Shown here one piece after another: positions 1 through 64,000 of a stretch of 64,000 nucleotides of DNA. The first letter of the stretch is position 1. Each line of letters begins with the position of its first letter. Made by a program: the position numbers and the translations under genes. Location of the stretch: NCBI GenBank assembly GCA_017442805.1, contig JAFRZA010000020.1, positions 62,001 to 126,000 of the forward strand, in the 5' to 3' direction. This DNA is from Erysipelotrichaceae bacterium (GTDB taxonomy: Bacteria > Bacillota_I > Bacilli_A > Erysipelotrichales > Erysipelotrichaceae). The notes under the pieces are model-generated. The model did not search any database, had not been told where the DNA came from, and saw only the letters and a list, made by a program, of their open reading frames with translations.

Positions 1-573
1 TTCAAAGGTTATGCCGCTTTCCGGGTCCATGGATGCTATCTTAGCCAGAGATTCCAGCCGGATGCCCTGATCCCTGATCAGCTTACCGCCGGGCTGATAG
101 GCTTTCTCCACGATTACTCCGCAGCCCGCCAGCTGAGCTCCGGCTTCCCTGACCACCGATACCAGGGCTGAAAGGGCCTTGCCGTTAGCCAGGAAGTCAT
201 CGATGATCAGAACGCGGTCGCTGTCATTCAGGTAGCTGCGGCTGACGAAGACCTCGACGTCCTGGTTGTGGGTATAGGAGTGTACGGGGGCATGATAGAC
301 GTCAGGCCCCATGTTGGCGGCGGCGCCTTTCTTGGCGAAGAGCACCGGGCAGTTATTGAAGTACTGAGCGGTTGCGTAGGCAACGGTGATGCCGCTGGCC
401 TCAATGGTCAGGATCTTGGTGATCTTTTCATCAGCGAAAAGCCGGTGGAATTCCCGCCCGATCTCATTCATGAGAGCGGTGTCGATCTGATGGTTGAGAA
501 AGCTGTCGACTTTCAGGATGTCGCCGGGAAGGATCCTTCCTTCCCTAAGGATGCGCTGTTTCAGTATTTCCAT
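1..573 (-). CDS. xpt: Xanthine phosphoribosyltransferase (3' end cut by window edge)
   Basis: Purine salvage enzyme that transfers phosphoribose from PRPP to xanthine in the cytoplasm. The reading frame is open for 191 codons to the window edge; the family is about 190-195 residues, so only a few residues are missing. It starts MEILKQRIL and contains the PRPP-binding loop VLIIDDFLANGKA, which is typical of Xpt. The ATG at 573 is preceded by AAAAGGAGC, a good ribosome binding site. A promoter (TTGATT, 17 nt, GATAAT on the minus strand, 603-631) lies just upstream, leaving a leader of only about 25 nt with no room for a purine riboswitch. It is divergent from the DUF4037 gene. Identification is confident from the motif and length. 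Confidence 0.93.
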   Translation of the reverse strand, partial: MEILKQRILREGRILPGDILKVDSFLNHQIDTALMNEIGREFHRLFADEKITKILTIEASGITVAYATAQYFNNCPVLFAKKGAAANMGPDVYHAPVHSYTHNQDVEVFVSRSYLNDSDRVLIIDDFLANGKALSALVSVVREAGAQLAGCGVIVEKAYQPGGKLIRDQGIRLESLAKIASMDPESGITFE

Positions 574-602
574 GTTCCCTGCTCCTTTTACTGTATGTAA
601 AC

Positions 603-631
603 ATTATCGGTTTTCCCGCCTTCCTAATCAA
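603..631 (-). promoter_or_regulatory. Promoter of xpt
   Basis: Minus-strand -35 TTGATT (626-631), 17-nt spacer, -10 GATAAT (603-608). The spacing is ideal and the gene start is 30 nt downstream. This is a sequence match only. Confidence 0.6.
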
Positions 632-734
632 GAAGCGCAGCGCTGAAATGACGGAAAAATGATCCGTGGCGGGCAGCTTTCTGCTGAAAAGCCGGTAGGT
701 TAATCTATAATATAGGCGTAAGGAGGCAGAAATC

Positions 735-1703
735 ATGTGGAACGGACTGCAGATGGCGGAAGCCTTTTATGAGGAATGCGGCAGGCCGATGCTGGAAAGG
801 CGTTTTCCCGGTTATCTTGACCGGATCGCCGTCGGTCTGGTCGGCCAGGGCTCGGAATGCTTCGGCTATGACGACCGGATCTCCCGGGACCATGACTATG
901 CCCCGGGTTTCTGTCTGTGGCTCAGCGAGGAACTTAAGCAGCAGATCGGCGAAGAAATGCAGAAGGCCTATGATGATCTGGATTTCGACGGTTTCATCGT
1001 CAGACACCGCCTGGACGCTGCCATGGCGCCGGGCGACAGCGAGATGACCGGAGCGCGGGAGCACCGCGTCGGCGTCTTCAGCATCGAGGAGTTCTATTAT
1101 GAGCATACCGGTCTGACCGGAAAGCCGCAGAGCACGGACGACTGGCTGAAAACGCCGATGTACTATCTGGCGGAAGCGGTCAACGGCCGGGTATTCAGAG
1201 ACCCCGAAGGCCGTTTCAGCGCCATCCGGAAAGCCTGGGAGGATTTTTATCCGGATGACATTCTCAAGAAGAAGGTAGCCGCCGATCTGGCGATGGCCGG
1301 AAAGACCGGCCAGTTCAACTATGAGCGCTCGCTGCGCCGGGGAGATCAGCAGGCGGCTTACAGCTGTGTGACGGAGTTCATCTACAAGATCTCGGCGGCG
1401 CTGTTTCTGCTTAACCGCCGCTACATGCCCTATTACAAGTGGCGGGGCCGGGCGTTGAAGGATTTGAAAATCTGCAGCGATGCGGTCCCCCTGATCTTCG
1501 AACTGCAGCAGCTGCCGGAGAGCGAGAGCGTCCACAAGAGCTATCTGATTGAGAAGATCAGCTCGATCGTCATCGAGGAGATCAGAAACCGCGGCTGGTC
1601 GGAAGGATACTCCGACTACCTGCTGGATCAGGCGAAGATCATCATGAAGCACATCTCCGATCCGCAGATCGCTTCCTGGAACATCTTCGTTGGCGAAGAC
1701 TGA
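735..1703 (+). CDS. DUF4037 domain protein, nucleotidyltransferase-like
   Basis: A 322-residue cytoplasmic protein of the DUF4037 type. The N-terminal part has the pattern expected for a minimal nucleotidyltransferase fold: VGQGSECFGYDDRISRDHDY, with a Gly-Ser pair followed by paired Asp residues (RDHD) about a dozen residues later. The substrate is unknown. The start is set by TAAGGAGG ending 8 nt before the ATG, and a TATAAT lies at 706-711. It is a single gene, divergent from xpt and followed by the starch locus, with no evident functional link to either. No membrane segments or signal peptide are seen. The family call is from recalled resemblance and the biochemical role is not known. Confidence 0.7.
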   Translation: MWNGLQMAEAFYEECGRPMLERRFPGYLDRIAVGLVGQGSECFGYDDRISRDHDYAPGFCLWLSEELKQQIGEEMQKAYDDLDFDGFIVRHRLDAAMAPGDSEMTGAREHRVGVFSIEEFYYEHTGLTGKPQSTDDWLKTPMYYLAEAVNGRVFRDPEGRFSAIRKAWEDFYPDDILKKKVAADLAMAGKTGQFNYERSLRRGDQQAAYSCVTEFIYKISAALFLLNRRYMPYYKWRGRALKDLKICSDAVPLIFELQQLPESESVHKSYLIEKISSIVIEEIRNRGWSEGYSDYLLDQAKIIMKHISDPQIASWNIFVGED

Positions 1704-1803
1704 GAGGCTGAGATTGTCTCTGCGAAACCCGAAAAAGTGTTCAAAAAAGGCCTTTTTCCGTTCTGAGGGAGAAGTTTTGTGAAATATTGATGAAATATCT
1801 GTG

Positions 1804-1832
1804 TTAACAATGAAACTGCTGTGTGCTAGAAT
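1804..1832 (+). promoter_or_regulatory. Strong promoter of the starch locus
   Basis: -35 TTAACA (1804-1809), 17-nt spacer, -10 TAGAAT (1827-1832), 44 nt before the first lipoprotein start. It is the best consensus match ahead of this operon. Confidence 0.75.
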
Positions 1833-1875
1833 AAACATAGCAGGAATATCTATATTCCAAGAAGGAGAGAAAATT

Positions 1876-2856
1876 ATGAAGAAATTACTGGTAGTTTTAT
1901 TATCCGTATTAATGGTTCTTTCCATGGCTGCCTGCAGTCAGAAAGCAAAACCGTTAGCGGACGATTCCTACGCCTTATGGGCAGCTCTCGGACAGCATGA
2001 ACTGTCAGACGGCACCGTCAACGGCTGGGGCGACAAGGACGCTGCCTTATTCGAAAAGTCAGCTCTGACCGCCATCGGTCTGGAAGATGTCAAGGCCATC
2101 GATGAGGGCGTCTACAACACTCTGAAGGGCAAGGAAGTCAAGTTCCTGTACACCATCGACCTGATCTTCGGCGTCAACGATGCCGGTTGGACAACCAAGT
2201 GCCTCAAGGACGGCAAGCTCTACAATGCCAACGGCTCCTATGCTTTCAAGGTCGGCAAGTGCACTGTTGAAACCGACGGCGATCTGAAGGTTTACGGCGT
2301 TGACCAGTGGATCTCAGACCCCAAGACTGCCTATGTTGAAGCTCTGACTCCTGAGACAGTCTTCTATCCTGTCTGGCAGGAAGAAAAAGATGAGAAGGGA
2401 TTCTCATGGGCTGACAACCCGGTCGTCATCGGCGGCCCGGGCTTATACACCCTGGTAATCGCTCAGTACACCAATGCTTCCGCTGCCGGCGCTCCGGGTT
2501 ATGGCGTTGCCATGATCAAGAAGCAGGCCATGGACGGCATTGACTATGAAGAGATCCTGGAATACGTTCCGGGCGATCACACCTACGGCATCGTCGGTGA
2601 ATTCACCGGCTGGGGTTCAACCGAAGACATCGCCATGGAAAAGGGCGAAGGCAACACCTGGTACGGTGTCGCTACCTTAACTGCCAACAGCCCCTGGAAG
2701 GTCCGTGCAGACGGCGCCTGGGATAACAGCTGGGCAGTTGCCGGTTCCGACAACCTGAAGGAAGTCGACGGCAACCTCGTTGTTGATGCTGACGGCACTT
2801 ACAAGATCACCATCTCATTCGACGGTGGTATCAAGATCACAGCTGAAAAGCAGTAA
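1876..2856 (+). CDS. Starch-binding-type surface lipoprotein
   Basis: A 326-residue lipoprotein. MKKLLVVLLSVLMVLSMAAC is a signal peptide with lipobox ending at Cys20, so the protein should be tethered to the outer face of the membrane. No catalytic motif is visible. The last ~95 residues (YGIVGEFTGWG ... WKVRADGAWDNSW ... DGTYKITISFDGG) resemble the SusE/SusF-type starch-binding Ig-like module. The middle part is rich in aromatic residues and not recognised. I chose ATG 1876, preceded by AAGGAGAG, over an upstream in-frame ATG because the signal peptide starts here. It is first in a run that continues with alpha-amylase and pullulanase, so a glycan-capturing role is likely. Glycan specificity is inferred from context. 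Confidence 0.72.
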   Translation: MKKLLVVLLSVLMVLSMAACSQKAKPLADDSYALWAALGQHELSDGTVNGWGDKDAALFEKSALTAIGLEDVKAIDEGVYNTLKGKEVKFLYTIDLIFGVNDAGWTTKCLKDGKLYNANGSYAFKVGKCTVETDGDLKVYGVDQWISDPKTAYVEALTPETVFYPVWQEEKDEKGFSWADNPVVIGGPGLYTLVIAQYTNASAAGAPGYGVAMIKKQAMDGIDYEEILEYVPGDHTYGIVGEFTGWGSTEDIAMEKGEGNTWYGVATLTANSPWKVRADGAWDNSWAVAGSDNLKEVDGNLVVDADGTYKITISFDGGIKITAEKQ

Positions 2857-2875
2857 TTAACATTTAACATGCTGA

Positions 2876-2909
2876 AAAGGGACTTCACTGACAACAGTGG
2901 AGTCCCTTT
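2876..2909 (+). terminator. Strong intercistronic hairpin, attenuator between lipoprotein and amylase
   Basis: Stem 2876-2890 pairs with 2895-2909, 15 bp with a single G-U pair, loop ACAA, followed by CTT. It lies between the starch-binding lipoprotein and the amylase. The short T-tract suggests partial termination, or 3' stabilisation of the first message. Confidence 0.75.
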
Positions 2910-2952
2910 CTTAAGAAATAATCAGCCAATAGTTCCCAAAAAGGAGACCATT

Positions 2953-4938
2953 ATGAAAAAACTGATCATTCTGTTCATCGCAATCCTGATGATCCTTCCC
3001 GCTTCCGGCTGTAAGACCAATAAGCTGCCGGAGTATGAGGACTTCCCCGACAGCTATGTTGCTTCCCTGCCGGAGAATGCCCGGGACGGTCTGACGCTGC
3101 ACGCGTTCAACTGGACCTATAACGAAATCTGTGACAATCTGGAAAACATCCGCAATGCCGGATTCAAGAATGTGCTGACCATGCCCGTTCAGCAGCCCAA
3201 AAGCGGCGGTTCCGCCTGGTGGGCCTTCTATCAGCCTCTGAGCTTTTCCATTGGTGACAATTCGCCGCTGGGCAGCAAGGAAGACCTGATCAGACTCTGC
3301 GCCGAAGCGGAGAAGCAGGGCATCTGCATTCTGGCCGACATCGTGGCTAATCATATGGCTACTACCGATGACGAAGGCAAGGAAGCCGACGGCACCCCGA
3401 CCGTCAGCCCCCTGGTCGCTCAATACGAGCCGGTCCTCTACAATAACCGCAACGAGGATACCGACGGCAACGGCCTGACCTTCCATCATAACCGCAACGC
3501 CGCCGGCTCAGGAGCCGAGACCCAGTATTATCAGTACGGCAACCTGCCTGACCTGAACACCGCCAACCCCTATGTCCAGGGCAGAATCCTGTCGCTGTTA
3601 GAGGAGTGCATCGACGCCGGTATTGACGGCTTCCGCTTTGACGCCGCCAAGCACATCGAGACGGCCGGCGACCCCAACTATCCCAGCGACTTCTGGGAAA
3701 ACACCGTCGGAGTCGCAAAACAATACTATAAGGAAAAGACGGGAAAGGACCTCTACGTCTACGGCGAGATCCTGGGCGGACCCTCCGGACGTTCGCTTTC
3801 CCTTTATACCAAGATGATGCTGGTGACCGATGACGGCTTTGCCTCTCAGTTCAAGAGCGTCTACGCCAAGAAGGATCCCAGCCTCATTCTCAACGCGTCT
3901 CTGAAGAGCGATGACGCCTCTCAGCTGATTGCCTGGGTGGAAAGCCATGACGAATACGTCACCGCCGGCACCCACTATCCGGAAAACCGCATCGCCAAGT
4001 ACTGGGCGGTCATCGCCGCCAAGAAAGGCCTGGGCGGACTATTCCTGGCCCGGCCGACTGACGAGCTTACCGTCGGAGTGATCGGCTCATATGGCTTTGA
4101 GAGCGAAGACGTGGCGATCGCCAACCGCTTCCACAACCGCTTCTACGCGGCCGAATCCTACGAATCGGTATCCGGAAGCTGTTACGTCAATGAGAAGATC
4201 GCCGCCAATGACCAGGGAGCCCTGATCATCAATGCCGGTGATCTCAGCGAAGAGACCGTCAAAATCGACGTTCCCCATCTGGACAGCGGCAACTACTACG
4301 ATGCCCTGACCGGCGAGAAGGTCGTCGTTCATGAGCACGTCGCCTATGTGAAGTTCAATTCCAGCGGCCTGTGCATCATGACCCGCAGCAAAGACGTCCA
4401 CCCGCAGCTGGAGATCTCCGAACGCGACATCGGCTTTACCGGCGACAAGGACATCACCATGACGGTAACCAACGCTGATGAGGCCTGCTACTGGTTCAAT
4501 GAGGAAACCGGCAACAAGACAGCGATCAATGGCAGCGCCACCGTCAACCTCAACGGCCACGCCATTGACGGCATCGTCGATCTGCATGTCTATCTGCGCA
4601 AGGGAATCAATGTCTTTGAACAGACTGTCTCCTATAAGCAGGTCCAGTTAATTGAGGGTAAGTTTAACGTCATCAACCTGGACCCCAAGTACCTCAACGG
4701 TGACTATGAGATCTACCTCTGGAGCTGGTCACCCGGACTCTGGAGCAAGAACTATGAAATAAAGGACGGCGTGCTTCTGGTTGATACCACCGGCATGACC
4801 GGCTTCCTGGTAGCCGTCTTCGAGAAGGGCTACGTAATAACCAATCCGAATGAGTGGGATGCCAATGTCCTGAAGCAGTCCTCCGACATCAAGGGCGACA
4901 TACTGAAGGCGGGATTCTTCGACATGACCGGATTCTAA
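2953..4938 (+). CDS. Surface lipoprotein alpha-amylase (GH13)
   Basis: A 661-residue endo-acting alpha-amylase predicted to hydrolyse alpha-1,4 links of starch at the cell surface. The signal peptide ends in the lipobox ASGC with lipid-carrying Cys20. GH13 regions are complete: DIVANHMA (region I), GFRFDAAKH with nucleophile Asp230, YGEILGG with acid/base Glu272, and ESHDEY with Asp333. After the barrel (~residues 40-410) comes a beta domain, then about 170 residues that look like one or two carbohydrate-binding modules; the last stretch (YEIYLWSWSPGLW) is rich in Trp. ATG 2953 follows AAGGAGA. It sits 18 nt before the pullulanase start, and the two are surely co-transcribed. The exact GH13 subfamily and CBM families are not assigned. 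Confidence 0.88.
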   Translation: MKKLIILFIAILMILPASGCKTNKLPEYEDFPDSYVASLPENARDGLTLHAFNWTYNEICDNLENIRNAGFKNVLTMPVQQPKSGGSAWWAFYQPLSFSIGDNSPLGSKEDLIRLCAEAEKQGICILADIVANHMATTDDEGKEADGTPTVSPLVAQYEPVLYNNRNEDTDGNGLTFHHNRNAAGSGAETQYYQYGNLPDLNTANPYVQGRILSLLEECIDAGIDGFRFDAAKHIETAGDPNYPSDFWENTVGVAKQYYKEKTGKDLYVYGEILGGPSGRSLSLYTKMMLVTDDGFASQFKSVYAKKDPSLILNASLKSDDASQLIAWVESHDEYVTAGTHYPENRIAKYWAVIAAKKGLGGLFLARPTDELTVGVIGSYGFESEDVAIANRFHNRFYAAESYESVSGSCYVNEKIAANDQGALIINAGDLSEETVKIDVPHLDSGNYYDALTGEKVVVHEHVAYVKFNSSGLCIMTRSKDVHPQLEISERDIGFTGDKDITMTVTNADEACYWFNEETGNKTAINGSATVNLNGHAIDGIVDLHVYLRKGINVFEQTVSYKQVQLIEGKFNVINLDPKYLNGDYEIYLWSWSPGLWSKNYEIKDGVLLVDTTGMTGFLVAVFEKGYVITNPNEWDANVLKQSSDIKGDILKAGFFDMTGF

Positions 4939-4956
4939 AAAGGGGATGGTGATCAC

Positions 4957-7719
4957 ATGAAAAAAAGAAAGACCATTATTCTGTTACTGGTATTCTCGAT
5001 CCTCTTCAGCCTGCTGCTGACCGGCTGCAGGGCTGATGAAGGACCGGATGAGAAACCCGTCGAGCTCACTCCGGCCGGCAACGTCATCGCCAAGTACAGC
5101 CTGGATGATACCGACTATTCAGCCAAGCCGATGGAAAAGACCCGGATCGTGCGGCTGCACTACCGCCGCAACGACGACAATACCAACGACAGGGCCTGTT
5201 ATGATCCCTGGAATGTCTGGGCCTGGGACATGACCAACGGCGGCAACGGCGCCGCCTATGACTTCACCGGCTATGACGACTATGGGGTCTACGCTGACCT
5301 TGATCTGGCCGTCATCTCGGAAAACCGGGAGATGGAGAAGATGGGCTTCATCGTGCGCACCGATACCTGGTCCAAGGACCCGGACGGCGACCGCTCGATC
5401 GACATTGAGCCTGAGACCTCCGGCGGAGTCCAGAACGTCTATGTGCGGACTTCCGAATCCACGGTATTCGACACCCAGGAAAACGCGCTCAAGAGCATCA
5501 TCAGCTACGCGATGCTGCGCTCCTCCAAGGTGATCAGCGCCTACTTCAAGCCGCTTTCCGGCGACTTCAAACCCTATCAGCCGCGCTTCTCCATGACCGT
5601 AAACGGCAAGGAGTACAAGAACTTCACGATGGGCGAATACGATGAATCGCTCAAGATGGTCAACCTGGAACTGAAGGATGACATTGACCTCAGCGACGTG
5701 GTCACGGTCAGCTACCGCTTCGACTCCAGCTGGATCAACAAGGTAGAACTGATGATGACAAATTACTTCGACACTGACGAATTCAATGAAAAATACGCCT
5801 ATGAAGGCGATGATCTGGGTGTGAGCTTCGATGACCCCGAAAAGGTCACGGCTACCACCTTCAAGGTCTGGGCGCCGACCAGCCAGTCCATGCTGCTCAA
5901 CCTCTATGCCTCCGGCGACTATGAGACTGACAGGCAGCCGCTGGCCAGCTATGAGATGGCCAAGGGTGAAAAGGGCGTATACAGCTATACTGTCAGCGAA
6001 GATCTGGACGGCAGGTACTATACATACACCGTCACCAACTCCAAGGGTACCAACGAAGTGGTCGACCCCTATGCCCTGTCTGCCGGCGTCAATGGCCGCC
6101 GGGGCATGATCGTCAACTTCGTGAAGCTCAATAAGACAATTGAGGGATGGGATCAGGACGTCAGACCCTTTGAGGGCAATAACGTCGACGCCGTGATCTA
6201 TGAGGTCCATGTCCGCGACATGACCATCAGCGAGACCAGCGGCGTACCGGAAGAGTACCGCGGCCGCTTCCTGGGCCTGGCCCAGAGCGGCACCACCTAC
6301 AGCCGTAACGGCATTACCGTAAAGACCGGCCTGGATCACATGCAGGAACTGGGCATCACCCATGTGCAGATCCAGCCCTTCTATGACTATTCATCCGTCG
6401 ATGAGACCAAGCCGTCGACGCAGATGAGCAGGACCAACTACAACTGGGGCTATGACCCGCTGAACTACAACGTGCTGGAAGGCAGCTATGCCACCGACGC
6501 CCGTGACGGCTACGTGCGCATCAGGGAATTCAAGCAGATGGTCATGGCCATGCACAGGGCCGGCCTGTCCATCAACATGGATGTCGTCTACAACCACACG
6601 GCCGCCTCCGAGAACTCCAACTTCAACCTGTTAGTACCCTACTACTATTACCGTACCAAGGCCAACGGCGCCTTCTACAACGGCTCCGGATGCGGAAACG
6701 AACTGGCTTCCGAGCGCTATATGGTCAACAAGTTCATGCGCGATTCCTGCCGGTTCTGGATCGACGAGTACCATCTCTCCGGCTTCCGCTTTGACCTGAT
6801 GGGTCTGATTGACAACCAGACGATGATCGACATCTACAATGACTGCAGCGCGATCTATCCTGACATCATGATCTACGGCGAACCGTGGGCCGGCGGCACT
6901 TCCAAGCTGAAGTCCGGCAAGAGCGCCGACAACCTCAAGGGTCAGATGACCGTTCAGGAATCACTGGCGCAGGATTACTTCAGCGGCAGCGGCGTACTGG
7001 TGGGCGCCTTCAATGATGTCATCAGAAACGCGGCCAGGGGCGAAAACAATCCCAACAAGGGCTACGTTCAGGGCAGCACCATCGAGGCTTCGCTGATCGC
7101 CATGTGCGCGGAAGGCCGTTTCTCCCAGGAGACGGTCAAGACGCAGAACATCGACCCCAACCTGGTGCTCAACTATGTTTCCTGCCACGACAACTACACG
7201 CTGTATGACCAGCTGATCCAGACGATGCCCGAAAACCGCCTGCCAATGGCCTACAGCCAGGCCGAATCGATCATCTTCCTGGCTCAGGGCGTACCCTTCA
7301 TTCAGGAGGGCGAGGACTTCATGCGCAGCAAGTATGACACCGACAGCGGCAGGTACGAGGGCAACTCCTACAACGTCGGCGACTACATCAACGTGATGGA
7401 CTACTCGCTGAAGATCGATCATCTGGATACCTTCAGAAAGGTCAGGGAACTCATCGAACTGCGTAAGAACAACGAGTCCTTCCGGCTGGCCAGCCGCCAG
7501 CAGATCAAGGACCGGATGAGGGATGTCAGCTCGGCGGACGGTATCATCAGCTACCGCGTCGATGATCTTCTGATAATTCATTCAGTCACCGGAACCCCGT
7601 ACGACCTGGACGGCAGCTATCAGATCATCTACTCCAACGTCCGCTCATCCTACGGCAAGGTGTCGGGAACCATCACGGTCACCACCAATGAGTCGCTCGT
7701 GCTGAAGAAGGCGGACTAG
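4957..7719 (+). CDS. pulA: Surface lipoprotein type I pullulanase (GH13_14)
   Basis: A 920-residue debranching enzyme for alpha-1,6 links in pullulan and branched starch. The lipobox LLTGC places it on the cell surface. Domain order: signal (1-23), a CBM41-like module (about 60-170, VRLHYRR ... WNVWAWD), an unassigned region, a CBM48-type E-set domain (about 285-390, TTFKVWAPTSQSMLLNLY), then the catalytic barrel. The type I pullulanase signature YNWGYDP begins at Tyr495. Nucleophile Asp613 is in GFRFDLMG, acid/base Glu642 in YGEPWAGG, and Asp745 in SCHDNY. The length fits the family. Together with the amylase upstream it would give debranched, importable maltodextrins. Confidence 0.93.
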   Translation: MKKRKTIILLLVFSILFSLLLTGCRADEGPDEKPVELTPAGNVIAKYSLDDTDYSAKPMEKTRIVRLHYRRNDDNTNDRACYDPWNVWAWDMTNGGNGAAYDFTGYDDYGVYADLDLAVISENREMEKMGFIVRTDTWSKDPDGDRSIDIEPETSGGVQNVYVRTSESTVFDTQENALKSIISYAMLRSSKVISAYFKPLSGDFKPYQPRFSMTVNGKEYKNFTMGEYDESLKMVNLELKDDIDLSDVVTVSYRFDSSWINKVELMMTNYFDTDEFNEKYAYEGDDLGVSFDDPEKVTATTFKVWAPTSQSMLLNLYASGDYETDRQPLASYEMAKGEKGVYSYTVSEDLDGRYYTYTVTNSKGTNEVVDPYALSAGVNGRRGMIVNFVKLNKTIEGWDQDVRPFEGNNVDAVIYEVHVRDMTISETSGVPEEYRGRFLGLAQSGTTYSRNGITVKTGLDHMQELGITHVQIQPFYDYSSVDETKPSTQMSRTNYNWGYDPLNYNVLEGSYATDARDGYVRIREFKQMVMAMHRAGLSINMDVVYNHTAASENSNFNLLVPYYYYRTKANGAFYNGSGCGNELASERYMVNKFMRDSCRFWIDEYHLSGFRFDLMGLIDNQTMIDIYNDCSAIYPDIMIYGEPWAGGTSKLKSGKSADNLKGQMTVQESLAQDYFSGSGVLVGAFNDVIRNAARGENNPNKGYVQGSTIEASLIAMCAEGRFSQETVKTQNIDPNLVLNYVSCHDNYTLYDQLIQTMPENRLPMAYSQAESIIFLAQGVPFIQEGEDFMRSKYDTDSGRYEGNSYNVGDYINVMDYSLKIDHLDTFRKVRELIELRKNNESFRLASRQQIKDRMRDVSSADGIISYRVDDLLIIHSVTGTPYDLDGSYQIIYSNVRSSYGKVSGTITVTTNESLVLKKAD

Positions 7720-8133
7720 ATGTTCAAACGCTCAGAGATCAGCACTGAGGTCGACCGTAAGCCGTTTGTCTTCACCCTGGTGTGTCTGATCGTCGGTCTT
7801 ACCGTGACCATTGCCGCCTTCCTTCTGGGCCGGGGCAACGGCCTGGCGGTTTTCGCCGGAATCATGATGGCCGTGGTCACATTGGCTGCCGCAATCGTGC
7901 TGGCGGCCATGGTCAGCGATCAGGCCTACATAAGGGACGGGATCCTGCACATCAGCTATCTGCTGAAGAAAGCTGAGATCCCCCTGGAGAAGATCGGCAA
8001 GGTGACGCTGAAGGATGACATCTATTCGGTCTATGACCGCCGCGGACAGCTGGTGGGAACGATCAACGGTCTATTGACCGGCATCGATTCGATCCTGTAT
8101 GCCCTGGATAAGACCGGGATAAAAATAGGCTGA
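7720..8133 (+). CDS. Small membrane protein with PH-like cytoplasmic domain
   Basis: A 137-residue protein whose ATG directly abuts the pullulanase stop codon. Two hydrophobic helices (about residues 14-35 and 42-63) are followed by ~65 residues with the pattern of a bacterial PH-like domain: YIRDGILHISYLLKKAEIPL, then a short beta-strand run ending in a helix. The role is unknown. Tight coupling to the pullulanase suggests it is translated with it, perhaps by translational coupling since no separate ribosome binding site is evident. The PH-like call rests on recalled resemblance. Confidence 0.6.
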   Translation: MFKRSEISTEVDRKPFVFTLVCLIVGLTVTIAAFLLGRGNGLAVFAGIMMAVVTLAAAIVLAAMVSDQAYIRDGILHISYLLKKAEIPLEKIGKVTLKDDIYSVYDRRGQLVGTINGLLTGIDSILYALDKTGIKIG

Positions 8134-8139
8134 ATAGTA

Positions 8140-8167
8140 TTACACTGTTCAAAGTTTGATATATAAT
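8140..8167 (+). promoter_or_regulatory. Likely internal promoter before the ABC ATPase gene
   Basis: -35 TTACAC (8140-8145), 16-nt spacer, -10 TATAAT (8162-8167). The -35 is imperfect and the -10 is exact. It lies in the 73-nt gap before the ATPase start. Confidence 0.55.
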
Positions 8168-8206
8168 ATAATTTAAGGAAACAATTAAATAGAATTGGAG
8201 GAGAAT

Positions 8207-10093
8207 ATGGCAAATTTAAAGCTTTCCCATATCTACAAGGTTTATGAGAATGGGCACAAAGCGGTAAATGACTTTTCTATCGATATTGCCGACCAGGAGT
8301 TTATTGTTTTCGTCGGACCGTCAGGCTGCGGCAAGTCAACCACGCTGCGGATGATTGCCGGTCTGGAAACGATAACTGCCGGAGACCTTTTCATCGGCGA
8401 TACGCTGGTAAATGACATGGAGCCAAAGGACCGCGACATCGCAATGGTCTTCCAGAGCTACGCTTTGTATCCGCACATGACCGTGTATGAGAACATGGCA
8501 TTCGGTTTACGCAACCGGAAGATGCCCGAAGAAGAAATCAAGCAGCGCGTGCTGAAAGCCGCCAAGATGCTTGACATCGAGGATTATCTGGACCGCCAGC
8601 CCAAGGCTATGTCCGGCGGCCAGAGACAGCGTGTTGCCCTGGGCAGAGCGCTGGTCCGCGATCCGAAGGTCTTCCTGCTGGACGAGCCGCTGTCCAATTT
8701 GGACGCCAAGCTGCGCGCCACCATGCGTACCGAGATCACGGCTCTGCACAAGAGTTTGAAGACGACGTTCATCTACGTTACCCACGACCAGGTCGAAGCC
8801 ATGACCATGGGCACCAGGATCGTCGTCATGAAGCTGGGCTATGTCCAGCAGATCGATACTCCGATGAACCTCTACAACGAACCCTATAATAAGTTTGTGG
8901 CCGGCTTCATCGGCACCCCGCAGATGAACTTCTTTGATGTCAAGCTGCTCAGGGACCACGACAAGGTGATCATCAACTTCGCCAACAACGACAAGGTCAC
9001 CGTTCCCTATGAAAAGGTATCAAAGATCCATAAGAGCTATCTCAACGGTGATACCACCGTTACCTTCGGCATCCGTCCGGAGCACATCAGCCTGAACAAG
9101 AAGGGCGACGGCCTGAAGTTCATCGTCACCAACGTCGAGAACCTCGGCAATGAGACCATCGTCTACGGCAAGCTGGGCGACCACCTGGGTGAATTCACCA
9201 TGAAGGATGAGGGCAACAACATCGTCGTCAAGGTCGTTGATACCAATGACATCGCTGTCGGTGACGTCGTCTATGCCACCCCGAATCCCAGCAAGGTCCA
9301 CTTCTTCGATGCCGAGACGGAAGTAACGCTGATGAACAAGATCCCGCTGTACAACACCCTGACTGCCAAGCACACCGGCGACAAGATGGAACTGCTGGAT
9401 CACAGCGTCGCTCTGCCTGAGGTCTTCAGGGAAGCCCTCAAGGGCAAGGACAGCTTCGAACTCAGCGTACCTCCGCATGCCATCGTGCCGGGCAAGGACT
9501 TCCAGCTCAAGGTCGCCAGGATCGAAGATGTCGACGACAAGCACCTCGCTTACCTGGTCAACGGCGACAGCTACCTGTTCGCCCTGGTTGACGATAAGGT
9601 AAAGGAAGGCAGCATGTATGACTTCTCATTACTGAACGACAAGGTCAACGTAGCCGTTGACGGCACCAACGTTCTGGAAGCCATCGCTGATGAGGAAACT
9701 CTGCTCGGTCACTTCACCAAGACCGAGGTCAAGGAAAACGGCGACCGCGTCCTGCACTTCTTCTACAACATCGGCGACTACGTCCTGGAAGCCGCACCCG
9801 AACAGGGCTACAAGATCAACTCCATTGACGGTGACAACTGTTACAAGAACACCTACAGATACGCCGTCAGCCGCGAGAAGATCCGCCTGGTCGGCGCCGA
9901 CGAAGCCGGACTTGACGGCAAGGTAACGGAGATCCTTGATTACGGAAACATCCGCTTCGCCAAGGTCAATGCCGACAACCAGGAGCTGCTCATCCATGTC
10001 GATAAGGATTTCAAGGCCGACAAGGTCAGAGTTGCCTTCGACAGCAGCGACGTCTCGGTCTACTCCACCAGAATAGACATGAAGATCTGCTAG
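8207..10093 (+). CDS. Sugar ABC importer ATPase with extended C-terminus (MsmX/MalK type)
   Basis: A 628-residue ATPase driving carbohydrate uptake at the membrane. The first ~370 residues are a standard MalK/MsmX protein: Walker A GPSGCGKST, signature SGGQRQRV, Walker B FLLDEPLSNLDA, the H-loop, FVAGFIGTPQMNF linker, and a regulatory TOBE region ending HFFDAETE. About 260 additional residues follow that ordinary family members (about 360-380 aa) lack. These contain two stretches resembling further TOBE-like beta modules (PPHAIVPGKDFQLKVARIED and the last ~75 residues). Start ATG 8207 has GGAGGAG directly upstream; a TTG at 8195 is rejected. It is followed by RDD, binding-protein and permease genes, making it the dedicated ATPase of this importer. 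Confidence 0.88.
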   Translation: MANLKLSHIYKVYENGHKAVNDFSIDIADQEFIVFVGPSGCGKSTTLRMIAGLETITAGDLFIGDTLVNDMEPKDRDIAMVFQSYALYPHMTVYENMAFGLRNRKMPEEEIKQRVLKAAKMLDIEDYLDRQPKAMSGGQRQRVALGRALVRDPKVFLLDEPLSNLDAKLRATMRTEITALHKSLKTTFIYVTHDQVEAMTMGTRIVVMKLGYVQQIDTPMNLYNEPYNKFVAGFIGTPQMNFFDVKLLRDHDKVIINFANNDKVTVPYEKVSKIHKSYLNGDTTVTFGIRPEHISLNKKGDGLKFIVTNVENLGNETIVYGKLGDHLGEFTMKDEGNNIVVKVVDTNDIAVGDVVYATPNPSKVHFFDAETEVTLMNKIPLYNTLTAKHTGDKMELLDHSVALPEVFREALKGKDSFELSVPPHAIVPGKDFQLKVARIEDVDDKHLAYLVNGDSYLFALVDDKVKEGSMYDFSLLNDKVNVAVDGTNVLEAIADEETLLGHFTKTEVKENGDRVLHFFYNIGDYVLEAAPEQGYKINSIDGDNCYKNTYRYAVSREKIRLVGADEAGLDGKVTEILDYGNIRFAKVNADNQELLIHVDKDFKADKVRVAFDSSDVSVYSTRIDMKIC

Positions 10094-10094
10094 C

Positions 10095-10724
10095 ATGCCG
10101 TCAGAACTCATGGAACCCAACTGCCGCCCGCACATCCTCAAGAGGATCGCGGCAGACGGATTCGACATCACCACCGTATTCATCGTCTTCATGGCACTGA
10201 CCTATCTGCTGGTCAACACGCCGCTGGCCAAAACCTATAATGAGCACTACAGCCGCTATAAGGCCATTGAGCAGAAAGCCGTTGAACAGTATGGCAATGA
10301 CGCTGAAGCCATCAGCGCTGCCCTCAGCGGTGACGAGGAATACCTGGATGAAGTACTGGCCGCCAACCTTCACGGCTACATCCTCAAGGCAGGGGCTGCC
10401 CTGGCAGCCGAAGCCGTCTTCCTTCTCATCATCCCATTGGCCAACCGCCACCGCTCGACGCTGGGAAGGATGATGACGGGTGTGATGCTGTTTGATGAAC
10501 GCAGGCAGGCCAAGGCCGCCTGGCATCAGGCGCTGAGCCGCTTCCTGTTCGCCTATCTGTTTGACAGTCTCGCCCTCTACCTGTTTACCGGTTTACTGAC
10601 CTTCTTGCTGGTACCGGTGCTGAGGCTGATCCAGATGCTGCTGAACAGGAAATATAAGACCATTGTTGATTATATGACGGGTACGATGGTAATCGAAAAG
10701 GCGTCATATAACGGAATAAACTAA
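10095..10724 (+). CDS. RDD family membrane protein
   Basis: A 209-residue integral membrane protein. It has hydrophobic segments at about 25-42, 98-117 and 152-180. The RDD-type features are R-x3-DGFD near the N-terminus and GRMMTGVMLFDE in the middle. The loop between the first two helices is unusually charged and long (about 55 residues). It starts one base after the ATPase stop, and so is translationally coupled. RDD proteins have no single known function; position between the ATPase and the binding protein suggests an accessory role in this importer, but that is inference. Confidence 0.68.
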   Translation: MPSELMEPNCRPHILKRIAADGFDITTVFIVFMALTYLLVNTPLAKTYNEHYSRYKAIEQKAVEQYGNDAEAISAALSGDEEYLDEVLAANLHGYILKAGAALAAEAVFLLIIPLANRHRSTLGRMMTGVMLFDERRQAKAAWHQALSRFLFAYLFDSLALYLFTGLLTFLLVPVLRLIQMLLNRKYKTIVDYMTGTMVIEKASYNGIN

Positions 10725-10740
10725 CATCAGGGAGGATAAT

Positions 10741-12195
10741 ATGATGAAAAAGATAATTACCTTATTAATGATTTCGTTCATGCTGCTGACGACCCTTACC
10801 GGCTGCGGCGGCGGAAGCGGAGACAACGGAGGCAACACCAAGCCCGATGACGGCGTCATCAGAGTATGGGTTGGTGAGGAATCCGCCGAATTCTATCAGA
10901 AGGCCTGCGACGAATACGTCGCCAGCCATTCCGACTTCGGCTACAAGATCGAGGTCAAGGGCATGGATACCGGTTCCATAGCCGGCACCATCACCAACGA
11001 CCCGACAGCCGCGGCCGACATCTATACCGTAGCACACGACAACATCGGCAAGCTGGCAAGCACCCAGTGCGCCAAGCCGATCACCGATGAAAGCCTGATC
11101 GCTCAGGTAAAAGCCGACAACCCGGCTTCCTTCCAGGGCGTCATCTACTCCACGCTCAACGGCACCCAGTATCTCTACGGCGTTCCCTACATTTCACAGG
11201 CTCTCTTCCTGTACTACAACAAGGCGCTGGTGACTGAAGAGCAGGCCAAGACCTTCGAAGGCCTGAGAGAGGCCGCCAAGAAGGCCGGCACCAAGGCCAT
11301 CACCGTTTCCGGTGACGACGGCTTCAACATGTCATTCGCCTTACTGGCTACCAGAGTTGCCGACCACGGCACCACCGTCAAGATCTATGCAGGCGCTGAG
11401 TCCGTCTCCGGCGGCAGCAAGGGCAAGTCAAACGTTCAGGGCGACGACACCATCGCCATCTTCAGATGGCTGCAGGCCTATGCCGAAGATCCCAACGGCT
11501 TCAAGTGGGCTTCTTCCGATGGCTGGGACGCTGACCTCGACAAGGACAACAAGGGCGTTCTCGCCGTCATCGGCGGCGCCTGGCATTACAACACCGCCAA
11601 GGCGGCCCTGGGTGAAACCAACCTGGGCATCACCCTGATCCCGACCTTCAAACTGACGGCTGAGGCCTGCGAAGGCCTGACCGGCGTTCAGGCCGGCGAC
11701 GAGTACCGCGGCGGCACCTTCGCTGACTGCAAGTGCTTCATGATCAACGCCTACTCCCATGCCAACAAGTATGTCAAGGAGCAGGAGCTCATCAAGTACC
11801 TCTCCAGCAAGGATGTTCAGAACCAGTCCTATCTGGCTGCCATGAACGTTCCGGCCTATGTCGGCGCTTCCGAATACATCAAGAGCGCTTACGAAGCCGG
11901 CAAGGTCTCGGAAAGCGAATATCTGCTGGCTGCCAACCAGGTCGCCATGGCCGAATGGGGCATCCCGCAGCCGTTCATCACCGGCACGCTGAATACCTAC
12001 TACTATTCCAAGAACGCTCCGTCAATCTTCAGAGCCATCATCGATAAGACAGCTTATCCGACCACCGGCGACATGATCCTGACCGAGACCACTTCTCTGG
12101 AAGGCATCAGAAAGGCCCTGTATCTGATCGAATACATCTGGATGCACGGCGTAACCACCAAGGATTTCCCGGGAACTCTGCCCGCAGAGGCTTAA
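10741..12195 (+). CDS. Maltodextrin-type extracellular solute-binding lipoprotein
   Basis: A 484-residue family-1 binding protein that would capture maltodextrins outside the cell and deliver them to the MalF/G-type permeases. The signal peptide ends TLTGC, a lipobox. The mature protein begins with a Gly-rich linker, then GVIRVWVGEESAEFYQKAC, the usual N-terminal lobe of MalE-like proteins, with YGVPYISQALFLYYNK typical of this fold. GGAGGATAAT precedes the ATG; a second ATG three bases on is equally possible. The high density of well-formed codons (AAC, GGC, GTC) fits high expression. The ligand is inferred from neighbouring amylase and pullulanase. Confidence 0.87.
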   Translation: MMKKIITLLMISFMLLTTLTGCGGGSGDNGGNTKPDDGVIRVWVGEESAEFYQKACDEYVASHSDFGYKIEVKGMDTGSIAGTITNDPTAAADIYTVAHDNIGKLASTQCAKPITDESLIAQVKADNPASFQGVIYSTLNGTQYLYGVPYISQALFLYYNKALVTEEQAKTFEGLREAAKKAGTKAITVSGDDGFNMSFALLATRVADHGTTVKIYAGAESVSGGSKGKSNVQGDDTIAIFRWLQAYAEDPNGFKWASSDGWDADLDKDNKGVLAVIGGAWHYNTAKAALGETNLGITLIPTFKLTAEACEGLTGVQAGDEYRGGTFADCKCFMINAYSHANKYVKEQELIKYLSSKDVQNQSYLAAMNVPAYVGASEYIKSAYEAGKVSESEYLLAANQVAMAEWGIPQPFITGTLNTYYYSKNAPSIFRAIIDKTAYPTTGDMILTETTSLEGIRKALYLIEYIWMHGVTTKDFPGTLPAEA

Positions 12196-12250
12196 TCAAT
12201 AGACAAATTTGATCTGTTTGACTACTGAGCTTTAGTTTAGGAGGAAAAAT

Positions 12251-13711
12251 ATGGATTCTGCTTTAAGTAAAGCTCCGAAAAATAAATTGAATTTGCGAGA
12301 TTTCTTTGAACCGCTCCGCAAGTCCCTGGCCAATTTCGGCAAGCGGTTTGCGGACGGCTCACTGGGAACTAAGCTTTCGCACTTTATTTTCGGTGCCGGA
12401 AACTTCTATCATAAGCAGTACATCAAAGGTGCGATCTTCCTGTTATTGCAGCTTGCGATCCTCTGGTTCATGATCTTCTGCCCGGCCGTCAACGGCACCC
12501 CGTACGGCTGGAAGGCTCTGGCGAACCTGTCGCTGAAGAACGTCAAGGAGGGCGGCGAATTCGATCCCGCCACCGGACACTTCAGCGCCGGATCCGACTG
12601 CAAGCTGATGATACTGTTCGGCTTCGTAACGATAGCCGTGATAATTATCTACTTCCTTATCTGGAACATGAACATAGGTTCATCCTATAAGGCTGACATG
12701 GATAAGAAGATAGGCAAGAAACCGACGACATTCATTGAGGATTTAAGGGAACTGCTCGACAGCAAGTTCCACGTCCTGATGCTCACCCCGACGTGCATCG
12801 CGGCAATGGTCTTCACGATCCTGCCGACCATCTTCATGATCGCTCTGGCGTTTACTACCTACAACTCCCAGGACATGAACGACCTGGGAACCAACCTGTT
12901 CCACTGGAACGGACTGCAGAACTTCTCAGCGGTGTTCACCGGAGAAGGCTCTCTGGGCGTTGAGATCAAGAACCGGTTCTTACCGGTACTGGGCTGGACC
13001 TTCATCTGGGCCATCTTCGCCACCCTGACCTGCTACTTCGGCGGCATCATCCTGGCGCTGCTGATCAACAAGAAGGGACTGAAGGGCAAGAAGATCTTCC
13101 GTACGGTCTTCATCTTCACCATTGCCGTTCCGCAGTTCATTTCCCTGCTGGCGGTCCGTAACCTGTTAGGCGAATACGGTCCGTTCAATGCCATGCTGAT
13201 CAATGCCGGAATAATCGACAAGGCTGTCGGTTTCCTGGGACTGCACGTGGGCGACAGTGAGAACCTGGCCAAGGTCATGGTAATCATCGTCAACATGTGG
13301 GTCGGCGTACCCTATACGATGCTGATGACCTCAGGCATTCTGATGAACATTCCGACCGACCTCTACGAGGCGGCCCGCGTCGACGGCGCTTCCACGCTGA
13401 AAATGTTCTTCAAGATCACCCTGCCGTATGTCATCTTCGTAACGACGCCGTATCTGATCTCCAGTTTCGTCGGCAACATCAACTCGTTCAATACGATATT
13501 CCTTCTGACCGGCGGCGGTCCTACCTATACCGGCTATCAGGCCGGCGGTACCGACCTGCTGGTAACCTGGCTCTACAAGGTGACCATCGACCAGGGTTCC
13601 TACAATACCGGTGCTGTCATTGGTATCTTCACCTTCATCATCACCGCTACCATTACCCTGGTGACTTACCGCCGCTCCAAGGCATACAATGAGGAGGATA
13701 CTTTCCAATGA
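12251..13711 (+). CDS. Sugar ABC importer permease, MalF type
   Basis: A 486-residue permease with about eight membrane segments. An N-terminal extension of some 165 residues carries two extra helices (about 55-76 and 117-139) and an external loop, as in MalF proteins. The core begins near FHVLMLTPTCIAAMVF. The EAA loop that docks the ATPase reads EAARVDGASTLKMFFKITLP. The start is preceded by TTTAGGAGG. The stop overlaps the next gene by four bases (ATGA), indicating translational coupling. The role is as one half of the membrane channel for maltodextrins. Confidence 0.9.
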   Translation: MDSALSKAPKNKLNLRDFFEPLRKSLANFGKRFADGSLGTKLSHFIFGAGNFYHKQYIKGAIFLLLQLAILWFMIFCPAVNGTPYGWKALANLSLKNVKEGGEFDPATGHFSAGSDCKLMILFGFVTIAVIIIYFLIWNMNIGSSYKADMDKKIGKKPTTFIEDLRELLDSKFHVLMLTPTCIAAMVFTILPTIFMIALAFTTYNSQDMNDLGTNLFHWNGLQNFSAVFTGEGSLGVEIKNRFLPVLGWTFIWAIFATLTCYFGGIILALLINKKGLKGKKIFRTVFIFTIAVPQFISLLAVRNLLGEYGPFNAMLINAGIIDKAVGFLGLHVGDSENLAKVMVIIVNMWVGVPYTMLMTSGILMNIPTDLYEAARVDGASTLKMFFKITLPYVIFVTTPYLISSFVGNINSFNTIFLLTGGGPTYTGYQAGGTDLLVTWLYKVTIDQGSYNTGAVIGIFTFIITATITLVTYRRSKAYNEEDTFQ

Positions 13712-14643
13712 GCTTAATGAAGAAAGGCAAAAAAGTAAGAAGTCAGTCCCGGGCCAGAAAAGTCAGCCTGGGAGCTACCTACATTCTGTTAGTGGTATTG
13801 GGCATCATCTGGCTGGTACCGCTTATCTGGATCGTATTGTCCGCATTCCGCTGCGAATATCAGCCTGACGGCACCTTCATCGGAAGAGTTACCTCTAACT
13901 TCTTCCCCAAGGCCTACGGCCTGAAGAACTTCACGGACCTGTTTACGGCCACCTACTATGGCGTGCCGAAGGCCTTCCCGAGATGGATGCTCAACACCCT
14001 GATCATCGCGATCATCGACTGCATCATCTCCACCTTCCTGGTCCTCTCCGTGGCCTACTGCATGTCCAAGCTGAAATTCAAGCTGAGAAAACCGTTCATG
14101 AACATCTCCATGATCATCGGTCTGTTCCCGGGCTTCATGTCCATGATCGCCATCTACTTCCTGCTGAAGTCGATCGGACTGACCGGCAACCCGTCTCATC
14201 CGGAGTATTCCGTGATCGGTCTGATCCTGGCTTACAGCGCCGGCGCCGGCCTGGGCTTCCAGGTCGCCAAGGGCTTCTTCGACGTCATACCGAACGCCCT
14301 GGTCGAATCTGCCAAGCTTGACGGCTGCACAAACTTCCAGATCTTCATGAAGATCATCCTGCCGCTGGCCAAGCCGATCATCATCTACCAGGCTCTGATG
14401 AGCTTTACCGGACCGTGGATGGACTTCATCTTCGCCAAGGTTATCATCGGCGCCGACAATGCCGCCTACTGGACCGTCTCGGTCGGACTGTATTCACTGC
14501 TGTTCGGTACCCACCCGGATACCAACCTGTTCACCCAGTTCGCCGCCGGATGCGTCGTGGTAGCCGTGCCGATCGTTACCCTGTTCATGTTCCTGCAGCA
14601 GTACTACGTTGAAGGCGTTACCGCAGGAGCCGTCAAGGGCTGA
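13708..14643 (+). CDS. Sugar ABC importer permease, MalG type
   Basis: A 311-residue permease with six membrane segments, partner of the MalF-type protein with which it overlaps by four bases. The EAA-type loop reads ESAKLDGCTNFQIFMKIILP, and the protein ends with the typical YYVEGVTAGAVKG tail of MalG proteins. It is the last gene of the starch locus and is followed by a strong terminator at 14656-14683. Confidence 0.92.
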   Translation: MSLMKKGKKVRSQSRARKVSLGATYILLVVLGIIWLVPLIWIVLSAFRCEYQPDGTFIGRVTSNFFPKAYGLKNFTDLFTATYYGVPKAFPRWMLNTLIIAIIDCIISTFLVLSVAYCMSKLKFKLRKPFMNISMIIGLFPGFMSMIAIYFLLKSIGLTGNPSHPEYSVIGLILAYSAGAGLGFQVAKGFFDVIPNALVESAKLDGCTNFQIFMKIILPLAKPIIIYQALMSFTGPWMDFIFAKVIIGADNAAYWTVSVGLYSLLFGTHPDTNLFTQFAAGCVVVAVPIVTLFMFLQQYYVEGVTAGAVKG

Positions 14644-14655
14644 GCGACATCACTT

Positions 14656-14689
14656 AAGAAGTCCGGAATGTTCCGGACTTCTTTTCTTT
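14656..14689 (+). terminator. Rho-independent terminator closing the starch locus
   Basis: Stem 14656-14667 with 14672-14683 (12 bp, no mismatch), loop ATGT, then TTCTTT. It lies 13 nt after the MalG-type stop. Confidence 0.9.
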
Positions 14690-14715
14690 GGGAAAGAGAC
14701 AAATGGTGGTATAAT
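14688..14715 (+). promoter_or_regulatory. Promoter of the glycopolymer operon
   Basis: -10 TATAAT at 14710-14715 with a weak -35 (TTGGGA, 14688-14693, 16-nt spacer). It is 62 nt before the dehydratase start and directly after the terminator. Confidence 0.55.
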
Positions 14716-14777
14716 GTGATTGATCACAGATAACGTGGTCTCTTTAACAGGGCATAACAGTACCCCGAGAGGACGTA

Positions 14778-16778
14778 ATGGAAGGTAAGAAAAAGACTTT
14801 CAGATTCACCATCGAACCGTGGCGCATCATCACGGCTTTTCTGATGATTTATGACGCCATCACCGTCAACGCCTCTTATTTCCTGGCCCTGTGGATCAGA
14901 CATGACCTGAAGTTCTCCCTGATCGACAAGATCTACATCGTCTACTGGCGCGCCTTCGCGCCGTATTATACCGTCATCTGTCTGCTGGTCTACGCCTTAT
15001 GCCGGCTCTACAAGAGCATCTGGGAGTATGTCAGCTACACGGAACTGGCCGGCATCATTCTGGCGTCCTTCATCACCGCCATTACCCATCTGCTGGCGAT
15101 GGTGCTTTTCTACGGCCGCATGCCGGTCTCCTACTTCCTGATGGGCGCCATCCTGCAGTTCATCTTCCTGTGCATCAGCCGTTTCGGCTACCGTTTCTTC
15201 CATGTTCTGAGCAACAAGCGTATCAGCCGTGAGGATCTGGCCAAGTACAAGAAGGTCATGATCATCGGCGCCGGTTCCGCCGGTCAGATGATCTTACGGG
15301 ACATCATCAACTCCAAGATGATCAACGAGGTGGTCTGCTGCATCATCGATGACGACCGCAGCAAGTGGAACCGCTACATCGAAAACGTCCCGATCGTCGG
15401 CGGCCGCGACGACATCATGGCCAGCGCCAAAAAGTACAACATCGACAAGATCTACCTGGCCATCCCCAGCGCTTCAGTTGAGGAAAAGCGCGACATTCTG
15501 AACATCTGCTCGGAGACCGACTGCGAACTGAAGCAGCTGCCCGGCTATTACCAGTTCGTGCTCAACCAGATCGGCGTCAGCTCGCTGGCTGACGTTTCCG
15601 TGGAGGACCTGCTGGGACGCGATCCCATCAAGACCGACCTGGAGGAAGTCTTTGAGTTCATTTCCGGCAAGACCGTTCTGGTCACCGGCGGCGGCGGTTC
15701 CATCGGCAGTGAGCTGTGCCGGCAGATCGCCATGCACAAGCCCAGGCAGCTCATCATCTTCGACATCTACGAAAACTCCACCTACGGCGTTCAGCTGGAG
15801 CTGAAGAACCACTATCCCGATCTGGATCTGGTGGTTCTGATCGGCTCGGTGCGCGACAGCCGCAAGATGTACGACGTCTTTGAAACCTACCGCCCGCAGA
15901 TCGTCTACCACGCCGCGGCCCACAAGCATGTGCCGCTTATGGAAGACAGTCCCTGCGAAGCCATCAAGAACAACGCCATCGGCACCTACAAGACGGCCTT
16001 TGCGGCGATGATGCACGGCTGCGAGAAGTTCGTGCTGATCTCCACCGACAAGGCGGTCAACCCGACCAACATCATGGGCGCTTCCAAGCGGATCTGCGAA
16101 ATGATCATCCAGAGCTTTGACGCCAAGATCAAGGAAGGCAGGGCCGATGAGATCCCGCAGCTGTTCACCCATTACAATGATCACGGCGTCGACAACCTCG
16201 GCCGGAAAAAGGAATTTGATTATCAGAGCATCAGAACGGACTTCACGGCCGTGCGTTTCGGCAACGTTCTGGCTTCCAACGGTTCTGTCATTCCAATCTT
16301 CCAAAAACAAATTGAAAACGGCGGTCCGGTCACCGTTACCCACCCCGACATCATCCGCTACTTCATGACCATTCCGGAAGCGGTATCGCTGGTACTGCTG
16401 GCGGGAACCTACGGCAAGGGCGGCGAGATCTTCGTGCTCGACATGGGTTCGCCGGTCAAGATCGATACCCTGGCCCGCAACCTGATCAGGCTTTCCGGCT
16501 ACCGTCCCGACATCGACATCAAGATTGAATACTGCGGCTTACGTCCGGGTGAGAAGCTCTATGAGGAACGGCTGATGGAGGAAGAAGGCCTTGCCACTAC
16601 CGAAAATGAAATGATCCACATCGGCAAGCCGCTGGAATTTGACGCCGGTGAATTCTTCGTTCAGCTCAGCGAACTGATGAAGATGGCTTACCGCAATGAC
16701 CGCAACATCAGATCAAAGGTGGAGGAGATCGTCACGACCTACCATCCGGTTAAGGAAGAGAAAAACGGGGAGAACTGA
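14778..16778 (+). CDS. Membrane-bound UDP-sugar 4,6-dehydratase (PglF/CapD/WbpM type)
   Basis: A 666-residue enzyme predicted to convert UDP-GlcNAc to a 4-keto-6-deoxy sugar. Four membrane helices span about residues 18-135, followed by a CoA/NAD-binding-like region (VMIIGAGSAGQMI, about 163-175) and the catalytic SDR domain with cofactor motif TGGGGSIGSE. The active-site stretch STDKAVNPTNIMGASKR has Met where short SDRs have Tyr, as is normal for the long 4,6-dehydratases. GAGAGGACGT precedes the start. It heads an operon with an aminotransferase and a phosphoglycosyltransferase, as in the bacillosamine/AATGal pathways, and that context supports a 4-amino-sugar product. Confidence 0.9.
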   Translation: MEGKKKTFRFTIEPWRIITAFLMIYDAITVNASYFLALWIRHDLKFSLIDKIYIVYWRAFAPYYTVICLLVYALCRLYKSIWEYVSYTELAGIILASFITAITHLLAMVLFYGRMPVSYFLMGAILQFIFLCISRFGYRFFHVLSNKRISREDLAKYKKVMIIGAGSAGQMILRDIINSKMINEVVCCIIDDDRSKWNRYIENVPIVGGRDDIMASAKKYNIDKIYLAIPSASVEEKRDILNICSETDCELKQLPGYYQFVLNQIGVSSLADVSVEDLLGRDPIKTDLEEVFEFISGKTVLVTGGGGSIGSELCRQIAMHKPRQLIIFDIYENSTYGVQLELKNHYPDLDLVVLIGSVRDSRKMYDVFETYRPQIVYHAAAHKHVPLMEDSPCEAIKNNAIGTYKTAFAAMMHGCEKFVLISTDKAVNPTNIMGASKRICEMIIQSFDAKIKEGRADEIPQLFTHYNDHGVDNLGRKKEFDYQSIRTDFTAVRFGNVLASNGSVIPIFQKQIENGGPVTVTHPDIIRYFMTIPEAVSLVLLAGTYGKGGEIFVLDMGSPVKIDTLARNLIRLSGYRPDIDIKIEYCGLRPGEKLYEERLMEEEGLATTENEMIHIGKPLEFDAGEFFVQLSELMKMAYRNDRNIRSKVEEIVTTYHPVKEEKNGEN

Positions 16779-16781
16779 ACC

Positions 16782-17993
16782 ATGGAAAAACGCGTCATCC
16801 CCTTCAGTCCTCCCGACATCAGCGAAAGCGAAATAAACGAGGTAAGCGAGGCTCTGCGCTCCGGCTGGATCACCACCGGGCTGCGGGTCAGGAAACTGGA
16901 AAAACGGCTGGCTGAGTACTGTCACTCGCCGGCTTTCGTCTGCCTGAATTCGGCTACCGCGGCTGAGGAACTCAACCTGCGGATGCTGGGAATCAAAGAG
17001 GGCGATGAGGTCATCGTTCCGGCCTATACCTATACCGCCAGCGCCTCCGCGGCCATTCACTGCGGCGCGACGGTCAGATTCATCGACTGTCAGAAAGACA
17101 GTCTGGAAATGGACTATCAGAAGATGGCTGAAGCCATCAATGAGCATACCAAGGCGATCATCCCGGTCGATCTGGGCGGCATCATCTGCGATTATGAGAG
17201 CATCTTTGGTGCCGTTGAAGCCCGAAAGCATCTCTTCCGGCCGGAAGGAAAGCTTCAGCAGGCCCTGGGAAGAGCCGCCGTGGTCGCTGACTGCGCGCAC
17301 GCCCTGGGCGCCAGCCGCAGGGGACTGATGGCCGGCGAGATCGCCGACTTCTCATCTTTCTCCTTCCACGCCGTCAAGAACTTCACCACCGCTGAAGGCG
17401 GCGGCAGCTGCTGGAAGAGCATGGAGGGCATCGACGATGACGAACTCTATCATGCCTATCAGCTTTACAGCCTGCACGGCCAGTCCAAGAACGCTCTGGA
17501 CAAGAGCCGGGCGGGCAGCTGGGAATACGACATCCTCGGTCCCTGGTACAAGTGCAACATGACGGACGTGGCCGCGGCCATGGGGCTGGCTCAGCTGGAC
17601 AGATATCCGGCGATGCAGCAGCGCCGCAGGGAAATCGTTGAAAAGTACGATGAAGCCTGCGACAGCCTGGGCATCCGCCATATCAATCATTTCGGCCCGG
17701 ACTTCACCAGCAGCCTGCATCTCTATCTGATCTGGCTGGAAGGCTTCGATCATCAGAAGCGATGCGATTTCATCAATGCCATGGCCAAGGAGGGCATCGC
17801 CTGCAACGTTCACTACAAGCCGCTGCCGATGATGACGGCCTACCGGAATCTCGGCTGGGACATCGCTGATTTCCCCAACGCCTGTCACCATTATGAAAAC
17901 GCCGTCACTCTGCCGCTATACAGCCGGCTTTCCGATGATGACGTCGAATACGTGCTGCTGTGCCTGCGGAAGGTCTATGAGCGGATGCGCTGA
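16782..17993 (+). CDS. PLP-dependent sugar aminotransferase (DegT/DnrJ/EryC1 family)
   Basis: A 403-residue aminotransferase that would aminate the 4-keto sugar made by the enzyme encoded 3 nt upstream. PLP-forming Lys199 lies in SFHAVKNFTTAEGG, the standard signature. SGWITTGLRVRKLE and VPAYTYTASA are conserved DegT-family stretches, and DCAHALGA contains the PLP ring-contacting Asp. The length is normal for the family. No acetyltransferase of the PglD kind follows, so the likely end product is a free 4-amino sugar such as UDP-AATGal. That last point is inference. Confidence 0.9.
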   Translation: MEKRVIPFSPPDISESEINEVSEALRSGWITTGLRVRKLEKRLAEYCHSPAFVCLNSATAAEELNLRMLGIKEGDEVIVPAYTYTASASAAIHCGATVRFIDCQKDSLEMDYQKMAEAINEHTKAIIPVDLGGIICDYESIFGAVEARKHLFRPEGKLQQALGRAAVVADCAHALGASRRGLMAGEIADFSSFSFHAVKNFTTAEGGGSCWKSMEGIDDDELYHAYQLYSLHGQSKNALDKSRAGSWEYDILGPWYKCNMTDVAAAMGLAQLDRYPAMQQRRREIVEKYDEACDSLGIRHINHFGPDFTSSLHLYLIWLEGFDHQKRCDFINAMAKEGIACNVHYKPLPMMTAYRNLGWDIADFPNACHHYENAVTLPLYSRLSDDDVEYVLLCLRKVYERMR

Positions 17994-18007
17994 AACCGGG
18001 GGAAATC

Positions 18008-18691
18008 ATGTTACGTCAGTGGGAACAGCTTCCTGACTTCATGAAGAATGAGAAGGTCAGGGAGTATTACGATATTCTGTCAGAAAGAAAACCGTCTCTT
18101 CTGCTGAAGAGGCTTTTTGACATTACGGCAGCCCTGGTGCTGCTGGTGCTGCTTTCACCGGTGATGCTGCTGACGGCGCTGGCCGTGACCATCGACTCGC
18201 CGGGCCCGATCTTCTACCGCCAGAGAAGAGTTACCAGATACGGAAAGGTCTTCCGGATCCACAAGTTCCGCTCCATGGTCTCCGACGCCGAAAGCCGGGG
18301 AGCCCTGCTGACGGTCAGGGATGACAAGCGGGTCACCAGAGTGGGCGGTTTCATCAGAAAATACCGGCTTGACGAATTCCCCCAGCTTCTGGACATTCTG
18401 GCCGGCAACATGTCCTTTGTCGGCACCCGGCCGGAAGTGGAAAAGTATGTGGCTCATTACACTGATGAGATGTACGCCACCCTGTTACTTCCGGCGGGAA
18501 TCACTTCCCGCGCCAGCATCCTCTACCTCAACGAGGACCGGCTGCTGAAGAATACAGATGATCTGGACAGGACCTACGTTGAGGAGGTCATGCCCCAGAA
18601 GATGAAATACAACCTGGAAATGATCAGGAATTTCAGCCTGAAGCAGGAATTCGGCATCCTGTTTCAGACAGTCAGGGAGATAATCAGATAA
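18008..18691 (+). CDS. Initiating sugar-1-phosphate transferase (PglC/WcaJ family)
   Basis: A 227-residue monotopic phosphoglycosyltransferase that moves a sugar-1-phosphate from UDP-sugar to undecaprenyl phosphate at the inner face of the membrane. KRLFDITAALVLLVLLSPVM is the re-entrant membrane helix. HKFRSM, the Arg-Leu-Asp-Glu-Pro/Phe segment (KYRLDEFPQL) and MSFVGTRPEV are the signature blocks, with the Asp-Glu dyad present in RLDEFPQ. An N-terminal tail of about 30 residues precedes the helix and is not usual. It is in the operon right after the aminotransferase, so it probably starts a glycopolymer with the 4-amino sugar. Confidence 0.9.
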   Translation: MLRQWEQLPDFMKNEKVREYYDILSERKPSLLLKRLFDITAALVLLVLLSPVMLLTALAVTIDSPGPIFYRQRRVTRYGKVFRIHKFRSMVSDAESRGALLTVRDDKRVTRVGGFIRKYRLDEFPQLLDILAGNMSFVGTRPEVEKYVAHYTDEMYATLLLPAGITSRASILYLNEDRLLKNTDDLDRTYVEEVMPQKMKYNLEMIRNFSLKQEFGILFQTVREIIR

Positions 18692-18692
18692 G

Positions 18693-19589
18693 ATGACGGA
18701 AAAGGACTACGGCAGCATGGTGATCAGTAACGGCGTGACCGTCAGAGAGCTCCAGAAGAAAATGCTGGAGATTTTCCGTTACTTTCAGCAGCTCTGCCAG
18801 GACAACGGCTTGCGCTACTGGGCGGCCGGAGGTACCCTGATCGGCGCGGTGCGCCACCACGGCTTCATCCCCTGGGATGACGACATCGACGTCTTCATGC
18901 CCCGGCGCGATTACGAAAGACTGTATGAACTCTGGCCGGCCATCGGCGACAATGAGAACTACGCCCTGTTAAGAACTGATGAACGGGTAAACATTCACAA
19001 TACCGACATGCAGCTGGCCGACCGCAATACGACCTTCATCAACCGTCACAGCGTTGATGAGGACATCGTCCATGGCGTCTCCATCGACATCATGCCCTTC
19101 GACGGCTGTCCCGACGGCCTGATTGGCCGTGCCTGGCAGATCTATCACGCCGTCATGTTCGGCATCTTCAACGTCCAGCGGCTGCCTGACCACCAGGGAA
19201 AGCTGCTGAGGCTGGCCACTTCGGCCGTGCTCAACAGCGTCAAAAACCCTGAGAAACGCTATCAGATCTGGAAGAAGCACGAAAAAGCCATGAGCCGATA
19301 TGATTTCGACAAGGCTGGGGAAGCCAAGGAACTGGTAACTTCCTTCCGGGCGCTGTTCTGGCCGCATCCGCGCCGGAGCTTCGATCTGATCGAAGCGGAC
19401 TTCGAGGATCTGAAGATCACCATCCCGGCGGGTTATGACGGTTATCTCAGAAGGATCTACGGTGATTACCTGAGCTTTCCGCCGGAAGAAGAAAGAACGG
19501 CCAAGCATGACATCGTCTTCATGGACTTGAACCACGGCTACCAACAGTACCGGGGCATTCACTACTGCGTAAGAAAACAGGAAAAATGA
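18693..19589 (+). CDS. LicD family nucleotidyltransferase-fold phosphotransferase
   Basis: A 298-residue LicD-type protein. The signature GGTLIGAVRHHGFIPWDDDI followed by DVFMPRRDYERL contains the catalytic Asp cluster. LicD enzymes attach phosphocholine (or other phospho-groups) to teichoic acid or capsule sugars in the cytoplasm. The start lies one base after the previous stop, and the stop overlaps the next gene by four bases (ATGA). No licA/licB/licC choline uptake and activation genes are seen in this window, so the donor may be something other than CDP-choline. The family is certain and the substrate open. Confidence 0.9.
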   Translation: MTEKDYGSMVISNGVTVRELQKKMLEIFRYFQQLCQDNGLRYWAAGGTLIGAVRHHGFIPWDDDIDVFMPRRDYERLYELWPAIGDNENYALLRTDERVNIHNTDMQLADRNTTFINRHSVDEDIVHGVSIDIMPFDGCPDGLIGRAWQIYHAVMFGIFNVQRLPDHQGKLLRLATSAVLNSVKNPEKRYQIWKKHEKAMSRYDFDKAGEAKELVTSFRALFWPHPRRSFDLIEADFEDLKITIPAGYDGYLRRIYGDYLSFPPEEERTAKHDIVFMDLNHGYQQYRGIHYCVRKQEK

Positions 19590-20734
19590 TGCTGAAAATG
19601 AAATACCTGCTGGAAAAACTGATAAAGGGAATGCTGAAAGTCTTCAGACTTTTTCCCGTTGTCAGCAACCGGGTGATCTTCCAGTCCTTCTCCGGCCGGC
19701 AATATTCCGACTCGCCGAAGGCAGTCAGCGACTATCTGAGAAGCCATTACCCCAGTGAACTGGAAATGATCTGGGCATTCAGAGATCCTGACAGATATGA
19801 CTATCTGAAAAATGAAGGCATCATCACGGTGCGCTACAAGTCTCTCAGATATCTTTACTACGCTCTGACTTGTCGCGTTTACGTCGATAACGTTGAGCAC
19901 TGGTCGATTCTCCGTTTCCGTCCCGGCCAGCAGGTGATCAATACCTGGCACGGCGGCGGTACCTTCAAGCAGGTCGGCGCCGACCGCCGGGACATCGGCG
20001 AGCTTGAGAAGGAACATGTCATTGAGAAGATGGACGAAGTCGACTGGTTCGTTTCCACCTCCCGGGCCTTCAGTGAACAGACACTCAGAGGCTCCTTCCA
20101 TTACCGCCATGAGATTCTGGAGTGCGGAATGCCGCGCAATGACAGATTGATCAGCGGTGATGAGAGCGGAAATGAAGAACTGAGGAAGAGACTGGGACTC
20201 AACGGTAAAAAAGCCGTCCTCTACGCTCCGACCTTCCGCAACAGCCTGTCAGCCGCTGTCTGTGATCTGGATGAAAACAGACTGGTTGAGGCGCTGAGCG
20301 AGCGCTTCGGAGGACAGTGGCAGCTTTTGGTACGCTGGCACTACTACCTGGAAGACGCTGCCAAGCCGTCTTTGGGCAGATCCGTCGATGATGAGACGGA
20401 CATGCAGCAGCTCCTGATGATTTCCGATGTATTGGTGAGTGATTATTCCTCCTGCATCTGGGATTATTCCATTCTGAAGAAGCCTTGCTTCCTCTATGCC
20501 CCTGATCTGAAGATATATCAACAGGAAAGGACCTTCTACAGCGACCCGTCCCTCTGGCCGGCCATTCTGGCTGAGAGTAATGAACAGCTGGCGGAAAGCA
20601 TCAGAAACTATGATGAAGGATCCTATCTCCGAAAGGTTGAAGAGTACCATCGGCTTACCGGCATCAGGGAAAGCGGAGAGGCCGCGGAAACGATCGGTAA
20701 GCTGATTCACAGCATCTGTTCAGGCAGTCAGTAA
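19586..20734 (+). CDS. CDP-glycerol glycerophosphotransferase family enzyme (TagB/TarF/TarL type)
   Basis: A 382-residue polyol-phosphate transferase for a teichoic-acid-like polymer. Family blocks are NTWHGGGTFKQVGAD (nucleotide-binding His), YAPTFRN, and SDVLVSDYSSCIWDYSILKK near the C-terminus. The first ~20 residues form an amphipathic or membrane-associated helix. The acceptor and the polyol (glycerol or ribitol) cannot be told. It is the last gene of the 14778-20734 operon; no clear terminator follows before the promoter of the first protease. Confidence 0.88.
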   Translation: MMLKMKYLLEKLIKGMLKVFRLFPVVSNRVIFQSFSGRQYSDSPKAVSDYLRSHYPSELEMIWAFRDPDRYDYLKNEGIITVRYKSLRYLYYALTCRVYVDNVEHWSILRFRPGQQVINTWHGGGTFKQVGADRRDIGELEKEHVIEKMDEVDWFVSTSRAFSEQTLRGSFHYRHEILECGMPRNDRLISGDESGNEELRKRLGLNGKKAVLYAPTFRNSLSAAVCDLDENRLVEALSERFGGQWQLLVRWHYYLEDAAKPSLGRSVDDETDMQQLLMISDVLVSDYSSCIWDYSILKKPCFLYAPDLKIYQQERTFYSDPSLWPAILAESNEQLAESIRNYDEGSYLRKVEEYHRLTGIRESGEAAETIGKLIHSICSGSQ

Positions 20735-20757
20735 TTTGCTTATTTTTGCTGATTATC

Positions 20758-20786
20758 TTGGAGAGAAAGCGGTATCATTGTATAAT
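20758..20786 (+). promoter_or_regulatory. Promoter of protease paralog 1
   Basis: -35 TTGGAG (20758-20763), 17-nt spacer, -10 TATAAT (20781-20786), 34 nt before the start codon. Confidence 0.75.
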
Positions 20787-20819
20787 ATAAATGTTGAAAG
20801 AGCTAAAGGAGAATTACAC

Positions 20820-23165
20820 ATGTTTAGAAAACTGATGTTGACTTGCCTGTCATTCCTGCTGACCTTTTCTCTGGTCGTCACGGAAGGACTGGTAACGACT
20901 GTTCACGCTCAGGAGCATGAGGGTGAAGGTGGCGAGATCGTTCGCCATGTCGCTCAGGAAGACCACCACAGCGGAACTTCCGGTGACGGAAATGCCTACG
21001 CGTACATCGATGAGGGCATTGACAAATCACAGTTGCTGCACAGCAGCGATGTCCAAAAGGGCAACGATAAGCTGGCTTCAAGCTATTCGCTGGTCAGCAA
21101 GGGCTTTGTGACGTCGGTCAAGAACCAGAACCCCTACGGAACCTGCTGGACCTTCGCGACCATGGCCTCTGCCGAAAGCGGCATTCTGAAGAAGAACGGA
21201 AAGACTTTTGACTTTGCCGAACTGCAGATGGCCTATCATTATTACAAGAGCTACAACAAGGCTGACCCGATGAAGCTGATCACCAAGGACGGCAACAGCG
21301 TCTCACCGGCTTCAGCGATCCTGGACATGGGCGGCAACAGCATCATTTCCACATTCGGTCTGGCCAGCGGCATCGGTTTCTGCAAGGAAGCTTCATATCC
21401 GTATACTGACGCGTCAACCTATGTATCCAGCGGAACCAGCACGGCTGTTTATAAGACAGCTTATCGTCTGAGATCATCCAGATGGCTCAACATGTCCGAA
21501 CCCAACGTCGTGAAACAGGCGTTGATGGATTATGGCGCACTGGCCGTTTCCTACTACCATGATGACAAATATCTGAGTTCCAACAACGCCTACTATCAAA
21601 ACTATACTGATGGTTCAAACCACGCCGTCACGCTGGTCGGCTGGAATGACAACTATTCCAAGACCAACTTCAAATCCAGTCCGAGACCGTCATCAAACGG
21701 CGCCTGGCTGATCAAGAACAGCTGGGGCACCGGCTGGGGCGACAGCGGTTATTTCTGGATCTCCTATGAGGATCCGAGCATCCAGAACAGCATGGCAGTA
21801 TTCTTTGAGGCTGACATGGATACCAAATACTCCTCAAGCAACTGCAACCTCTATCAGTATGATGGCGGCTGCATGGTCGGATGGTATAACATGCCCTATT
21901 CGTCAATTTGGGAAGCCAACGTCTTCAAGACTGCCGGCAATAACGAAACCCTGACCGATGTATCCTTCGTAACCGGTCAGGCTGGCATGAAGTATATGGT
22001 CTATGTATACAAGAACGTTTCCAGCACCCCGGATACCGGAACCCTGGCTACCAAGCAGAGCGGCACACTGACCGATGCCGGTTACTATATGATTTCTCTC
22101 AAGAACCCGGTCAGCCTTTCCAAGGGCGAGAAATTCGCCGTAGTGGTCAAACTTACCTCTACGACAGATGTTGTGCAGCTTTATGTCGACTATACATATT
22201 CATTCAGTTACAACGACGGAACCTCACGCACGACATATAACGATGTGACCAACGACCTCAGCTACTATAGCACCGACGGCTCCAGCTGGAGTAAGATGCC
22301 TTATCCTGAAGAAGACTCCAACCGCATCAAGGCAATCACGGTCACTGGAGTTTTGGAGGCCCCGGAGATCACCAAGACCTCCATGGACACCGATGGCGTG
22401 CATCTGAAGTGGAGCAAGGTCGACGGCGCTGACAAGTACATGGTCTACAGAAAAGCATCCGATGAGTCTGACTACACCAAGATCAAGACCGTTACCACCA
22501 CGACATACGTAGATGATACTGCTCTGGGCGGCGTGAAGTACGCTTATGTCGTCAAGGCCTATAACAGCACAACCAAGACCTACTCTGACTACAGTAATAA
22601 GAAAGTGCTGCTGTTCAACCCGTTCTCCGACGTTGATCCCGATAGCAGTACATTCGCCAAAATCATGTGGGCCTACAACAACAAGATCGTTTCCGGCACC
22701 TCCAAGACGACGTTCACGCCCAAGGGCACCTGTCTGAGGAGATCGTTCTCCCTGATGTTCTGGAAAGTCATGGGTAAGCCCGAGCCGCAGGGAACCAATC
22801 CGTTCAAGGACATTGACAACTGCACGGCCAACGAAAAGAAGGCCATTCAGTGGGCTTATGAAAACGGCATCATCAGAGGAACCGGCAAGACTACCTTCTC
22901 ACCCAACGATGATGTTACCAGAAAGCAGGTCGTCATCATGCTGTGGAAGGCGCTCGGCAAGCCGCCCGTTCAGGGTACCAGCAATCCGTTCACGGACATC
23001 GGATCTCTGAGCGCCAATGAAAAGGCCGCCATCTTATGGGCTTACGAAAACGGCATTACCGCCGGCACCTCAGCCACGACCTTCAGCCCGGACAACGCAT
23101 GCACAAGAGCACAGTTATGCGTCTTCCTGTACAAATTTGATCTTCTGATCAACCACTCTCAGTAG
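20820..23165 (+). CDS. SLH-anchored papain-like protease, paralog 1
   Basis: A 781-residue surface cysteine protease. Signal peptide 1-30 (cleavage near VHA-Q). The C1 (papain-like) domain spans about 90-325, with oxyanion Gln103 and catalytic Cys109 in NQNPYGTCWTF, His268 in SNHAVTLVGW and Asn300 in WLIKNSWGTGWG. No I29-type propeptide is present, only ~60 residues between signal and domain. A lectin-like beta domain follows (about 335-515), then an Fn3-like region (about 525-615) and three SLH domains to the end. Paralog 1 has no Flg_new-type repeats. ATG 20820 is preceded by AAAGGAG; an upstream in-frame ATG at 20736 is rejected. It has its own promoter and terminator. Substrate is unknown. 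Confidence 0.9.
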   Translation: MFRKLMLTCLSFLLTFSLVVTEGLVTTVHAQEHEGEGGEIVRHVAQEDHHSGTSGDGNAYAYIDEGIDKSQLLHSSDVQKGNDKLASSYSLVSKGFVTSVKNQNPYGTCWTFATMASAESGILKKNGKTFDFAELQMAYHYYKSYNKADPMKLITKDGNSVSPASAILDMGGNSIISTFGLASGIGFCKEASYPYTDASTYVSSGTSTAVYKTAYRLRSSRWLNMSEPNVVKQALMDYGALAVSYYHDDKYLSSNNAYYQNYTDGSNHAVTLVGWNDNYSKTNFKSSPRPSSNGAWLIKNSWGTGWGDSGYFWISYEDPSIQNSMAVFFEADMDTKYSSSNCNLYQYDGGCMVGWYNMPYSSIWEANVFKTAGNNETLTDVSFVTGQAGMKYMVYVYKNVSSTPDTGTLATKQSGTLTDAGYYMISLKNPVSLSKGEKFAVVVKLTSTTDVVQLYVDYTYSFSYNDGTSRTTYNDVTNDLSYYSTDGSSWSKMPYPEEDSNRIKAITVTGVLEAPEITKTSMDTDGVHLKWSKVDGADKYMVYRKASDESDYTKIKTVTTTTYVDDTALGGVKYAYVVKAYNSTTKTYSDYSNKKVLLFNPFSDVDPDSSTFAKIMWAYNNKIVSGTSKTTFTPKGTCLRRSFSLMFWKVMGKPEPQGTNPFKDIDNCTANEKKAIQWAYENGIIRGTGKTTFSPNDDVTRKQVVIMLWKALGKPPVQGTSNPFTDIGSLSANEKAAILWAYENGITAGTSATTFSPDNACTRAQLCVFLYKFDLLINHSQ

Positions 23166-23186
23166 AACACATCCGATAACCGGAAG

Positions 23187-23211
23187 AAGCCGGCCCGCGA
23201 GGCCGGCTTTT
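23187..23211 (+). terminator. Terminator of protease paralog 1
   Basis: Stem 23187-23195 with 23201-23209 (9 bp, GC-rich), loop CGCGA, then TT. It lies 21 nt after the stop. Confidence 0.85.
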
Positions 23212-23261
23212 GCGTGTTCGGATCATTTGTGAAACAATTATCTATTTTATCGCCGAAACAA

Positions 23262-23290
23262 TTGAGAAATGACTGGCGATACTATATAAT
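23262..23290 (+). promoter_or_regulatory. Promoter of protease paralog 2
   Basis: -35 TTGAGA (23262-23267), 17-nt spacer, -10 TATAAT (23285-23290). A near-consensus match 26 nt before the start. Confidence 0.8.
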
Positions 23291-23316
23291 GAAGCCAATT
23301 AAAGGGGAAAAATAAT

Positions 23317-26300
23317 ATGACCAAGAAACTGATGTTATCATTTCTGTCTTTCCTGTTGACGGTATCATTGATCGTTCCGCAGGGAATGATACGCACTGTT
23401 ACTGCCAAGGAGCAGGTCAGTGCCGATTCTGACATTACCGTCAACGTCGGCGATGTACGCAGGGATAGCAGTTCTCCGGAAGACGCCAATGCCTATGCGT
23501 ACGTGCAAGATGACGTTGATATGGAAAAACTGCTGCACCACGGTGCGGATACACAGGGTCTAAACACTCTTGCAGCCAGCTATTCATTAGTATCGGCCGG
23601 TTATGTAACTCCGGTGAAGAACCAGAACCCATACGGAACCTGCTGGACCTTCGCAGCCATGGCATCTTCCGAAAGCGGCATTCTGAAGAAATACGGTCAG
23701 ACCAAGGACCTTGCGGAACTGCAGCTGGCTTATCACTTCTACAAGAGCTATCAGGTCGCTGACCCGATGAACATGATCACAAATGACGGCCAGAGCCAAT
23801 CACCGGCTTCTTCGATTCTCGACATGGGCGGCAACTCGCAGTTCGCCACCTTTGCCCTGGCCAGCGGCATCGGCGTCTGTGAAGAATCATCATATCCGTA
23901 CACCAGCGCTTCAAGCTATGTTTCCAGCGGTACCAACACCGCCTGTTACAACACGGCTTACCGGCTCAGATCAGCCAAGTGGTTCAGCATGGCTGAACCT
24001 GATGTCGTCAAGCAGGCGCTGCTGGATTACGGCGCTCTGGCGGTATCCTATTACCACGATGACGGCTATGTCAGAAAAACCAGTTCTGGAGGTACTGCTT
24101 ACTATCAGAATGTCACGAATTCCACCAATCACGCAGTCACACTGGTCGGCTGGAATGACAACTACTCAAAGTCCAACTTCAAATCTGAACCTTCCGGCAA
24201 CGGTGCCTGGCTGATTAAGAACAGCTGGGGTACCGGCTGGGGTGACAGCGGCTATTTCTGGATCTCCTATGAAGATCTCAGCATCAAGAATGGCCTCGCG
24301 GTCTTCTTCGAACTGGATACCAATAGCGCGTACAACACCAATAACTGCAAGGTTTACCAGTACGACGGCAGCGCCAGCACTAACACAAGGCTGTCCGTAA
24401 ATGCAACCACTTTTTATACCGGTAATATATATACGGTAGCGGGCGACAATGAAATTCTGAGTGACGTCGGCTTCTTTGCCGGGCAGACAAATACCGACTA
24501 TACGATTATTGTTTACCGCAATGTCACAGACAAGCCTTCTTCAGGAACCAAGGCTCTTGAACAGACCGGTCATCTCAGCGACGTCGGTTACTATCTTGTT
24601 TCTCTGGACAATCCGCTGCCGCTGAGCAAAAACGAAAAGTATTCCGTCATCATCAAACAGTATTCTCCCAACAAGATTACGGCATATGTTGATAAAACCT
24701 TTACAATGTCAGGCGAGGGACTTACGTACAACTTCTATAACAATCTTACCAACGACCTCAGTTTCTACGGAACCAACGGGTCTTACTGGACTGATGTTAC
24801 AACACAGTACAGCGCAACATTCAGAATCAAAGCGGTTACGAGAACCGGATATACCATTAAGTTTGTCAATGACGACAACACAGTCCTGCAGAGCAGCCAG
24901 TATCTGGCCGGAGCAACTCCGGTATACAGCGGCGCCACGCCGACCAAGGCGTCAACGGCTCAGTACGACTACACCTTCAAGGGCTGGAGCCCGACAATCA
25001 CGGCGGTTACCGGTAACGCCACCTATAAAGCCACTTACAATTCAACGGTAAGAAAGTATACGATCAAGTTTGTCAACTATAACGGTGATGTTCTGCAGAG
25101 CAGTGAGGTTGCCTACGGCTCGACGCCTTCCTACACCGGCAATACCCCCACAAAGCCTTCAACTACGCAGTATAATTACACCTTCAGCGGCTGGAGTCCG
25201 ACAGTTACATCGGTAACCGGTGCAGCCACCTACACTGCTCAGTTCAGCCAGTCGATAAGGCAGTACACCATCAGATTCCTCAACTGGGACGGAAGTGTAC
25301 TGCAGAGCGGCCTGGTCAATTACGGCATGACGCCGAAATATAACGGCGCAACGCCGACCAGACCAGCAACTGCTCAATATTCTTACAGTTTCAACGGCTG
25401 GACGCCGGGTCTGACATCCGTCACCGGCAATGCCGACTATACTGCTGAATTCAAGTCGACCGTGAACAAGTATGAGATCAAGTTCGTCAACTATGACGGT
25501 ACTGTCCTGCAGGAAGAACAACTGGAATACGGCACAACTCCGGTTTACCGCGGTGAAACGCCGGTCAGACTGGATGATGAGGATTTCTATGAATTCATCG
25601 GTTGGGAACCGCAAATCGAAAGCGTAAGACAGAATCAGACCTATACAGCCAGGTTCCGGCTTATACTGGCCCCGGCCAAGCTTGAACTGCAGCTTGTCAG
25701 CATGACTACCTCCGGAATTTACCTGCAGTGGACTGACATCAGCGCAACATCTTATGAGATATGCCGCAATGATGCCGTCATACCGGCCATTCCCGATGCA
25801 GCGTACCTCGATGACACAGTACTTAGAACCATGGGCACCGAATATACCTATAAGGTCAGAGCCAATCTGGGCGGCAACTGGACCGACTACAGCGATGAAC
25901 TGACTGTCGTGTTCAATCCGTTCGATGATGTATTTGAAGACACCGATGACTTTGACCGGGTTGCCTGGGCTTACAATAACGATATTGTTAACGGCATCGG
26001 CACCAGTTTCAAGCTGAGCGGTAACTGTACCAGAACGCAGTTCTGCATTATGCTCTACAAGATGGCTGGCAAGCCCAGTATCAAGGGAATGGATTGTCCG
26101 TTTACTGATCTTGAAGGTGTAAGCACAAATAACCGCAAGGGCATCATCTGGTGTTATAACAAAGGCATCGTCAACGGCACTTCCGCCACGACGTTCAATC
26201 CCAGCGGCAACATCACCAGAGCACAGTTAGCGATCATGGTCTGGAAGATGGCGGGACAGCCCAAGGTCACCGGAATGACATGTCCGTATACCGACATCGA

Positions 26301-26466
26301 TTCGCTGACTGCCAACAACAAGAAGGCAATCATCTGGTGCTATAACAACGGCCTGATCAACAGCATCACAGGCACGAAGTTCAAGCCTTCCACCAAGGGA
26401 ACCAGAGCCCTGCTGACGGAAATGCTCTATGGGTATGAGCAGATTTTCCACATCGTGGGAAACTAA
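23317..26466 (+). CDS. SLH-anchored papain-like protease, paralog 2, with four tandem repeats
   Basis: A 1,049-residue paralog of the preceding protease. Signal peptide 1-30 (TVTA-KEQ). The catalytic set is complete: Gln103, Cys109 (NQNPYGTCW), His272 (NHAVTLVGW), Asn302 (LIKNSWG). The lectin-like domain covers about 330-505. Residues about 512-785 hold four tandem ~69-residue repeats of the Listeria-Bacteroides (Flg_new/InlB-B) type, each with IKFVN, VLQS and an F-x-GW-x-P core. An Fn3-like segment and three SLH domains (about 865-1049) close the protein. The repeats probably act as a stalk that lifts the enzyme from the wall. AAAGGGG precedes the ATG. It is monocistronic by promoter and downstream hairpin. 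Confidence 0.9.
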   Translation: MTKKLMLSFLSFLLTVSLIVPQGMIRTVTAKEQVSADSDITVNVGDVRRDSSSPEDANAYAYVQDDVDMEKLLHHGADTQGLNTLAASYSLVSAGYVTPVKNQNPYGTCWTFAAMASSESGILKKYGQTKDLAELQLAYHFYKSYQVADPMNMITNDGQSQSPASSILDMGGNSQFATFALASGIGVCEESSYPYTSASSYVSSGTNTACYNTAYRLRSAKWFSMAEPDVVKQALLDYGALAVSYYHDDGYVRKTSSGGTAYYQNVTNSTNHAVTLVGWNDNYSKSNFKSEPSGNGAWLIKNSWGTGWGDSGYFWISYEDLSIKNGLAVFFELDTNSAYNTNNCKVYQYDGSASTNTRLSVNATTFYTGNIYTVAGDNEILSDVGFFAGQTNTDYTIIVYRNVTDKPSSGTKALEQTGHLSDVGYYLVSLDNPLPLSKNEKYSVIIKQYSPNKITAYVDKTFTMSGEGLTYNFYNNLTNDLSFYGTNGSYWTDVTTQYSATFRIKAVTRTGYTIKFVNDDNTVLQSSQYLAGATPVYSGATPTKASTAQYDYTFKGWSPTITAVTGNATYKATYNSTVRKYTIKFVNYNGDVLQSSEVAYGSTPSYTGNTPTKPSTTQYNYTFSGWSPTVTSVTGAATYTAQFSQSIRQYTIRFLNWDGSVLQSGLVNYGMTPKYNGATPTRPATAQYSYSFNGWTPGLTSVTGNADYTAEFKSTVNKYEIKFVNYDGTVLQEEQLEYGTTPVYRGETPVRLDDEDFYEFIGWEPQIESVRQNQTYTARFRLILAPAKLELQLVSMTTSGIYLQWTDISATSYEICRNDAVIPAIPDAAYLDDTVLRTMGTEYTYKVRANLGGNWTDYSDELTVVFNPFDDVFEDTDDFDRVAWAYNNDIVNGIGTSFKLSGNCTRTQFCIMLYKMAGKPSIKGMDCPFTDLEGVSTNNRKGIIWCYNKGIVNGTSATTFNPSGNITRAQLAIMVWKMAGQPKVTGMTCPYTDIDSLTANNKKAIIWCYNNGLINSITGTKFKPSTKGTRALLTEMLYGYEQIFHIVGN
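24850..25665 (+). repeat. Four tandem 207-bp coding repeats
   Basis: Unit starts at 24850, 25057, 25264 and 25471 are exactly 207 nt (69 codons) apart. Units 1-3 are close to each other (K-x-FVN-x-D/N-G ... TP-Y-G-TPT ... GWSP-T-VTG). Unit 4 has diverged in its second half. In-frame unit length allows gain or loss without frameshift. Confidence 0.85.
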
Positions 26467-26525
26467 ATCGAAGATAAAGACAGTGTCCTGAAAAGGCCAT
26501 CATGCCGATTCGGCTCAACAGACAG

Positions 26526-26557
26526 TGAACAAGCCAGCTCATATGCTGGCTTGTTCA
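26526..26557 (+). terminator. Hairpin after protease paralog 2
   Basis: Perfect 13-bp stem 26526-26538 with 26545-26557, loop TCATAT. There is no T-run after it, so it may act as a 3' stabiliser or a weak terminator. Confidence 0.65.
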
Positions 26558-26619
26558 TGTGATAGGGGCTTTACCATCGGTGAGCATCACAGATGAAACA
26601 GGGATTTTTTCTGTTATAA

Positions 26620-26648
26620 TTGATTACACAGAAAGATTATTCTATAAT
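26620..26648 (+). promoter_or_regulatory. Promoter of protease paralog 3
   Basis: -35 TTGATT (26620-26625), 17-nt spacer, -10 TATAAT (26643-26648). Another TATAAT lies at 26615-26620, partly overlapping the -35. Confidence 0.72.
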
Positions 26649-26682
26649 TGTAATTTAATAAAGAACTAAGGAGAATTCTCAG

Positions 26683-29259
26683 ATGGCTAGGAAATTGATG
26701 TGGGTTTTCATATCTTTTCTGTTAACAGTATCTTTGACAGTGGTTCAGAGTTCTTTTATCTCTGTACAGGCCAGGGATCGCGACGATGAATCGCCGGCAT
26801 TTATTCTCCAGGAAAATGAACAGCACCGGCAGACCGGCCAGCCGGAAGATGCCAATGCCTGTGCCTACATTGAGGAGGGCATTGACAGAGATCTTCTGCT
26901 CCATAACAGAGTGGGGGCACAGATGCAGAACAGTCAGGCCTCCAGTTATTCTCTGGTCAGTCATGGCTATGTAACCGACGTCAAAGACCAGAATCCCTAC
27001 GGAACCTGCTGGGCCTTTGCGGCCATGGCATCGGCGGAAAGCGGCCTGCTGAAGAACTGCGGAAGAACTGCTGACCTTGCGGAGCTGCAGCTTGCCTATT
27101 TCTTCTATAATTGTTATCAGCAGCCTGACCAGCTGAATCTGATCACCAATGACGGCAATGTCACGTCAAACAGCAACAGCTTGCTGAACGTCGGCGGCAA
27201 TTCCGTATATGCAACCCTGGCCCTGGCAAGCGGCATTGGCCTGTCTGAGGAGACAGACTATCCATATGCTAGTGCAGCGGCTTATCTGTCATCCGGAACG
27301 GCAGCACCGTGTTATCACACGGCATACCGGCTGAGAACGGCCCGGTGGCTGACCATGGCAGAACCCGATATCATAAAGCAGGCATTGATGGATTACGGCG
27401 CGCTGGCGGTGTCCTATTATCACAGTGATGCCTACATCAACCATACCGATTCCGGCGAGTATGCCTACTATCAGAATTACACATCCGTAGCCAACCATGC
27501 CGTTACGCTGGTCGGCTGGGATGATAACTATCCCCGGACCAACTTCAAGTCCAGCAAGATGCCGACCAATAACGGTGCTTGGCTGATCAAGAACAGCTGG
27601 GGCACAGACTGGGGAAACGAAGGCTACTTCTGGGTCTCCTATGAGGACCGAAGCATACAGAGAAGTGTGGCCGTTTTCTTCGAAGTCGAGGCTGATGAGA
27701 GCTACGCTTCCGCTGCCAGCAATCTCTACCAGTACGACGGCAGTGCCGTATCCGGTTACTGGAAATCGGATTCCCAAAGCGTCTATGCCGGAAATGTCTA
27801 TCAGACAGCTGGTGATAATGAGGTGCTGACGGATGTTGGCTTCCTGGCCGGGCAGACTGATCTTGACTATACGATTTACGTCTACCGGAATGTCAGCAGC
27901 ACTCCGCTGACGGGCACGCTGGTCGCTCAGCAGAGCGGGCATCTTAACGATGCCGGCTATTATCTGATTCCGCTGGCAGATGAGATCGACCTTTCCAGAA
28001 ACGAAAGATATGCCGTTGTCATCCGGTTCTCATCCGCGGAGACCAACATCAACCTGTACATTGACTATACCAGTACGACCAACTTCACCGATGGCTCAAG
28101 TACCACTTTCCATAATGATGTAAGCAACGAGTTCAGCTATTACAGCACTGACGGTTATAGCTGGAAGAGCTTTACTTCCAAGGGCTATTCCGCCAGGATC
28201 AAGGCTCTAACCAGGACGATGAGCGGCTGCGCTGTCCGCTTCGTCGATGACGACGGAACGCTGCTGCAGAGCAGCCGGTATGAATACGGTGAAATGCCGG
28301 TATACAGCGGTCCAGTTCCTGCCAAGGCAACAACGGCACAGTACATCTATACCTTCACCGGCTGGAGCCCGCAGCTCGCCCCCGTAACCGGTCTGCAGAC
28401 CTACACGGCGACTTACCGGGCGGTGGCAAACACCGTTGATCTGAACCTGAGCGTTGACGGCATGAGCACTGACGGCATTGAACTGTCGTGGTCCAATGTC
28501 GGGGCCGACAGCTATGAGATTTACCGCAGTGACCTTGCACAGGTCCGCTCTGCATCTCAGAATGTCTGGACGGATAATGTTGATGAGGATGTCGTCTGGG
28601 GTGAAAGCCGGAGCATGGGAAGCGAGTATTCCTATCATGTCAAGGCTATCAGAAACGGACTGTACGTTGCAGAAAGCAACGTCGTCACGGTAATCTACAA
28701 TCCGTTTGCCGATGTTGCAATGGGAACTGCTGACTTCACCCATGTCGCCTGGGCGTACAACCGTCAGATCGTCAACGGCCTGTCTTCCGCCAATAACCTG
28801 TTCGGGCTTAATAACCTCTGCCTGCGGGTGCAGTTCTGCATCATGCTCTGGAAGATGGCGGACAAGCCGGCGGTGACCGGTTTGAGCTGCCCGTTCACTG
28901 ACATCGATGTTCTCAGCACCAATAACCGGAAAGCTGTCATCTGGTGCTACAACGAAGGCATCATCAATGGTACCTCCGCGACCACCTTCACCCCCAATGG
29001 CAACATTACCAGAGCACAGCTGGCCATCATGGTCTGGAAAATGGCCGGCCAGCCGGCGGTAAACGGCATGAGCTGTCCGTATGATGATCTTGACGGCCTG
29101 ACAGCCAATAACCGCAAGGCCGTCATCTGGTGCTATAATAACGGTCTGTTTGACAGCATTACCGGAACGTCGTTTTACCCTTCTGCCAAAGGCACCAGGG
29201 GGTTGCTGACAGAGATGCTGTATGGCTGCCGGTGGATTTACCGCAGCGTGGAAGAGTGA
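26683..29259 (+). CDS. SLH-anchored papain-like protease, paralog 3
   Basis: An 858-residue paralog. Signal peptide 1-30 (SVQA-RDR). Catalytic residues Gln103, Cys109 (DQNPYGTCWAF), His272 (NHAVTLVGW) and Asn304 (LIKNSWGTDWG) are intact. It has a lectin-like domain (about 330-505), one Flg_new-type repeat (about 510-580, VRFVDDDGTLLQSS), an Fn3-like region and three SLH domains. It differs from its neighbours in catalytic-cleft residues (GLLKNCGRT, FFYNCYQQPDQ), with two extra Cys in the protease domain, so substrate preference may differ. TAAGGAG precedes the ATG. The gene has its own promoter and terminator. Confidence 0.9.
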   Translation: MARKLMWVFISFLLTVSLTVVQSSFISVQARDRDDESPAFILQENEQHRQTGQPEDANACAYIEEGIDRDLLLHNRVGAQMQNSQASSYSLVSHGYVTDVKDQNPYGTCWAFAAMASAESGLLKNCGRTADLAELQLAYFFYNCYQQPDQLNLITNDGNVTSNSNSLLNVGGNSVYATLALASGIGLSEETDYPYASAAAYLSSGTAAPCYHTAYRLRTARWLTMAEPDIIKQALMDYGALAVSYYHSDAYINHTDSGEYAYYQNYTSVANHAVTLVGWDDNYPRTNFKSSKMPTNNGAWLIKNSWGTDWGNEGYFWVSYEDRSIQRSVAVFFEVEADESYASAASNLYQYDGSAVSGYWKSDSQSVYAGNVYQTAGDNEVLTDVGFLAGQTDLDYTIYVYRNVSSTPLTGTLVAQQSGHLNDAGYYLIPLADEIDLSRNERYAVVIRFSSAETNINLYIDYTSTTNFTDGSSTTFHNDVSNEFSYYSTDGYSWKSFTSKGYSARIKALTRTMSGCAVRFVDDDGTLLQSSRYEYGEMPVYSGPVPAKATTAQYIYTFTGWSPQLAPVTGLQTYTATYRAVANTVDLNLSVDGMSTDGIELSWSNVGADSYEIYRSDLAQVRSASQNVWTDNVDEDVVWGESRSMGSEYSYHVKAIRNGLYVAESNVVTVIYNPFADVAMGTADFTHVAWAYNRQIVNGLSSANNLFGLNNLCLRVQFCIMLWKMADKPAVTGLSCPFTDIDVLSTNNRKAVIWCYNEGIINGTSATTFTPNGNITRAQLAIMVWKMAGQPAVNGMSCPYDDLDGLTANNRKAVIWCYNNGLFDSITGTSFYPSAKGTRGLLTEMLYGCRWIYRSVEE

Positions 29260-29290
29260 ATGATTGATGTTTGCAGTTAAGCTACAGCAG

Positions 29291-29313
29291 AGCCGGCAGC
29301 GATGCCGGCTTTT
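29291..29313 (+). terminator. Terminator of protease paralog 3
   Basis: Stem 29291-29298 with 29303-29310 (AGCCGGCA/TGCCGGCT), loop GCGA, then TTT. Confidence 0.82.
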
Positions 29314-29335
29314 GTGTGCGGCGCTTTATTCTTGA

Positions 29336-29365
29336 TTTTCAGCAGAAAAAAGCGCATAGTATAAA
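29336..29365 (+). promoter_or_regulatory. Probable promoter of protease paralog 4
   Basis: -10 TATAAA (29360-29365) with a weak -35 TTTTCA (29336-29341, 18-nt spacer). It is 31 nt before the start. Confidence 0.5.
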
Positions 29366-29396
29366 AGTGCATCACTGCAGTTAAAGGGGATTTTTT

Positions 29397-32162
29397 ATGA
29401 AAAAACTGATGATATCACTGATGTCAATCCTGCTGGCTGTTTCACTGGCCATCCCGCAGGGGCTGACAGCCGTGCGCGCTGAAGAGCACGCCGACGCCAC
29501 TTCCGAAACTTCCATTACCGTGCCTGAACAGTACCGCGAAGGCAGCGGGCCGGAAGACGAAAACGCTTTTGCGTACATCAACCTTGAACTTGACAAGGAA
29601 AGACTTCTGCATAAGAACCATGCGGAAACTGACGGATTATATAACTTAGCTTCCAGCTATTCGCTGATCGATCAGGGCTTAGTGACTCCGGTCAAGAATC
29701 AGAATCCTTATGGAACCTGCTGGACCTTCTCAACCATGGGTTCCGCTGAAAGCGGAATTCTGAAGAAATACGGAAAGACCGTTGACCTGGCTGAACTGCA
29801 GATTGCCTGGTATACCTACAAGAACTACCAGGTAGCTGATCATCTGGGACTGATAACCAACGACGGCAATACCTGCACTCCGGCTTCCCAGATCTTTGAT
29901 ACGGGCGGAAACTCCTGGCTGTCAACCTTTGCTCTGGCCAGCGGCATCGGCTTCTCCCTGGAAGCTGATTACCCGTACACCAAGGCTAACAGCTGGCTGA
30001 TGAGCGGCGCTACCGCACCCTGTTACAACAGCAAATACGTTCTGAGAAGCTCCATCTGGCTGGAAATGTCCGAACCTGAGGTCGTCAAGCAGGCCCTGAT
30101 GGACTATGGTGCTCTGGCGGTTTCCTATTACCACAGCGACAGCTATTTCAACAGCTCAACTGGTGCCTACTATCAGACTTCACAGACCAGCGCCAACCAT
30201 GCCGTTACCCTGGTAGGCTGGGATGACAACTATTCCAGAACGAACTTCAAGTCCTCCAAGAGACCCAGCAGCAATGGCGCCTGGCTGATCAAGAACAGCT
30301 GGGGAACCAGTTGGGGCAACAGCGGCTATTTCTGGATCTCCTATGAAGACGCCAGCATCAAGAACAGCGAAGCCATTTTCTTCAACGTCGACATTGATGA
30401 AAGCTATGCCGAAGAGACGACCAAACTGTATCAGTACGACGGCAGCAGCTTCCCGGGGTGGGACGATGAACTGAAATCCAAGACCGTTTACGAGGCCAAC
30501 ATTTACAAGACTGTTGACAGCCATGAGACTCTGACTGACGTCGGCTTTGTCGTTGACCAGGCCAATACCAGTTATACGATCTACATCTACACCAACACCA
30601 ATACCAGCAAGCCGACTTCCGGGACGCTGGCTCTGCAGCAGAGCGGTGTTCTCGACAGCGCCGGCTACTATCTGCTTCCGCTTAATCAGCCGGTGACCCT
30701 CAACAAGGGAGAATACTTCTCCGTAGTCATCAAGCAGACCGGTTCCAGCAACGTCAACCTGTGGGTTGACTACACCTATGACTTGGGCGGCATCAACACC
30801 TACAATGAAACGGCGAATGACCTCAGCTTCGTCAGCACCAATGGCACCAACTGGACAGACTACAGCCATAGCGAAGATCCGGCGACCTGCCGCATCAAGG
30901 CCGTGACGATGTCCGAAGCCAAGTATACGGTTGAGTTCGTCAACTATGATGGCACCGTTCTGGACAGCGCCAAGTATGCCCTGGGCGAAACGCCGGTTTA
31001 CAGCGGCCCGACTCCGACCAGAGAAGCTGACGCGCAGTATACCTATACTTTCGCAGGCTGGACTCCAGCCATCACTGCCGTCACCGGCAGCGCCACCTAC
31101 ACGGCGACTTACACCAAGACCTTAAACAAGTACCTCATCAAGTTCGTCAATCATGACGGCACCGTGCTGCAGAGCAGCGAGTTTGAGTACGGAAAGACTC
31201 CGGTTTACAGCGGTCCGACGCCCACCAAGATGTCAGATGCTCTGTACAACTACATCTTCAACGGTTGGAACCCGGCCATCACGGCGGTAACCGGCGAAAA
31301 GACCTACACCGCTACCTTCAGAGCGGAGGAACATGACAATCTGGCCATTACGAATCTGGCCAACGGCGGAACCGATGAAGGCATCTTCGTGACCTTCCGT
31401 AACGTCGAAGGCGCTCAGAAATACGGAGTTCAGGTCAGCGTTGACGGCGGTGACTGGCAGACAGTCAGCGACGAGATCACTGCTACCACTTATCTCGATG
31501 AAACGGCTTCCCTGATGGGCAAGACCTACACTTACCGGGTAAGATCCCAGACCGATGGTGTTTGGAGCGACTACTGCCCGACTGCCAACCTGCTGAGAAA
31601 TCCGTTCACGGATGTCGAGGAAGGCACCGACAGCTTCACGCACATTGCCTGGGCTTACAATAACGGTATCGTAAACGGACTTTCCTCCAGCAACCACCTG
31701 TTTGCCCCGGCCGGCAACTGCACGAGAGCGCAGTTCTGCATCATGCTCTGGAAGATGTCCGGCAGACCGGACACCACCGGAATGGAGTGTCCGTTCACCG
31801 ACATTGACGGAGTCACCGGAAACAACAGAACTGCCATCATCTGGTGTTACAATGAAGGCATCGTCAACGGCACTTCCGCCACGACCTTCAACCCCAGCGG
31901 CAACATCACCCGCGCCCAGCTGGCCATCATGATTTGGAAACTGGCTGATCAACCGAAGGTTACCGGCATGAACTGCCCGTATTCCGATCTGGGCGGTCTG
32001 ACCAACAACAACCGCAAGGCCGTTATCTGGTGCTACAACATGGGCCTGATCGGAAGCCTCGGAAGTCTCCGTTTCGGCCCGATTGCCAAGGGCACCAGAG
32101 CCCTGCTGGCGGAAATGCTGTACGGATACAACGAAGTCTTCCACATCGTGGAAAACGACTGA
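29397..32162 (+). CDS. SLH-anchored papain-like protease, paralog 4, with two repeats
   Basis: A 921-residue paralog. Signal peptide about 1-28 (VRA-EEH). The catalytic set is Gln102, Cys108 (NQNPYGTCWTF), His268 (NHAVTLVGW), Asn300 (LIKNSWGTSWG). A lectin-like domain is followed by two Flg_new-type repeats (about 510-640; VEFVNYDGTVLDS and IKFVNHDGTVLQS), an Fn3-like region and three SLH domains. It starts at ATG 29397 after TTAAAGGGG. It is followed by a strong terminator at 32186-32211 and then by the remnant of a fifth copy. Substrate is unknown; the family is clear. Confidence 0.9.
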   Translation: MKKLMISLMSILLAVSLAIPQGLTAVRAEEHADATSETSITVPEQYREGSGPEDENAFAYINLELDKERLLHKNHAETDGLYNLASSYSLIDQGLVTPVKNQNPYGTCWTFSTMGSAESGILKKYGKTVDLAELQIAWYTYKNYQVADHLGLITNDGNTCTPASQIFDTGGNSWLSTFALASGIGFSLEADYPYTKANSWLMSGATAPCYNSKYVLRSSIWLEMSEPEVVKQALMDYGALAVSYYHSDSYFNSSTGAYYQTSQTSANHAVTLVGWDDNYSRTNFKSSKRPSSNGAWLIKNSWGTSWGNSGYFWISYEDASIKNSEAIFFNVDIDESYAEETTKLYQYDGSSFPGWDDELKSKTVYEANIYKTVDSHETLTDVGFVVDQANTSYTIYIYTNTNTSKPTSGTLALQQSGVLDSAGYYLLPLNQPVTLNKGEYFSVVIKQTGSSNVNLWVDYTYDLGGINTYNETANDLSFVSTNGTNWTDYSHSEDPATCRIKAVTMSEAKYTVEFVNYDGTVLDSAKYALGETPVYSGPTPTREADAQYTYTFAGWTPAITAVTGSATYTATYTKTLNKYLIKFVNHDGTVLQSSEFEYGKTPVYSGPTPTKMSDALYNYIFNGWNPAITAVTGEKTYTATFRAEEHDNLAITNLANGGTDEGIFVTFRNVEGAQKYGVQVSVDGGDWQTVSDEITATTYLDETASLMGKTYTYRVRSQTDGVWSDYCPTANLLRNPFTDVEEGTDSFTHIAWAYNNGIVNGLSSSNHLFAPAGNCTRAQFCIMLWKMSGRPDTTGMECPFTDIDGVTGNNRTAIIWCYNEGIVNGTSATTFNPSGNITRAQLAIMIWKLADQPKVTGMNCPYSDLGGLTNNNRKAVIWCYNMGLIGSLGSLRFGPIAKGTRALLAEMLYGYNEVFHIVEND

Positions 32163-32185
32163 TAACATCAATCAGAACAGTTATG

Positions 32186-32211
32186 AGGGAGATATCAATA
32201 TCTCCCTTTTT
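32186..32211 (+). terminator. Terminator of protease paralog 4
   Basis: Stem 32186-32194 with 32199-32207 (AGGGAGATA/TATCTCCCT), loop TCAA, then five further T. Confidence 0.88.
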
Positions 32212-32309
32212 TGACCACTCCAATCCCAATGACACCAGACCTTCAGGCATCTCCATTCAGCTGAAGGCTGACGGCATCGTTGCCGGAATCGCTCAACTCA
32301 CCGCTGCCA

Positions 32310-33579
32310 TCGGTTGGACTTATACATCAACTGTGAACAAGTATCTGGTCAGGTTCGTCAATGATGACGGAACGCTCCTTTAGAGCGAGGAACTGGAATA
32401 CGGCGCTACCCCGGTCTACAGCGGTGAAACGCCGACCAAGGAAGCTGATGCTCAGTACACCTACACGTTTGCGCGCTGGGATCGGAAATTGCGAGCGTTA
32501 CCGCCGAAGCTACTTACACCGCCACCTATGGCACGACGGTCAATGAGTATCTGATCACGTTCGTCAATGATGACGGTACCGTTCTGCAGAGCAGTGAAGT
32601 ACCTTATGGCGAATTACCGGTTTATGAAGGCGAAATGCCGACCAAGCCGGCGACCTTGCAGTACGCCTATACCTTCTCAGGCTGGACTCCGGAAATTGCG
32701 ACAGTTACCAAGGCGGAAACCTACATGGCTACCTATGACGCAACGGGAAACGATGCGCTGGTAATCATTTCGCTGGTCAACGAGGGTACCGACAGCGGTA
32801 TCACCGTCAACTATACCGACATCCCGCTGGCAGAAAAGTATCAGGTTCAGGTAAGCGAAAAAGGAACCAGCTGGAAGACACTGACCACCAAGGAAACCAC
32901 GGCAAGCTTTACCGATGAAACGGCCGTCGTAATGGGCAAGATCTATTACTACCGTGTCAGAATGTACGCTGAAGGCAGTTGGGGCGCCTGGACGGACGTC
33001 GAGCATCTGATGAGGAACCCGTTCACGGATGTCTTTGAAGGGACTGACGATTTCACCTATGTTGCCTGGGCTTACAACAATGATATCGTCAACGGCATCT
33101 CTTCCAGCAACCACCTGTTCAACCTTACCGGCAGATGCACCAGAACGCAGTTCTGCATCATGCTGTGGAAGATGAACGGCAGGCCGTCAGTCGACGGCAT
33201 GAGCTGTCCGTTTACCGACATTGATGACGTTACGGCTAATAACCAGAACGGCATCATCTGGTGCTACAACCAGGGCATCGTCAACGGCACGACGCCGACG
33301 ACCTTCGCTCCCAGTGGCAATATCACCAGAGCTCAGCTGGCCATCATGGTCTACAAGATGGCCGGCATGCCGAGTGTTGCCGGAATGACCTGTCCGTTCA
33401 CCAATCTGGACGGTCTGACCAGCAACAATAAGAAGGCAGTTATCTGGTGCTACAACAACGGCCTGATTGACAGCATCACCGGAACCAGATTCTCTTCCAA
33501 GACCAGGGGAACCAGGGCACTGCTGACGGAAATGCTGTACTGGTACAACCAGGTCGTTAACGAGGGAAACACCCACTGA
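32310..33579 (+). pseudogene. Decayed 3' remnant of a fifth SLH protease paralog
   Basis: Homology to the Flg_new repeats of paralogs 2 and 4 begins about 32310 (STVNKYLVRFVNDDGTLL). TAG at 32381-32383 replaces the conserved Gln of the VLQS motif. About 100 bases later one C is missing near 32483 (GAT CGG where GAT CCG GAA is expected), shifting the frame. After that the frame is open through a second repeat, an Fn3-like region and three SLH domains to 33579. No signal peptide, protease domain, promoter or ribosome binding site lies ahead; the preceding bases are the paralog 4 terminator. The ATG at 32635 could start a 314-residue SLH protein, but nothing supports its translation or export. 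Confidence 0.85.
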
Positions 33580-33592
33580 CATTGATCCAAGA

Positions 33593-33620
33593 GGAGGATG
33601 CGATCAGGCGTTCTCCTTTT
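33593..33620 (+). terminator. Terminator after the remnant
   Basis: Stem 33593-33601 with 33608-33616 (9 pairs, two G-U), loop GATCAG, then TTTT. Confidence 0.7.
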
Positions 33621-33627
33621 CCGTCAT

Positions 33628-33656
33628 TTGAATTCTGCCGTTATTTAGGCTATCAT
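33628..33656 (+). promoter_or_regulatory. Promoter of the Fn3-protein/pyruvyl transferase operon
   Basis: -35 TTGAAT (33628-33633), 17-nt spacer, -10 TATCAT (33651-33656), 32 nt before the start. Confidence 0.72.
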
Positions 33657-33687
33657 TGAATCATAAGGATACGGAAGGGAAAGGCAA

Positions 33688-34332
33688 ATGAAGAGGAATT
33701 ACCGGCGTGCACTACTACTTGTGATCAGTTGCCTTTCTTTATTAGCGAGCGGCTACATATGTTATAAGATCAATACGGACATCCCGCAGTCGCAGACTGA
33801 CCCCTCAGCGGCTCCCGAGCCGGTGGTGCTGTCCTTCCAGAACCGGGAGGAAGGCATCCGCATTCAGTGGAAAGCATCCCCCGGAGCCGTCAATTACCGC
33901 GTCGTCCGCAAGGAAAAGAGTGGGTTATGGGAAGTCTATGACTACACGGAAAACACCTGGTATGACGACAATGCCGTGGAAGACGGCGTGACCTACTACT
34001 ATAAGGTCTACGGGATCGGGCAGGTAAAGACCGGAAAGGCTTCGGAAGCCGTCAAGGTCCTCAGGCTGGCCAAGCCTCAGATCGTCTTGGCGGAAAAGCA
34101 GGAAGGCGGAATAGCGCTGAGCTGGCAGGAAGTTAAGACGGCCGGCTACTATTATGTCTACCGCAGTGGCGATGGTGAAAAGTTCGAAAAGATCTCGGAC
34201 AGGATCAGGGAACTGATGTACCTGGACGCTTCGGTAAGCCCGGGCAATACCTATTACTATTGTGTCAAGGCTGCCAACAGCAACAACACCTACATTTCCG
34301 TCCGTTCGGACGTCGTAAGCATTGAATACTGA
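33688..34332 (+). CDS. Membrane-anchored protein with two Fn3-like domains
   Basis: A 214-residue protein with an N-terminal hydrophobic helix (about 8-26, RALLLVISCLSLLASGYICY) that may be an uncleaved anchor or a signal peptide. Two Fn3-like domains follow (about 48-126 and 128-214), each with the W-x-A/E-V ... Y-x-VYR ... Y-Y-Y-x-V pattern seen also in the linker regions of the neighbouring SLH proteases. It has no catalytic motif. It lies 45 nt upstream of the pyruvyl transferase in the same direction. A structural or protein-contact role at the cell surface is likely but not shown. Confidence 0.65.
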   Translation: MKRNYRRALLLVISCLSLLASGYICYKINTDIPQSQTDPSAAPEPVVLSFQNREEGIRIQWKASPGAVNYRVVRKEKSGLWEVYDYTENTWYDDNAVEDGVTYYYKVYGIGQVKTGKASEAVKVLRLAKPQIVLAEKQEGGIALSWQEVKTAGYYYVYRSGDGEKFEKISDRIRELMYLDASVSPGNTYYYCVKAANSNNTYISVRSDVVSIEY

Positions 34333-34377
34333 TCTTGAATCAGAAAATAATAGAGAGAATAAGAGTGGACAGATGAT

Positions 34378-35592
34378 ATGAAAATAGCGGTAATCGGTTT
34401 GTATTCCATCAAGAATGTCGGCGACAACGTGCTGTGCTATTCCACCATCCACCTGCTGAAGCAGAAGCTGCCGAAGGTGAAAATCGTGGAAGTCGACGCC
34501 AACCCGCCGATGGCAGAAGTAAAGAAGTACGGAAAGTTGCGAGCTTTCATTGCCAGGGTAATGATCCATTTCCAGAAGGATCTGTTTTCCTACGAGAATC
34601 ATACCCGTTTCCGTTACTGGTATGAAAAGACGATGTGGAAGCTGAAGACCGGCCGCTATTTCGCCGACAGGCTGAAAGGCTGCGATGCCGTGGTCTTTGC
34701 CGGCGGCGGCTTTCTGAAGTTCCGCACCCAGGGTCTGAACTACTACGTCGAACAGATTATCGAACTGGCCAGAGAGAAGAAGGCGCTGGTCATGATGAAC
34801 GGCGTTGGCATTGAAGGCTATGACGAAGAAGACATCCGCTGCCAGAAGCTCAAGCAGATCATCAATGACGACTGCGTGAAGGTGATCACCACCCGTGACG
34901 ACATCGACATTCTCGACAACAACTACATCACCAATAAGAACATCCTGACCTCCCGGGTCGGCGACCCGGCCCTGTGGGTCACGGATGTCTACGATATCAA
35001 TCGCGCCGAAGAAATCCGTCCCATCGTCGCCGTCAACCTCATCCGGGGCAACGTCTACAAGGACTACGGCAACAAGCTTACCCCGCTGGCGCTGGAAAAC
35101 TTCTACCGCCATCTGCTGAGGGAACTGGACAGCCGGGGCATCGAATGGGTGCTGTTCTCCAACGGCATGAAGGCTGACAACGTCTTCGGCAGGACCTTGC
35201 TGAAGAAGATGGGCTATGACAGAAAGGAGCGAATGGTGGTCTTCTCTTCAACGGAAGAGTACATGCGCTACCTCAGCTCGGTCGCCTGCACCTTTGGCGC
35301 CCGTTTGCACGCCTGCATCATTTCCTATGCCATGGACGTTCCGGTTGCCGGGCTGATTTGGAATGACAAGACCCGCTTTTTCTCCGAAATCATCGGCAAG
35401 CGGGAATACTTCTTCGATGAAAACGAGCTTGACGTCACCAGCATCGTCGATGCCATTGAAAAGGCCATCAATGACACTCATGACGCCGAAAACCGCGAAG
35501 CGCTGAAGAAACTGACCAGAGACTATCTGGAGAAGTTCTGCGATATTTTGAAGGAAGAAAAGAAAGCAGCGGAGGGAACCGGCAATGAGTAA
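34378..35592 (+). CDS. Polysaccharide pyruvyl transferase family protein (CsaB-like)
   Basis: A 404-residue enzyme of the pyruvyl transferase family, which adds ketal pyruvate from PEP to a cell-wall sugar. Seen: the N-terminal KIAVIGLYSIKNVGDNVL (Rossmann-like nucleotide pocket), AVVFAGGGFLKFRTQGLNY, SRVGDPALW, and the C-terminal SVACTFGARLHACIISYAMD with the conserved GxRLH. In SLH-bearing Gram-positives CsaB pyruvylates the secondary wall polymer that SLH domains bind, and five SLH genes flank this one. The stop overlaps the next gene by 8 bases. The family is confident and the acceptor inferred. Confidence 0.87.
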   Translation: MKIAVIGLYSIKNVGDNVLCYSTIHLLKQKLPKVKIVEVDANPPMAEVKKYGKLRAFIARVMIHFQKDLFSYENHTRFRYWYEKTMWKLKTGRYFADRLKGCDAVVFAGGGFLKFRTQGLNYYVEQIIELAREKKALVMMNGVGIEGYDEEDIRCQKLKQIINDDCVKVITTRDDIDILDNNYITNKNILTSRVGDPALWVTDVYDINRAEEIRPIVAVNLIRGNVYKDYGNKLTPLALENFYRHLLRELDSRGIEWVLFSNGMKADNVFGRTLLKKMGYDRKERMVVFSSTEEYMRYLSSVACTFGARLHACIISYAMDVPVAGLIWNDKTRFFSEIIGKREYFFDENELDVTSIVDAIEKAINDTHDAENREALKKLTRDYLEKFCDILKEEKKAAEGTGNE

Positions 35593-36913
35593 GGGAAAAA
35601 TCAGTTCGCTGTTTCAGAAGAAAGCCGTTGAAGACGGACTGGTGAGGCCGGCATTCCGGCTGATTCACCGGGCGGTGGTATGGCTGCTCAGAAAACTGTT
35701 CAAACTTGTCCTGAAGATCTATGGCCTCATTCACAAGCTTTTCCTTCTGGCCGGCCGGATTCCTGACCACTTCATCAGAAAGGCGGCCCGCTACCGTCAG
35801 ATGAGAAAGATACCGGTTCAGAATAACAAGGTGCTGTTTCTGACCTTCCAGGGCAAGTATACCTGCAACGCCAAGTACATCGCCGAGGAACTGGCCCGCC
35901 GCAATAAGGACATCGAGATGGTCTGGGACCTCAAGAGTGCGCATCTTGATTCAGAATATCCGCTCAGCATGAGATTCGTCAGACACCAGACCCAGGATTT
36001 CTACCGGGAACTGGCCAGCGCCAGGGTGATCATCGAGAACACCAACATCGTTGAGCAGCTGGATGTACCCAAGAAGGCTGAGCAGATCCTCATCCAAACC
36101 TGGCATGGCTCTCTGGGCATCAAGAAGCTTGACGCCCCGGTGGTCATGGACCGTCATTGGGAGAATGTCTGCCGGGAAGTTGAAAAGAAGTGCGACTACG
36201 TGCTGACCAACAGCCCCTGGGAAGAAGACGTCTTCCACCAGGCTTACTGGAAACAGAACGTCGAGATGCTCAGGCTGGGCCACAGCCGTAACGACGTCTT
36301 CTACTATGACAGAAAGAAACAGAAACAGATCCGTAACCGCGTCTGCCAGAGTCTCGGCATTGATCCGGGCTACAAGCTGTTTCTGATCGCTCCGACCCAC
36401 CGCGAGGGCATCAACGACAAGAAAATGGACCTTTCCGAGATCCAGAACGTTCTGAAGGCTCTTCATGAGCGCTTCGGCGGCAAGTGGATCATCCTGATCC
36501 GCCTGCATAACCGTCTGGTCAAGAAGGCCAAGCAGTGGTACAGGGATACCGAGAGGATCAGAAATGTCACGGATTATCCCGACATGCAGGAACTGATGGT
36601 TGCTGCCGATGCCGGCATGACCGATTACTCAAGCTGGATCTTCGATTACATGGAAAGCCGCAAGCCGGGCTTCATCGTGGAGTTCGACCTGGCGGATTTT
36701 GAAAACGACAGGGGATTCTATTATCCGATTGAATCCACCCCGTTCCCGATCGCGCCGACGATGGCTGAACTGCCGGAGAGGATCAGGGAATTCGACGAAG
36801 AGAAATACATCCGGGAAACCGACGCGTTCCTTAAGGAAAAGGGCTGCGTTGACGACGGCCACTCCGCCGAGCGGATCGTCGACAGGATCCTGGAATTAGT
36901 AGAGAAAGGTTAA
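35585..36913 (+). CDS. CDP-glycerol glycerophosphotransferase family enzyme (TagF-like)
   Basis: A 442-residue polyol-phosphate polymerase or transferase. Conserved blocks are IQTWHGSLGIKKLD, LFLIAPTHREG, and AADAGMTDYSSWIFDYMESR. The first ~75 residues are basic and amphipathic, suggesting membrane attachment. It is the second such enzyme in the window and sits between a pyruvyl transferase and an ABC exporter, so it likely extends the polymer that is then pyruvylated and exported. It overlaps the upstream gene by 8 bases and is followed after 3 bases by the permease gene. Confidence 0.88.
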   Translation: MSKGKISSLFQKKAVEDGLVRPAFRLIHRAVVWLLRKLFKLVLKIYGLIHKLFLLAGRIPDHFIRKAARYRQMRKIPVQNNKVLFLTFQGKYTCNAKYIAEELARRNKDIEMVWDLKSAHLDSEYPLSMRFVRHQTQDFYRELASARVIIENTNIVEQLDVPKKAEQILIQTWHGSLGIKKLDAPVVMDRHWENVCREVEKKCDYVLTNSPWEEDVFHQAYWKQNVEMLRLGHSRNDVFYYDRKKQKQIRNRVCQSLGIDPGYKLFLIAPTHREGINDKKMDLSEIQNVLKALHERFGGKWIILIRLHNRLVKKAKQWYRDTERIRNVTDYPDMQELMVAADAGMTDYSSWIFDYMESRKPGFIVEFDLADFENDRGFYYPIESTPFPIAPTMAELPERIREFDEEKYIRETDAFLKEKGCVDDGHSAERIVDRILELVEKG

Positions 36914-36916
36914 AGA

Positions 36917-37684
36917 ATGTTCAAGAAACTGAAGAACAACCAGTTCCTGTTTGAGGAACTGGTGAAGAGAGATTTCAAGACCAAGTACAAGGGAACCTGG
37001 CTGGGCATGTTATGGAGTGTCCTGCTTCCTTTACTGATGTTTCTGGTCATGAGAACGGTCTTCATCGAGTTCTTCGGCCGTACCGTGCCGCACTATACGA
37101 CTTATCTGCTGGCCGGCTACATCATCTTCAATTACTTTTCCGATTCCACCAAAAACGGGATGAGGGCCCTGCGGCAGAACGCCCGGATCATTGAGAAGGT
37201 CAACGTTCCCAAGTATCTGTTCGTTCTGGCCAAGAACGTTCAGGTGTTCATCAGCTTCCTTCTGAACCTGCTGGTTTTCCTGATCTTCGTGAAGCTGGAC
37301 AAGCTGAACATCACCTGGAAGTTTCTGACCCTGCTTTATCCGATCGGAATGTTGCTGGTATTCAATGTCGGTGCCGGATTCATCCTTTCCGCGCTGTATA
37401 CCTTCTTCAGGGACATGAGCTATTTCTATGACGTGGTGGTCAGACTGGTCTCCTACATGTCAGCCATCTTCTACGACTACCGGAAGTTTTCTCTGACCAT
37501 TCAGCAGCGTTTCTTCATCAATCCGGTCTACTGTTTCATTTACTATTTCCGCAGCGTGGTCATTGACGGCGTCATTCCGCCGCTGTGGCTGCATGCTCTG
37601 ATCTTCTTTGACGCCCTGTTCGTGCTCTCTGCCGGCCTGTATCTGTATGACAAGTACAATACCAGGTTCCTGTATTACATGTGA
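36917..37684 (+). CDS. Glycopolymer ABC exporter permease (TagG/Wzm type)
   Basis: A 255-residue ABC-2 type permease with six hydrophobic segments. The N-terminus (KNNQFLFEELVKRDFKTKYK, then GTWLGMLWSVLLPLLMF) matches the amphipathic interface helix and first membrane helix of TagG/RfbA/Wzm proteins. It would export an undecaprenyl-linked wall polymer together with the ATPase encoded 14 nt downstream. Confidence 0.9.
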   Translation: MFKKLKNNQFLFEELVKRDFKTKYKGTWLGMLWSVLLPLLMFLVMRTVFIEFFGRTVPHYTTYLLAGYIIFNYFSDSTKNGMRALRQNARIIEKVNVPKYLFVLAKNVQVFISFLLNLLVFLIFVKLDKLNITWKFLTLLYPIGMLLVFNVGAGFILSALYTFFRDMSYFYDVVVRLVSYMSAIFYDYRKFSLTIQQRFFINPVYCFIYYFRSVVIDGVIPPLWLHALIFFDALFVLSAGLYLYDKYNTRFLYYM

Positions 37685-37698
37685 GGGAGGATCTGACA

Positions 37699-38631
37699 AT
37701 GACTGAGAGACTAGCGGTAAAGAACGTATCAGTCAAGTACCTGACCGGGGACGTGAAGAACATGGGCCTGAAGGACTACTTCATCAAAAGGATGAAGGGT
37801 GAATACATCGTTCATGAATTCTGGGCGGACCGGGACATCAGCTTCAGCCTGCATGACGGCGACATGTTGGGAATAATCGGCACCAACGGTGCCGGCAAGA
37901 GCACCCTGCTCAAGGCGGTTTCCGGCATCCTTTCCCCGTCAGAGGGAACAATCAGGAGAAAAGGCAAGATCGCGGCCCTGTTGGAACTCTCCAGCGGCTT
38001 CGACGGTGATCTGACCGTTAAGGAAAACACCTACCTGAGAGGCGCCATGCTGGGCTACAGCCGGGCGTTCATGAATCAGGAATATGATGAGATCATCGAC
38101 TTCGCCGAGCTGCAGGCTTTCCAGGATACCCCGTTCCGTCAGCTTTCCAGCGGCATGAAGTCCCGCTTGGCCTTCTCCATCGCCTGTCTGGTTCAGCCGG
38201 ACATCCTGATCCTGGATGAAGTGCTGTCTGTCGGTGACGGCGCCTTCCGCAAGAAGAGCGAGCAGAAGATGAGAAGCATCATCGCCAATGGGGCGACCAC
38301 CATTCTGGTGTCGCATTCCATTTCCCAGATCAGGCGGATGTGCAACAAGGTCCTCTGGCTGCACAAGGGCCAGCAGATCGCCTTCGGCGAAGACGTGGAA
38401 ACCATCTGTCTGGCTTATAACTATTTCCTGGACAACAAGAAACTTCCGGAAAGCAGCAGTGAAATGGCCGAGATGGCCAGGGTGCAGCGCAAGATTGAGA
38501 AGGAAGAGATGCGGCAGCGTCAGAACGAGATGATCCAGAAGGCTGCTGAGATCAAGGCCCGAAGAAAGGAAAGAGCAGCCATCAGAAAGGCCAGAAAAGA
38601 AGCCCTGGAACAGGAGAACCGGGAACAATGA
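37699..38631 (+). CDS. Glycopolymer ABC exporter ATPase (TagH/Wzt type)
   Basis: A 310-residue ATPase. Walker A is GTNGAGKSTLLK, the signature LSSGMKSRLAFS, and Walker B ILILDEVLSVGD, the last typical of TagH/Wzt exporters. There is no Wzt-like carbohydrate-binding C-terminal domain; instead residues from about 245 form a highly charged Lys/Arg/Glu helix (RKIEKEEMRQRQNEM ... KARRKERAAIRKARKEAL), likely a coiled coil. Start 37699 follows GGGAGG; a GTG at 37681 overlapping the permease end is rejected. A terminator follows at 38641. Confidence 0.9.
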   Translation: MTERLAVKNVSVKYLTGDVKNMGLKDYFIKRMKGEYIVHEFWADRDISFSLHDGDMLGIIGTNGAGKSTLLKAVSGILSPSEGTIRRKGKIAALLELSSGFDGDLTVKENTYLRGAMLGYSRAFMNQEYDEIIDFAELQAFQDTPFRQLSSGMKSRLAFSIACLVQPDILILDEVLSVGDGAFRKKSEQKMRSIIANGATTILVSHSISQIRRMCNKVLWLHKGQQIAFGEDVETICLAYNYFLDNKKLPESSSEMAEMARVQRKIEKEEMRQRQNEMIQKAAEIKARRKERAAIRKARKEALEQENREQ

Positions 38632-38640
38632 CATGATTGA

Positions 38641-38667
38641 AGATCTGCTCAGGCAGCTCTTCTTTTC
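38641..38667 (+). terminator. Terminator of the pyruvyl transferase/exporter operon
   Basis: GAAGA/TCTTC and CTGC/GCAG stem segments separated by one mismatch, loop TCAG, then TTTT. Confidence 0.7.
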
Positions 38668-38684
38668 GATGTGAGTGTGTGACG

Positions 38685-38713
38685 TTTACAGAGGGTTTTG
38701 AAAATGATAGAAT
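38685..38713 (+). promoter_or_regulatory. Promoter of the non-protease SLH gene
   Basis: -35 TTTACA (38685-38690), 17-nt spacer, -10 TAGAAT (38708-38713). It would give a leader of about 160 nt. A second TATAAA at 38856-38861 lies close to the gene. Confidence 0.65.
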
Positions 38714-38719
38714 ATGAAC

Positions 38720-38880
38720 AGATAAACAATATCTGACGCATTTTTTGAAAATGACAATAATGACAGGACTTTATTACAGATGAAGGGAAAAGTAACTCGG
38801 TGTGATGACACCCGCGGAATAGTTAATGGCGCGGACACAGGGTTGCTTTTTGCGGTATAAAAGAAAGGAATTAACAGATA
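38720..38880 (+). promoter_or_regulatory. Long leader with two adjacent hairpins, function unknown
   Basis: About 160 nt between the promoter and the SLH gene. It contains GGTGT-GATG-ACACC directly followed by CCGCG-13 nt-CGCGG. I could not match it to a riboswitch class. AAAGGAAT precedes the ATG. Confidence 0.35.
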
Positions 38881-41532
38881 ATGATTAAAAGAAACAATCT
38901 TTTAAGGACGATCGCCATGATCATCGTAATCATGGGGATGTTTCTGACGCAGATCACGGTTCCTGAAGTTAGGGCCGAGGATGCCGAGGTAACGGAAACA
39001 GTGGCTGAAGAGCAGCCACAGGCAGAGGAAAACGGGGACAGAGCGACAACGGAGGTCTATGAAGGCCAGCCGTTCAGAGTAACCGTTACCGAAGAAACAT
39101 CACAGGTATTCAGGTTCACTCCTGAGGAAACCGGCACATATTACCTGATGATCGGTGATGTGTTCGCTAGCGGTACCGATTGGGGAGAAGCCGGGATCAA
39201 TTTCAAATTCAATACCGGGGTTACCGGAGAAATGTATGTCTCGTCAAGATGGAATGACAGAGAGCTTGTCGGCAAACTGCAGGCCGGAACCCAGTATACC
39301 TTCAGGATATACGGCCAGAATGAGGATCCGACCGATTTTGAAATGACAATCAATAAGAGACCGTTTGAGATCATCAGCGTTGAAGCAGCGGATGTCGAAA
39401 CCTACTATGGTGCCGAATTCGGCCCATATGATCTGAAATACGATGCTCAGTCAGAAGAATTTGAGTTTGACAGTCGTTTCGGGTTTTCTCTTAGCTGGTT
39501 CCACATCACAACTGACGGATTCAGCGGCAACCTGAATGAGATCGCAGAGTACTATGGATATAAACCAGACTGGGTTGTGACTCAGCAGCCGGAAAGCTGT
39601 GACGTCGGCACTTATGAGGTGTTATTTACAATTGATGAATTCGACGTAAGCTTCAACTACATCATTCATCCTTCGCCGATAAGCAGCGTTGTCTTCGGAG
39701 ACACCAACTTTTATGAAGGCGGTATAGATTACTATACGGCAGAATTAGGTGGTTACTATGATGAAAACGACGTCTATATCGAGCCGGTTGAGGTGATTCT
39801 TTACTCCGCTCTTCCTGACTCAATATCCGTGGTTGCGGATGGTAAAACGTATGAAGGATATTTCTATGAAGTCCAGGATCAGCTTTATGAGAAATACGGT
39901 TGCTGGTTCAGCTGTTTCCTGATGCCGCGGTTCAGCGAACTTTCCATGGGCACCACTGATGTCGAATGGTGTTTTGGCGGTGTCAGAGGCAACGCAAGAG
40001 TTACCCTGAAACCCTTCCCGATCGTTTCCATCGTCGGTCCTGCTGACATGAATATTTACAAGGACGATTTTGAGTCATATTACTGGGAAAATGAAGGCAT
40101 TAAGATATATACCTACTTTGACAGCACAAAGGAAATCACCATAAACACCGTTGATGGTGCCATTACCGGAACCTGGTGGGATGTTGAATCGCAAGTGCGT
40201 GACAGATATGGCTTATATCTGGAGTGCAGTCCGGAAATCGACCAGCATGAGACCCCATGGAAGCCCGGGAAGACATATAAGATAAACATCAGCATTGGTG
40301 ATGTGAAGTATACCTACAAGGCAAAAATAATCGATAAGAACTACATCATTTCTGCTACGATCAATGATGTCACGATCGAAGAAGGAGAAATAACCGAAGG
40401 GTATGAATACACAATCGACCCGTCAACAGGGGAAATGATCATAATTGCCGAGCACAGATACTATTATCCCTATGAACTGACTATGAAAGTTAAGACTATT
40501 GATGGGACCTTCTCCGGCACCAGTAAGGAAGTCTATGCCGAACTGGAGAAAAAAATGAGTAATTACTACGTGGATTTCCCCGGCATCAGAGAAGAACAGG
40601 ACGAATACGGCGCCTGGGAAACCGGAAGTGTTCACGTTGCTCCTTACCGGCTGGGAACTGTTGAAGGAACCATCAAAATCTCCATCATTCCTAATACCAG
40701 ACCATACATAACGGACTTCAGTCAGTCTACTGACGGCATTGAATTTAACTGGAGCGAAGTGGATAATGCTACCAAGTACGTCGTTTACCGCCGGACGTAT
40801 AACGGCAGTGGCTGGGAAAACTGGGATGAAGATAATTTCACCAGCTGGAAGAAAATCAAGACCGTCAGCGGCACTTCGTTAATTGACGATGTCGGCAAGA
40901 CGATGGGAAAGATCTATTCATATCGCGTCAGAGCCTTGAAGTCTGACGGGTCTTACAGCAATTACAGCCGTAACTTCTATTTCTTATATAACCCGTTCAA
41001 AGATGTTGAATATGGAACTCCCGATTTTGATCATGTCGCCTGGGCCTACAACAACGGCATCGTAAATGGTCTGTCAAATGACCACACCATGTTCGGCGTT
41101 GATGGCAACTGCACCAGAGCGCAGTTCTGCATCATGTTATGGAAGATGGCCGGTAAGCCTGATACCACAGGCATGACCTGTCCGTTCACCGATCTTGGCG
41201 GTGTCAATGACAACAATAAGAAAGCAATCATCTGGTGCTACAACCAGGGAATCGTTAACGGAACAGGCGCTACGAAATTCAGTCCCAGCGGAAGCATTAC
41301 CAGAGCCCAGCTGGCCATCATGATCTGGAAACTGGCCGGCTCGCCCAAGATCGGCTCAATGACCTGCCCGTACACCGACCTGGATGGCCTGACAGGCAAC
41401 AATAAAAAGGCAATCATCTGGTGCTATAACAAGGGCCTGATCAACAGTATCAGCGGAACCGGGTTCAGCCCCAAGACCAAGGGAACCAGAGGACTTCTGG
41501 TGGAAATGCTGTACGGGTACGCCCATCAGTAA
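38881..41532 (+). CDS. Large SLH-domain surface protein without protease domain
   Basis: An 883-residue secreted protein. Signal peptide about 1-33 (EVRA-EDA). An acidic linker is followed by a ~90-residue beta domain resembling bacterial pre-peptidase C-terminal (PPC) modules (VFRFTPEETGTYYLMIGD). Residues about 160-620 contain degenerate repeats of an unrecognised ~110-140 residue domain, each with a T-x-DG-x-x-G/T ... EV/VE-x-x-Y-x-Y core. An Fn3-like domain (about 622-705) and three SLH domains close it. The SLH part is nearly the same as in the protease paralogs. No catalytic site was recognised, so adhesion or a structural role is likely. It is monocistronic. Confidence 0.82.
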   Translation: MIKRNNLLRTIAMIIVIMGMFLTQITVPEVRAEDAEVTETVAEEQPQAEENGDRATTEVYEGQPFRVTVTEETSQVFRFTPEETGTYYLMIGDVFASGTDWGEAGINFKFNTGVTGEMYVSSRWNDRELVGKLQAGTQYTFRIYGQNEDPTDFEMTINKRPFEIISVEAADVETYYGAEFGPYDLKYDAQSEEFEFDSRFGFSLSWFHITTDGFSGNLNEIAEYYGYKPDWVVTQQPESCDVGTYEVLFTIDEFDVSFNYIIHPSPISSVVFGDTNFYEGGIDYYTAELGGYYDENDVYIEPVEVILYSALPDSISVVADGKTYEGYFYEVQDQLYEKYGCWFSCFLMPRFSELSMGTTDVEWCFGGVRGNARVTLKPFPIVSIVGPADMNIYKDDFESYYWENEGIKIYTYFDSTKEITINTVDGAITGTWWDVESQVRDRYGLYLECSPEIDQHETPWKPGKTYKINISIGDVKYTYKAKIIDKNYIISATINDVTIEEGEITEGYEYTIDPSTGEMIIIAEHRYYYPYELTMKVKTIDGTFSGTSKEVYAELEKKMSNYYVDFPGIREEQDEYGAWETGSVHVAPYRLGTVEGTIKISIIPNTRPYITDFSQSTDGIEFNWSEVDNATKYVVYRRTYNGSGWENWDEDNFTSWKKIKTVSGTSLIDDVGKTMGKIYSYRVRALKSDGSYSNYSRNFYFLYNPFKDVEYGTPDFDHVAWAYNNGIVNGLSNDHTMFGVDGNCTRAQFCIMLWKMAGKPDTTGMTCPFTDLGGVNDNNKKAIIWCYNQGIVNGTGATKFSPSGSITRAQLAIMIWKLAGSPKIGSMTCPYTDLDGLTGNNKKAIIWCYNKGLINSISGTGFSPKTKGTRGLLVEMLYGYAHQ

Positions 41533-41557
41533 GATAAAACAGAAGTGATCATTTAAG

Positions 41558-41581
41558 AGAGACGGGAAACTGTCTCTTTTA
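41558..41581 (+). terminator. Terminator of the SLH gene
   Basis: AGAGAC (41558-41563) pairs with GTCTCT (41572-41577), loop of 8 nt, then TTTAT. The stem is short. Confidence 0.65.
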
Positions 41582-41664
41582 TCGTCCAACCGCTTAACTT
41601 TTGTTAAGGGGGCAAATATGGTAAACTGTTGATAGAACAAAGCGAAAGGTCAGGTCATTAACAT

Positions 41665-42384
41665 ATGAACATAGCGGTAATCTTCGCCGGCGGCGTCGGC
41701 ATCAGAATGCGTACCAACGGAATACCCAAGCAGTTTCTGGAAATCAACGGGGTTCCCATTCTGGTCCATACCGTCAGGAAGTTTCAGGAGAGTCCCTCAA
41801 TAGACAAGATCGTCATTGCCATGGTGGCTTCACATATCGATTACACCTGGCAGCTGGTGGATAAATATCATCTCGATAAGGTCGTGAAGGTAGTTGCCGG
41901 CGGTGAAACCGGTCAGCTTTCCATTTACAACGGCCTGAAGGCCGCTGAGGAAGTCGGCGAAAGTCCGGAAGACATCGTGCTGATCCACGATGGTGTCAGA
42001 CCGATCATCGATGACGATCTGATCAGAAAAAACGTCGAATCGGTCAGGCAGTACGGCTCCGCCATCAGCAGCGTGCTGTGTAAGGAGACCATCATCACCG
42101 TCCGCGACGACGATTTCGTCGATACCGTTACCGACCGTTCCAAGACCTGGATGGCCAGAGCGCCGCAGAGTTTCTATCTGAAGGACATTCTGGCCGCTCA
42201 TGAAGAGTGCCGCAGCCAGGGAATCATCAACAAGATCGATTCCTGCAACATGATGAGAGACTGCGGAAGGGAAGTTCACATCGTGGAAACATCCTCAACC
42301 AACATCAAGGTCACCAACCCTGAAGATTATTATCTGGCTGAGGCCATCATTCAGATGAGCACCGGCGAAAAGGAGAGAGTGTAG
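41665..42384 (+). CDS. TarI/IspD-family cytidylyltransferase
   Basis: A 239-residue CTP:sugar-alcohol-phosphate cytidylyltransferase. The N-terminal nucleotide loop is present (AVIFAGGVGIRMR, then PKQFLEING), as are HDGVRP and the C-terminal EDYYLAEAI. IspD and TarI share this fold. I favour a TarI-like role (activated ribitol or related polyol for wall polymer) because it is in one operon with an SDR and a glycosyltransferase and lies in a wall-polymer region. A bona fide ispD cannot be excluded from the sequence alone. The SDR gene starts one base after its stop. Confidence 0.8.
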   Translation: MNIAVIFAGGVGIRMRTNGIPKQFLEINGVPILVHTVRKFQESPSIDKIVIAMVASHIDYTWQLVDKYHLDKVVKVVAGGETGQLSIYNGLKAAEEVGESPEDIVLIHDGVRPIIDDDLIRKNVESVRQYGSAISSVLCKETIITVRDDDFVDTVTDRSKTWMARAPQSFYLKDILAAHEECRSQGIINKIDSCNMMRDCGREVHIVETSSTNIKVTNPEDYYLAEAIIQMSTGEKERV

Positions 42385-42385
42385 A

Positions 42386-43423
42386 ATGAGCGCCGTTCTG
42401 CAGCAGGATTTCAGCGGACTGCTGGAGAGAAGGGACATTGACTGGGATTACTTCCGTAATTCCTCTTTTCTGATTACCGGAGCAACCGGCCTGATCGGCT
42501 CGCTTCTGGCGCGTCTGCTGATTGAATTCAGCGAAAGGAAAGAGGGAAACGTTTCCGTTACCGTACTGGTGCGTGACCGTAAGAAAGCGGAAGAACTGTT
42601 TTCCGGTTATCCGCAGGTCCGCTATCTGATCGGCAGCGTTGAAGAAGGCATCAGTGAGGATAACTTCGATTTCGTCGTACACTGCGCCAGTCCGACCAGG
42701 TCGAAGTTATTCGTGGAAAAGCCGGTGGAGACTATTGACACCATCGTCATGGGCACCGGCAGAATCCTTAACAGCCTTAAAGACAGCAAGCGCCTGAAGA
42801 AATTCATGTATCTGTCGTCAATGGAAAGCTACGGTGTTCTCGATGACGGGGAAGTCACCGAAGAAAAACAGGGGTACATCGATCCCCTGAACGTGCGTTC
42901 CAGCTATTCGCTGGGCAAGCGGATGGCCGAGCTTTATACCCATAGCTATGGCGAAGAGTACGGCATCAATACCGCAATAGCCAGACTGGCAATGACCTTC
43001 GGCGCCGGTATCCCGGCCAGTGACAACCGGGTGGTCAAGTATTTCTGTGACTGCGCTGTCAAAGGCGAAGACATCGTGATCAGATCGACCGGCAGGACTG
43101 TCGTCAACATGGTCTATACCGCCGACGCTCTGGCCGGCATTCTGGTTCTGCTTCAGAAAGGCGAAAACGGTCAGGCCTACAACATCGTCTGCGATAACAG
43201 CGGCGTCACCATTGCCGACATGGCCAATGAGGTGGCTGCCATCAGCGATAAGAAAATAAGCGTAAGATATGAACAGGCTTCTTCAGCCAACGGCTTTGCA
43301 CCGGACAATACCATGGTCTTAAACGGAAAGAAGATCAGGGAACTGGGCTGGAAAGCCGAACATGGTTTCCACGATGCCCTGGAAAGGACTTATCAGTACG
43401 AAAGGGAGCAGCTGGGAGAATGA
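42386..43423 (+). CDS. Extended SDR, NAD-dependent epimerase/dehydratase or reductase
   Basis: A 345-residue extended short-chain dehydrogenase. Cofactor motif ITGATGLIGSLLAR lies at about 28-41, HCASPTRSK is the Asn/Ala-type strand region, Ser is in YLSSMES, and the catalytic Tyr and Lys are in YSLGKRMAE. It acts in the cytoplasm on a nucleotide sugar or polyol phosphate. Coupling with the cytidylyltransferase just upstream suggests a nucleotide-polyol or CDP-sugar step. It is not a zinc TarJ. The stop overlaps the next gene by four bases. Confidence 0.8.
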   Translation: MSAVLQQDFSGLLERRDIDWDYFRNSSFLITGATGLIGSLLARLLIEFSERKEGNVSVTVLVRDRKKAEELFSGYPQVRYLIGSVEEGISEDNFDFVVHCASPTRSKLFVEKPVETIDTIVMGTGRILNSLKDSKRLKKFMYLSSMESYGVLDDGEVTEEKQGYIDPLNVRSSYSLGKRMAELYTHSYGEEYGINTAIARLAMTFGAGIPASDNRVVKYFCDCAVKGEDIVIRSTGRTVVNMVYTADALAGILVLLQKGENGQAYNIVCDNSGVTIADMANEVAAISDKKISVRYEQASSANGFAPDNTMVLNGKKIRELGWKAEHGFHDALERTYQYEREQLGE

Positions 43424-44760
43424 AAGTATCAGTAATCATACCCGTATACAACAGTGAGAAGCATCTGCGCCAGTGCCTGGACAGCGTGCTTTCCCAGTCT
43501 CTTCAGGACATTGAAGTCATCTGCGTGGATGACGGTTCTACTGATTCATCACCTGAGATCCTGGAGGAATATGCTGAAAGGGACGCCAGATTGACGGTGA
43601 TTAATCAGGAAAACAGTTATGCCGGAACCGCCCGCAACAACGGTTTGAAGGCCGCCAGGGGTGAGTATGTCATCTTCTGGGACAGCGACGACTTCTTTGA
43701 AGCCCAGGCGCTGGAGAAAATGTACGAACGGGCTGTGGAAACTGAAGCCGATGTCTGCGTCTGCGGCATTAATAAATTCTATGAGGATAGCGGAGAACTT
43801 ACCGCCTCACCAGCCGGTCTGATCATTTCAATGACAGAAGGTCAGGAAGTCTTTAACCGTCTCAGCAACGAAAAGCACATTTTCAATTTCACGGTCATCA
43901 AATGCATCAACAAGCTGGTCCGCCGGCAGTTCATAGAGAAGCAGGACCTTCGCTTTGGCACCGGCCGCTATGGCGAGGATGTGATCTTCACCTGCGGTGC
44001 GCTGGCCACGGCGGAAAGGATCACCTTCGTCAATGAGAATCTGGTAAACTACCGTGCCGAGCAGTCAGACAGCCTGGTGGGCAATGTGCGTAACTATATC
44101 AGAGACGCCGTTGACAGCTGGCGGCAGTGTGCCTGCTTTCTGAAGGAAAAGGATGCATTCCCGGAGCAGAGCTTCGAAAATCGGATGATCATTGCGCTGA
44201 TGCATGATCTGCGCAATACCAGAGAGCGGGAGAGTTTTGTTAAAGCGGTACGTTACATAAAGGAAGAATGCCTGAAAGACCTGAGCCTGAAGAAGCGTGA
44301 GGAAGGCTACTACTATAGCGATGCTACGACAACGATCGCCGAGCATCTGCTGGAAGATGAGCCGGAGGCATTCCATGACTTCCTGTTCTACTACCAGTAC
44401 ACCCAGACCATCCATCTGCGGGAAAGGCTGAAAAATGCCCAGGCGGAAAACGGCCGGCAGACTCAGCGTCTGAAAAGACTGAATGAGAAGCTTGACAGCA
44501 GCGGAGAAGCGCTCGCCGCTCAGAAGAAGAAAACAAAAAAGCTCACCCGCATCCTGAAGCGGGAAAGAAGCCGGATCAGTTCTCTGGAAGAGCAGCTTCA
44601 GGAACGTGATGAACAGCTGGCCAAGGCACAGGAAGAACTTGCCTCAGCCAGAAGAAAACTGACAAAACTGAAGAAGTCCTTCTCCTACCGGCTGGGACAG
44701 CTGCTTACCTGGCTGCCCCGGAAGATCGTCGGACTGCTGGCGTCAGGAAAGAAAAAATGA
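43420..44760 (+). CDS. GT2 glycosyltransferase with C-terminal coiled coil
   Basis: A 446-residue family 2 (GT-A) glycosyltransferase. The N-terminal VSVIIPVYNSEKHLRQCLDS, VDDGSTDSS and the metal-binding DSDD are intact. Residues about 345-425 form a long charged coiled coil (RLKNAQAENGRQ ... LEEQLQERDEQL), followed by a basic, partly hydrophobic tail (SFSYRLGQLLTWLPRKIVGL) that may attach to the membrane. Such tails are found in capsule and teichoic-acid transferases. Donor and acceptor are unknown. It is the last gene of the 41665-44760 operon. Confidence 0.87.
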   Translation: MKVSVIIPVYNSEKHLRQCLDSVLSQSLQDIEVICVDDGSTDSSPEILEEYAERDARLTVINQENSYAGTARNNGLKAARGEYVIFWDSDDFFEAQALEKMYERAVETEADVCVCGINKFYEDSGELTASPAGLIISMTEGQEVFNRLSNEKHIFNFTVIKCINKLVRRQFIEKQDLRFGTGRYGEDVIFTCGALATAERITFVNENLVNYRAEQSDSLVGNVRNYIRDAVDSWRQCACFLKEKDAFPEQSFENRMIIALMHDLRNTRERESFVKAVRYIKEECLKDLSLKKREEGYYYSDATTTIAEHLLEDEPEAFHDFLFYYQYTQTIHLRERLKNAQAENGRQTQRLKRLNEKLDSSGEALAAQKKKTKKLTRILKRERSRISSLEEQLQERDEQLAKAQEELASARRKLTKLKKSFSYRLGQLLTWLPRKIVGLLASGKKK

Positions 44761-44769
44761 TTGATAAGG

Positions 44770-44807
44770 AAAAAGGGTAACCGGAATGATGAACGGTTAC
44801 CCTTTTT
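44770..44807. terminator. Bidirectional terminator between GT2 and LCP genes
   Basis: Perfect 14-bp stem 44770-44783 with 44794-44807, A-run on one side and T-run on the other, so it can serve both convergent genes. Confidence 0.9.
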
Positions 44808-44812
44808 GTCTG

Positions 44813-46381
44813 TTAATTATCGGTTTCGTTTACGGCCTCGTTGTTGAGGACTTTTTCAATAAGTTTTTTGGCTTTCTCCAGGGAAGCTTCCTTGAGGAAT
44901 ACCATACTCAGTTCCTTGTTGCCCATGGCATAGCTCTTACCAGGCCCGGTCTTGCCGGTCAGCGAGTAGCTGGAGAATACCCATCCGGACATGTTATCCA
45001 GCTGCATCTGAACCAGAGAGAAGATCTGGTCAGCGGTCATGTCAGTGAGGAACTTGCCTTCCATGGCCTTCAGCAGGGCGTCGACCTTGGTGATGACGTC
45101 CTTGCTGATGACGGTGTCGATCAGGGCCTTCAGGACGATGGCCTGGTGTTCGTTACGGCCCATGTCGTTATTCTTGAGGGCATATCTTTCCCTGACGTAC
45201 AGCAGCGCTTCGTTACCGGTCAGGGTGATCTCGCCGGCCGCGTATGAGTACTTGGTCCAGACCGCCTTGTTCTTGGCGCTGTCCCAGACCTGGTGCTTGG
45301 TCGAAGTGAAGGCGTAGGGGTTGTTTATCGTCAGACCGCCCAGAGCGTCGACGATGTCGATCAGCGAGCGGAAATTGACGCGGACATAGAAGTTGACTTC
45401 ATAGCCCAGCGCCGCGGAGACGGTGTTTCTCCAGGCATTGATGCCGTAGATAGAGGCGTGGGTCAGTTTGTCCATCTTCTTCTCATCGCCGCCGATGGCC
45501 AGATAGGAGTCTCTGGGGATAGTCACCATCAGGATCTGACGGGTGTTGGGGTTGACCACGCAGATGATGTTGGCGTCGGTTCTTCCCTTGGAAGATGGCG
45601 AACTCTTGAAGTTGTCGCTTCCGGCGATGCCGATGATGAACGGACTCTTGGTGACATCGCCCGTAAAGGCGGTCGGCCGTTCATGATCGTCGATGACTTC
45701 CTGGGTTATCTGCAGCAACAGCGTGATGTCGGTGTCAAAGTTCTCGTAATCGGAGTTTTCGGCCACGATGTCGGCGTATACTTCATTGACCAGGATGGCG
45801 TCGACTTCGCCGCTGTAGAGGGCGTCGAAGGCGGCGTAGAAGTCAACATACTCCACCGTGGTGATTTCACCGTCACTGATCTGGGAATTGATGTCATCCA
45901 GCGCTATCTGCTGGTTTTCCAGGTCCAGGGTGCTCTGAATGCCCATCTTCTTTCCTGCCAGATCATCAAGAGTGGTGAACTGCGAGGAAGTCATGACATA
46001 GACGTTCATGTACAGTTCGGTCGTTTCCGGAATCGGGATGAACATCTTTTCGACCCGGCCCTTGTAGTAGGGCAGAGCGTAGGTGCCGAAGGTATTGATC
46101 GTGATGAGCAGCAGGCTGAGGGCCAGGCAGGCAGCTCTGATGAAGACGCCGGCGTTTTTCAGAAGAATGGATAATAACAGAAGCAGGTTGAGGACCACCA
46201 GAACGATGATCAGGATCCTGATGTACCTGGTCGGGATGACCTTCAGGTCGATAACGGCTTTCACCAGAAAAAACGATGTAATATGCACCAGCGAGAAGAT
46301 TATCAGTAATATGAATTTCCAGACGGACGGAGTGAGTCTCTTCGCCGTCTCTGTTTTTCTTTGCTTTCTAGCCAATTTCAT
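44813..46381 (-). CDS. LCP (LytR-CpsA-Psr) family ligase with solute-binding-like insert
   Basis: A 522-residue membrane protein of the family that transfers lipid-linked glycopolymers onto peptidoglycan. Three membrane helices lie at about 22-105. Residues about 125-225 resemble part of a type 2 periplasmic binding protein (FTTLDDLAGKKMGIQS ... ALYSGEVDAILVNEVYADIV). The LCP domain follows (about 250-460) with TDANIICVVNP, TIPRDSYLA, the ALGGLTI loop and RERYALKNNDMGRNEHQ. The ATG at 46381 was chosen over a TTG at 46384. There is no clear ribosome binding site, and TATAAT on the minus strand at 46403-46408 leaves a very short leader. It likely anchors the polymer made by the neighbouring loci. 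Confidence 0.87.
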   Translation of the reverse strand: MKLARKQRKTETAKRLTPSVWKFILLIIFSLVHITSFFLVKAVIDLKVIPTRYIRILIIVLVVLNLLLLLSILLKNAGVFIRAACLALSLLLITINTFGTYALPYYKGRVEKMFIPIPETTELYMNVYVMTSSQFTTLDDLAGKKMGIQSTLDLENQQIALDDINSQISDGEITTVEYVDFYAAFDALYSGEVDAILVNEVYADIVAENSDYENFDTDITLLLQITQEVIDDHERPTAFTGDVTKSPFIIGIAGSDNFKSSPSSKGRTDANIICVVNPNTRQILMVTIPRDSYLAIGGDEKKMDKLTHASIYGINAWRNTVSAALGYEVNFYVRVNFRSLIDIVDALGGLTINNPYAFTSTKHQVWDSAKNKAVWTKYSYAAGEITLTGNEALLYVRERYALKNNDMGRNEHQAIVLKALIDTVISKDVITKVDALLKAMEGKFLTDMTADQIFSLVQMQLDNMSGWVFSSYSLTGKTGPGKSYAMGNKELSMVFLKEASLEKAKKLIEKVLNNEAVNETDN

Positions 46382-46441
46382 CAACTGCTTTCATACAGAG
46401 GTATTATAACACGGAATGGCCGGGGTTAAAACCTCAGAAAA

Positions 46442-46461
46442 AGGGCTCCCTGATGAGCCCT
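46442..46461 (-). terminator. Terminator of the MATE gene
   Basis: AGGGCTC (46442-46448) pairs with GAGCCCT (46455-46461); read on the minus strand it ends in a T-run. Confidence 0.75.
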
Positions 46462-46480
46462 AGGCTTTTTGATTGATGTT

Positions 46481-47830
46481 TCAGCGCAGCTGGGCATCCT
46501 TCACCCACTTGCTGGTGTAGAAATAGATCAGCGCCAGCGTGCCGGCCAGCGACCAGGCCAGAGGCGCGGATAAATAGAGAATGATCTCGCTGAAGCACAG
46601 CTTCAGTCCGACGGTAACGAAGATGAAGCGGACGATGCACTGGCTGAAGACGGCGATGATCATCGGGGCCTTCACGTTGCCGGCGCCACGGCAGCAGCCG
46701 TTGTAGATGTGCGACCAGGTCAGCGGTATGTAGCTGAGCGCGTTCAGACGCGTCTGGATCGTCCCGTATCTGATGACTTCGGGATTACGGTCAAACAGGC
46801 TGATCATGAAAGGCGCAAAGACGCAGAAGATGGCGGCCAGGATGACGGTCATGCCCATGGCAAGGCGCAGACAGAACCGTATGCCCTCCTTGACCCGCTC
46901 GTACTTGCCGGCTCCCAGATTCTGGCCGACGTAACTGGTGGCTACCGTGGAGACGGCGTGCATCGGCATGTGGACCCACAGGGAGACCTTGGAGGCGACG
47001 CCAATGCCGGCTATGAATTCGTTGGAGAACATGTTGATGTAGGACTGAACGGTGAATTCGCTCAGGGCAATCAGGATGTTCTGGAGGGCGGCGGGAATGC
47101 CCAGGGTGAACATGCTTCTGATCATGGAAGCGTCGGGTTTCATGTGCAGCAGGTCGATCTTTATCTCTTCATCAAGTTTCAGCACCCGGGCAACGGCCAT
47201 TACGGCGATGATCAGCTGAGCGATGGTAGTCGCCAGCGCGACGCCGATGACGCCCATGTGCATAAAGCCGACGAAGACGATTCCCAAAGCCAGGTTGATC
47301 AGACAGGAGATGATCAGATACCAGGTCGGGGTACGGGAGTCACCCATGGAACGCATGATGAAGAAACAGATGTTATAGATCATCATCGGGGTATCGCCGA
47401 TGACGTAGACGCGCAGGTAGCGTTCGGCATTCTGATAGATGGAGGCATCGATGTTGCTGATGCGCATCAGAAGCGGGGTAAAGAACTCCAGCAGGCCGAA
47501 GAAGAGGATGCCGACGGTGATGCCGACCATGAAAGAGGTCTCGATGGCCTTCTTGACCTTGTCTTTGCGGCCGGCGCCGTAGTAGTTGGCGACCAGGATG
47601 CTGGTGGCGGTGGAAAAGCCGAAATAGAAATACTGGGTAATGATGGTTATGGAGTTGGTGGCGCTGACGGCACTGAGGGCTTCGGTATCGATGTAGTTTC
47701 CGACGATCAGCGAATTGGTGATGTTATAGATCTGCTGGAAGACGTTGGCGATGATGATGGGCCAGACGAATCTCATCAGCTGCTTTCCAATCGGACCTTC
47801 AGTCAGGTCGATGCGCTTTTCCTGTGCCAT
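46481..47830 (-). CDS. MATE family multidrug/lipid exporter
   Basis: A 449-residue membrane protein with about twelve hydrophobic segments. The N-terminal LTEGPIGKQLMRFVWPIII and the mid-protein repeat of this region fit the NorM/MATE fold, a cation-driven exporter. I start it at ATG 47830 (MAQEKRIDL), preceded by GAGGAGG, rather than at an upstream in-frame codon. No neighbour suggests a substrate. A terminator follows its stop at 46442-46461. Confidence 0.9.
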   Translation of the reverse strand: MAQEKRIDLTEGPIGKQLMRFVWPIIIANVFQQIYNITNSLIVGNYIDTEALSAVSATNSITIITQYFYFGFSTATSILVANYYGAGRKDKVKKAIETSFMVGITVGILFFGLLEFFTPLLMRISNIDASIYQNAERYLRVYVIGDTPMMIYNICFFIMRSMGDSRTPTWYLIISCLINLALGIVFVGFMHMGVIGVALATTIAQLIIAVMAVARVLKLDEEIKIDLLHMKPDASMIRSMFTLGIPAALQNILIALSEFTVQSYINMFSNEFIAGIGVASKVSLWVHMPMHAVSTVATSYVGQNLGAGKYERVKEGIRFCLRLAMGMTVILAAIFCVFAPFMISLFDRNPEVIRYGTIQTRLNALSYIPLTWSHIYNGCCRGAGNVKAPMIIAVFSQCIVRFIFVTVGLKLCFSEIILYLSAPLAWSLAGTLALIYFYTSKWVKDAQLR

Positions 47831-48058
47831 TGCCGTTCCTCCTCTCTTCATTATCATTTTATCATAAAGCCGGCGTTTTTTTCCTTATAATGCCTGAAGT
47901 TTGACGCATATGAGGGTTTTGTCATGGTATTGGCGTGATAACAGCAGCGCAGCCGCGATCAGATGCCGCAGTTTTCTTTCCGGCCGGCAAAGGCCCTCAG
48001 GCATAACGCTGTTGTCAGGCTCAGCCGGATAATATAATAAAGAAAAAGGGATGATGAC

Positions 48059-49237
48059 ATGATAATCAGGAATGCTAACGTCTTCCGTAACGGAAGGTTT
48101 GAACAGGCCGATGTTCTGTTCAATGATGATCAGATACTGAAAGTTGAACGGAACATAGATGCCGGAGGGCATCAGGTGATCGACGCTCAAGGCGCTGACC
48201 TTTATGCAGGCATCATTGACTGCCACATTCATGGCGGCTTTCTGCGCAGCTTCCAGGCCAATGTTAAAAAAGAAACCTGGGAGAAGTACGGAGATCCGGA
48301 AACACAGGCCCGCTACATCTGTAAGAAAGTAGTGGAAAACGGCGTAACCAGCGTCATGCCGACCATCGGTGATCTGACCGTGGAAGAATATCAGGAAGCA
48401 GTCAGACTGATCAGAAGGATCAGAAGGGACATCGAGGGAGCTGATCCCTTCATGTTCCACTTTGAAGGCGCCTATCAGAATCCCGAGCACCATTCCTCAT
48501 TCAATCATGACCATGACACCCTGCCCTCAAGGGAACACACGCTGGCCATCTGCGGCAATGACCTCAGCGACGTCTGCCTGATCGGCATCGCTCCGGAACT
48601 GGAAGGGTCCATGGAATATCTGGAATGGCTGTGTTCGAAAACGAAGGTTCATGCTGAAGCCGGATATACCAAGGCTTCCGCCGATACGATCCGAAAAGCC
48701 GCTGACCTGGGCCTGGACCAGACCACCCACATGTTCAACGGATTTGAATACATGCATCACCGCATTGAAGGACCGGATGTGGGCATCATGGTGGACGACC
48801 GCATCAAGTGCCAGCTGACCCTGGACTCCTATCACGTCTCACCCTCGTGGTGCAAGCTGCTCATTAAAATCAAGGGAATCGATAAAATCTACGGCCTGAC
48901 CGATCTTTCCTCGCATTCCGGTCTGCCGGAAGGCGTGCATCATCTTGAAGACGGCCGCACGATCATCGCGGCTGACGGCTTCATAAAGGATGAAAAGGGA
49001 ACCATTCAGAGCGGCAACAATACCATGGACCAGATCATGTACAAGGCCCGCCATCTGGTCGGTCTGAGCAAGGAAGAAGTCGGACAGATCTTCACGGAAA
49101 ACGTCGCAGGCTGCCTGGGCATCAAAGACAGAGGCCGCATCGAAGCCGGAAGGCGGAGCGACTTCGTCCTCATGGACGATGACTACCATGTCCTGAAGAC
49201 GATCATCGGCGGCAGGGTGGCTTATGAGAGAAAATAA
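48059..49237 (+). CDS. nagA: N-acetylglucosamine-6-phosphate deacetylase-like amidohydrolase
   Basis: A 392-residue amidohydrolase of the NagA type, which removes acetate from GlcNAc-6-phosphate in the cytoplasm. Visible are the metal-site start DCHIHGG (His56, His58), Glu136 in FHFEGAYQNPE, HAEAGY, THMFNGF, and the catalytic Asp in LTDLSSHSGLPEG. The usual HxHP is here HVSP, and the normal EGPF reads EGAY, so the acceptor site is altered. AAAAAGGG precedes the start, and a TATAAT at 48033-48038 may be its promoter. No nagB or transporter is adjacent. The family is confident; GlcNAc-6-P specificity is less so. Confidence 0.78.
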   Translation: MIIRNANVFRNGRFEQADVLFNDDQILKVERNIDAGGHQVIDAQGADLYAGIIDCHIHGGFLRSFQANVKKETWEKYGDPETQARYICKKVVENGVTSVMPTIGDLTVEEYQEAVRLIRRIRRDIEGADPFMFHFEGAYQNPEHHSSFNHDHDTLPSREHTLAICGNDLSDVCLIGIAPELEGSMEYLEWLCSKTKVHAEAGYTKASADTIRKAADLGLDQTTHMFNGFEYMHHRIEGPDVGIMVDDRIKCQLTLDSYHVSPSWCKLLIKIKGIDKIYGLTDLSSHSGLPEGVHHLEDGRTIIAADGFIKDEKGTIQSGNNTMDQIMYKARHLVGLSKEEVGQIFTENVAGCLGIKDRGRIEAGRRSDFVLMDDDYHVLKTIIGGRVAYERK

Positions 49238-49241
49238 GCGA

Positions 49242-49270
49242 TTGACTTTTAGTCTGTTTAAGAGTTAAAT
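49242..49270 (+). promoter_or_regulatory. Promoter of thrS
   Basis: -35 TTGACT (49242-49247), 17-nt spacer, -10 TTAAAT (49265-49270), directly ahead of the T-box leader. Confidence 0.7.
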
Positions 49271-49276
49271 ATAGGT

Positions 49277-49480
49277 AATGCGATGAACAGGACAACAGAT
49301 GTGGCTGTCTGATCAGAGAGGACCGTGGCTGGTGGAAACGGTCTGAGGACGAGATATCTTACCGCCTGGGAGCAGGCTTTTGAAAAAGACCCGGTTGTAC
49401 CGTTATAACTCAATGAGAAGCAATTAAGGTGGTACCACGTCGATCCAACGTCCTTTAACAGGGACGTTTTAATTTTTTGG
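49277..49480 (+). promoter_or_regulatory. T-box riboswitch of thrS
   Basis: The conserved T-box core AAGGTGGTACCACG is at 49426-49439, and an AGAGAG ... GGTGGAAAC apical stem I region is at about 49314-49340. A terminator follows (AACGTCC 49447-49453 with GGACGTT 49462-49468, then a T-run). An ACC codon at 49361-49363, followed by a purine, is the candidate specifier for threonine. Uncharged tRNA(Thr) would prevent termination. Confidence 0.92.
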
Positions 49481-49491
49481 AGGTAGGAAAC

Positions 49492-51339
49492 ATGAGCGAA
49501 ATCAAGATGAACGAACTTAACATCAGAGAAGACGAAAGGCTGAACATGCTGAACCATTCCTGTGCGCACCTGATGGCGCAGGCGGTCAAGCACCTTTATC
49601 CCCAGGCCAAGTTCTGGGTCGGACCGGTCATTACCGACGGCTTTTACTACGACATGGATCTGGGCGATGCCGTCATCACCGACGAGGATCTGGCGGCCAT
49701 TGAAAAGGAAATGAAGAAGTGCGCCAAGGACGGCAAGAACATCGTCCGTCAGGAGATCTCCAAGGCCGAAGCCCTGGAAATGTTCAAGGACGACGAGTAT
49801 AAGATCGACCTGATTGAAAACATGGACGAAAATGAGACCGTCATCAGCTGTTACCGTCAGGGCGACTTCGTCGACCTCTGCCGCGGACCTCACGTTGAGA
49901 ATACCAAGCTGATGAAGTACTTCAAGCTGCTCAAGTTCTCCGGCGCCTATTTCAAGGGCGACTCCAAGAACAAGGTCATGCAGAGGATCTACGGCATCTG
50001 CTTCGAAAATCAGGAAGACCTGGACGCCTACCTGCTTTACCTGCAGGATGCCCGCGACCGCGACCACCGCAAGATCGGCAAGGAGATGGAGATCTTCATG
50101 CTGTCGGATCTGGTCGGCAAGGGTCTGCCCTTATGGCTGCCTAACGGCTACATCATCTGGCGTACCCTGCAGAACTACATCACCGACATGGAGATCGCCC
50201 ACGGCTACCAGCATGTCCATACTCCCGACCTCGGTTCCGTCGCTCTCTATAAGACTTCCGGTCACTGGGATCACTACAAGGCCGACATGTTTGCCCCGAT
50301 GGTCAAGATGGACGAAGACAACGAAGATCTGACCATGAAGCAGATTATGGAGAACATTGACAAGAACAAGATCGACGACGCCTACGTCTTAAGGCCGATG
50401 AACTGTCCGCATCACATGGTCATCTACGGATCAAAGGCCCACTCCTACCGCGATCTGCCCTTAAGGATCGCCGAAGTGGCCAACGACTTCCGCTATGAGG
50501 CTCAGGGTGCCGTCAAGGGCATTGAGAGAGCCAGATGCTTCACCCAGAACGACTCCCACATCTTCTGCACCCCCGAGCAGATCGAAAGCGAATTCAAGGG
50601 CGTTCTGGACCTGATCCTGGAAGTCTACAAGGACTTCGGAATCACCGACTACAAGTGCCGTCTGTCTCTGAGAGACCCGGCTGATACCGAGAAGTACTTC
50701 CCGGATGACGAGATGTGGAATACCGCTGAAGATTCCCTGAGAAGAGTCATGAGCTCTCTGGACATCGATTACTTTGAAGCTGTCGGCGAAGCTGCCTTCT
50801 ACGGTCCCAAGCTGGACGTTCTGGTCAAGCCGGCCATCGGCAATGAAGTGGCGCTGTCAACCATTCAGCTGGACTTCTTACTGCCGAGAAGATTTGAACT
50901 CAACTACGTCAACGAGGAAGGCGAAAAGAAGACCCCGGTCGTCATTCACCGCGCCATTCTTGGCTCCATTGACCGCTTCGTCTCCTTCTTACTGGAAGAG
51001 ACAAAGGGCAAGCTGCCGCTGTGGCTGGCTCCCCAGCAGTTCTCTGTCATTCCGGTCAACCCCAACGAGCATACCGGTTATGCCAGAGAGATTGTCGAAA
51101 GACTGCAGAGAGAAGGCTTCCGGGCCAAGTTGGATGACCGCAATGAAAAACTGGGCTACCGCATCAGGGAAGCCCAGGTCAAGAAGGTCACCATTCAGCT
51201 GGTCATCGGCGACAACGAAGTCAATAACAAGACCGTTACCGCCCGCCGCTATGGTTCCCAGGCAACCGAGACCATGGATTTCGAGGAATTCCTGAAAGCC
51301 ATGCATAAGGAAGTCGACGAAAAACAGTTGGCTAAATAA
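49492..51339 (+). CDS. thrS: Threonyl-tRNA synthetase lacking the N-terminal TGS domain
   Basis: A 615-residue class II aminoacyl-tRNA synthetase. The editing-domain motifs are at the very N-terminus: HSCAHL with His22 and His26 (about 73 and 77 in E. coli ThrRS), and DLCRGPH with the editing-site Cys. The catalytic core (VLRPMNCPHHMVIY, FRYEAQGAVKGIERARCF, then VIHRAILGSIDRF) and the anticodon-binding C-terminal domain are complete. The TGS (N1) domain of about 60 residues is absent. Start ATG 49492 follows GGAGGTAGG, just after the T-box terminator, so no upstream coding room exists. Expression is controlled by the T-box. Confidence 0.95.
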   Translation: MSEIKMNELNIREDERLNMLNHSCAHLMAQAVKHLYPQAKFWVGPVITDGFYYDMDLGDAVITDEDLAAIEKEMKKCAKDGKNIVRQEISKAEALEMFKDDEYKIDLIENMDENETVISCYRQGDFVDLCRGPHVENTKLMKYFKLLKFSGAYFKGDSKNKVMQRIYGICFENQEDLDAYLLYLQDARDRDHRKIGKEMEIFMLSDLVGKGLPLWLPNGYIIWRTLQNYITDMEIAHGYQHVHTPDLGSVALYKTSGHWDHYKADMFAPMVKMDEDNEDLTMKQIMENIDKNKIDDAYVLRPMNCPHHMVIYGSKAHSYRDLPLRIAEVANDFRYEAQGAVKGIERARCFTQNDSHIFCTPEQIESEFKGVLDLILEVYKDFGITDYKCRLSLRDPADTEKYFPDDEMWNTAEDSLRRVMSSLDIDYFEAVGEAAFYGPKLDVLVKPAIGNEVALSTIQLDFLLPRRFELNYVNEEGEKKTPVVIHRAILGSIDRFVSFLLEETKGKLPLWLAPQQFSVIPVNPNEHTGYAREIVERLQREGFRAKLDDRNEKLGYRIREAQVKKVTIQLVIGDNEVNNKTVTARRYGSQATETMDFEEFLKAMHKEVDEKQLAK

Positions 51340-51353
51340 TTAATTCTGAAATT

Positions 51354-51387
51354 CAGCGGACAGGCCGGCCTGTCCGCTGTTTTTTTT
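51354..51387 (+). terminator. Terminator of thrS
   Basis: Perfect 11-bp stem 51354-51364 with 51369-51379, loop CCGG, then eight T. Confidence 0.95.
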
Positions 51388-51421
51388 ACTGCGATAATGA
51401 TGAAAATAAAGGACGATACGG

Positions 51422-51449
51422 TTGAAATATCACGGAAACGTGATATAAT
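51422..51449 (+). promoter_or_regulatory. Promoter with palindromic operator, DUF4160-DUF2442 pair
   Basis: -35 TTGAAA (51422-51427), 16-nt spacer, -10 TATAAT (51444-51449). A perfect palindrome ATATCACG-GAAA-CGTGATAT (51427-51446) fills the spacer, as expected for an autoregulated operon. Confidence 0.75.
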
Positions 51450-51475
51450 ACAATTGAAAAAGGGAGAGAAAGTTA

Positions 51476-51730
51476 ATGCCAGTATTGTCAAGGTTTTACG
51501 GAATCGTCATCCGCATGTATTTCCAGCAGGCAGAGCATAATCCGCCACATGTACATGCCCTGTATGGGGAGGACATGGCCGCTGTTGAAATAAAGACGGG
51601 AGTGATTCTGGAAGGCTATCTGCCGCCTAAGGCTTTGGCTCTGGTCCGGGAATGGATCGGTTTAAACCGTGATGATCTTCTGCAGATGTGGCAGATGCAG
51701 AAGTTCAGACCTCTTCCTCCCCTTGCTTAA
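51476..51730 (+). CDS. DUF4160 domain protein
   Basis: An 84-residue protein with the DUF4160 pattern: VLSRFYGIVIRMYFQQAEHN, PPHVHA, and W at the end of a helix (ALVREWIGLN). It has no membrane segment. It is followed after 12 nt by a DUF2442 protein; the two families are usually adjacent and I recall them being listed as toxin-antitoxin-like pairs. GGGAGAG precedes the ATG. Biochemical function is not known. Confidence 0.8.
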   Translation: MPVLSRFYGIVIRMYFQQAEHNPPHVHALYGEDMAAVEIKTGVILEGYLPPKALALVREWIGLNRDDLLQMWQMQKFRPLPPLA

Positions 51731-51742
51731 GGAGGTGATCAC

Positions 51743-52180
51743 ATGTTTCACAAGATCAAGGCTGTCAGTGCCCTGCCCGACTTACGCTTAAGCGTTCAGT
51801 TTGCTGAAGGCGTTACAAAACTCTATGATGTTAAGCCGCTGATTTCCAGATGGGAACCGTTCAGGGCTTTTACGGAAACGCCGGAGTTGTTTTATGATGT
51901 CGAGGTTGACGTGGGAGGCTACGGCATTATCTGGAACGATGATCTGGACATCTCATGCGATGAATTGTTCGAAAACGGTGAGGTAATAAAGACTCCGTTT
52001 GATGATCTGATGGCCTTTACGGATGCTACCGAGCTATGGGAGCTGAATGAAAGCACCCTCCGTAAAGCCATATCGTATGGAAAACTCATCAACGGCGTTG
52101 ATGCCTGTAAATACGGTAAACAGTGGGTAATATCCAGACAGGCCATGATCCGTGAATATGGACTGCCTGATAAGAAATAA
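51743..52180 (+). CDS. DUF2442 domain protein with C-terminal DNA-binding-like region
   Basis: A 145-residue protein. Residues 1-75 follow the DUF2442 pattern (KIKAVSALPDLRLSVQFAEG ... YDVKPLIS ... GYGIIWNDDLDISCDELFENG). Residues about 90-140 resemble a helix-turn-helix (ELNESTLRKAISYGKLINGV, then KQWVISRQAM). It is probably the antitoxin-like, DNA-binding partner of the DUF4160 protein and a candidate ligand of the palindrome at 51427-51446. AAGGAGGTGATC precedes the start. The last two codons and stop fall in the 8-bp sequence duplicated by the transposon; the reading frame is intact. Confidence 0.78.
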   Translation: MFHKIKAVSALPDLRLSVQFAEGVTKLYDVKPLISRWEPFRAFTETPELFYDVEVDVGGYGIIWNDDLDISCDELFENGEVIKTPFDDLMAFTDATELWELNESTLRKAISYGKLINGVDACKYGKQWVISRQAMIREYGLPDKK

Positions 52181-52182
52181 AA
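52175..52182. repeat. Target site duplication, left copy
   Basis: AAATAAAA directly before the left terminal repeat. It includes the TAA stop of the DUF2442 gene. The identical copy is at 59894-59901. Confidence 0.92.
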
Positions 52183-52210
52183 GGGCTAATTAAACAAATA
52201 TGGGTCTAAT
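52183..52210 (+). repeat. Left terminal inverted repeat
   Basis: 28 bp matching the reverse complement of 59866-59893 at 26 positions (differences at positions 6 and 18). Similarity stops right after position 28. Confidence 0.93.
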
Positions 52211-52211
52211 A

Positions 52212-52237
52212 AAAGGACGGTCTTAGGATCGCCCTTT
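52212..52237 (+). terminator. Hairpin just inside the left end
   Basis: AAAGG/CCTTT with an inner CGGTC/GATCG segment and loop TTAG. It may block transcription entering from the DUF2442 side. There is no T-run. Confidence 0.4.
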
Positions 52238-52350
52238 CGTTCTGCGCGGTTATGGAAACGTTAGAGCAAGATAATGAACGGCCAGCATAAGACTGTTGAG
52301 GCGCAGGGGTATTAAGATTTATAATGGAGGCAGATAAAAGGAGTTCAGAT

Positions 52351-52839
52351 ATGGGAATATTAAAAAGGGCAATCAAGTTCTTGGACCCGTTTGCTAATCA
52401 TTTTCAAAAGAATACGGCATTTCAGACAATTGTTAACGAAATAAAGGAAACGCAGCCCGCTTGCTTTTACTTTGATGCCGAACACTACCTCGAACGCGGC
52501 GGCACTGTTATTCGTAGCGTTTGCCTCGTTCATAAAGTAGATGGCTTCTTATGGGACTATCACGGAAGGGCAACGTCTGATGGCAACATAAAAGAATTCA
52601 AATTCGTCGATATGGGATATGAGCCAATATATCAGTCGGGTGATCAGCACGTTACTGCTTTCAGCAACGCATTCTTATCTGAATTGCCAAATTATAAAGC
52701 TGGAAGCTGGACACTTAGTTACAGAGCCGAATCGTCGACCAATGTATATTTTTTCGTTCGTGACGATTTGGAATTATATTGGAACCAGGACCAGAAAACA
52801 GCGGAGCAGCGGAAACGCACTCCACTTAAAAAGTGGTAA
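52351..52839 (+). CDS. Transposon passenger protein of unknown function
   Basis: A 162-residue soluble protein. I do not recognise a family. It starts with a basic amphipathic helix (ILKRAIKFLDPFANHFQK), then alternating strands rich in aromatic residues (FYFDAEHYLERGG, VDGFLWDYHG, VYFFVRDDLELYWNQD) and ends with a Lys/Arg-rich tail. No Cys-His cluster, membrane segment or signal peptide is seen. Start ATG 52351 follows AAAGGAG; an ATG at 52324 lacks a site. It is the only plus-strand gene of the element and converges on hsdR with a shared terminator. It could be an accessory to the restriction system or an independent passenger. Confidence 0.6.
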   Translation: MGILKRAIKFLDPFANHFQKNTAFQTIVNEIKETQPACFYFDAEHYLERGGTVIRSVCLVHKVDGFLWDYHGRATSDGNIKEFKFVDMGYEPIYQSGDQHVTAFSNAFLSELPNYKAGSWTLSYRAESSTNVYFFVRDDLELYWNQDQKTAEQRKRTPLKKW

Positions 52840-52859
52840 GGACCATTATCTATATAAGA

Positions 52860-52886
52860 AAAACTCCTCTGTGATAGAGGAGTTTT
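52860..52886. terminator. Bidirectional terminator between the passenger gene and hsdR
   Basis: Perfect 11-bp stem 52860-52870 with 52876-52886, flanked by A and T runs. It overlaps the hsdR stop. Confidence 0.9.
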
Positions 52887-55731
52887 ACATTATTCTTTCT
52901 AAATCCTCAATCAGTTTGTTGATCAGGATGTTGTCGAATAGCGTCGTGAAGTTTGGAAGAATCGGACTGATGAGATCTTCCCTGCGGAACAAGCCGTTCT
53001 GCGCTATGTAAGTCAGAAGAACTTTGACATACTCAATCTGAGCATCGTTCAGTCCTTTCGCTTTCTCAAGTTCGATGAACTTGTCGATGGCATCGGGGTT
53101 CATCTCAACATTCTTCCGGACAAACCGGATCGTATCTTCGTCCGTCCCGAATAGTTTGTTGTATTCCTCGACTGTCTTTGATATGCGGCTCATCTCAGCC
53201 TTGAATCTGTTGATGGCCGATTCAGTTGGCTTTACCAGGTCCTGAATCTGTCGGACAAGCGGTTCATCGTGGTGCAATTTAATATAGAACAGGGCCTTAT
53301 CCTCAAGAGTCTTGAAATCATCAACCGTTACAGTGAAATCGACATCAGCATCATCAGCATCATCAGTTGAAGAGATTTTGTCGTTGAAGTCCGTGATGAT
53401 AGGCTCCAGGACATCTCTTTCAATGTATCGCATCAGGTCTCTCAACTCGAGTCGGATCTCGTCCAGTTTGGTGACCGGGTTATCCTTCAGCAGTTCGTCT
53501 GAAGCAACAAACTCAAGCGCTTCCTTATGCTTCTGGACTTCTCTGTTTTCTGACTTATTGACCAGTAAGTAATTGGCCAATGTAAACATCGTTTTGGCTG
53601 TCAGAGCGAATGTATTGTTCTTGTGATACTTGCTGGCGGATAGTTTGTAGCACAGATAATCGAATACTCTGGCGGCTTCCAGATCAATCTCTCCGGATAC
53701 CTGAGGAGCAATATGCTCCTTGATCTCCTTAAAGTCGACCTGCTGGAAGTCAAACCATGCGGAGGACTTTGAATACTTCTCTATGAACTTGATGTTTTTG
53801 CTGACACCGATATAGTTCCGGTTGAGGCTCTTTATCTCATCTATCAAGCCATCTCTTAGGTTGGTATAGAACTCCTTTTCCTCTTTGGTAAGGGAGTCAT
53901 AGTGATGTTGCATGGCTTTGTAAAGCGCAACCTTTTCAAGGAATATCTTCTGGTAAAGGGATAGGACCTGATCGGCTGTGTCTTTCCTTCCGTCCGGATT
54001 GAGTTTAAAGAACGGGAAGACGTTACAGATGTCGAATATCAGGAAGCCCTGCTTCGAGTTATATAACTGTCTGGTAGTGTCATTGCTCTGGCGTTCAAAG
54101 TAGGCCTTTGACGGTGAAACGACTTTAATGTCTTCGCACAATCTTGTGCCTCGCCCAATCATCTGCCAGAACTTTATCTTGGAAGCCACCTTCTTAAAGA
54201 ACACAAGGTTTACTACTTCCGGAATGTCCACGCCGGTATCCATCATATCGACAGAGACAACGATTCTAATGTCCTGCTTTGCCTTGAACTCTCTCTGAAG
54301 GATTTCGTTATACTTGATTTTGTTGTCGATGATGACGCAGTAATCTACTCCGTTAACCCGATTAGGAATACACAGCTCCGGATACATCTCCCTGAAGACT
54401 TCCTGTATCAGAACTGCGTGATTATGATTTCTGGCGAAGATGATTGTTTTGCCAAGAACATCGCCGTTATTGACATACAAGCCTTCTTCCATCAGGTCCT
54501 TCAGGACTTCCCTGATGGTGTCCTTGTTGTAGATGATGGTCTCGAACTCCTTGCTGTCGATCTTTTCAGGTATCGTTCCGTCCTCGTCGGTGAACAGATC
54601 CTCGTATTCTTCTTTCTCTTCATCGCTGAGTTCTTCATAGGTCAGACCGTCCTTCAAAATGTCGGGGGTCCTGTCAAGCGCTCTGAAATAAGTCAGGTAA
54701 CCATCTTTTACAGCGCGGGTCAGTTCGTATTCATAGTTGGGAGCCTCATTATCAAGGTTGAACACTTTATATGTTGACTTGTGAATATCGTTTCTCGGAG
54801 TAGCCGTTAAGCCGATCATCAGCGCGTCAAAGTAACTGAAGATCTCCGCATACTTATTGAACAGACTTCTATGAGCCTCGTCTACGATGATCAGATCAAA
54901 ATGACCAATACCATATGGACACGTTGAAGCATCATTAATAATTGACAGCATCGACTGATATGTTGAGAAGACAATTCTAGCCTTTGACTCATCAGGTTCC
55001 CTTTTGCCTTCGATGATGGCAGACATAGGGACGTTTGAAAGGAACTTCTCAAAAGTCTCTTCCTTTGCCTGGATGACCAGATTCTTGCGGTCCGCCAGGA
55101 AAAGAATTCTCTTGACGAAGTTGTTTCTAATGAAGATATCAGATAAAGCACAAGCCGTTCTTGTCTTACCGGTTCCTGTCGCCAGGACAATTAAAGAACG
55201 GGAATGCTTTGTTGTTAAGTGCTTCAGTATCTCGTCAATTGCGTCGACCTGATAGTATCTTTCGCAGATAACCGGATTCACATGTCTATCGGGGATTGAG
55301 TTGTTTCTTCTCTGAATTAAGTATTCAAGTTCGTCCTTTTTATGGAAACCAAAGACTTCACGGGCGGGATACACTCCGTCAATGACCTTTATGGTGTAGC
55401 CGTTCGTGTAATAGATGACCGGCCTGATGCCATATTGCTTCTCTAGGCAGTCAGCATAAAGACAAGCTTGGACGCAGCCTTGTTCTTCGTTAACGATTGA
55501 CTTCTTTGCTTCAATCAAAGCGAGCGGCTTACCATCATCGCCAAATAATGTATAGTCAACAAACCCGTTGCCAGTCGGGTTCGTTGAAGTCTTGGGCATT
55601 CCTGCTACCGGTGTTTCGATACATGCACAGTTCTTCTCAACGATATACTTGTCAGATGAAACACGCCAGCCGGATCTTCGTAGAGCAGGATCAATCAACT
55701 CTATTCGAGTGTCTTTTTCGTTACGAGTCAT
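52885..55731 (-). CDS. hsdR: Type I restriction endonuclease subunit R
   Basis: A 948-residue ATP-driven translocase and nuclease that cuts unmodified DNA as part of the R2M2S complex. A PD-(D/E)XK nuclease domain is at the N-terminus (Asp59 in GFVDYTL, Glu74 and Lys76 in LIEAKKS). The superfamily 2 motor has Walker A ATGTGKT (184-190), DEAH (284-287), GLTATPR, and QMIGRGTRL (motif VI). The C-terminal ~300 residues are helical and would dock to the methylase. The start directly abuts the hsdS stop (TAA then ATG), so the genes are translationally coupled. Length and order fit an EcoEI-like R subunit. No disruption is seen. Confidence 0.93.
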   Translation of the reverse strand: MTRNEKDTRIELIDPALRRSGWRVSSDKYIVEKNCACIETPVAGMPKTSTNPTGNGFVDYTLFGDDGKPLALIEAKKSIVNEEQGCVQACLYADCLEKQYGIRPVIYYTNGYTIKVIDGVYPAREVFGFHKKDELEYLIQRRNNSIPDRHVNPVICERYYQVDAIDEILKHLTTKHSRSLIVLATGTGKTRTACALSDIFIRNNFVKRILFLADRKNLVIQAKEETFEKFLSNVPMSAIIEGKREPDESKARIVFSTYQSMLSIINDASTCPYGIGHFDLIIVDEAHRSLFNKYAEIFSYFDALMIGLTATPRNDIHKSTYKVFNLDNEAPNYEYELTRAVKDGYLTYFRALDRTPDILKDGLTYEELSDEEKEEYEDLFTDEDGTIPEKIDSKEFETIIYNKDTIREVLKDLMEEGLYVNNGDVLGKTIIFARNHNHAVLIQEVFREMYPELCIPNRVNGVDYCVIIDNKIKYNEILQREFKAKQDIRIVVSVDMMDTGVDIPEVVNLVFFKKVASKIKFWQMIGRGTRLCEDIKVVSPSKAYFERQSNDTTRQLYNSKQGFLIFDICNVFPFFKLNPDGRKDTADQVLSLYQKIFLEKVALYKAMQHHYDSLTKEEKEFYTNLRDGLIDEIKSLNRNYIGVSKNIKFIEKYSKSSAWFDFQQVDFKEIKEHIAPQVSGEIDLEAARVFDYLCYKLSASKYHKNNTFALTAKTMFTLANYLLVNKSENREVQKHKEALEFVASDELLKDNPVTKLDEIRLELRDLMRYIERDVLEPIITDFNDKISSTDDADDADVDFTVTVDDFKTLEDKALFYIKLHHDEPLVRQIQDLVKPTESAINRFKAEMSRISKTVEEYNKLFGTDEDTIRFVRKNVEMNPDAIDKFIELEKAKGLNDAQIEYVKVLLTYIAQNGLFRREDLISPILPNFTTLFDNILINKLIEDLERIM

Positions 55732-56751
55732 TTATACCTCCTCTCCGAAGTATTCGTCCATCTTCTTATCAAGCAATTCTTGGTATAGTTCAATCTTCTT
55801 CTGGCATATAGATTTTGATTTGTCGAGTTGTTCAATGAATCGATCAAATTCATCTTGCTTATCTTTTGGGGGTATTACAAACTCCAATGATCCGAGGATT
55901 TTTAAAGTTAAATATTTGGTTAATCCTCCGAGCGATTGTTCTTGTAAATACCCCAATTTATCCTCTAATTGATATTGAAACAGCCTATATGACCAGTTAT
56001 CTTTTAATCCAAGAACATATGTCCTTTGATAAGCATTAAACTTACCTTTATAGTATTTAACATCATATTTACCAGCAGCATTATTCCCAGCAAGCAATAA
56101 AGCTTCTTGGTCAAACGCATACCTGTCAATTTTGAATATCTCTTTTGCACAAGTAAAGAATGGGTATTCTCCATCTTCTACCATTGCATTAGAATCTAAC
56201 TTTCCAGTCTTTGTTTCAAATACATCATCCCACCTTTTTACAGGATATCCTTTATCAACAAAGAGCTCGTTAAATCGGGATTTGATGAGTTCGTCGAGAA
56301 ACGAGATTTTCTTATTTTGGATAGATATAAGTCTTTGTATTCTATCTAAAGCATCAATGGTCGCTATTTGCTCATCAATTGCCGGAAGTTCTTTGATTTC
56401 TAAATTGCCTATATAATTCTTATTTGTATGCTTAAGTCCAGCCCCTTTAAATCCTGCTTCAAGTAGACCCATGTTTGCTAAAAAATAGTAATATAAGTAT
56501 TTACACTTTATTTGCTCATTTGGTTGCAAAACTACACAATCTGTTGATGCCGCAAATTTTCCGTTATAGTAATGAAGTGTGGCATTTCCGCCAGTTCCCA
56601 TTATTATTCGTTCTCCGTCTATTTGATACGAGTTATATCTTTTACTTTCGTCGGAACTCGAAGTAAAAAACATATACTGTCCATTAGCAACAGCATCACC
56701 TGCTTTTATCGCTGACTTAGGAGCATATTTACATAATTCAGCTATTTTCAT
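55732..56751 (-). CDS. hsdS: Type I specificity subunit S
   Basis: A 339-residue specificity subunit that sets the bipartite DNA target. Two target-recognition domains (about 1-125 and 165-290) are each followed by a long helix (ELPAIDEQIATIDALDRIQR and VIPPKDKQDEFDRFIEQLDK) that forms the spacer. It is somewhat short, as both domains are compact. It is clearly AT-richer than hsdM and hsdR, as is often seen for S subunits that exchange domains. No second S gene or site-specific recombinase is present, so there is no sign of phase switching. It lies 20 nt after hsdM. Confidence 0.9.
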   Translation of the reverse strand: MKIAELCKYAPKSAIKAGDAVANGQYMFFTSSSDESKRYNSYQIDGERIIMGTGGNATLHYYNGKFAASTDCVVLQPNEQIKCKYLYYYFLANMGLLEAGFKGAGLKHTNKNYIGNLEIKELPAIDEQIATIDALDRIQRLISIQNKKISFLDELIKSRFNELFVDKGYPVKRWDDVFETKTGKLDSNAMVEDGEYPFFTCAKEIFKIDRYAFDQEALLLAGNNAAGKYDVKYYKGKFNAYQRTYVLGLKDNWSYRLFQYQLEDKLGYLQEQSLGGLTKYLTLKILGSLEFVIPPKDKQDEFDRFIEQLDKSKSICQKKIELYQELLDKKMDEYFGEEV

Positions 56752-56771
56752 TTAGTATTACAAACCCGATT

Positions 56772-58370
56772 CTATCGGGTTTCCTCCACATCTAAAAGCG
56801 ATTTCAACTCTTTGTGAATGGTTGCCCCCTCGGCATTTAGAGCATCTATATCAGCAAAAATCTCTGCGGTCGATCTATGGACGACCGCTTTCTTTTCGAC
56901 AATCTTGTATTTGTTAATTGTTAAGTCATAGCCGTTTTCAATGATCAACTGCTTTGGAACAAAGAACCACTTGTTTTTCCTTTGCTCGGTCTTTTCTTCC
57001 TCGCTTAATTCATTGTAATGACTTAGTTCTTGAGCGAGTTTGTTGAATGTCGTAACAACATCGGGAATGTCAGAACCTTCACACTCTGTTCGTTTAGCAT
57101 CCAAAGTGAACCCGTCGTTAGTCATATCATAGAACCAAACGTTGTCCGTCCCGCCATTATCGGTTCTCTCGAAAACCAAGAATGATGTCTTAACACCAGC
57201 GCCTTTTGAAGCAGACCCCTTCTTTGCCGGTGCTGCGAAAAGGCCCTGAGGCATCGATATGACACCGACTAATTTCTGCTTGTCGACCAATTCTCTTCTG
57301 AGGTTAATGTGTGCGTTGTCACTACCGAACAGGACACCGTCCGGAACGATAGACATACCTCTTCCACCAATCTTCATTAATTTCAGCATTAAAGCCACGA
57401 ATAGCAGTTCGGTTTTCTTTGTCTTTGTAATTGCCAACAGAGCATTATTCGTTGCCTCTTCAACAAGACTGCCAGCAAACGGAGGATTTTGGAGGACTAA
57501 GTCAAACTTGCCAAGTAAATCTTTAGCGTTATCGTGTTCCAATAATGAATCCATCGTTATAACGGGGTCGTTGATGTTATGGAGGATACAGTTCATATAA
57601 CCAATCCTGGCCATCGTTGTATCATTGTCGCAGCCGTAGAACATTTTCGAGTTAAAGGTTTCCTTGTTCTCGGCATTATATAATTCATCTTTCTGATGTT
57701 CCTGGATATACTTGGCAGCCTCAACGATGAAGCCGGCGGTTCCCATTGCCGGGTCGATAATCTTTTCGCCAAGTTTCGGCTTCATCATTTCAACGGCCAT
57801 ATCAATGATGTGCCGCGGTGTTCTGAACTGTCCGGAGATGCCGGATCCGCAAATATACTCATAAACATCACCCATCAGGTCGGTGTTTACAAAGTTGAAT
57901 TCATCATCTGACAGTTTATCCACTACTGATGCCAGTAATCTGTCCTTGTTTGTAAAGCCGTAAGCATACTCGCTGGAATACTCTGCGAACTTGCCAACTG
58001 CCTTATTGTCTTTATCCATAATGAAAGGAACCACGTAATCTCTGATTCTCTTAGCAAGGTTTGAAGGACTAAGATTCTTAAAGTTCTTCCACCGGAGATC
58101 GCTGTATGGAATAGTGAACTTCAATCTTTTTTCGCCTTCGCCTGTTTCATAATTCTTATACTCGCCATCCTTGAAAGTCAGATCGTTCTGATTTGGTTTA
58201 ACGCCAATTAAAGAGGCTCTGGCTTCCAGGTCATTCTGCTTATCATCAAGCATTTTGATGAACATAAGCATCGTCAGCTGGTTAACAACATCAGATGCCT
58301 GCGCTTTATTCTCGTTATAGAAGTCCTGCCGGATGGCATCGACTTTGCTCTTTAAACTGCCAGTAATCAT
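56772..58370 (-). CDS. hsdM: Type I DNA methyltransferase subunit M
   Basis: A 532-residue N6-adenine methylase. The N-terminal helical domain (about 1-150) is followed by the catalytic domain with SAM motif DPAMGTAGF (206-214) and the catalytic NPPF (295-298). Residues 160-186 (VNTDLMGDVYEYI ... QFRTPRHI) are typical HsdM. It modifies host DNA at the sites read by HsdS. Start 58370 follows AAAGGAGCG. A TATAAT on the minus strand at 58448-58453 may give it a promoter separate from the transposase; no good -35 is visible. Confidence 0.95.
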   Translation of the reverse strand: MITGSLKSKVDAIRQDFYNENKAQASDVVNQLTMLMFIKMLDDKQNDLEARASLIGVKPNQNDLTFKDGEYKNYETGEGEKRLKFTIPYSDLRWKNFKNLSPSNLAKRIRDYVVPFIMDKDNKAVGKFAEYSSEYAYGFTNKDRLLASVVDKLSDDEFNFVNTDLMGDVYEYICGSGISGQFRTPRHIIDMAVEMMKPKLGEKIIDPAMGTAGFIVEAAKYIQEHQKDELYNAENKETFNSKMFYGCDNDTTMARIGYMNCILHNINDPVITMDSLLEHDNAKDLLGKFDLVLQNPPFAGSLVEEATNNALLAITKTKKTELLFVALMLKLMKIGGRGMSIVPDGVLFGSDNAHINLRRELVDKQKLVGVISMPQGLFAAPAKKGSASKGAGVKTSFLVFERTDNGGTDNVWFYDMTNDGFTLDAKRTECEGSDIPDVVTTFNKLAQELSHYNELSEEEKTEQRKNKWFFVPKQLIIENGYDLTINKYKIVEKKAVVHRSTAEIFADIDALNAEGATIHKELKSLLDVEETR

Positions 58371-58466
58371 ATAGTTACGCTCCTTTTATCAGTGTATTCT
58401 ACTCATCAGTTTTCCTTCTAATTGTCACTAAATGGCACTTTAATACTATTATACCCCAATCTGAAG

Positions 58467-59828
58467 TTAATGGTTTTTGTAGTCTTCCTCAATGATCCTC
58501 TCGACATCCGGCATTGTAGCCAGCCTTTTACACTTATGAAGTTTCGTTTCTCCTTGACGCCAGTCCAGATAAGTTCTGACTAAGTCATTCACCCTCTTCA
58601 CGCCCAGCGACTTGAAGTATTCGATGGGCTTGATGGTATCCAAATCGATTGTATGAGTCCGGATCTGGTCTCTGACATCCTTTTCCTTGTTCCTGACGAA
58701 CCTCTTGGACTTGTGTGGCAGGTCAAGGACGGACTGCGACTTTATCTGCCTTAAGTTCAGTGCCGAGTATTGTTCTATCTCGTCAAGTATCTCGTAAGCA
58801 TCATTTAACGTTGATGGCGGGTAGCCGTGTTCGCTCTGCCAGTTATGAACATATACGAATGCGCCTACATATTCCTGTAGGTATTTTGACGATACGCCCT
58901 TAGTGTCATTGACGAACAATTCCTCAAGCCGCTGATGGAATGAGTTGACGAATTCGATGCCGAGATTAAACTGCTTGCGCAGGGCAGAGAATTCCTCAAA
59001 GGTCGCACCTTCAACATAAGGTCCTTCCCTATTATCCGACATTTCCTTCATTATCCGAAGGTTGCGTCGCTTTTGTTCCTCGGTCTGAGGGTTTTCTTTA
59101 TAGCCTTTCTGCTGGCGTTTCTTACGGTAACCTGATGGTTCAATGTAATGCGGATAATTATGTTTGTCGCACCAGTCCTTATATATCTCATAGGCGTCAG
59201 AACAGATGAACTTAACGTCCTTCAGATAAGGCTCTAAGTGCTTTAATGCTTTGACGTCGCAGGCACCTAATGAAACGCATTTGGCCCAGTAATGACCAGC
59301 GTGGTCGGCAGCGCTCAAGACGCAGATGAACTCTGGCCCATAGATGCCGCTTTCGCTGCTTTCCTGATGATAACGGGGACGGCGCGATGATCTGCGGTCA
59401 GCAAAGGAAATCAGTTTATCCGACCCTTTCTGAACCTCTCTGAAGTATTTCTCGTCTATCTCTATTACGCCCTCGAGCGTCTTAAATGACATCTCACTCA
59501 GGGCGTGGAGTATCTTATGACGCACCAGCCAGAGCTGCTGGCGATGGTCGTTAACGAAACGATGTGCCCCTACCTGGCTTATGTGCCCATAAATGTTTTC
59601 ACTTATATAGAACAGCGAGTTCCAGTTAAGGGTGTAGTGGATGACCTTGGCGAGGGTGTCGCGGTCTAACCCAGTGCTACGGGTGAAACTGTCCAAAGTA
59701 ATACTGAAAGACTTGCCGCATTCAAGGCAGCAATATCTTTGTCCTCCGGTTGTTGTTAAGCCCTTCTTCTTGACTGCCGACGACGAACATCTCGGACAGC
59801 AGACACCGTGGGCAGGCAGTTTCTTCAT
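58467..59828 (-). CDS. ISXO2/IS1595-type DDE transposase
   Basis: A 453-residue transposase, longer than the ~300 residues usual for the family. A zinc ribbon (CPRC near 11-14 and CCLEC near 33-37) is followed by a helix-turn-helix region (about 50-105). The catalytic domain starts with Asp125 in VIEIDEKYF, then Asp211 in ICSDAYEIY, and the block VNSFHQRLEELF ... KGVSSKYLQEYVGAF, whose Asn295 and Lys310 fit a DDNK arrangement. About 120 extra C-terminal residues follow. The frame is intact. The ATG is only 7 nt from a TAAAAT box and has no ribosome binding site, which suggests a leaderless message. It starts 38 bp inside the right terminal repeat. Confidence 0.9.
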   Translation of the reverse strand: MKKLPAHGVCCPRCSSSAVKKKGLTTTGGQRYCCLECGKSFSITLDSFTRSTGLDRDTLAKVIHYTLNWNSLFYISENIYGHISQVGAHRFVNDHRQQLWLVRHKILHALSEMSFKTLEGVIEIDEKYFREVQKGSDKLISFADRRSSRRPRYHQESSESGIYGPEFICVLSAADHAGHYWAKCVSLGACDVKALKHLEPYLKDVKFICSDAYEIYKDWCDKHNYPHYIEPSGYRKKRQQKGYKENPQTEEQKRRNLRIMKEMSDNREGPYVEGATFEEFSALRKQFNLGIEFVNSFHQRLEELFVNDTKGVSSKYLQEYVGAFVYVHNWQSEHGYPPSTLNDAYEILDEIEQYSALNLRQIKSQSVLDLPHKSKRFVRNKEKDVRDQIRTHTIDLDTIKPIEYFKSLGVKRVNDLVRTYLDWRQGETKLHKCKRLATMPDVERIIEEDYKNH

Positions 59829-59865
59829 ACATATATTTTAACACATAAAGAAAAGCGGGTCGAGC

Positions 59866-59893
59866 ATTAGACCCACATTTGTTTAATAAGCCC
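59866..59893 (-). repeat. Right terminal inverted repeat
   Basis: 28 bp, the inverted partner of 52183-52210 (26/28). It begins GGG at the outer end. Confidence 0.93.
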
Positions 59894-59901
59894 AAATAAA
59901 A
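59894..59901. repeat. Target site duplication, right copy
   Basis: AAATAAAA, identical to 52175-52182, directly outside the right terminal repeat. Confidence 0.92.
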
Positions 59902-59938
59902 CATTATATTATATATTCCAAAAAAACTAATATCTGGT

Positions 59939-59966
59939 AAAAAGACGGCTTAAGCCGCCTTTTCTC
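59939..59966 (-). terminator. Terminator of the Fic gene
   Basis: GGCGGCTTAAGCCGTC core, nearly self-complementary, with A and T runs on both sides. It lies directly after the fic stop on the minus strand. Confidence 0.75.
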
Positions 59967-59969
59967 TGT

Positions 59970-61013
59970 TTAAACTTTTCTTCGATATCTGGCATCCCTG
60001 AAGGAACCTGATTTTTCAATCATTTCTTCCTTCAGTAACTTTGCCACTTGCTTTTCTACGGTTGTTTCACTGATGTCGGGGAGTCTTTCCATAATATCCT
60101 TTTTTGAAAGAGGAACAATGGAGTTCATTAACAGTTTGGTTACTCTTTCTGACTTCTTTTCTTTTCGAATCGTAAACTCAAAGAATGATTCATCCATCTG
60201 CCGGTAACAGCGGTACAGTATCTGCATGCTGAAGAGAATAAAGGGAGTGTAATCGTTGACACCTTCATGCCAGCCAGCTGAGGAAGCGGCCAGAGCATCG
60301 TAGTAATTCTGGCGGAATTCATCGATCTGTTTTTCCAGGGAAATGAATCTGACAATATCATAACCGCCTGTCAGCAGCAACAGCACGTTAAGCAGCCGGG
60401 AAACTCTGCCATTACCGTCTTTGAATGGGTGTATGCAGAGAAAGTCAACGACGAAACAGGGAATCAGCAATATGTCCGGTATTTCCTCATCCTGCCTGGC
60501 ATCGTAAAATGCTAACAGGAGCTGCTCCATGTTTTTTTCTACTTCTGAAGCTTTTACAGGCGTGAACCTGACGCGTCGATTACCGTCAGCATCATATTCC
60601 ATTATGAAGTTATCATTTTCTTTATACATCCCGGCCTGGTCAGGATCAGACTGCTGCTCGATAAGCCGATGGAATCCTCTGATCAGATCTTCATTGAGAT
60701 TCAGGGAAGAGGTCTTTTCAAAAATCAGCCTGAGCGCGTCCCGGTATCCCGCTATTTCCATTTCATCATGACTGACGGGTTGATGACCGGCGACAATGTC
60801 CTGCAGACGCTGCTGTGTCGTAACGATGCCCTCTATGGCATTGCTGCAGCGGACCGAATCGATGATCGCTTTCTTCTGAAACCGGGCATAGACCTCTCCG
60901 TATTGCTGCATGCGCACTTCACTGCGGGTTTTCAGGTCGGCGATGATCTGCGCCAGCCTCAGCATTTCGCTTAATGTACTTCCCTTAAGGAATGAGTAGT
61001 CGTATTTCCGCAT
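59970..61013 (-). CDS. Fic family protein, class II, with winged-helix C-terminus
   Basis: A 347-residue Fic protein, a family that mostly transfers AMP from ATP to target proteins. The catalytic motif HPFKDGNGRVSR (195-206) is complete. The inhibitory-helix motif Ser57-x3-Glu61-Gly62 (SNAIEG) lies N-terminal, making this a class II, self-inhibited Fic. The last ~60 residues (SKKDIMERLPDISETTVEKQ) look like a winged helix-turn-helix. The gene is monocistronic; its promoter is embedded in a four-half-site operator array, pointing to autoregulation. Target protein is unknown. Confidence 0.9.
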   Translation of the reverse strand: MRKYDYSFLKGSTLSEMLRLAQIIADLKTRSEVRMQQYGEVYARFQKKAIIDSVRCSNAIEGIVTTQQRLQDIVAGHQPVSHDEMEIAGYRDALRLIFEKTSSLNLNEDLIRGFHRLIEQQSDPDQAGMYKENDNFIMEYDADGNRRVRFTPVKASEVEKNMEQLLLAFYDARQDEEIPDILLIPCFVVDFLCIHPFKDGNGRVSRLLNVLLLLTGGYDIVRFISLEKQIDEFRQNYYDALAASSAGWHEGVNDYTPFILFSMQILYRCYRQMDESFFEFTIRKEKKSERVTKLLMNSIVPLSKKDIMERLPDISETTVEKQVAKLLKEEMIEKSGSFRDARYRRKV

Positions 61014-61032
61014 TTTTCGTCCAATTCTCTCT

Positions 61033-61112
61033 TTTACTGCATATATTTTATCATTTTATATGCAGTAAATCAATTTTTACTGCATATTTTTCCTCATTTT
61101 ATATGCAGTAAA
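61033..61112. promoter_or_regulatory. Operator array and promoter of the Fic gene
   Basis: Half-sites TTTACTGCATATA at 61033-61045 and 61076-61088 (last base differs) alternate with inverted TATATGCAGTAAA at 61057-61069 and 61100-61112, giving two inverted repeats spaced exactly 43 bp. The minus-strand promoter (-35 TTGATT 61068-61073, 17 nt, -10 TAAAAT 61045-61050) lies inside the array. Confidence 0.82.
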
Positions 61113-61135
61113 CCGGTATCAACAGGCAATAAAAA

Positions 61136-61154
61136 AGGTGAGCAAAGCTCACCT
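61136..61154 (-). terminator. Terminator of the purine permease gene
   Basis: AGGTGAGC (61136-61143) pairs with GCTCACCT (61147-61154), loop of 3 nt; on the minus strand it ends in a T-run. Confidence 0.88.
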
Positions 61155-61163
61155 ACATGTTTG

Positions 61164-62522
61164 CTAGATAATGGCCTTCAGGAAGTAGTTCAGTAAGAAC
61201 AGGAAACTGGAGACCCACAGGATCGGATTGATGTCCTTTACCTTTCCCTTTACGAGCTTGACCAGCACGTACATCAGGAAGCTGACCGCGATGCCGTCGG
61301 TTATCGAGTAGCACAGTCCCATGAAGATGGCGGCGCCGAAGCAGGGGATGGCTTCCTCCAGATCGTCCCAGTCAACGTCGTCGAGGGCGTTGATCATCAG
61401 GATGCCGACCATCACCAGAGCGCAGCTGGTAGCGGCTGAGGGAATGGCGGAGATGACGGGAGCGAAGAAGGCGGAGACGGCGAAGCAGATGCACACTACC
61501 ACGCTGGTCAGACCGGTGCGTCCGCCGGCGCTGATGCCGGCCGCGGATTCAACATAGGTAGTGGTGTTGGAAGTTCCCAGGATGGCGCCGATGGAAGTGG
61601 CGATCGAGTCGGCGAACAGGGCCTTGTCCATCTTGGACTTGAAGCCGCTGGATTCTTCCATGGCCTTTTCATCTTCAGCCGAGAAGATGCCTGATCTCCG
61701 GCCGGTACCGATGAAGGTGCCCAGAGTATCGAAGGTATCGGAAAGGCTGAAGGAGAAGATCGTGATCAGTACGATCGGCAGCTTGGCGGCATCGGCGAAC
61801 AGAGAGGGAATGCCTTCAGAAGTGAAGATGACGCCGAAGGTGCTGGGCAGAGCCTTGCAGGCGTCGGCGAAACTGACGGATTCACCGAGAACGGTAACAC
61901 CGAAGGGAATGCCGATCAGGGTAGCGACGACCAGGCCGATCAGGATGGCGCCTTTGACCTGAAGCAGGTAGAGAACCACGGTGACCACAAAGCCGATCAG
62001 AAAGACAATCAGAGCAGGCTGATTGAACGTGCTCAGACCGGGAACGCCGGCAGAAAAGTTGATCAGGCCGATGTTAAGTACGCCAAGATAAGCCACAAAG
62101 ACACCGATTCCGGCGCTTATGGCGTTCTGCAGGGACTTGGGAATCGACTTGATTATGTACTTTCTGACCTTGGTCACGGTGATCAGGATGTTGATGACAC
62201 CGCAGATGAAGACCATGGACAGTGCCTGTTTCCAGGTGAAACCCAGAGTGAAGCAGACGTTGTAGACGAACAGGGCGTTAAGGCCCATGCCCGGAGCCTG
62301 CGCATAGGGGACATTGGCAACCAGACCCATGACCAGAGTGCCGATGATCGAGGAAATGATGGTAGCCAGGAAGACGGCTCCCCATTCCATGCCCGACTGC
62401 GACAGCAGATTGGGGTTGACGGCGACGATGTAGCTCATGGCTGCGAACGTCGTCAGTCCCGCGACGATCTCACGGGAAACCGTTGTCTTGTTCTCGGACA
62501 ACTTAAAAAACTTTTCAAGCAT
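61164..62522 (-). CDS. Purine base permease (AzgA/PbuG-like, NCS2 family)
   Basis: A 452-residue membrane protein with about twelve to fourteen hydrophobic segments. The N-terminal SREIVAGLTTFAAMSYI and PYAQAPGMGLNALF are hallmarks of the AzgA/PbuG branch that imports guanine, hypoxanthine or adenine with protons. GTSNTTTYVESAAGISAGGR is the second conserved block. ATG 62522 (MLEKFFKL) follows GGAAAGGAG; the longer frame upstream is riboswitch and is rejected. Control by the guanine-type aptamer at 62579-62647 supports guanine or hypoxanthine as substrate. Confidence 0.93.
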   Translation of the reverse strand: MLEKFFKLSENKTTVSREIVAGLTTFAAMSYIVAVNPNLLSQSGMEWGAVFLATIISSIIGTLVMGLVANVPYAQAPGMGLNALFVYNVCFTLGFTWKQALSMVFICGVINILITVTKVRKYIIKSIPKSLQNAISAGIGVFVAYLGVLNIGLINFSAGVPGLSTFNQPALIVFLIGFVVTVVLYLLQVKGAILIGLVVATLIGIPFGVTVLGESVSFADACKALPSTFGVIFTSEGIPSLFADAAKLPIVLITIFSFSLSDTFDTLGTFIGTGRRSGIFSAEDEKAMEESSGFKSKMDKALFADSIATSIGAILGTSNTTTYVESAAGISAGGRTGLTSVVVCICFAVSAFFAPVISAIPSAATSCALVMVGILMINALDDVDWDDLEEAIPCFGAAIFMGLCYSITDGIAVSFLMYVLVKLVKGKVKDINPILWVSSFLFLLNYFLKAII

Positions 62523-62556
62523 TGTGTTTGCTCTCCTTTCCTGTAATCCACCGCAG

Positions 62557-62583
62557 TGATGGAACAGAAAAGAAGTTCCATCA
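62557..62583 (-). promoter_or_regulatory. Riboswitch expression-platform hairpin
   Basis: Stem 62557-62565 with 62575-62583 overlaps the aptamer P1 3' strand (62579-62585), so the two are mutually exclusive. No T-run follows. The loop is complementary to the Shine-Dalgarno region at 62534-62541. Confidence 0.6.
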
Positions 62584-62647
62584 TAGTCCTGGCCTTTACG
62601 GTGCCAGGGTAGAGACTCCCCTGCCATATTCAGAGGATTATACGATG
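62579..62647 (-). promoter_or_regulatory. Guanine-type purine riboswitch aptamer
   Basis: On the minus strand it reads as a classic purine aptamer: P1 5' strand CATCGTA, TATAATCC, ATATGG, GTCTCTACC, CCGTAAA and closing GGACTATGATG. The discriminating base in GACTATG is C, which pairs with guanine. One core base differs from GTTTCTACC. P1 has 7 pairs. Confidence 0.92.
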
Positions 62648-62763
62648 ATTACACGGTCATATTAGCACGGTTTTTTTACCGTAGAAGAGCGGATGTGTGC
62701 TAAAGCGGTTTCATTGTGAAAAAAACTTTCGGAATTCACCAGCGGGTGTCCCGCTCAATTGTG

Positions 62764-62793
62764 TTGAGCGTTGCTGCATACTTTTTATATAAT
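62764..62793 (+). promoter_or_regulatory. Promoter of the ADP-ribosylglycohydrolase-family gene
   Basis: -35 TTGAGC (62764-62769), 18-nt spacer, -10 TATAAT (62788-62793), 28 nt before the start. Confidence 0.65.
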
Positions 62794-62821
62794 ATAAATA
62801 GATAAGAAGAGGTAAACGATC

Positions 62822-64000
62822 ATGAAGAAACCGTGGGAGTTACAGAGAGAACTGCTGTGTTCCGTCGAACCCTGTTACCAGGCTGATGACAACGAGACCA
62901 TCTGGGAGGAGAACGCCTCCGGGCCGGAGAACCTCCAGGACATTTTCACCAAACTTTACTGGCATTCCCAGGTGCCCGGATCCCGGGCGCCTGAATCGAT
63001 CTGCCTGGCCTACCTGCAGGCCATGGAGAACCGGGGCTACAACTGCGAAGGCGGCATGGAACTGGTCGAAAAGGGCTATAAGGCCTTTGAAGAAGACGAC
63101 ATCGTCGAACTGCACAAGCTGATGTATGACATCTTCCGGCTGGCTGACAACGCTCCCAGGGATGAGAGTTCGGAATACTGGAAACAGACCTTTTATGACA
63201 CCTTTGAACAGTATGCCGCTGCCGTGAACTTCCCTGAAGCCAAGGAAGTTGACATGGGTGATCAGCTGGTCGACAAGCTGCACGCCGGCTGGCTGGGTCA
63301 GATCATCGGCGGCGCCTACGGCACCTGCATCGAAGGCTATACCGGGGAAAACATTGCCAGGAAATATGGCCGCGTCGACCGCTACATCCGCAAGCCCAAT
63401 ACGTACAACGATGACATAACCTATGAGCTGGCGTTATTACTGGCCTATAAGGAACACGGAAAGAGTACAACAGCTCTGGACATCGCCCGGGAGTGGATAA
63501 GCCGCATTCCTACCGGCTGGTCAGCCGAAGACATGGCCTTGAGAAATCTGAAGGCCGGCATCCTGCCGCCGGAAAGCGGCCGTTATCACAACGCCTTCAA
63601 CGAGTGGATCGGCGCCCAGATGCGAGGAGCCATTGCCGGTCAGCTTTATCCGGGCAACGTCTATGAAGCTGCCCGATGCGCCTGGATGGATGCTTCCATT
63701 TCCCACGACCGCAACGGCATTCTTGGTGAAGTATTTAATGCCGTCATGACTTCGATGGCCTTCTATGAGAAGGACATCCGCAAGATTGTCAGAGACGCCA
63801 TCGAGCTGATGCCTGAAGACAGCGAATACGGTCAGGTCGTCCGCTTCGCTTACCAGCAGTGTCTGACCCATGACAACTACTACGATGCCTGGATGCCCTG
63901 CGAACTCAGGTATCAGAAGTACAACTGGATCCACGCCTATCCCAATGCGGCGGCGGAAGTGGTGGCTCTGTACTTCGGCAACGGCGACTTCACCGAGACG
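62822..64000 (+). CDS. ADP-ribosylglycohydrolase family protein (3' end cut by window edge)
   Basis: The first 393 residues of a protein that runs past the window end. Residues 1-145 are an unrecognised helical N-terminal region. From about 150 it follows the ADP-ribosylglycohydrolase fold: HAGWLGQIIGGAYGTCIEGY, the metal-binding segment TYNDDITYELALL (canonical TDDT has an inserted Ile here), and DASISHDRNGILGEVFNAV. Such enzymes remove ADP-ribose from proteins or nucleic acid, or act on related nucleosides. AAGAGG precedes the ATG. It is divergent from the purine permease. The C-terminal metal ligands lie outside the window, so activity cannot be judged. Confidence 0.82.
   Translation, partial: MKKPWELQRELLCSVEPCYQADDNETIWEENASGPENLQDIFTKLYWHSQVPGSRAPESICLAYLQAMENRGYNCEGGMELVEKGYKAFEEDDIVELHKLMYDIFRLADNAPRDESSEYWKQTFYDTFEQYAAAVNFPEAKEVDMGDQLVDKLHAGWLGQIIGGAYGTCIEGYTGENIARKYGRVDRYIRKPNTYNDDITYELALLLAYKEHGKSTTALDIAREWISRIPTGWSAEDMALRNLKAGILPPESGRYHNAFNEWIGAQMRGAIAGQLYPGNVYEAARCAWMDASISHDRNGILGEVFNAVMTSMAFYEKDIRKIVRDAIELMPEDSEYGQVVRFAYQQCLTHDNYYDAWMPCELRYQKYNWIHAYPNAAAEVVALYFGNGDFTET

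Follow-up and report, generated by a model that had tools for sequence, protein, structure and literature searches.

The locus

The window, as we call the whole 64,000-nucleotide stretch of Erysipelotrichaceae DNA analysed, holds a complete set of type I restriction-modification (R-M) genes together with a single transposase gene, all enclosed by one pair of matching ends. The R-M genes adjoin one another on the minus strand and encode the N6-adenine methyltransferase subunit HsdM (532 aa, 56772-58370), the specificity subunit HsdS (339 aa, 55732-56751) with its two Methylase_S stretches, and the restriction/translocase subunit HsdR (948 aa, 52885-55731). HsdM matches PADLOC MTase_I (2.7e-124) and Pfam N6_Mtase (3e-50) along with HsdM_N, and has the motifs DPAMGTAGF and NPPF, while HsdS matches Pfam PF01420 (1.6e-27) and PADLOC Specificity_I (4e-44). 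For HsdR there are matches to PADLOC REase_I (4e-122), to the type I R subunit of PDB 3h1t (8e-34) and to Pfam ResIII and HSDR_N, as well as an EcoAI/FtnUII-type NCBIfam match (1.4e-73) that falls below the model's cut-off; the nuclease motif D-EAK, the Walker A motif GTGKT, the DEAH box and motif VI (GRGTRL) are all present. The operon has the three intact genes that a previous sequence-only reading of this DNA had described, adjoining one another and with the catalytic motifs of a type I system, and neither these genes nor the transposase gene bear signs of decay. Between the left end and hsdR lies an ORF of 171 aa (52324-52839, plus strand) of no known family, with no match in Pfam, NCBIfam or PADLOC.

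The unit as a whole extends from 52183 to 59893 (7,711 bp, or about 7.7 kb). Its borders are 28-bp terminal inverted repeats, the left at 52183-52210 on the plus strand (GGGCTAATTAAACAAATATGGGTCTAAT) and the right at 59866-59893 on the minus strand (reverse complement GGGCTTATTAAACAAATGTGGGTCTAAT), which agree at 26 of 28 positions. Directly outside both, at 52175-52182 and 59894-59901, stands an exact 8-bp duplication, AAATAAAA, recognised by reading the sequence and by a joint scan for ends and duplications. Both had been claimed in the sequence-only reading and are confirmed, and both the short terminal inverted repeats and the 8-bp target duplication of the IS1595 family are therewith present. 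GC content is 0.428 inside the element versus 0.511 outside. Instead of the full insertion sequence at each border that would make a composite transposon, the locus has one transposase and one end pair. Some observations count against reading the locus as a transposon: the ends begin GGGCT, whereas several relatives have TTATA-type ends, and the genome holds a single intact copy. Further copies of the ends were not found at up to 8 mismatches in the 64-kb window and part of the related stretches. Nor could the window element be matched to an empty site, since all six genus relatives examined lack its flank. The host is a gut-type bacterium.

The transposase

Adjoining the right end, an intact ORF on the minus strand (58467-59828) encodes an IS1595-like DD(N) transposase of 453 aa with an N-terminal zinc ribbon, an assignment drawn from NCBIfam, from residues conserved in its clade and from an AlphaFold model. 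The NCBIfam IS1595 model NF033547 matches it at 1.7e-20 and 73.8 bits, just under the cut-off of 75, and is passed by two members of the same clade, L007 (90.1 bits) and L008 (83.1 bits); the zinc-ribbon model NF050000 (IS1/IS1595) is passed by the window protein itself, with 39 bits against a cut-off of 28. In the transposase alignment the zinc-ribbon residues C11, C14, C34 and C37 are invariant, and the putative DD(N/E) catalytic triad, D125, D211 and N295, is conserved across the clade. The description of this gene as an intact, 'ISXO2-type' transposase beside one end was therefore right as to its intactness, position and IS1595-like character, and too specific in its label, because Pfam PF12762 (DDE_Tnp_IS1595) is unmatched: the family is missing from the Pfam matches of the transposase, and at E<=0.001 it has no match in the whole genome, window included. 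In the PDB the fold nearest to the AlphaFold model is that of the ISCth4 transposase (E 6e-5), yet the two share 14% sequence identity over the match and ISCth4 belongs to another family, IS256.

Two features of the protein also count against the transposon reading. No other row of the transposase tree is as diverged (branch 1.75), and at a position beyond N295 where most relatives have lysine it has a glutamate, E302. The idea that E302 inactivates the enzyme is weakened, because two ordinary IS1595 proteins (L027 and L034) have glutamate there as well.

Related elements and their cargo

Relatives were sought through the transposase alone. With the single window protein as query, a collection of genome contigs yielded no close relatives of the transposase; an alignment-based search of genome contigs recovered relatives that this query had missed. 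Plasmid and phage collections gave only ordinary IS1595-type matches (22-33% identity), and in viral contigs the matches were weak or ordinary. The long IS1595-like transposases form one clade (support 100/100), standing apart from ordinary IS1595 transposases, including the 347-aa MTnSag1-type transposase found beside lnu(C) at L073. Beyond the window, seven members of the clade are bounded by a pair of ends and flanked by a direct duplication of 8-9 bp, L093 only weakly so, and the largest elements reach 9.35 kb. A complete R-M system is the cargo in three of these seven and unrelated genes in the other four. The three comprise a type III system in L007 (2493-9121, duplication GAGCAAATA), a type I system in L008 (1353-10705, AGAAAAGAA) and a type II system of the IceA/NlaIII family in L045 (9771-13527, AATTTGCT). 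The proposal that R-M genes are carried as cargo of a single-transposase IS1595-like element is thereby supported, given that three relatives repeat the anatomy with other complete systems; the family of the transposase, the structure of the ends and the 8-bp length of the duplication accord with it as well. No relaxase or mobilisation gene was recognised in the window element or in its R-M-bearing relatives.

Several further loci were not counted. A truncated transposase adjoining a type III system (L009) and a fossil transposase adjoining the genome's second type I system (L099) were left out of the bounded elements because ends were not found; at L094 other genes separate the transposase from type I genes some 4.5 kb away, and no significant ends were found; and L056 was dropped as an R-M-linked element, its transposase apparently belonging to another family. 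At L026, which lacks an R-M system, the transposase is 750 aa long and seems to be a fusion with an exonuclease-like domain.

L045 and L046 are sister elements: their transposases are 66% identical, and their DNA similarity is confined to the transposase, the left 32 bp and the right 80 bp; between these the cargo is unrelated, a type II R-M system in the one and genes other than R-M in the other. Sharing only transposase and ends, the pair is direct evidence of cargo exchange. Further, an exact empty site with a single AATTACTA was found for the L046 element, and a congener has an element-free locus corresponding to the type III element of L007. At the level of sequence, then, the ends, duplications, gene content and clade are demonstrated, as are one cargo exchange and one exact empty site, the last for a relative with other cargo. 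Given that relatives hold other complete R-M systems or other genes between like ends, the transposon lineage appears to pick up R-M systems and to swap them.

Competing explanations

We consider it very probable (roughly 0.88) that positions 52183-59893 are one transposon carrying a complete type I R-M system, of a clade that exchanges cargo between kept ends. One rival reading, that an hsd operon of the ordinary chromosomal kind is framed by ends and a duplication that match only by chance, might appeal to the general consideration that intergenic DNA rich in A+T readily yields short A+T-rich duplications. It is refuted: the joint score for ends and duplication is 28, whereas 60 dinucleotide shuffles of both flanks never gave more than 18, the 28-bp match (26/28) immediately borders a transposase gene, and the anatomy recurs in relatives. 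An hsd operon already in the chromosome might instead have been framed by accident, in composite-like fashion, by insertion sequence copies landing on both sides, one of which lost its transposase. R-M systems are, as is generally known, often found near insertion sequences, and here there is a single transposase gene, the far end being marked by the inverted repeat only, with no transposase remnant. Nevertheless, two separate insertions would leave differing duplications beside each copy, whereas here an exact duplication flanks the unit as a whole, and the plan of one transposase and two ends recurs in three relatives that carry other R-M systems; we regard such a history as highly improbable. 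Nothing observed spoke for hsd genes occupying this site apart from the repeats, or for repeats that form part of a larger conserved region, the outcomes that the sequence-only reading had named as contradicting it.

That the element is an integrative mobilizable element, carried from cell to cell by a conjugative helper element through an origin of transfer, is suggested by the description of the IS1595 passenger elements MTnSag1 and tISCpe8 as such (PMC5704250) and by a patchy distribution that needs spread between species. The lack of a recognised relaxase or mobilisation gene in the R-M-bearing elements speaks against it, and we hold it unlikely. An appreciable if lesser possibility is that the element moved once as a transposon and is now immobile, the host keeping it only as a defence locus. 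Its lone intact copy, the diverged transposase with E302 and the same-clade fossil transposase beside the second type I system are all compatible with such an end; the intact transposase ORF, the 26/28 ends, the exact duplication and the four undecayed genes point the other way.

A model for the element

In the transposon reading, the IS1595-like transposase encoded beside the right end would recognise both 28-bp ends and would have moved the whole unit, transposase and hsdM-hsdS-hsdR, to a site immediately behind a DUF2442 gene, in the intergenic DNA between it and a Fic gene, an 8-bp staggered cut giving rise to the AAATAAAA duplication. That the element was moved by its own transposase is what we infer, and its present-day transposition is conjectural. 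HsdM and HsdS would methylate, with HsdR joining them for restriction. The R-M system is presumably active, and may protect against phage or keep the element in the population; post-segregational killing is unusual among type I systems, owing to restriction alleviation, and stabilisation by killing upon loss, which the sequence-only reading had suggested, is unsupported here and thought improbable on that ground. Elements of the clade would keep the transposase and both ends and exchange what stands between, and the clade would repeatedly have captured complete systems, whether of type I, type II or type III.

IS1595 elements with passengers are already known, as is R-M cargo in transposons of other kinds. 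MTnSag1/tISSag10 and tISCpe8 have an IS1595-family transposase and short terminal inverted repeats, and enclose a passenger gene (PMC5704250). The window's clade is like them in transposase family, short ends and enclosed passengers, and unlike them in that their passenger is a lincomycin-resistance gene and not a multi-gene R-M system. Among the defence genes carried by Tn7-like transposons, R-M modules are the most frequent (PMC8649781), and casposons carry methyltransferase or restriction endonuclease genes (PMC4046053). The window element resembles casposons as a transposon with nuclease/methylase cargo, and differs from Tn7-like elements in having one transposase gene and little beyond it and one R-M system. 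Transposition of Tn7-like elements depends on several proteins, TnsABC together with targeting proteins, and casposons have a Cas1 integrase and a different size and hosts. Furuta, Abe and Kobayashi (2010, NAR 38:2428) reportedly proposed mobile R-M units with inverted repeats, short target duplications and linked transposase homologues, and the window system has the same shape. We know of no clade-level association of such units with a single transposase lineage, and the literature searched contained no report of this clade repeatedly capturing complete R-M systems of three types.

The patchy distribution of R-M systems is a long-standing puzzle, as is the question whether such systems are mobile units in their own right. 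At this locus a transposase, its ends, a target duplication and an entire R-M system can be seen together in a single small unit, and relatives provide a cargo exchange between fixed ends and, in one case, an exact empty site, so that R-M mobility becomes directly testable with one small element. The broader proposition, that an unnamed lineage of compact single-transposase transposons in Erysipelotrichaceae, Oscillospiraceae and Lachnospiraceae is an exchangeable vehicle for complete type I, II and III systems, we regard as evenly balanced. The transposase clade and its ends offer a handle for finding more mobile defence genes. If the broader proposition is true, R-M systems would move as self-sufficient transposons and not only on islands, plasmids and large Tn7-like elements.

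The mobile element and its cargo

The element at 52183-59893 is delimited by inverted repeats (52183-52210 and 59866-59893) identical at 26 of 28 positions, with AAATAAAA directly outside both as the target duplication. The joint score for ends plus duplication is 28, against a maximum of 18 among 60 dinucleotide-preserving shuffles of the same flanks. The 28-bp ends and exact 8-bp duplication of the sequence-only reading hold. Its account of the interior is likewise borne out, as all four minus-strand frames, in the order transposase, hsdM, hsdS and hsdR, are intact; a plus-strand 171-aa ORF without known family also lies inside. GC content rises from 0.428 within the element to 0.511 in the adjacent 4 kb to left and right. 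No gene is visibly disrupted at the insertion site, and the left end directly follows the stop codon of a DUF2442/HTH gene. That gene and its upstream DUF4160 neighbor, together spanning 51476-52180, are probably a toxin-antitoxin pair, the neighbor resembling the DhiT toxin family at 86.3 bits, below the cut-off of 100. A Fic/DOC family gene (59970-61013) adjoins the right end.

Judged from its genes, the cargo is a complete type I restriction-modification (R-M) system, predicted to be active. All three subunits match type I models: HsdM those for methyltransferases (2.7e-124), HsdS those for specificity subunits and HsdR those for restriction subunits (4e-122). HsdR also matches the EcoAI/FtnUII type (1.4e-73), under that model's equivalog cut-off, and resembles 3h1t, a type I R subunit of solved structure. 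Catalytic motifs are found in both HsdM and HsdR.

A distinct clade of long transposases

The 453-aa transposase carries an IS1/IS1595 zinc ribbon (NF050000, above cut-off). Against the IS1595 model it reaches 73.8 bits, marginally below the cut-off of 75. The earlier "ISXO2-type" label is not supported, since PF12762 (DDE_Tnp_IS1595) matches nothing in the whole genome. D125, D211 and N295 align to positions presumed to be catalytic in the clade of long IS1595-like transposases; E302 occupies a position that is K in most relatives and likewise E in two ordinary IS1595 proteins, L027 and L034. The nearest solved fold to the AlphaFold model (mean pLDDT 74.6) is the ISCth4 DDE transposase. The long transposases form one clade (support 100/100) separate from ordinary IS1595 proteins, among which falls the transposase of an MTnSag1-type element (L073). 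Their sequences have in common an extension at the C terminus (in L007, for example, residues about 465-520) that resembles a SAP/Rho-N domain by eye. At L026 (9161-11413, genome G464), with no R-M genes nearby, a single ORF encodes a 750-aa IS1595-like transposase that appears, by eye, to end in a DnaQ-like exonuclease domain.

Relatives, bounded elements and cargo exchange

Relatives were sought with the transposase alone as query, and the searches were therefore blind to R-M genes. Among 273 same-family genomes, matches occurred in only three others, plus a fossil in the element's own genome. R-M genes lie alongside in each of the four cases: type III at L007, type I at L008, type III beside a truncated transposase at L009, and type I beside the fossil (L006/L099). 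The fossil, a frameshifted member of the clade (L099 3775-4640), lies directly upstream of the genome's second type I system (5147-11536), comprising hsdR (1040 aa), hsdM (557 aa), a PUA-like gene (144 aa) and hsdS (378 aa); the two together occupy about 12.8-20.5 kb of contig C42, and no ends were found around them. Wider searches (1,990 of 2,000 genomes and the genome_contigs collection) yielded L045, L046, L093, L094 and L127-L131, along with shorter proteins at L049 and L050.

Eight loci, the window included, possess two ends together with a direct duplication. Besides the window, R-M systems are carried at L007 (2493-9121, duplication GAGCAAATA, type III), L008 (1353-10705, AGAAAAGAA, type I) and L045 (9771-13527, AATTTGCT, type II), the last comprising an N6/N4 methyltransferase and a protein of the ICEA family (PF05315, 1.8e-35), to which the CATG-cutting IceA1/NlaIII enzymes belong. 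Other cargo is a proline-rich lipoprotein-like protein at L046 (9657-14029, AATTACTA), a leucine-rich protein at L093 (5428-9126, TTTTTTAG), a membrane-type protein at L127 (7934-11097, TTTTTTCA) and a 120-aa protein at L128 (8603-11655, CCTAAAAT). The five of the eight compared with shuffles score 24-28, above every shuffle (maxima 16-19); L127 and L128 have raw scores of 24 and 28, outside that comparison, and L093 is weak because it scores only 19. The L093 ends are TTATATACTG, and its transposase, with an in-frame TGA, adjoins a leucine-rich-repeat plus DUF3888 protein, the two genes together covering 5680-8871. Directly beside the L008 transposon in Absicoccus porci lie cas1/cas2/csn2-like genes and a CRISPR-like repeat array (10865-13886).

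The L046 element has an empty site in congener G1359 (L113), which aligns without interruption across the joined flanks and contains AATTACTA once. In congener G236 (L115), the two genes that flank the L007 element are separated by about 180 bp and the element is absent; the intergenic DNA is too diverged for placing the junction. The window copy's flank was present in none of the genus relatives. The L045 and L046 transposases are 66% identical. At the DNA level the likeness of these two elements is confined to the transposase gene, 32 bp on the left and 80 bp on the right; their cargo, a type II R-M system in one and a lipoprotein-like gene in the other, is unrelated. The L008 and L009 transposases (46% identical over their overlap) have a type I and a type III system beside them, respectively. 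R-M carriers are dispersed across the tree, and repeated capture is therefore probable.

R-M genes adjoin the transposase at 6 of 16 wider-clade places vs 0 of 14 ordinary IS1595 places (Fisher p 0.013), or 5 of 15 vs 0 of 14 (p about 0.025, by hand) without the window copy, which had been picked for its R-M system. Given the small sample, a threshold chosen after the data were seen and R-M queries derived from the clade itself, this enrichment is only suggestive. For 89 neighbor genes at ordinary IS1595 places, the top 25 PADLOC matches by frequency likewise include no R-M family. The four elements that have two ends around a complete R-M system are independent of this statistic.

Implications

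Passenger genes are established in IS1595-family elements such as MTnSag1 and the lincomycin-resistance element tISCpe8, treated as mobilizable (PMC5704250); "transporter IS" is an accepted term (PMC3129680), and Tn7-like transposons commonly carry R-M modules (PMC8649781). In the literature searched, which did not extend to the main ISfinder publication or to Furuta et al. (2010), no paper was found that links IS1595 elements to R-M cargo. Furuta et al. reportedly described putative mobile forms of R-M systems. At the sequence level, the comparisons establish a unit of one transposase, two ends, a target duplication and complete cargo, with exchange between the ends and an exact empty site for a relative. 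The proposal that the R-M system stabilizes itself after loss found no support. The encoded transposase would act on the window element's ends, movement may be current, and the R-M system might confer an advantage through restriction of phage or plasmid DNA.
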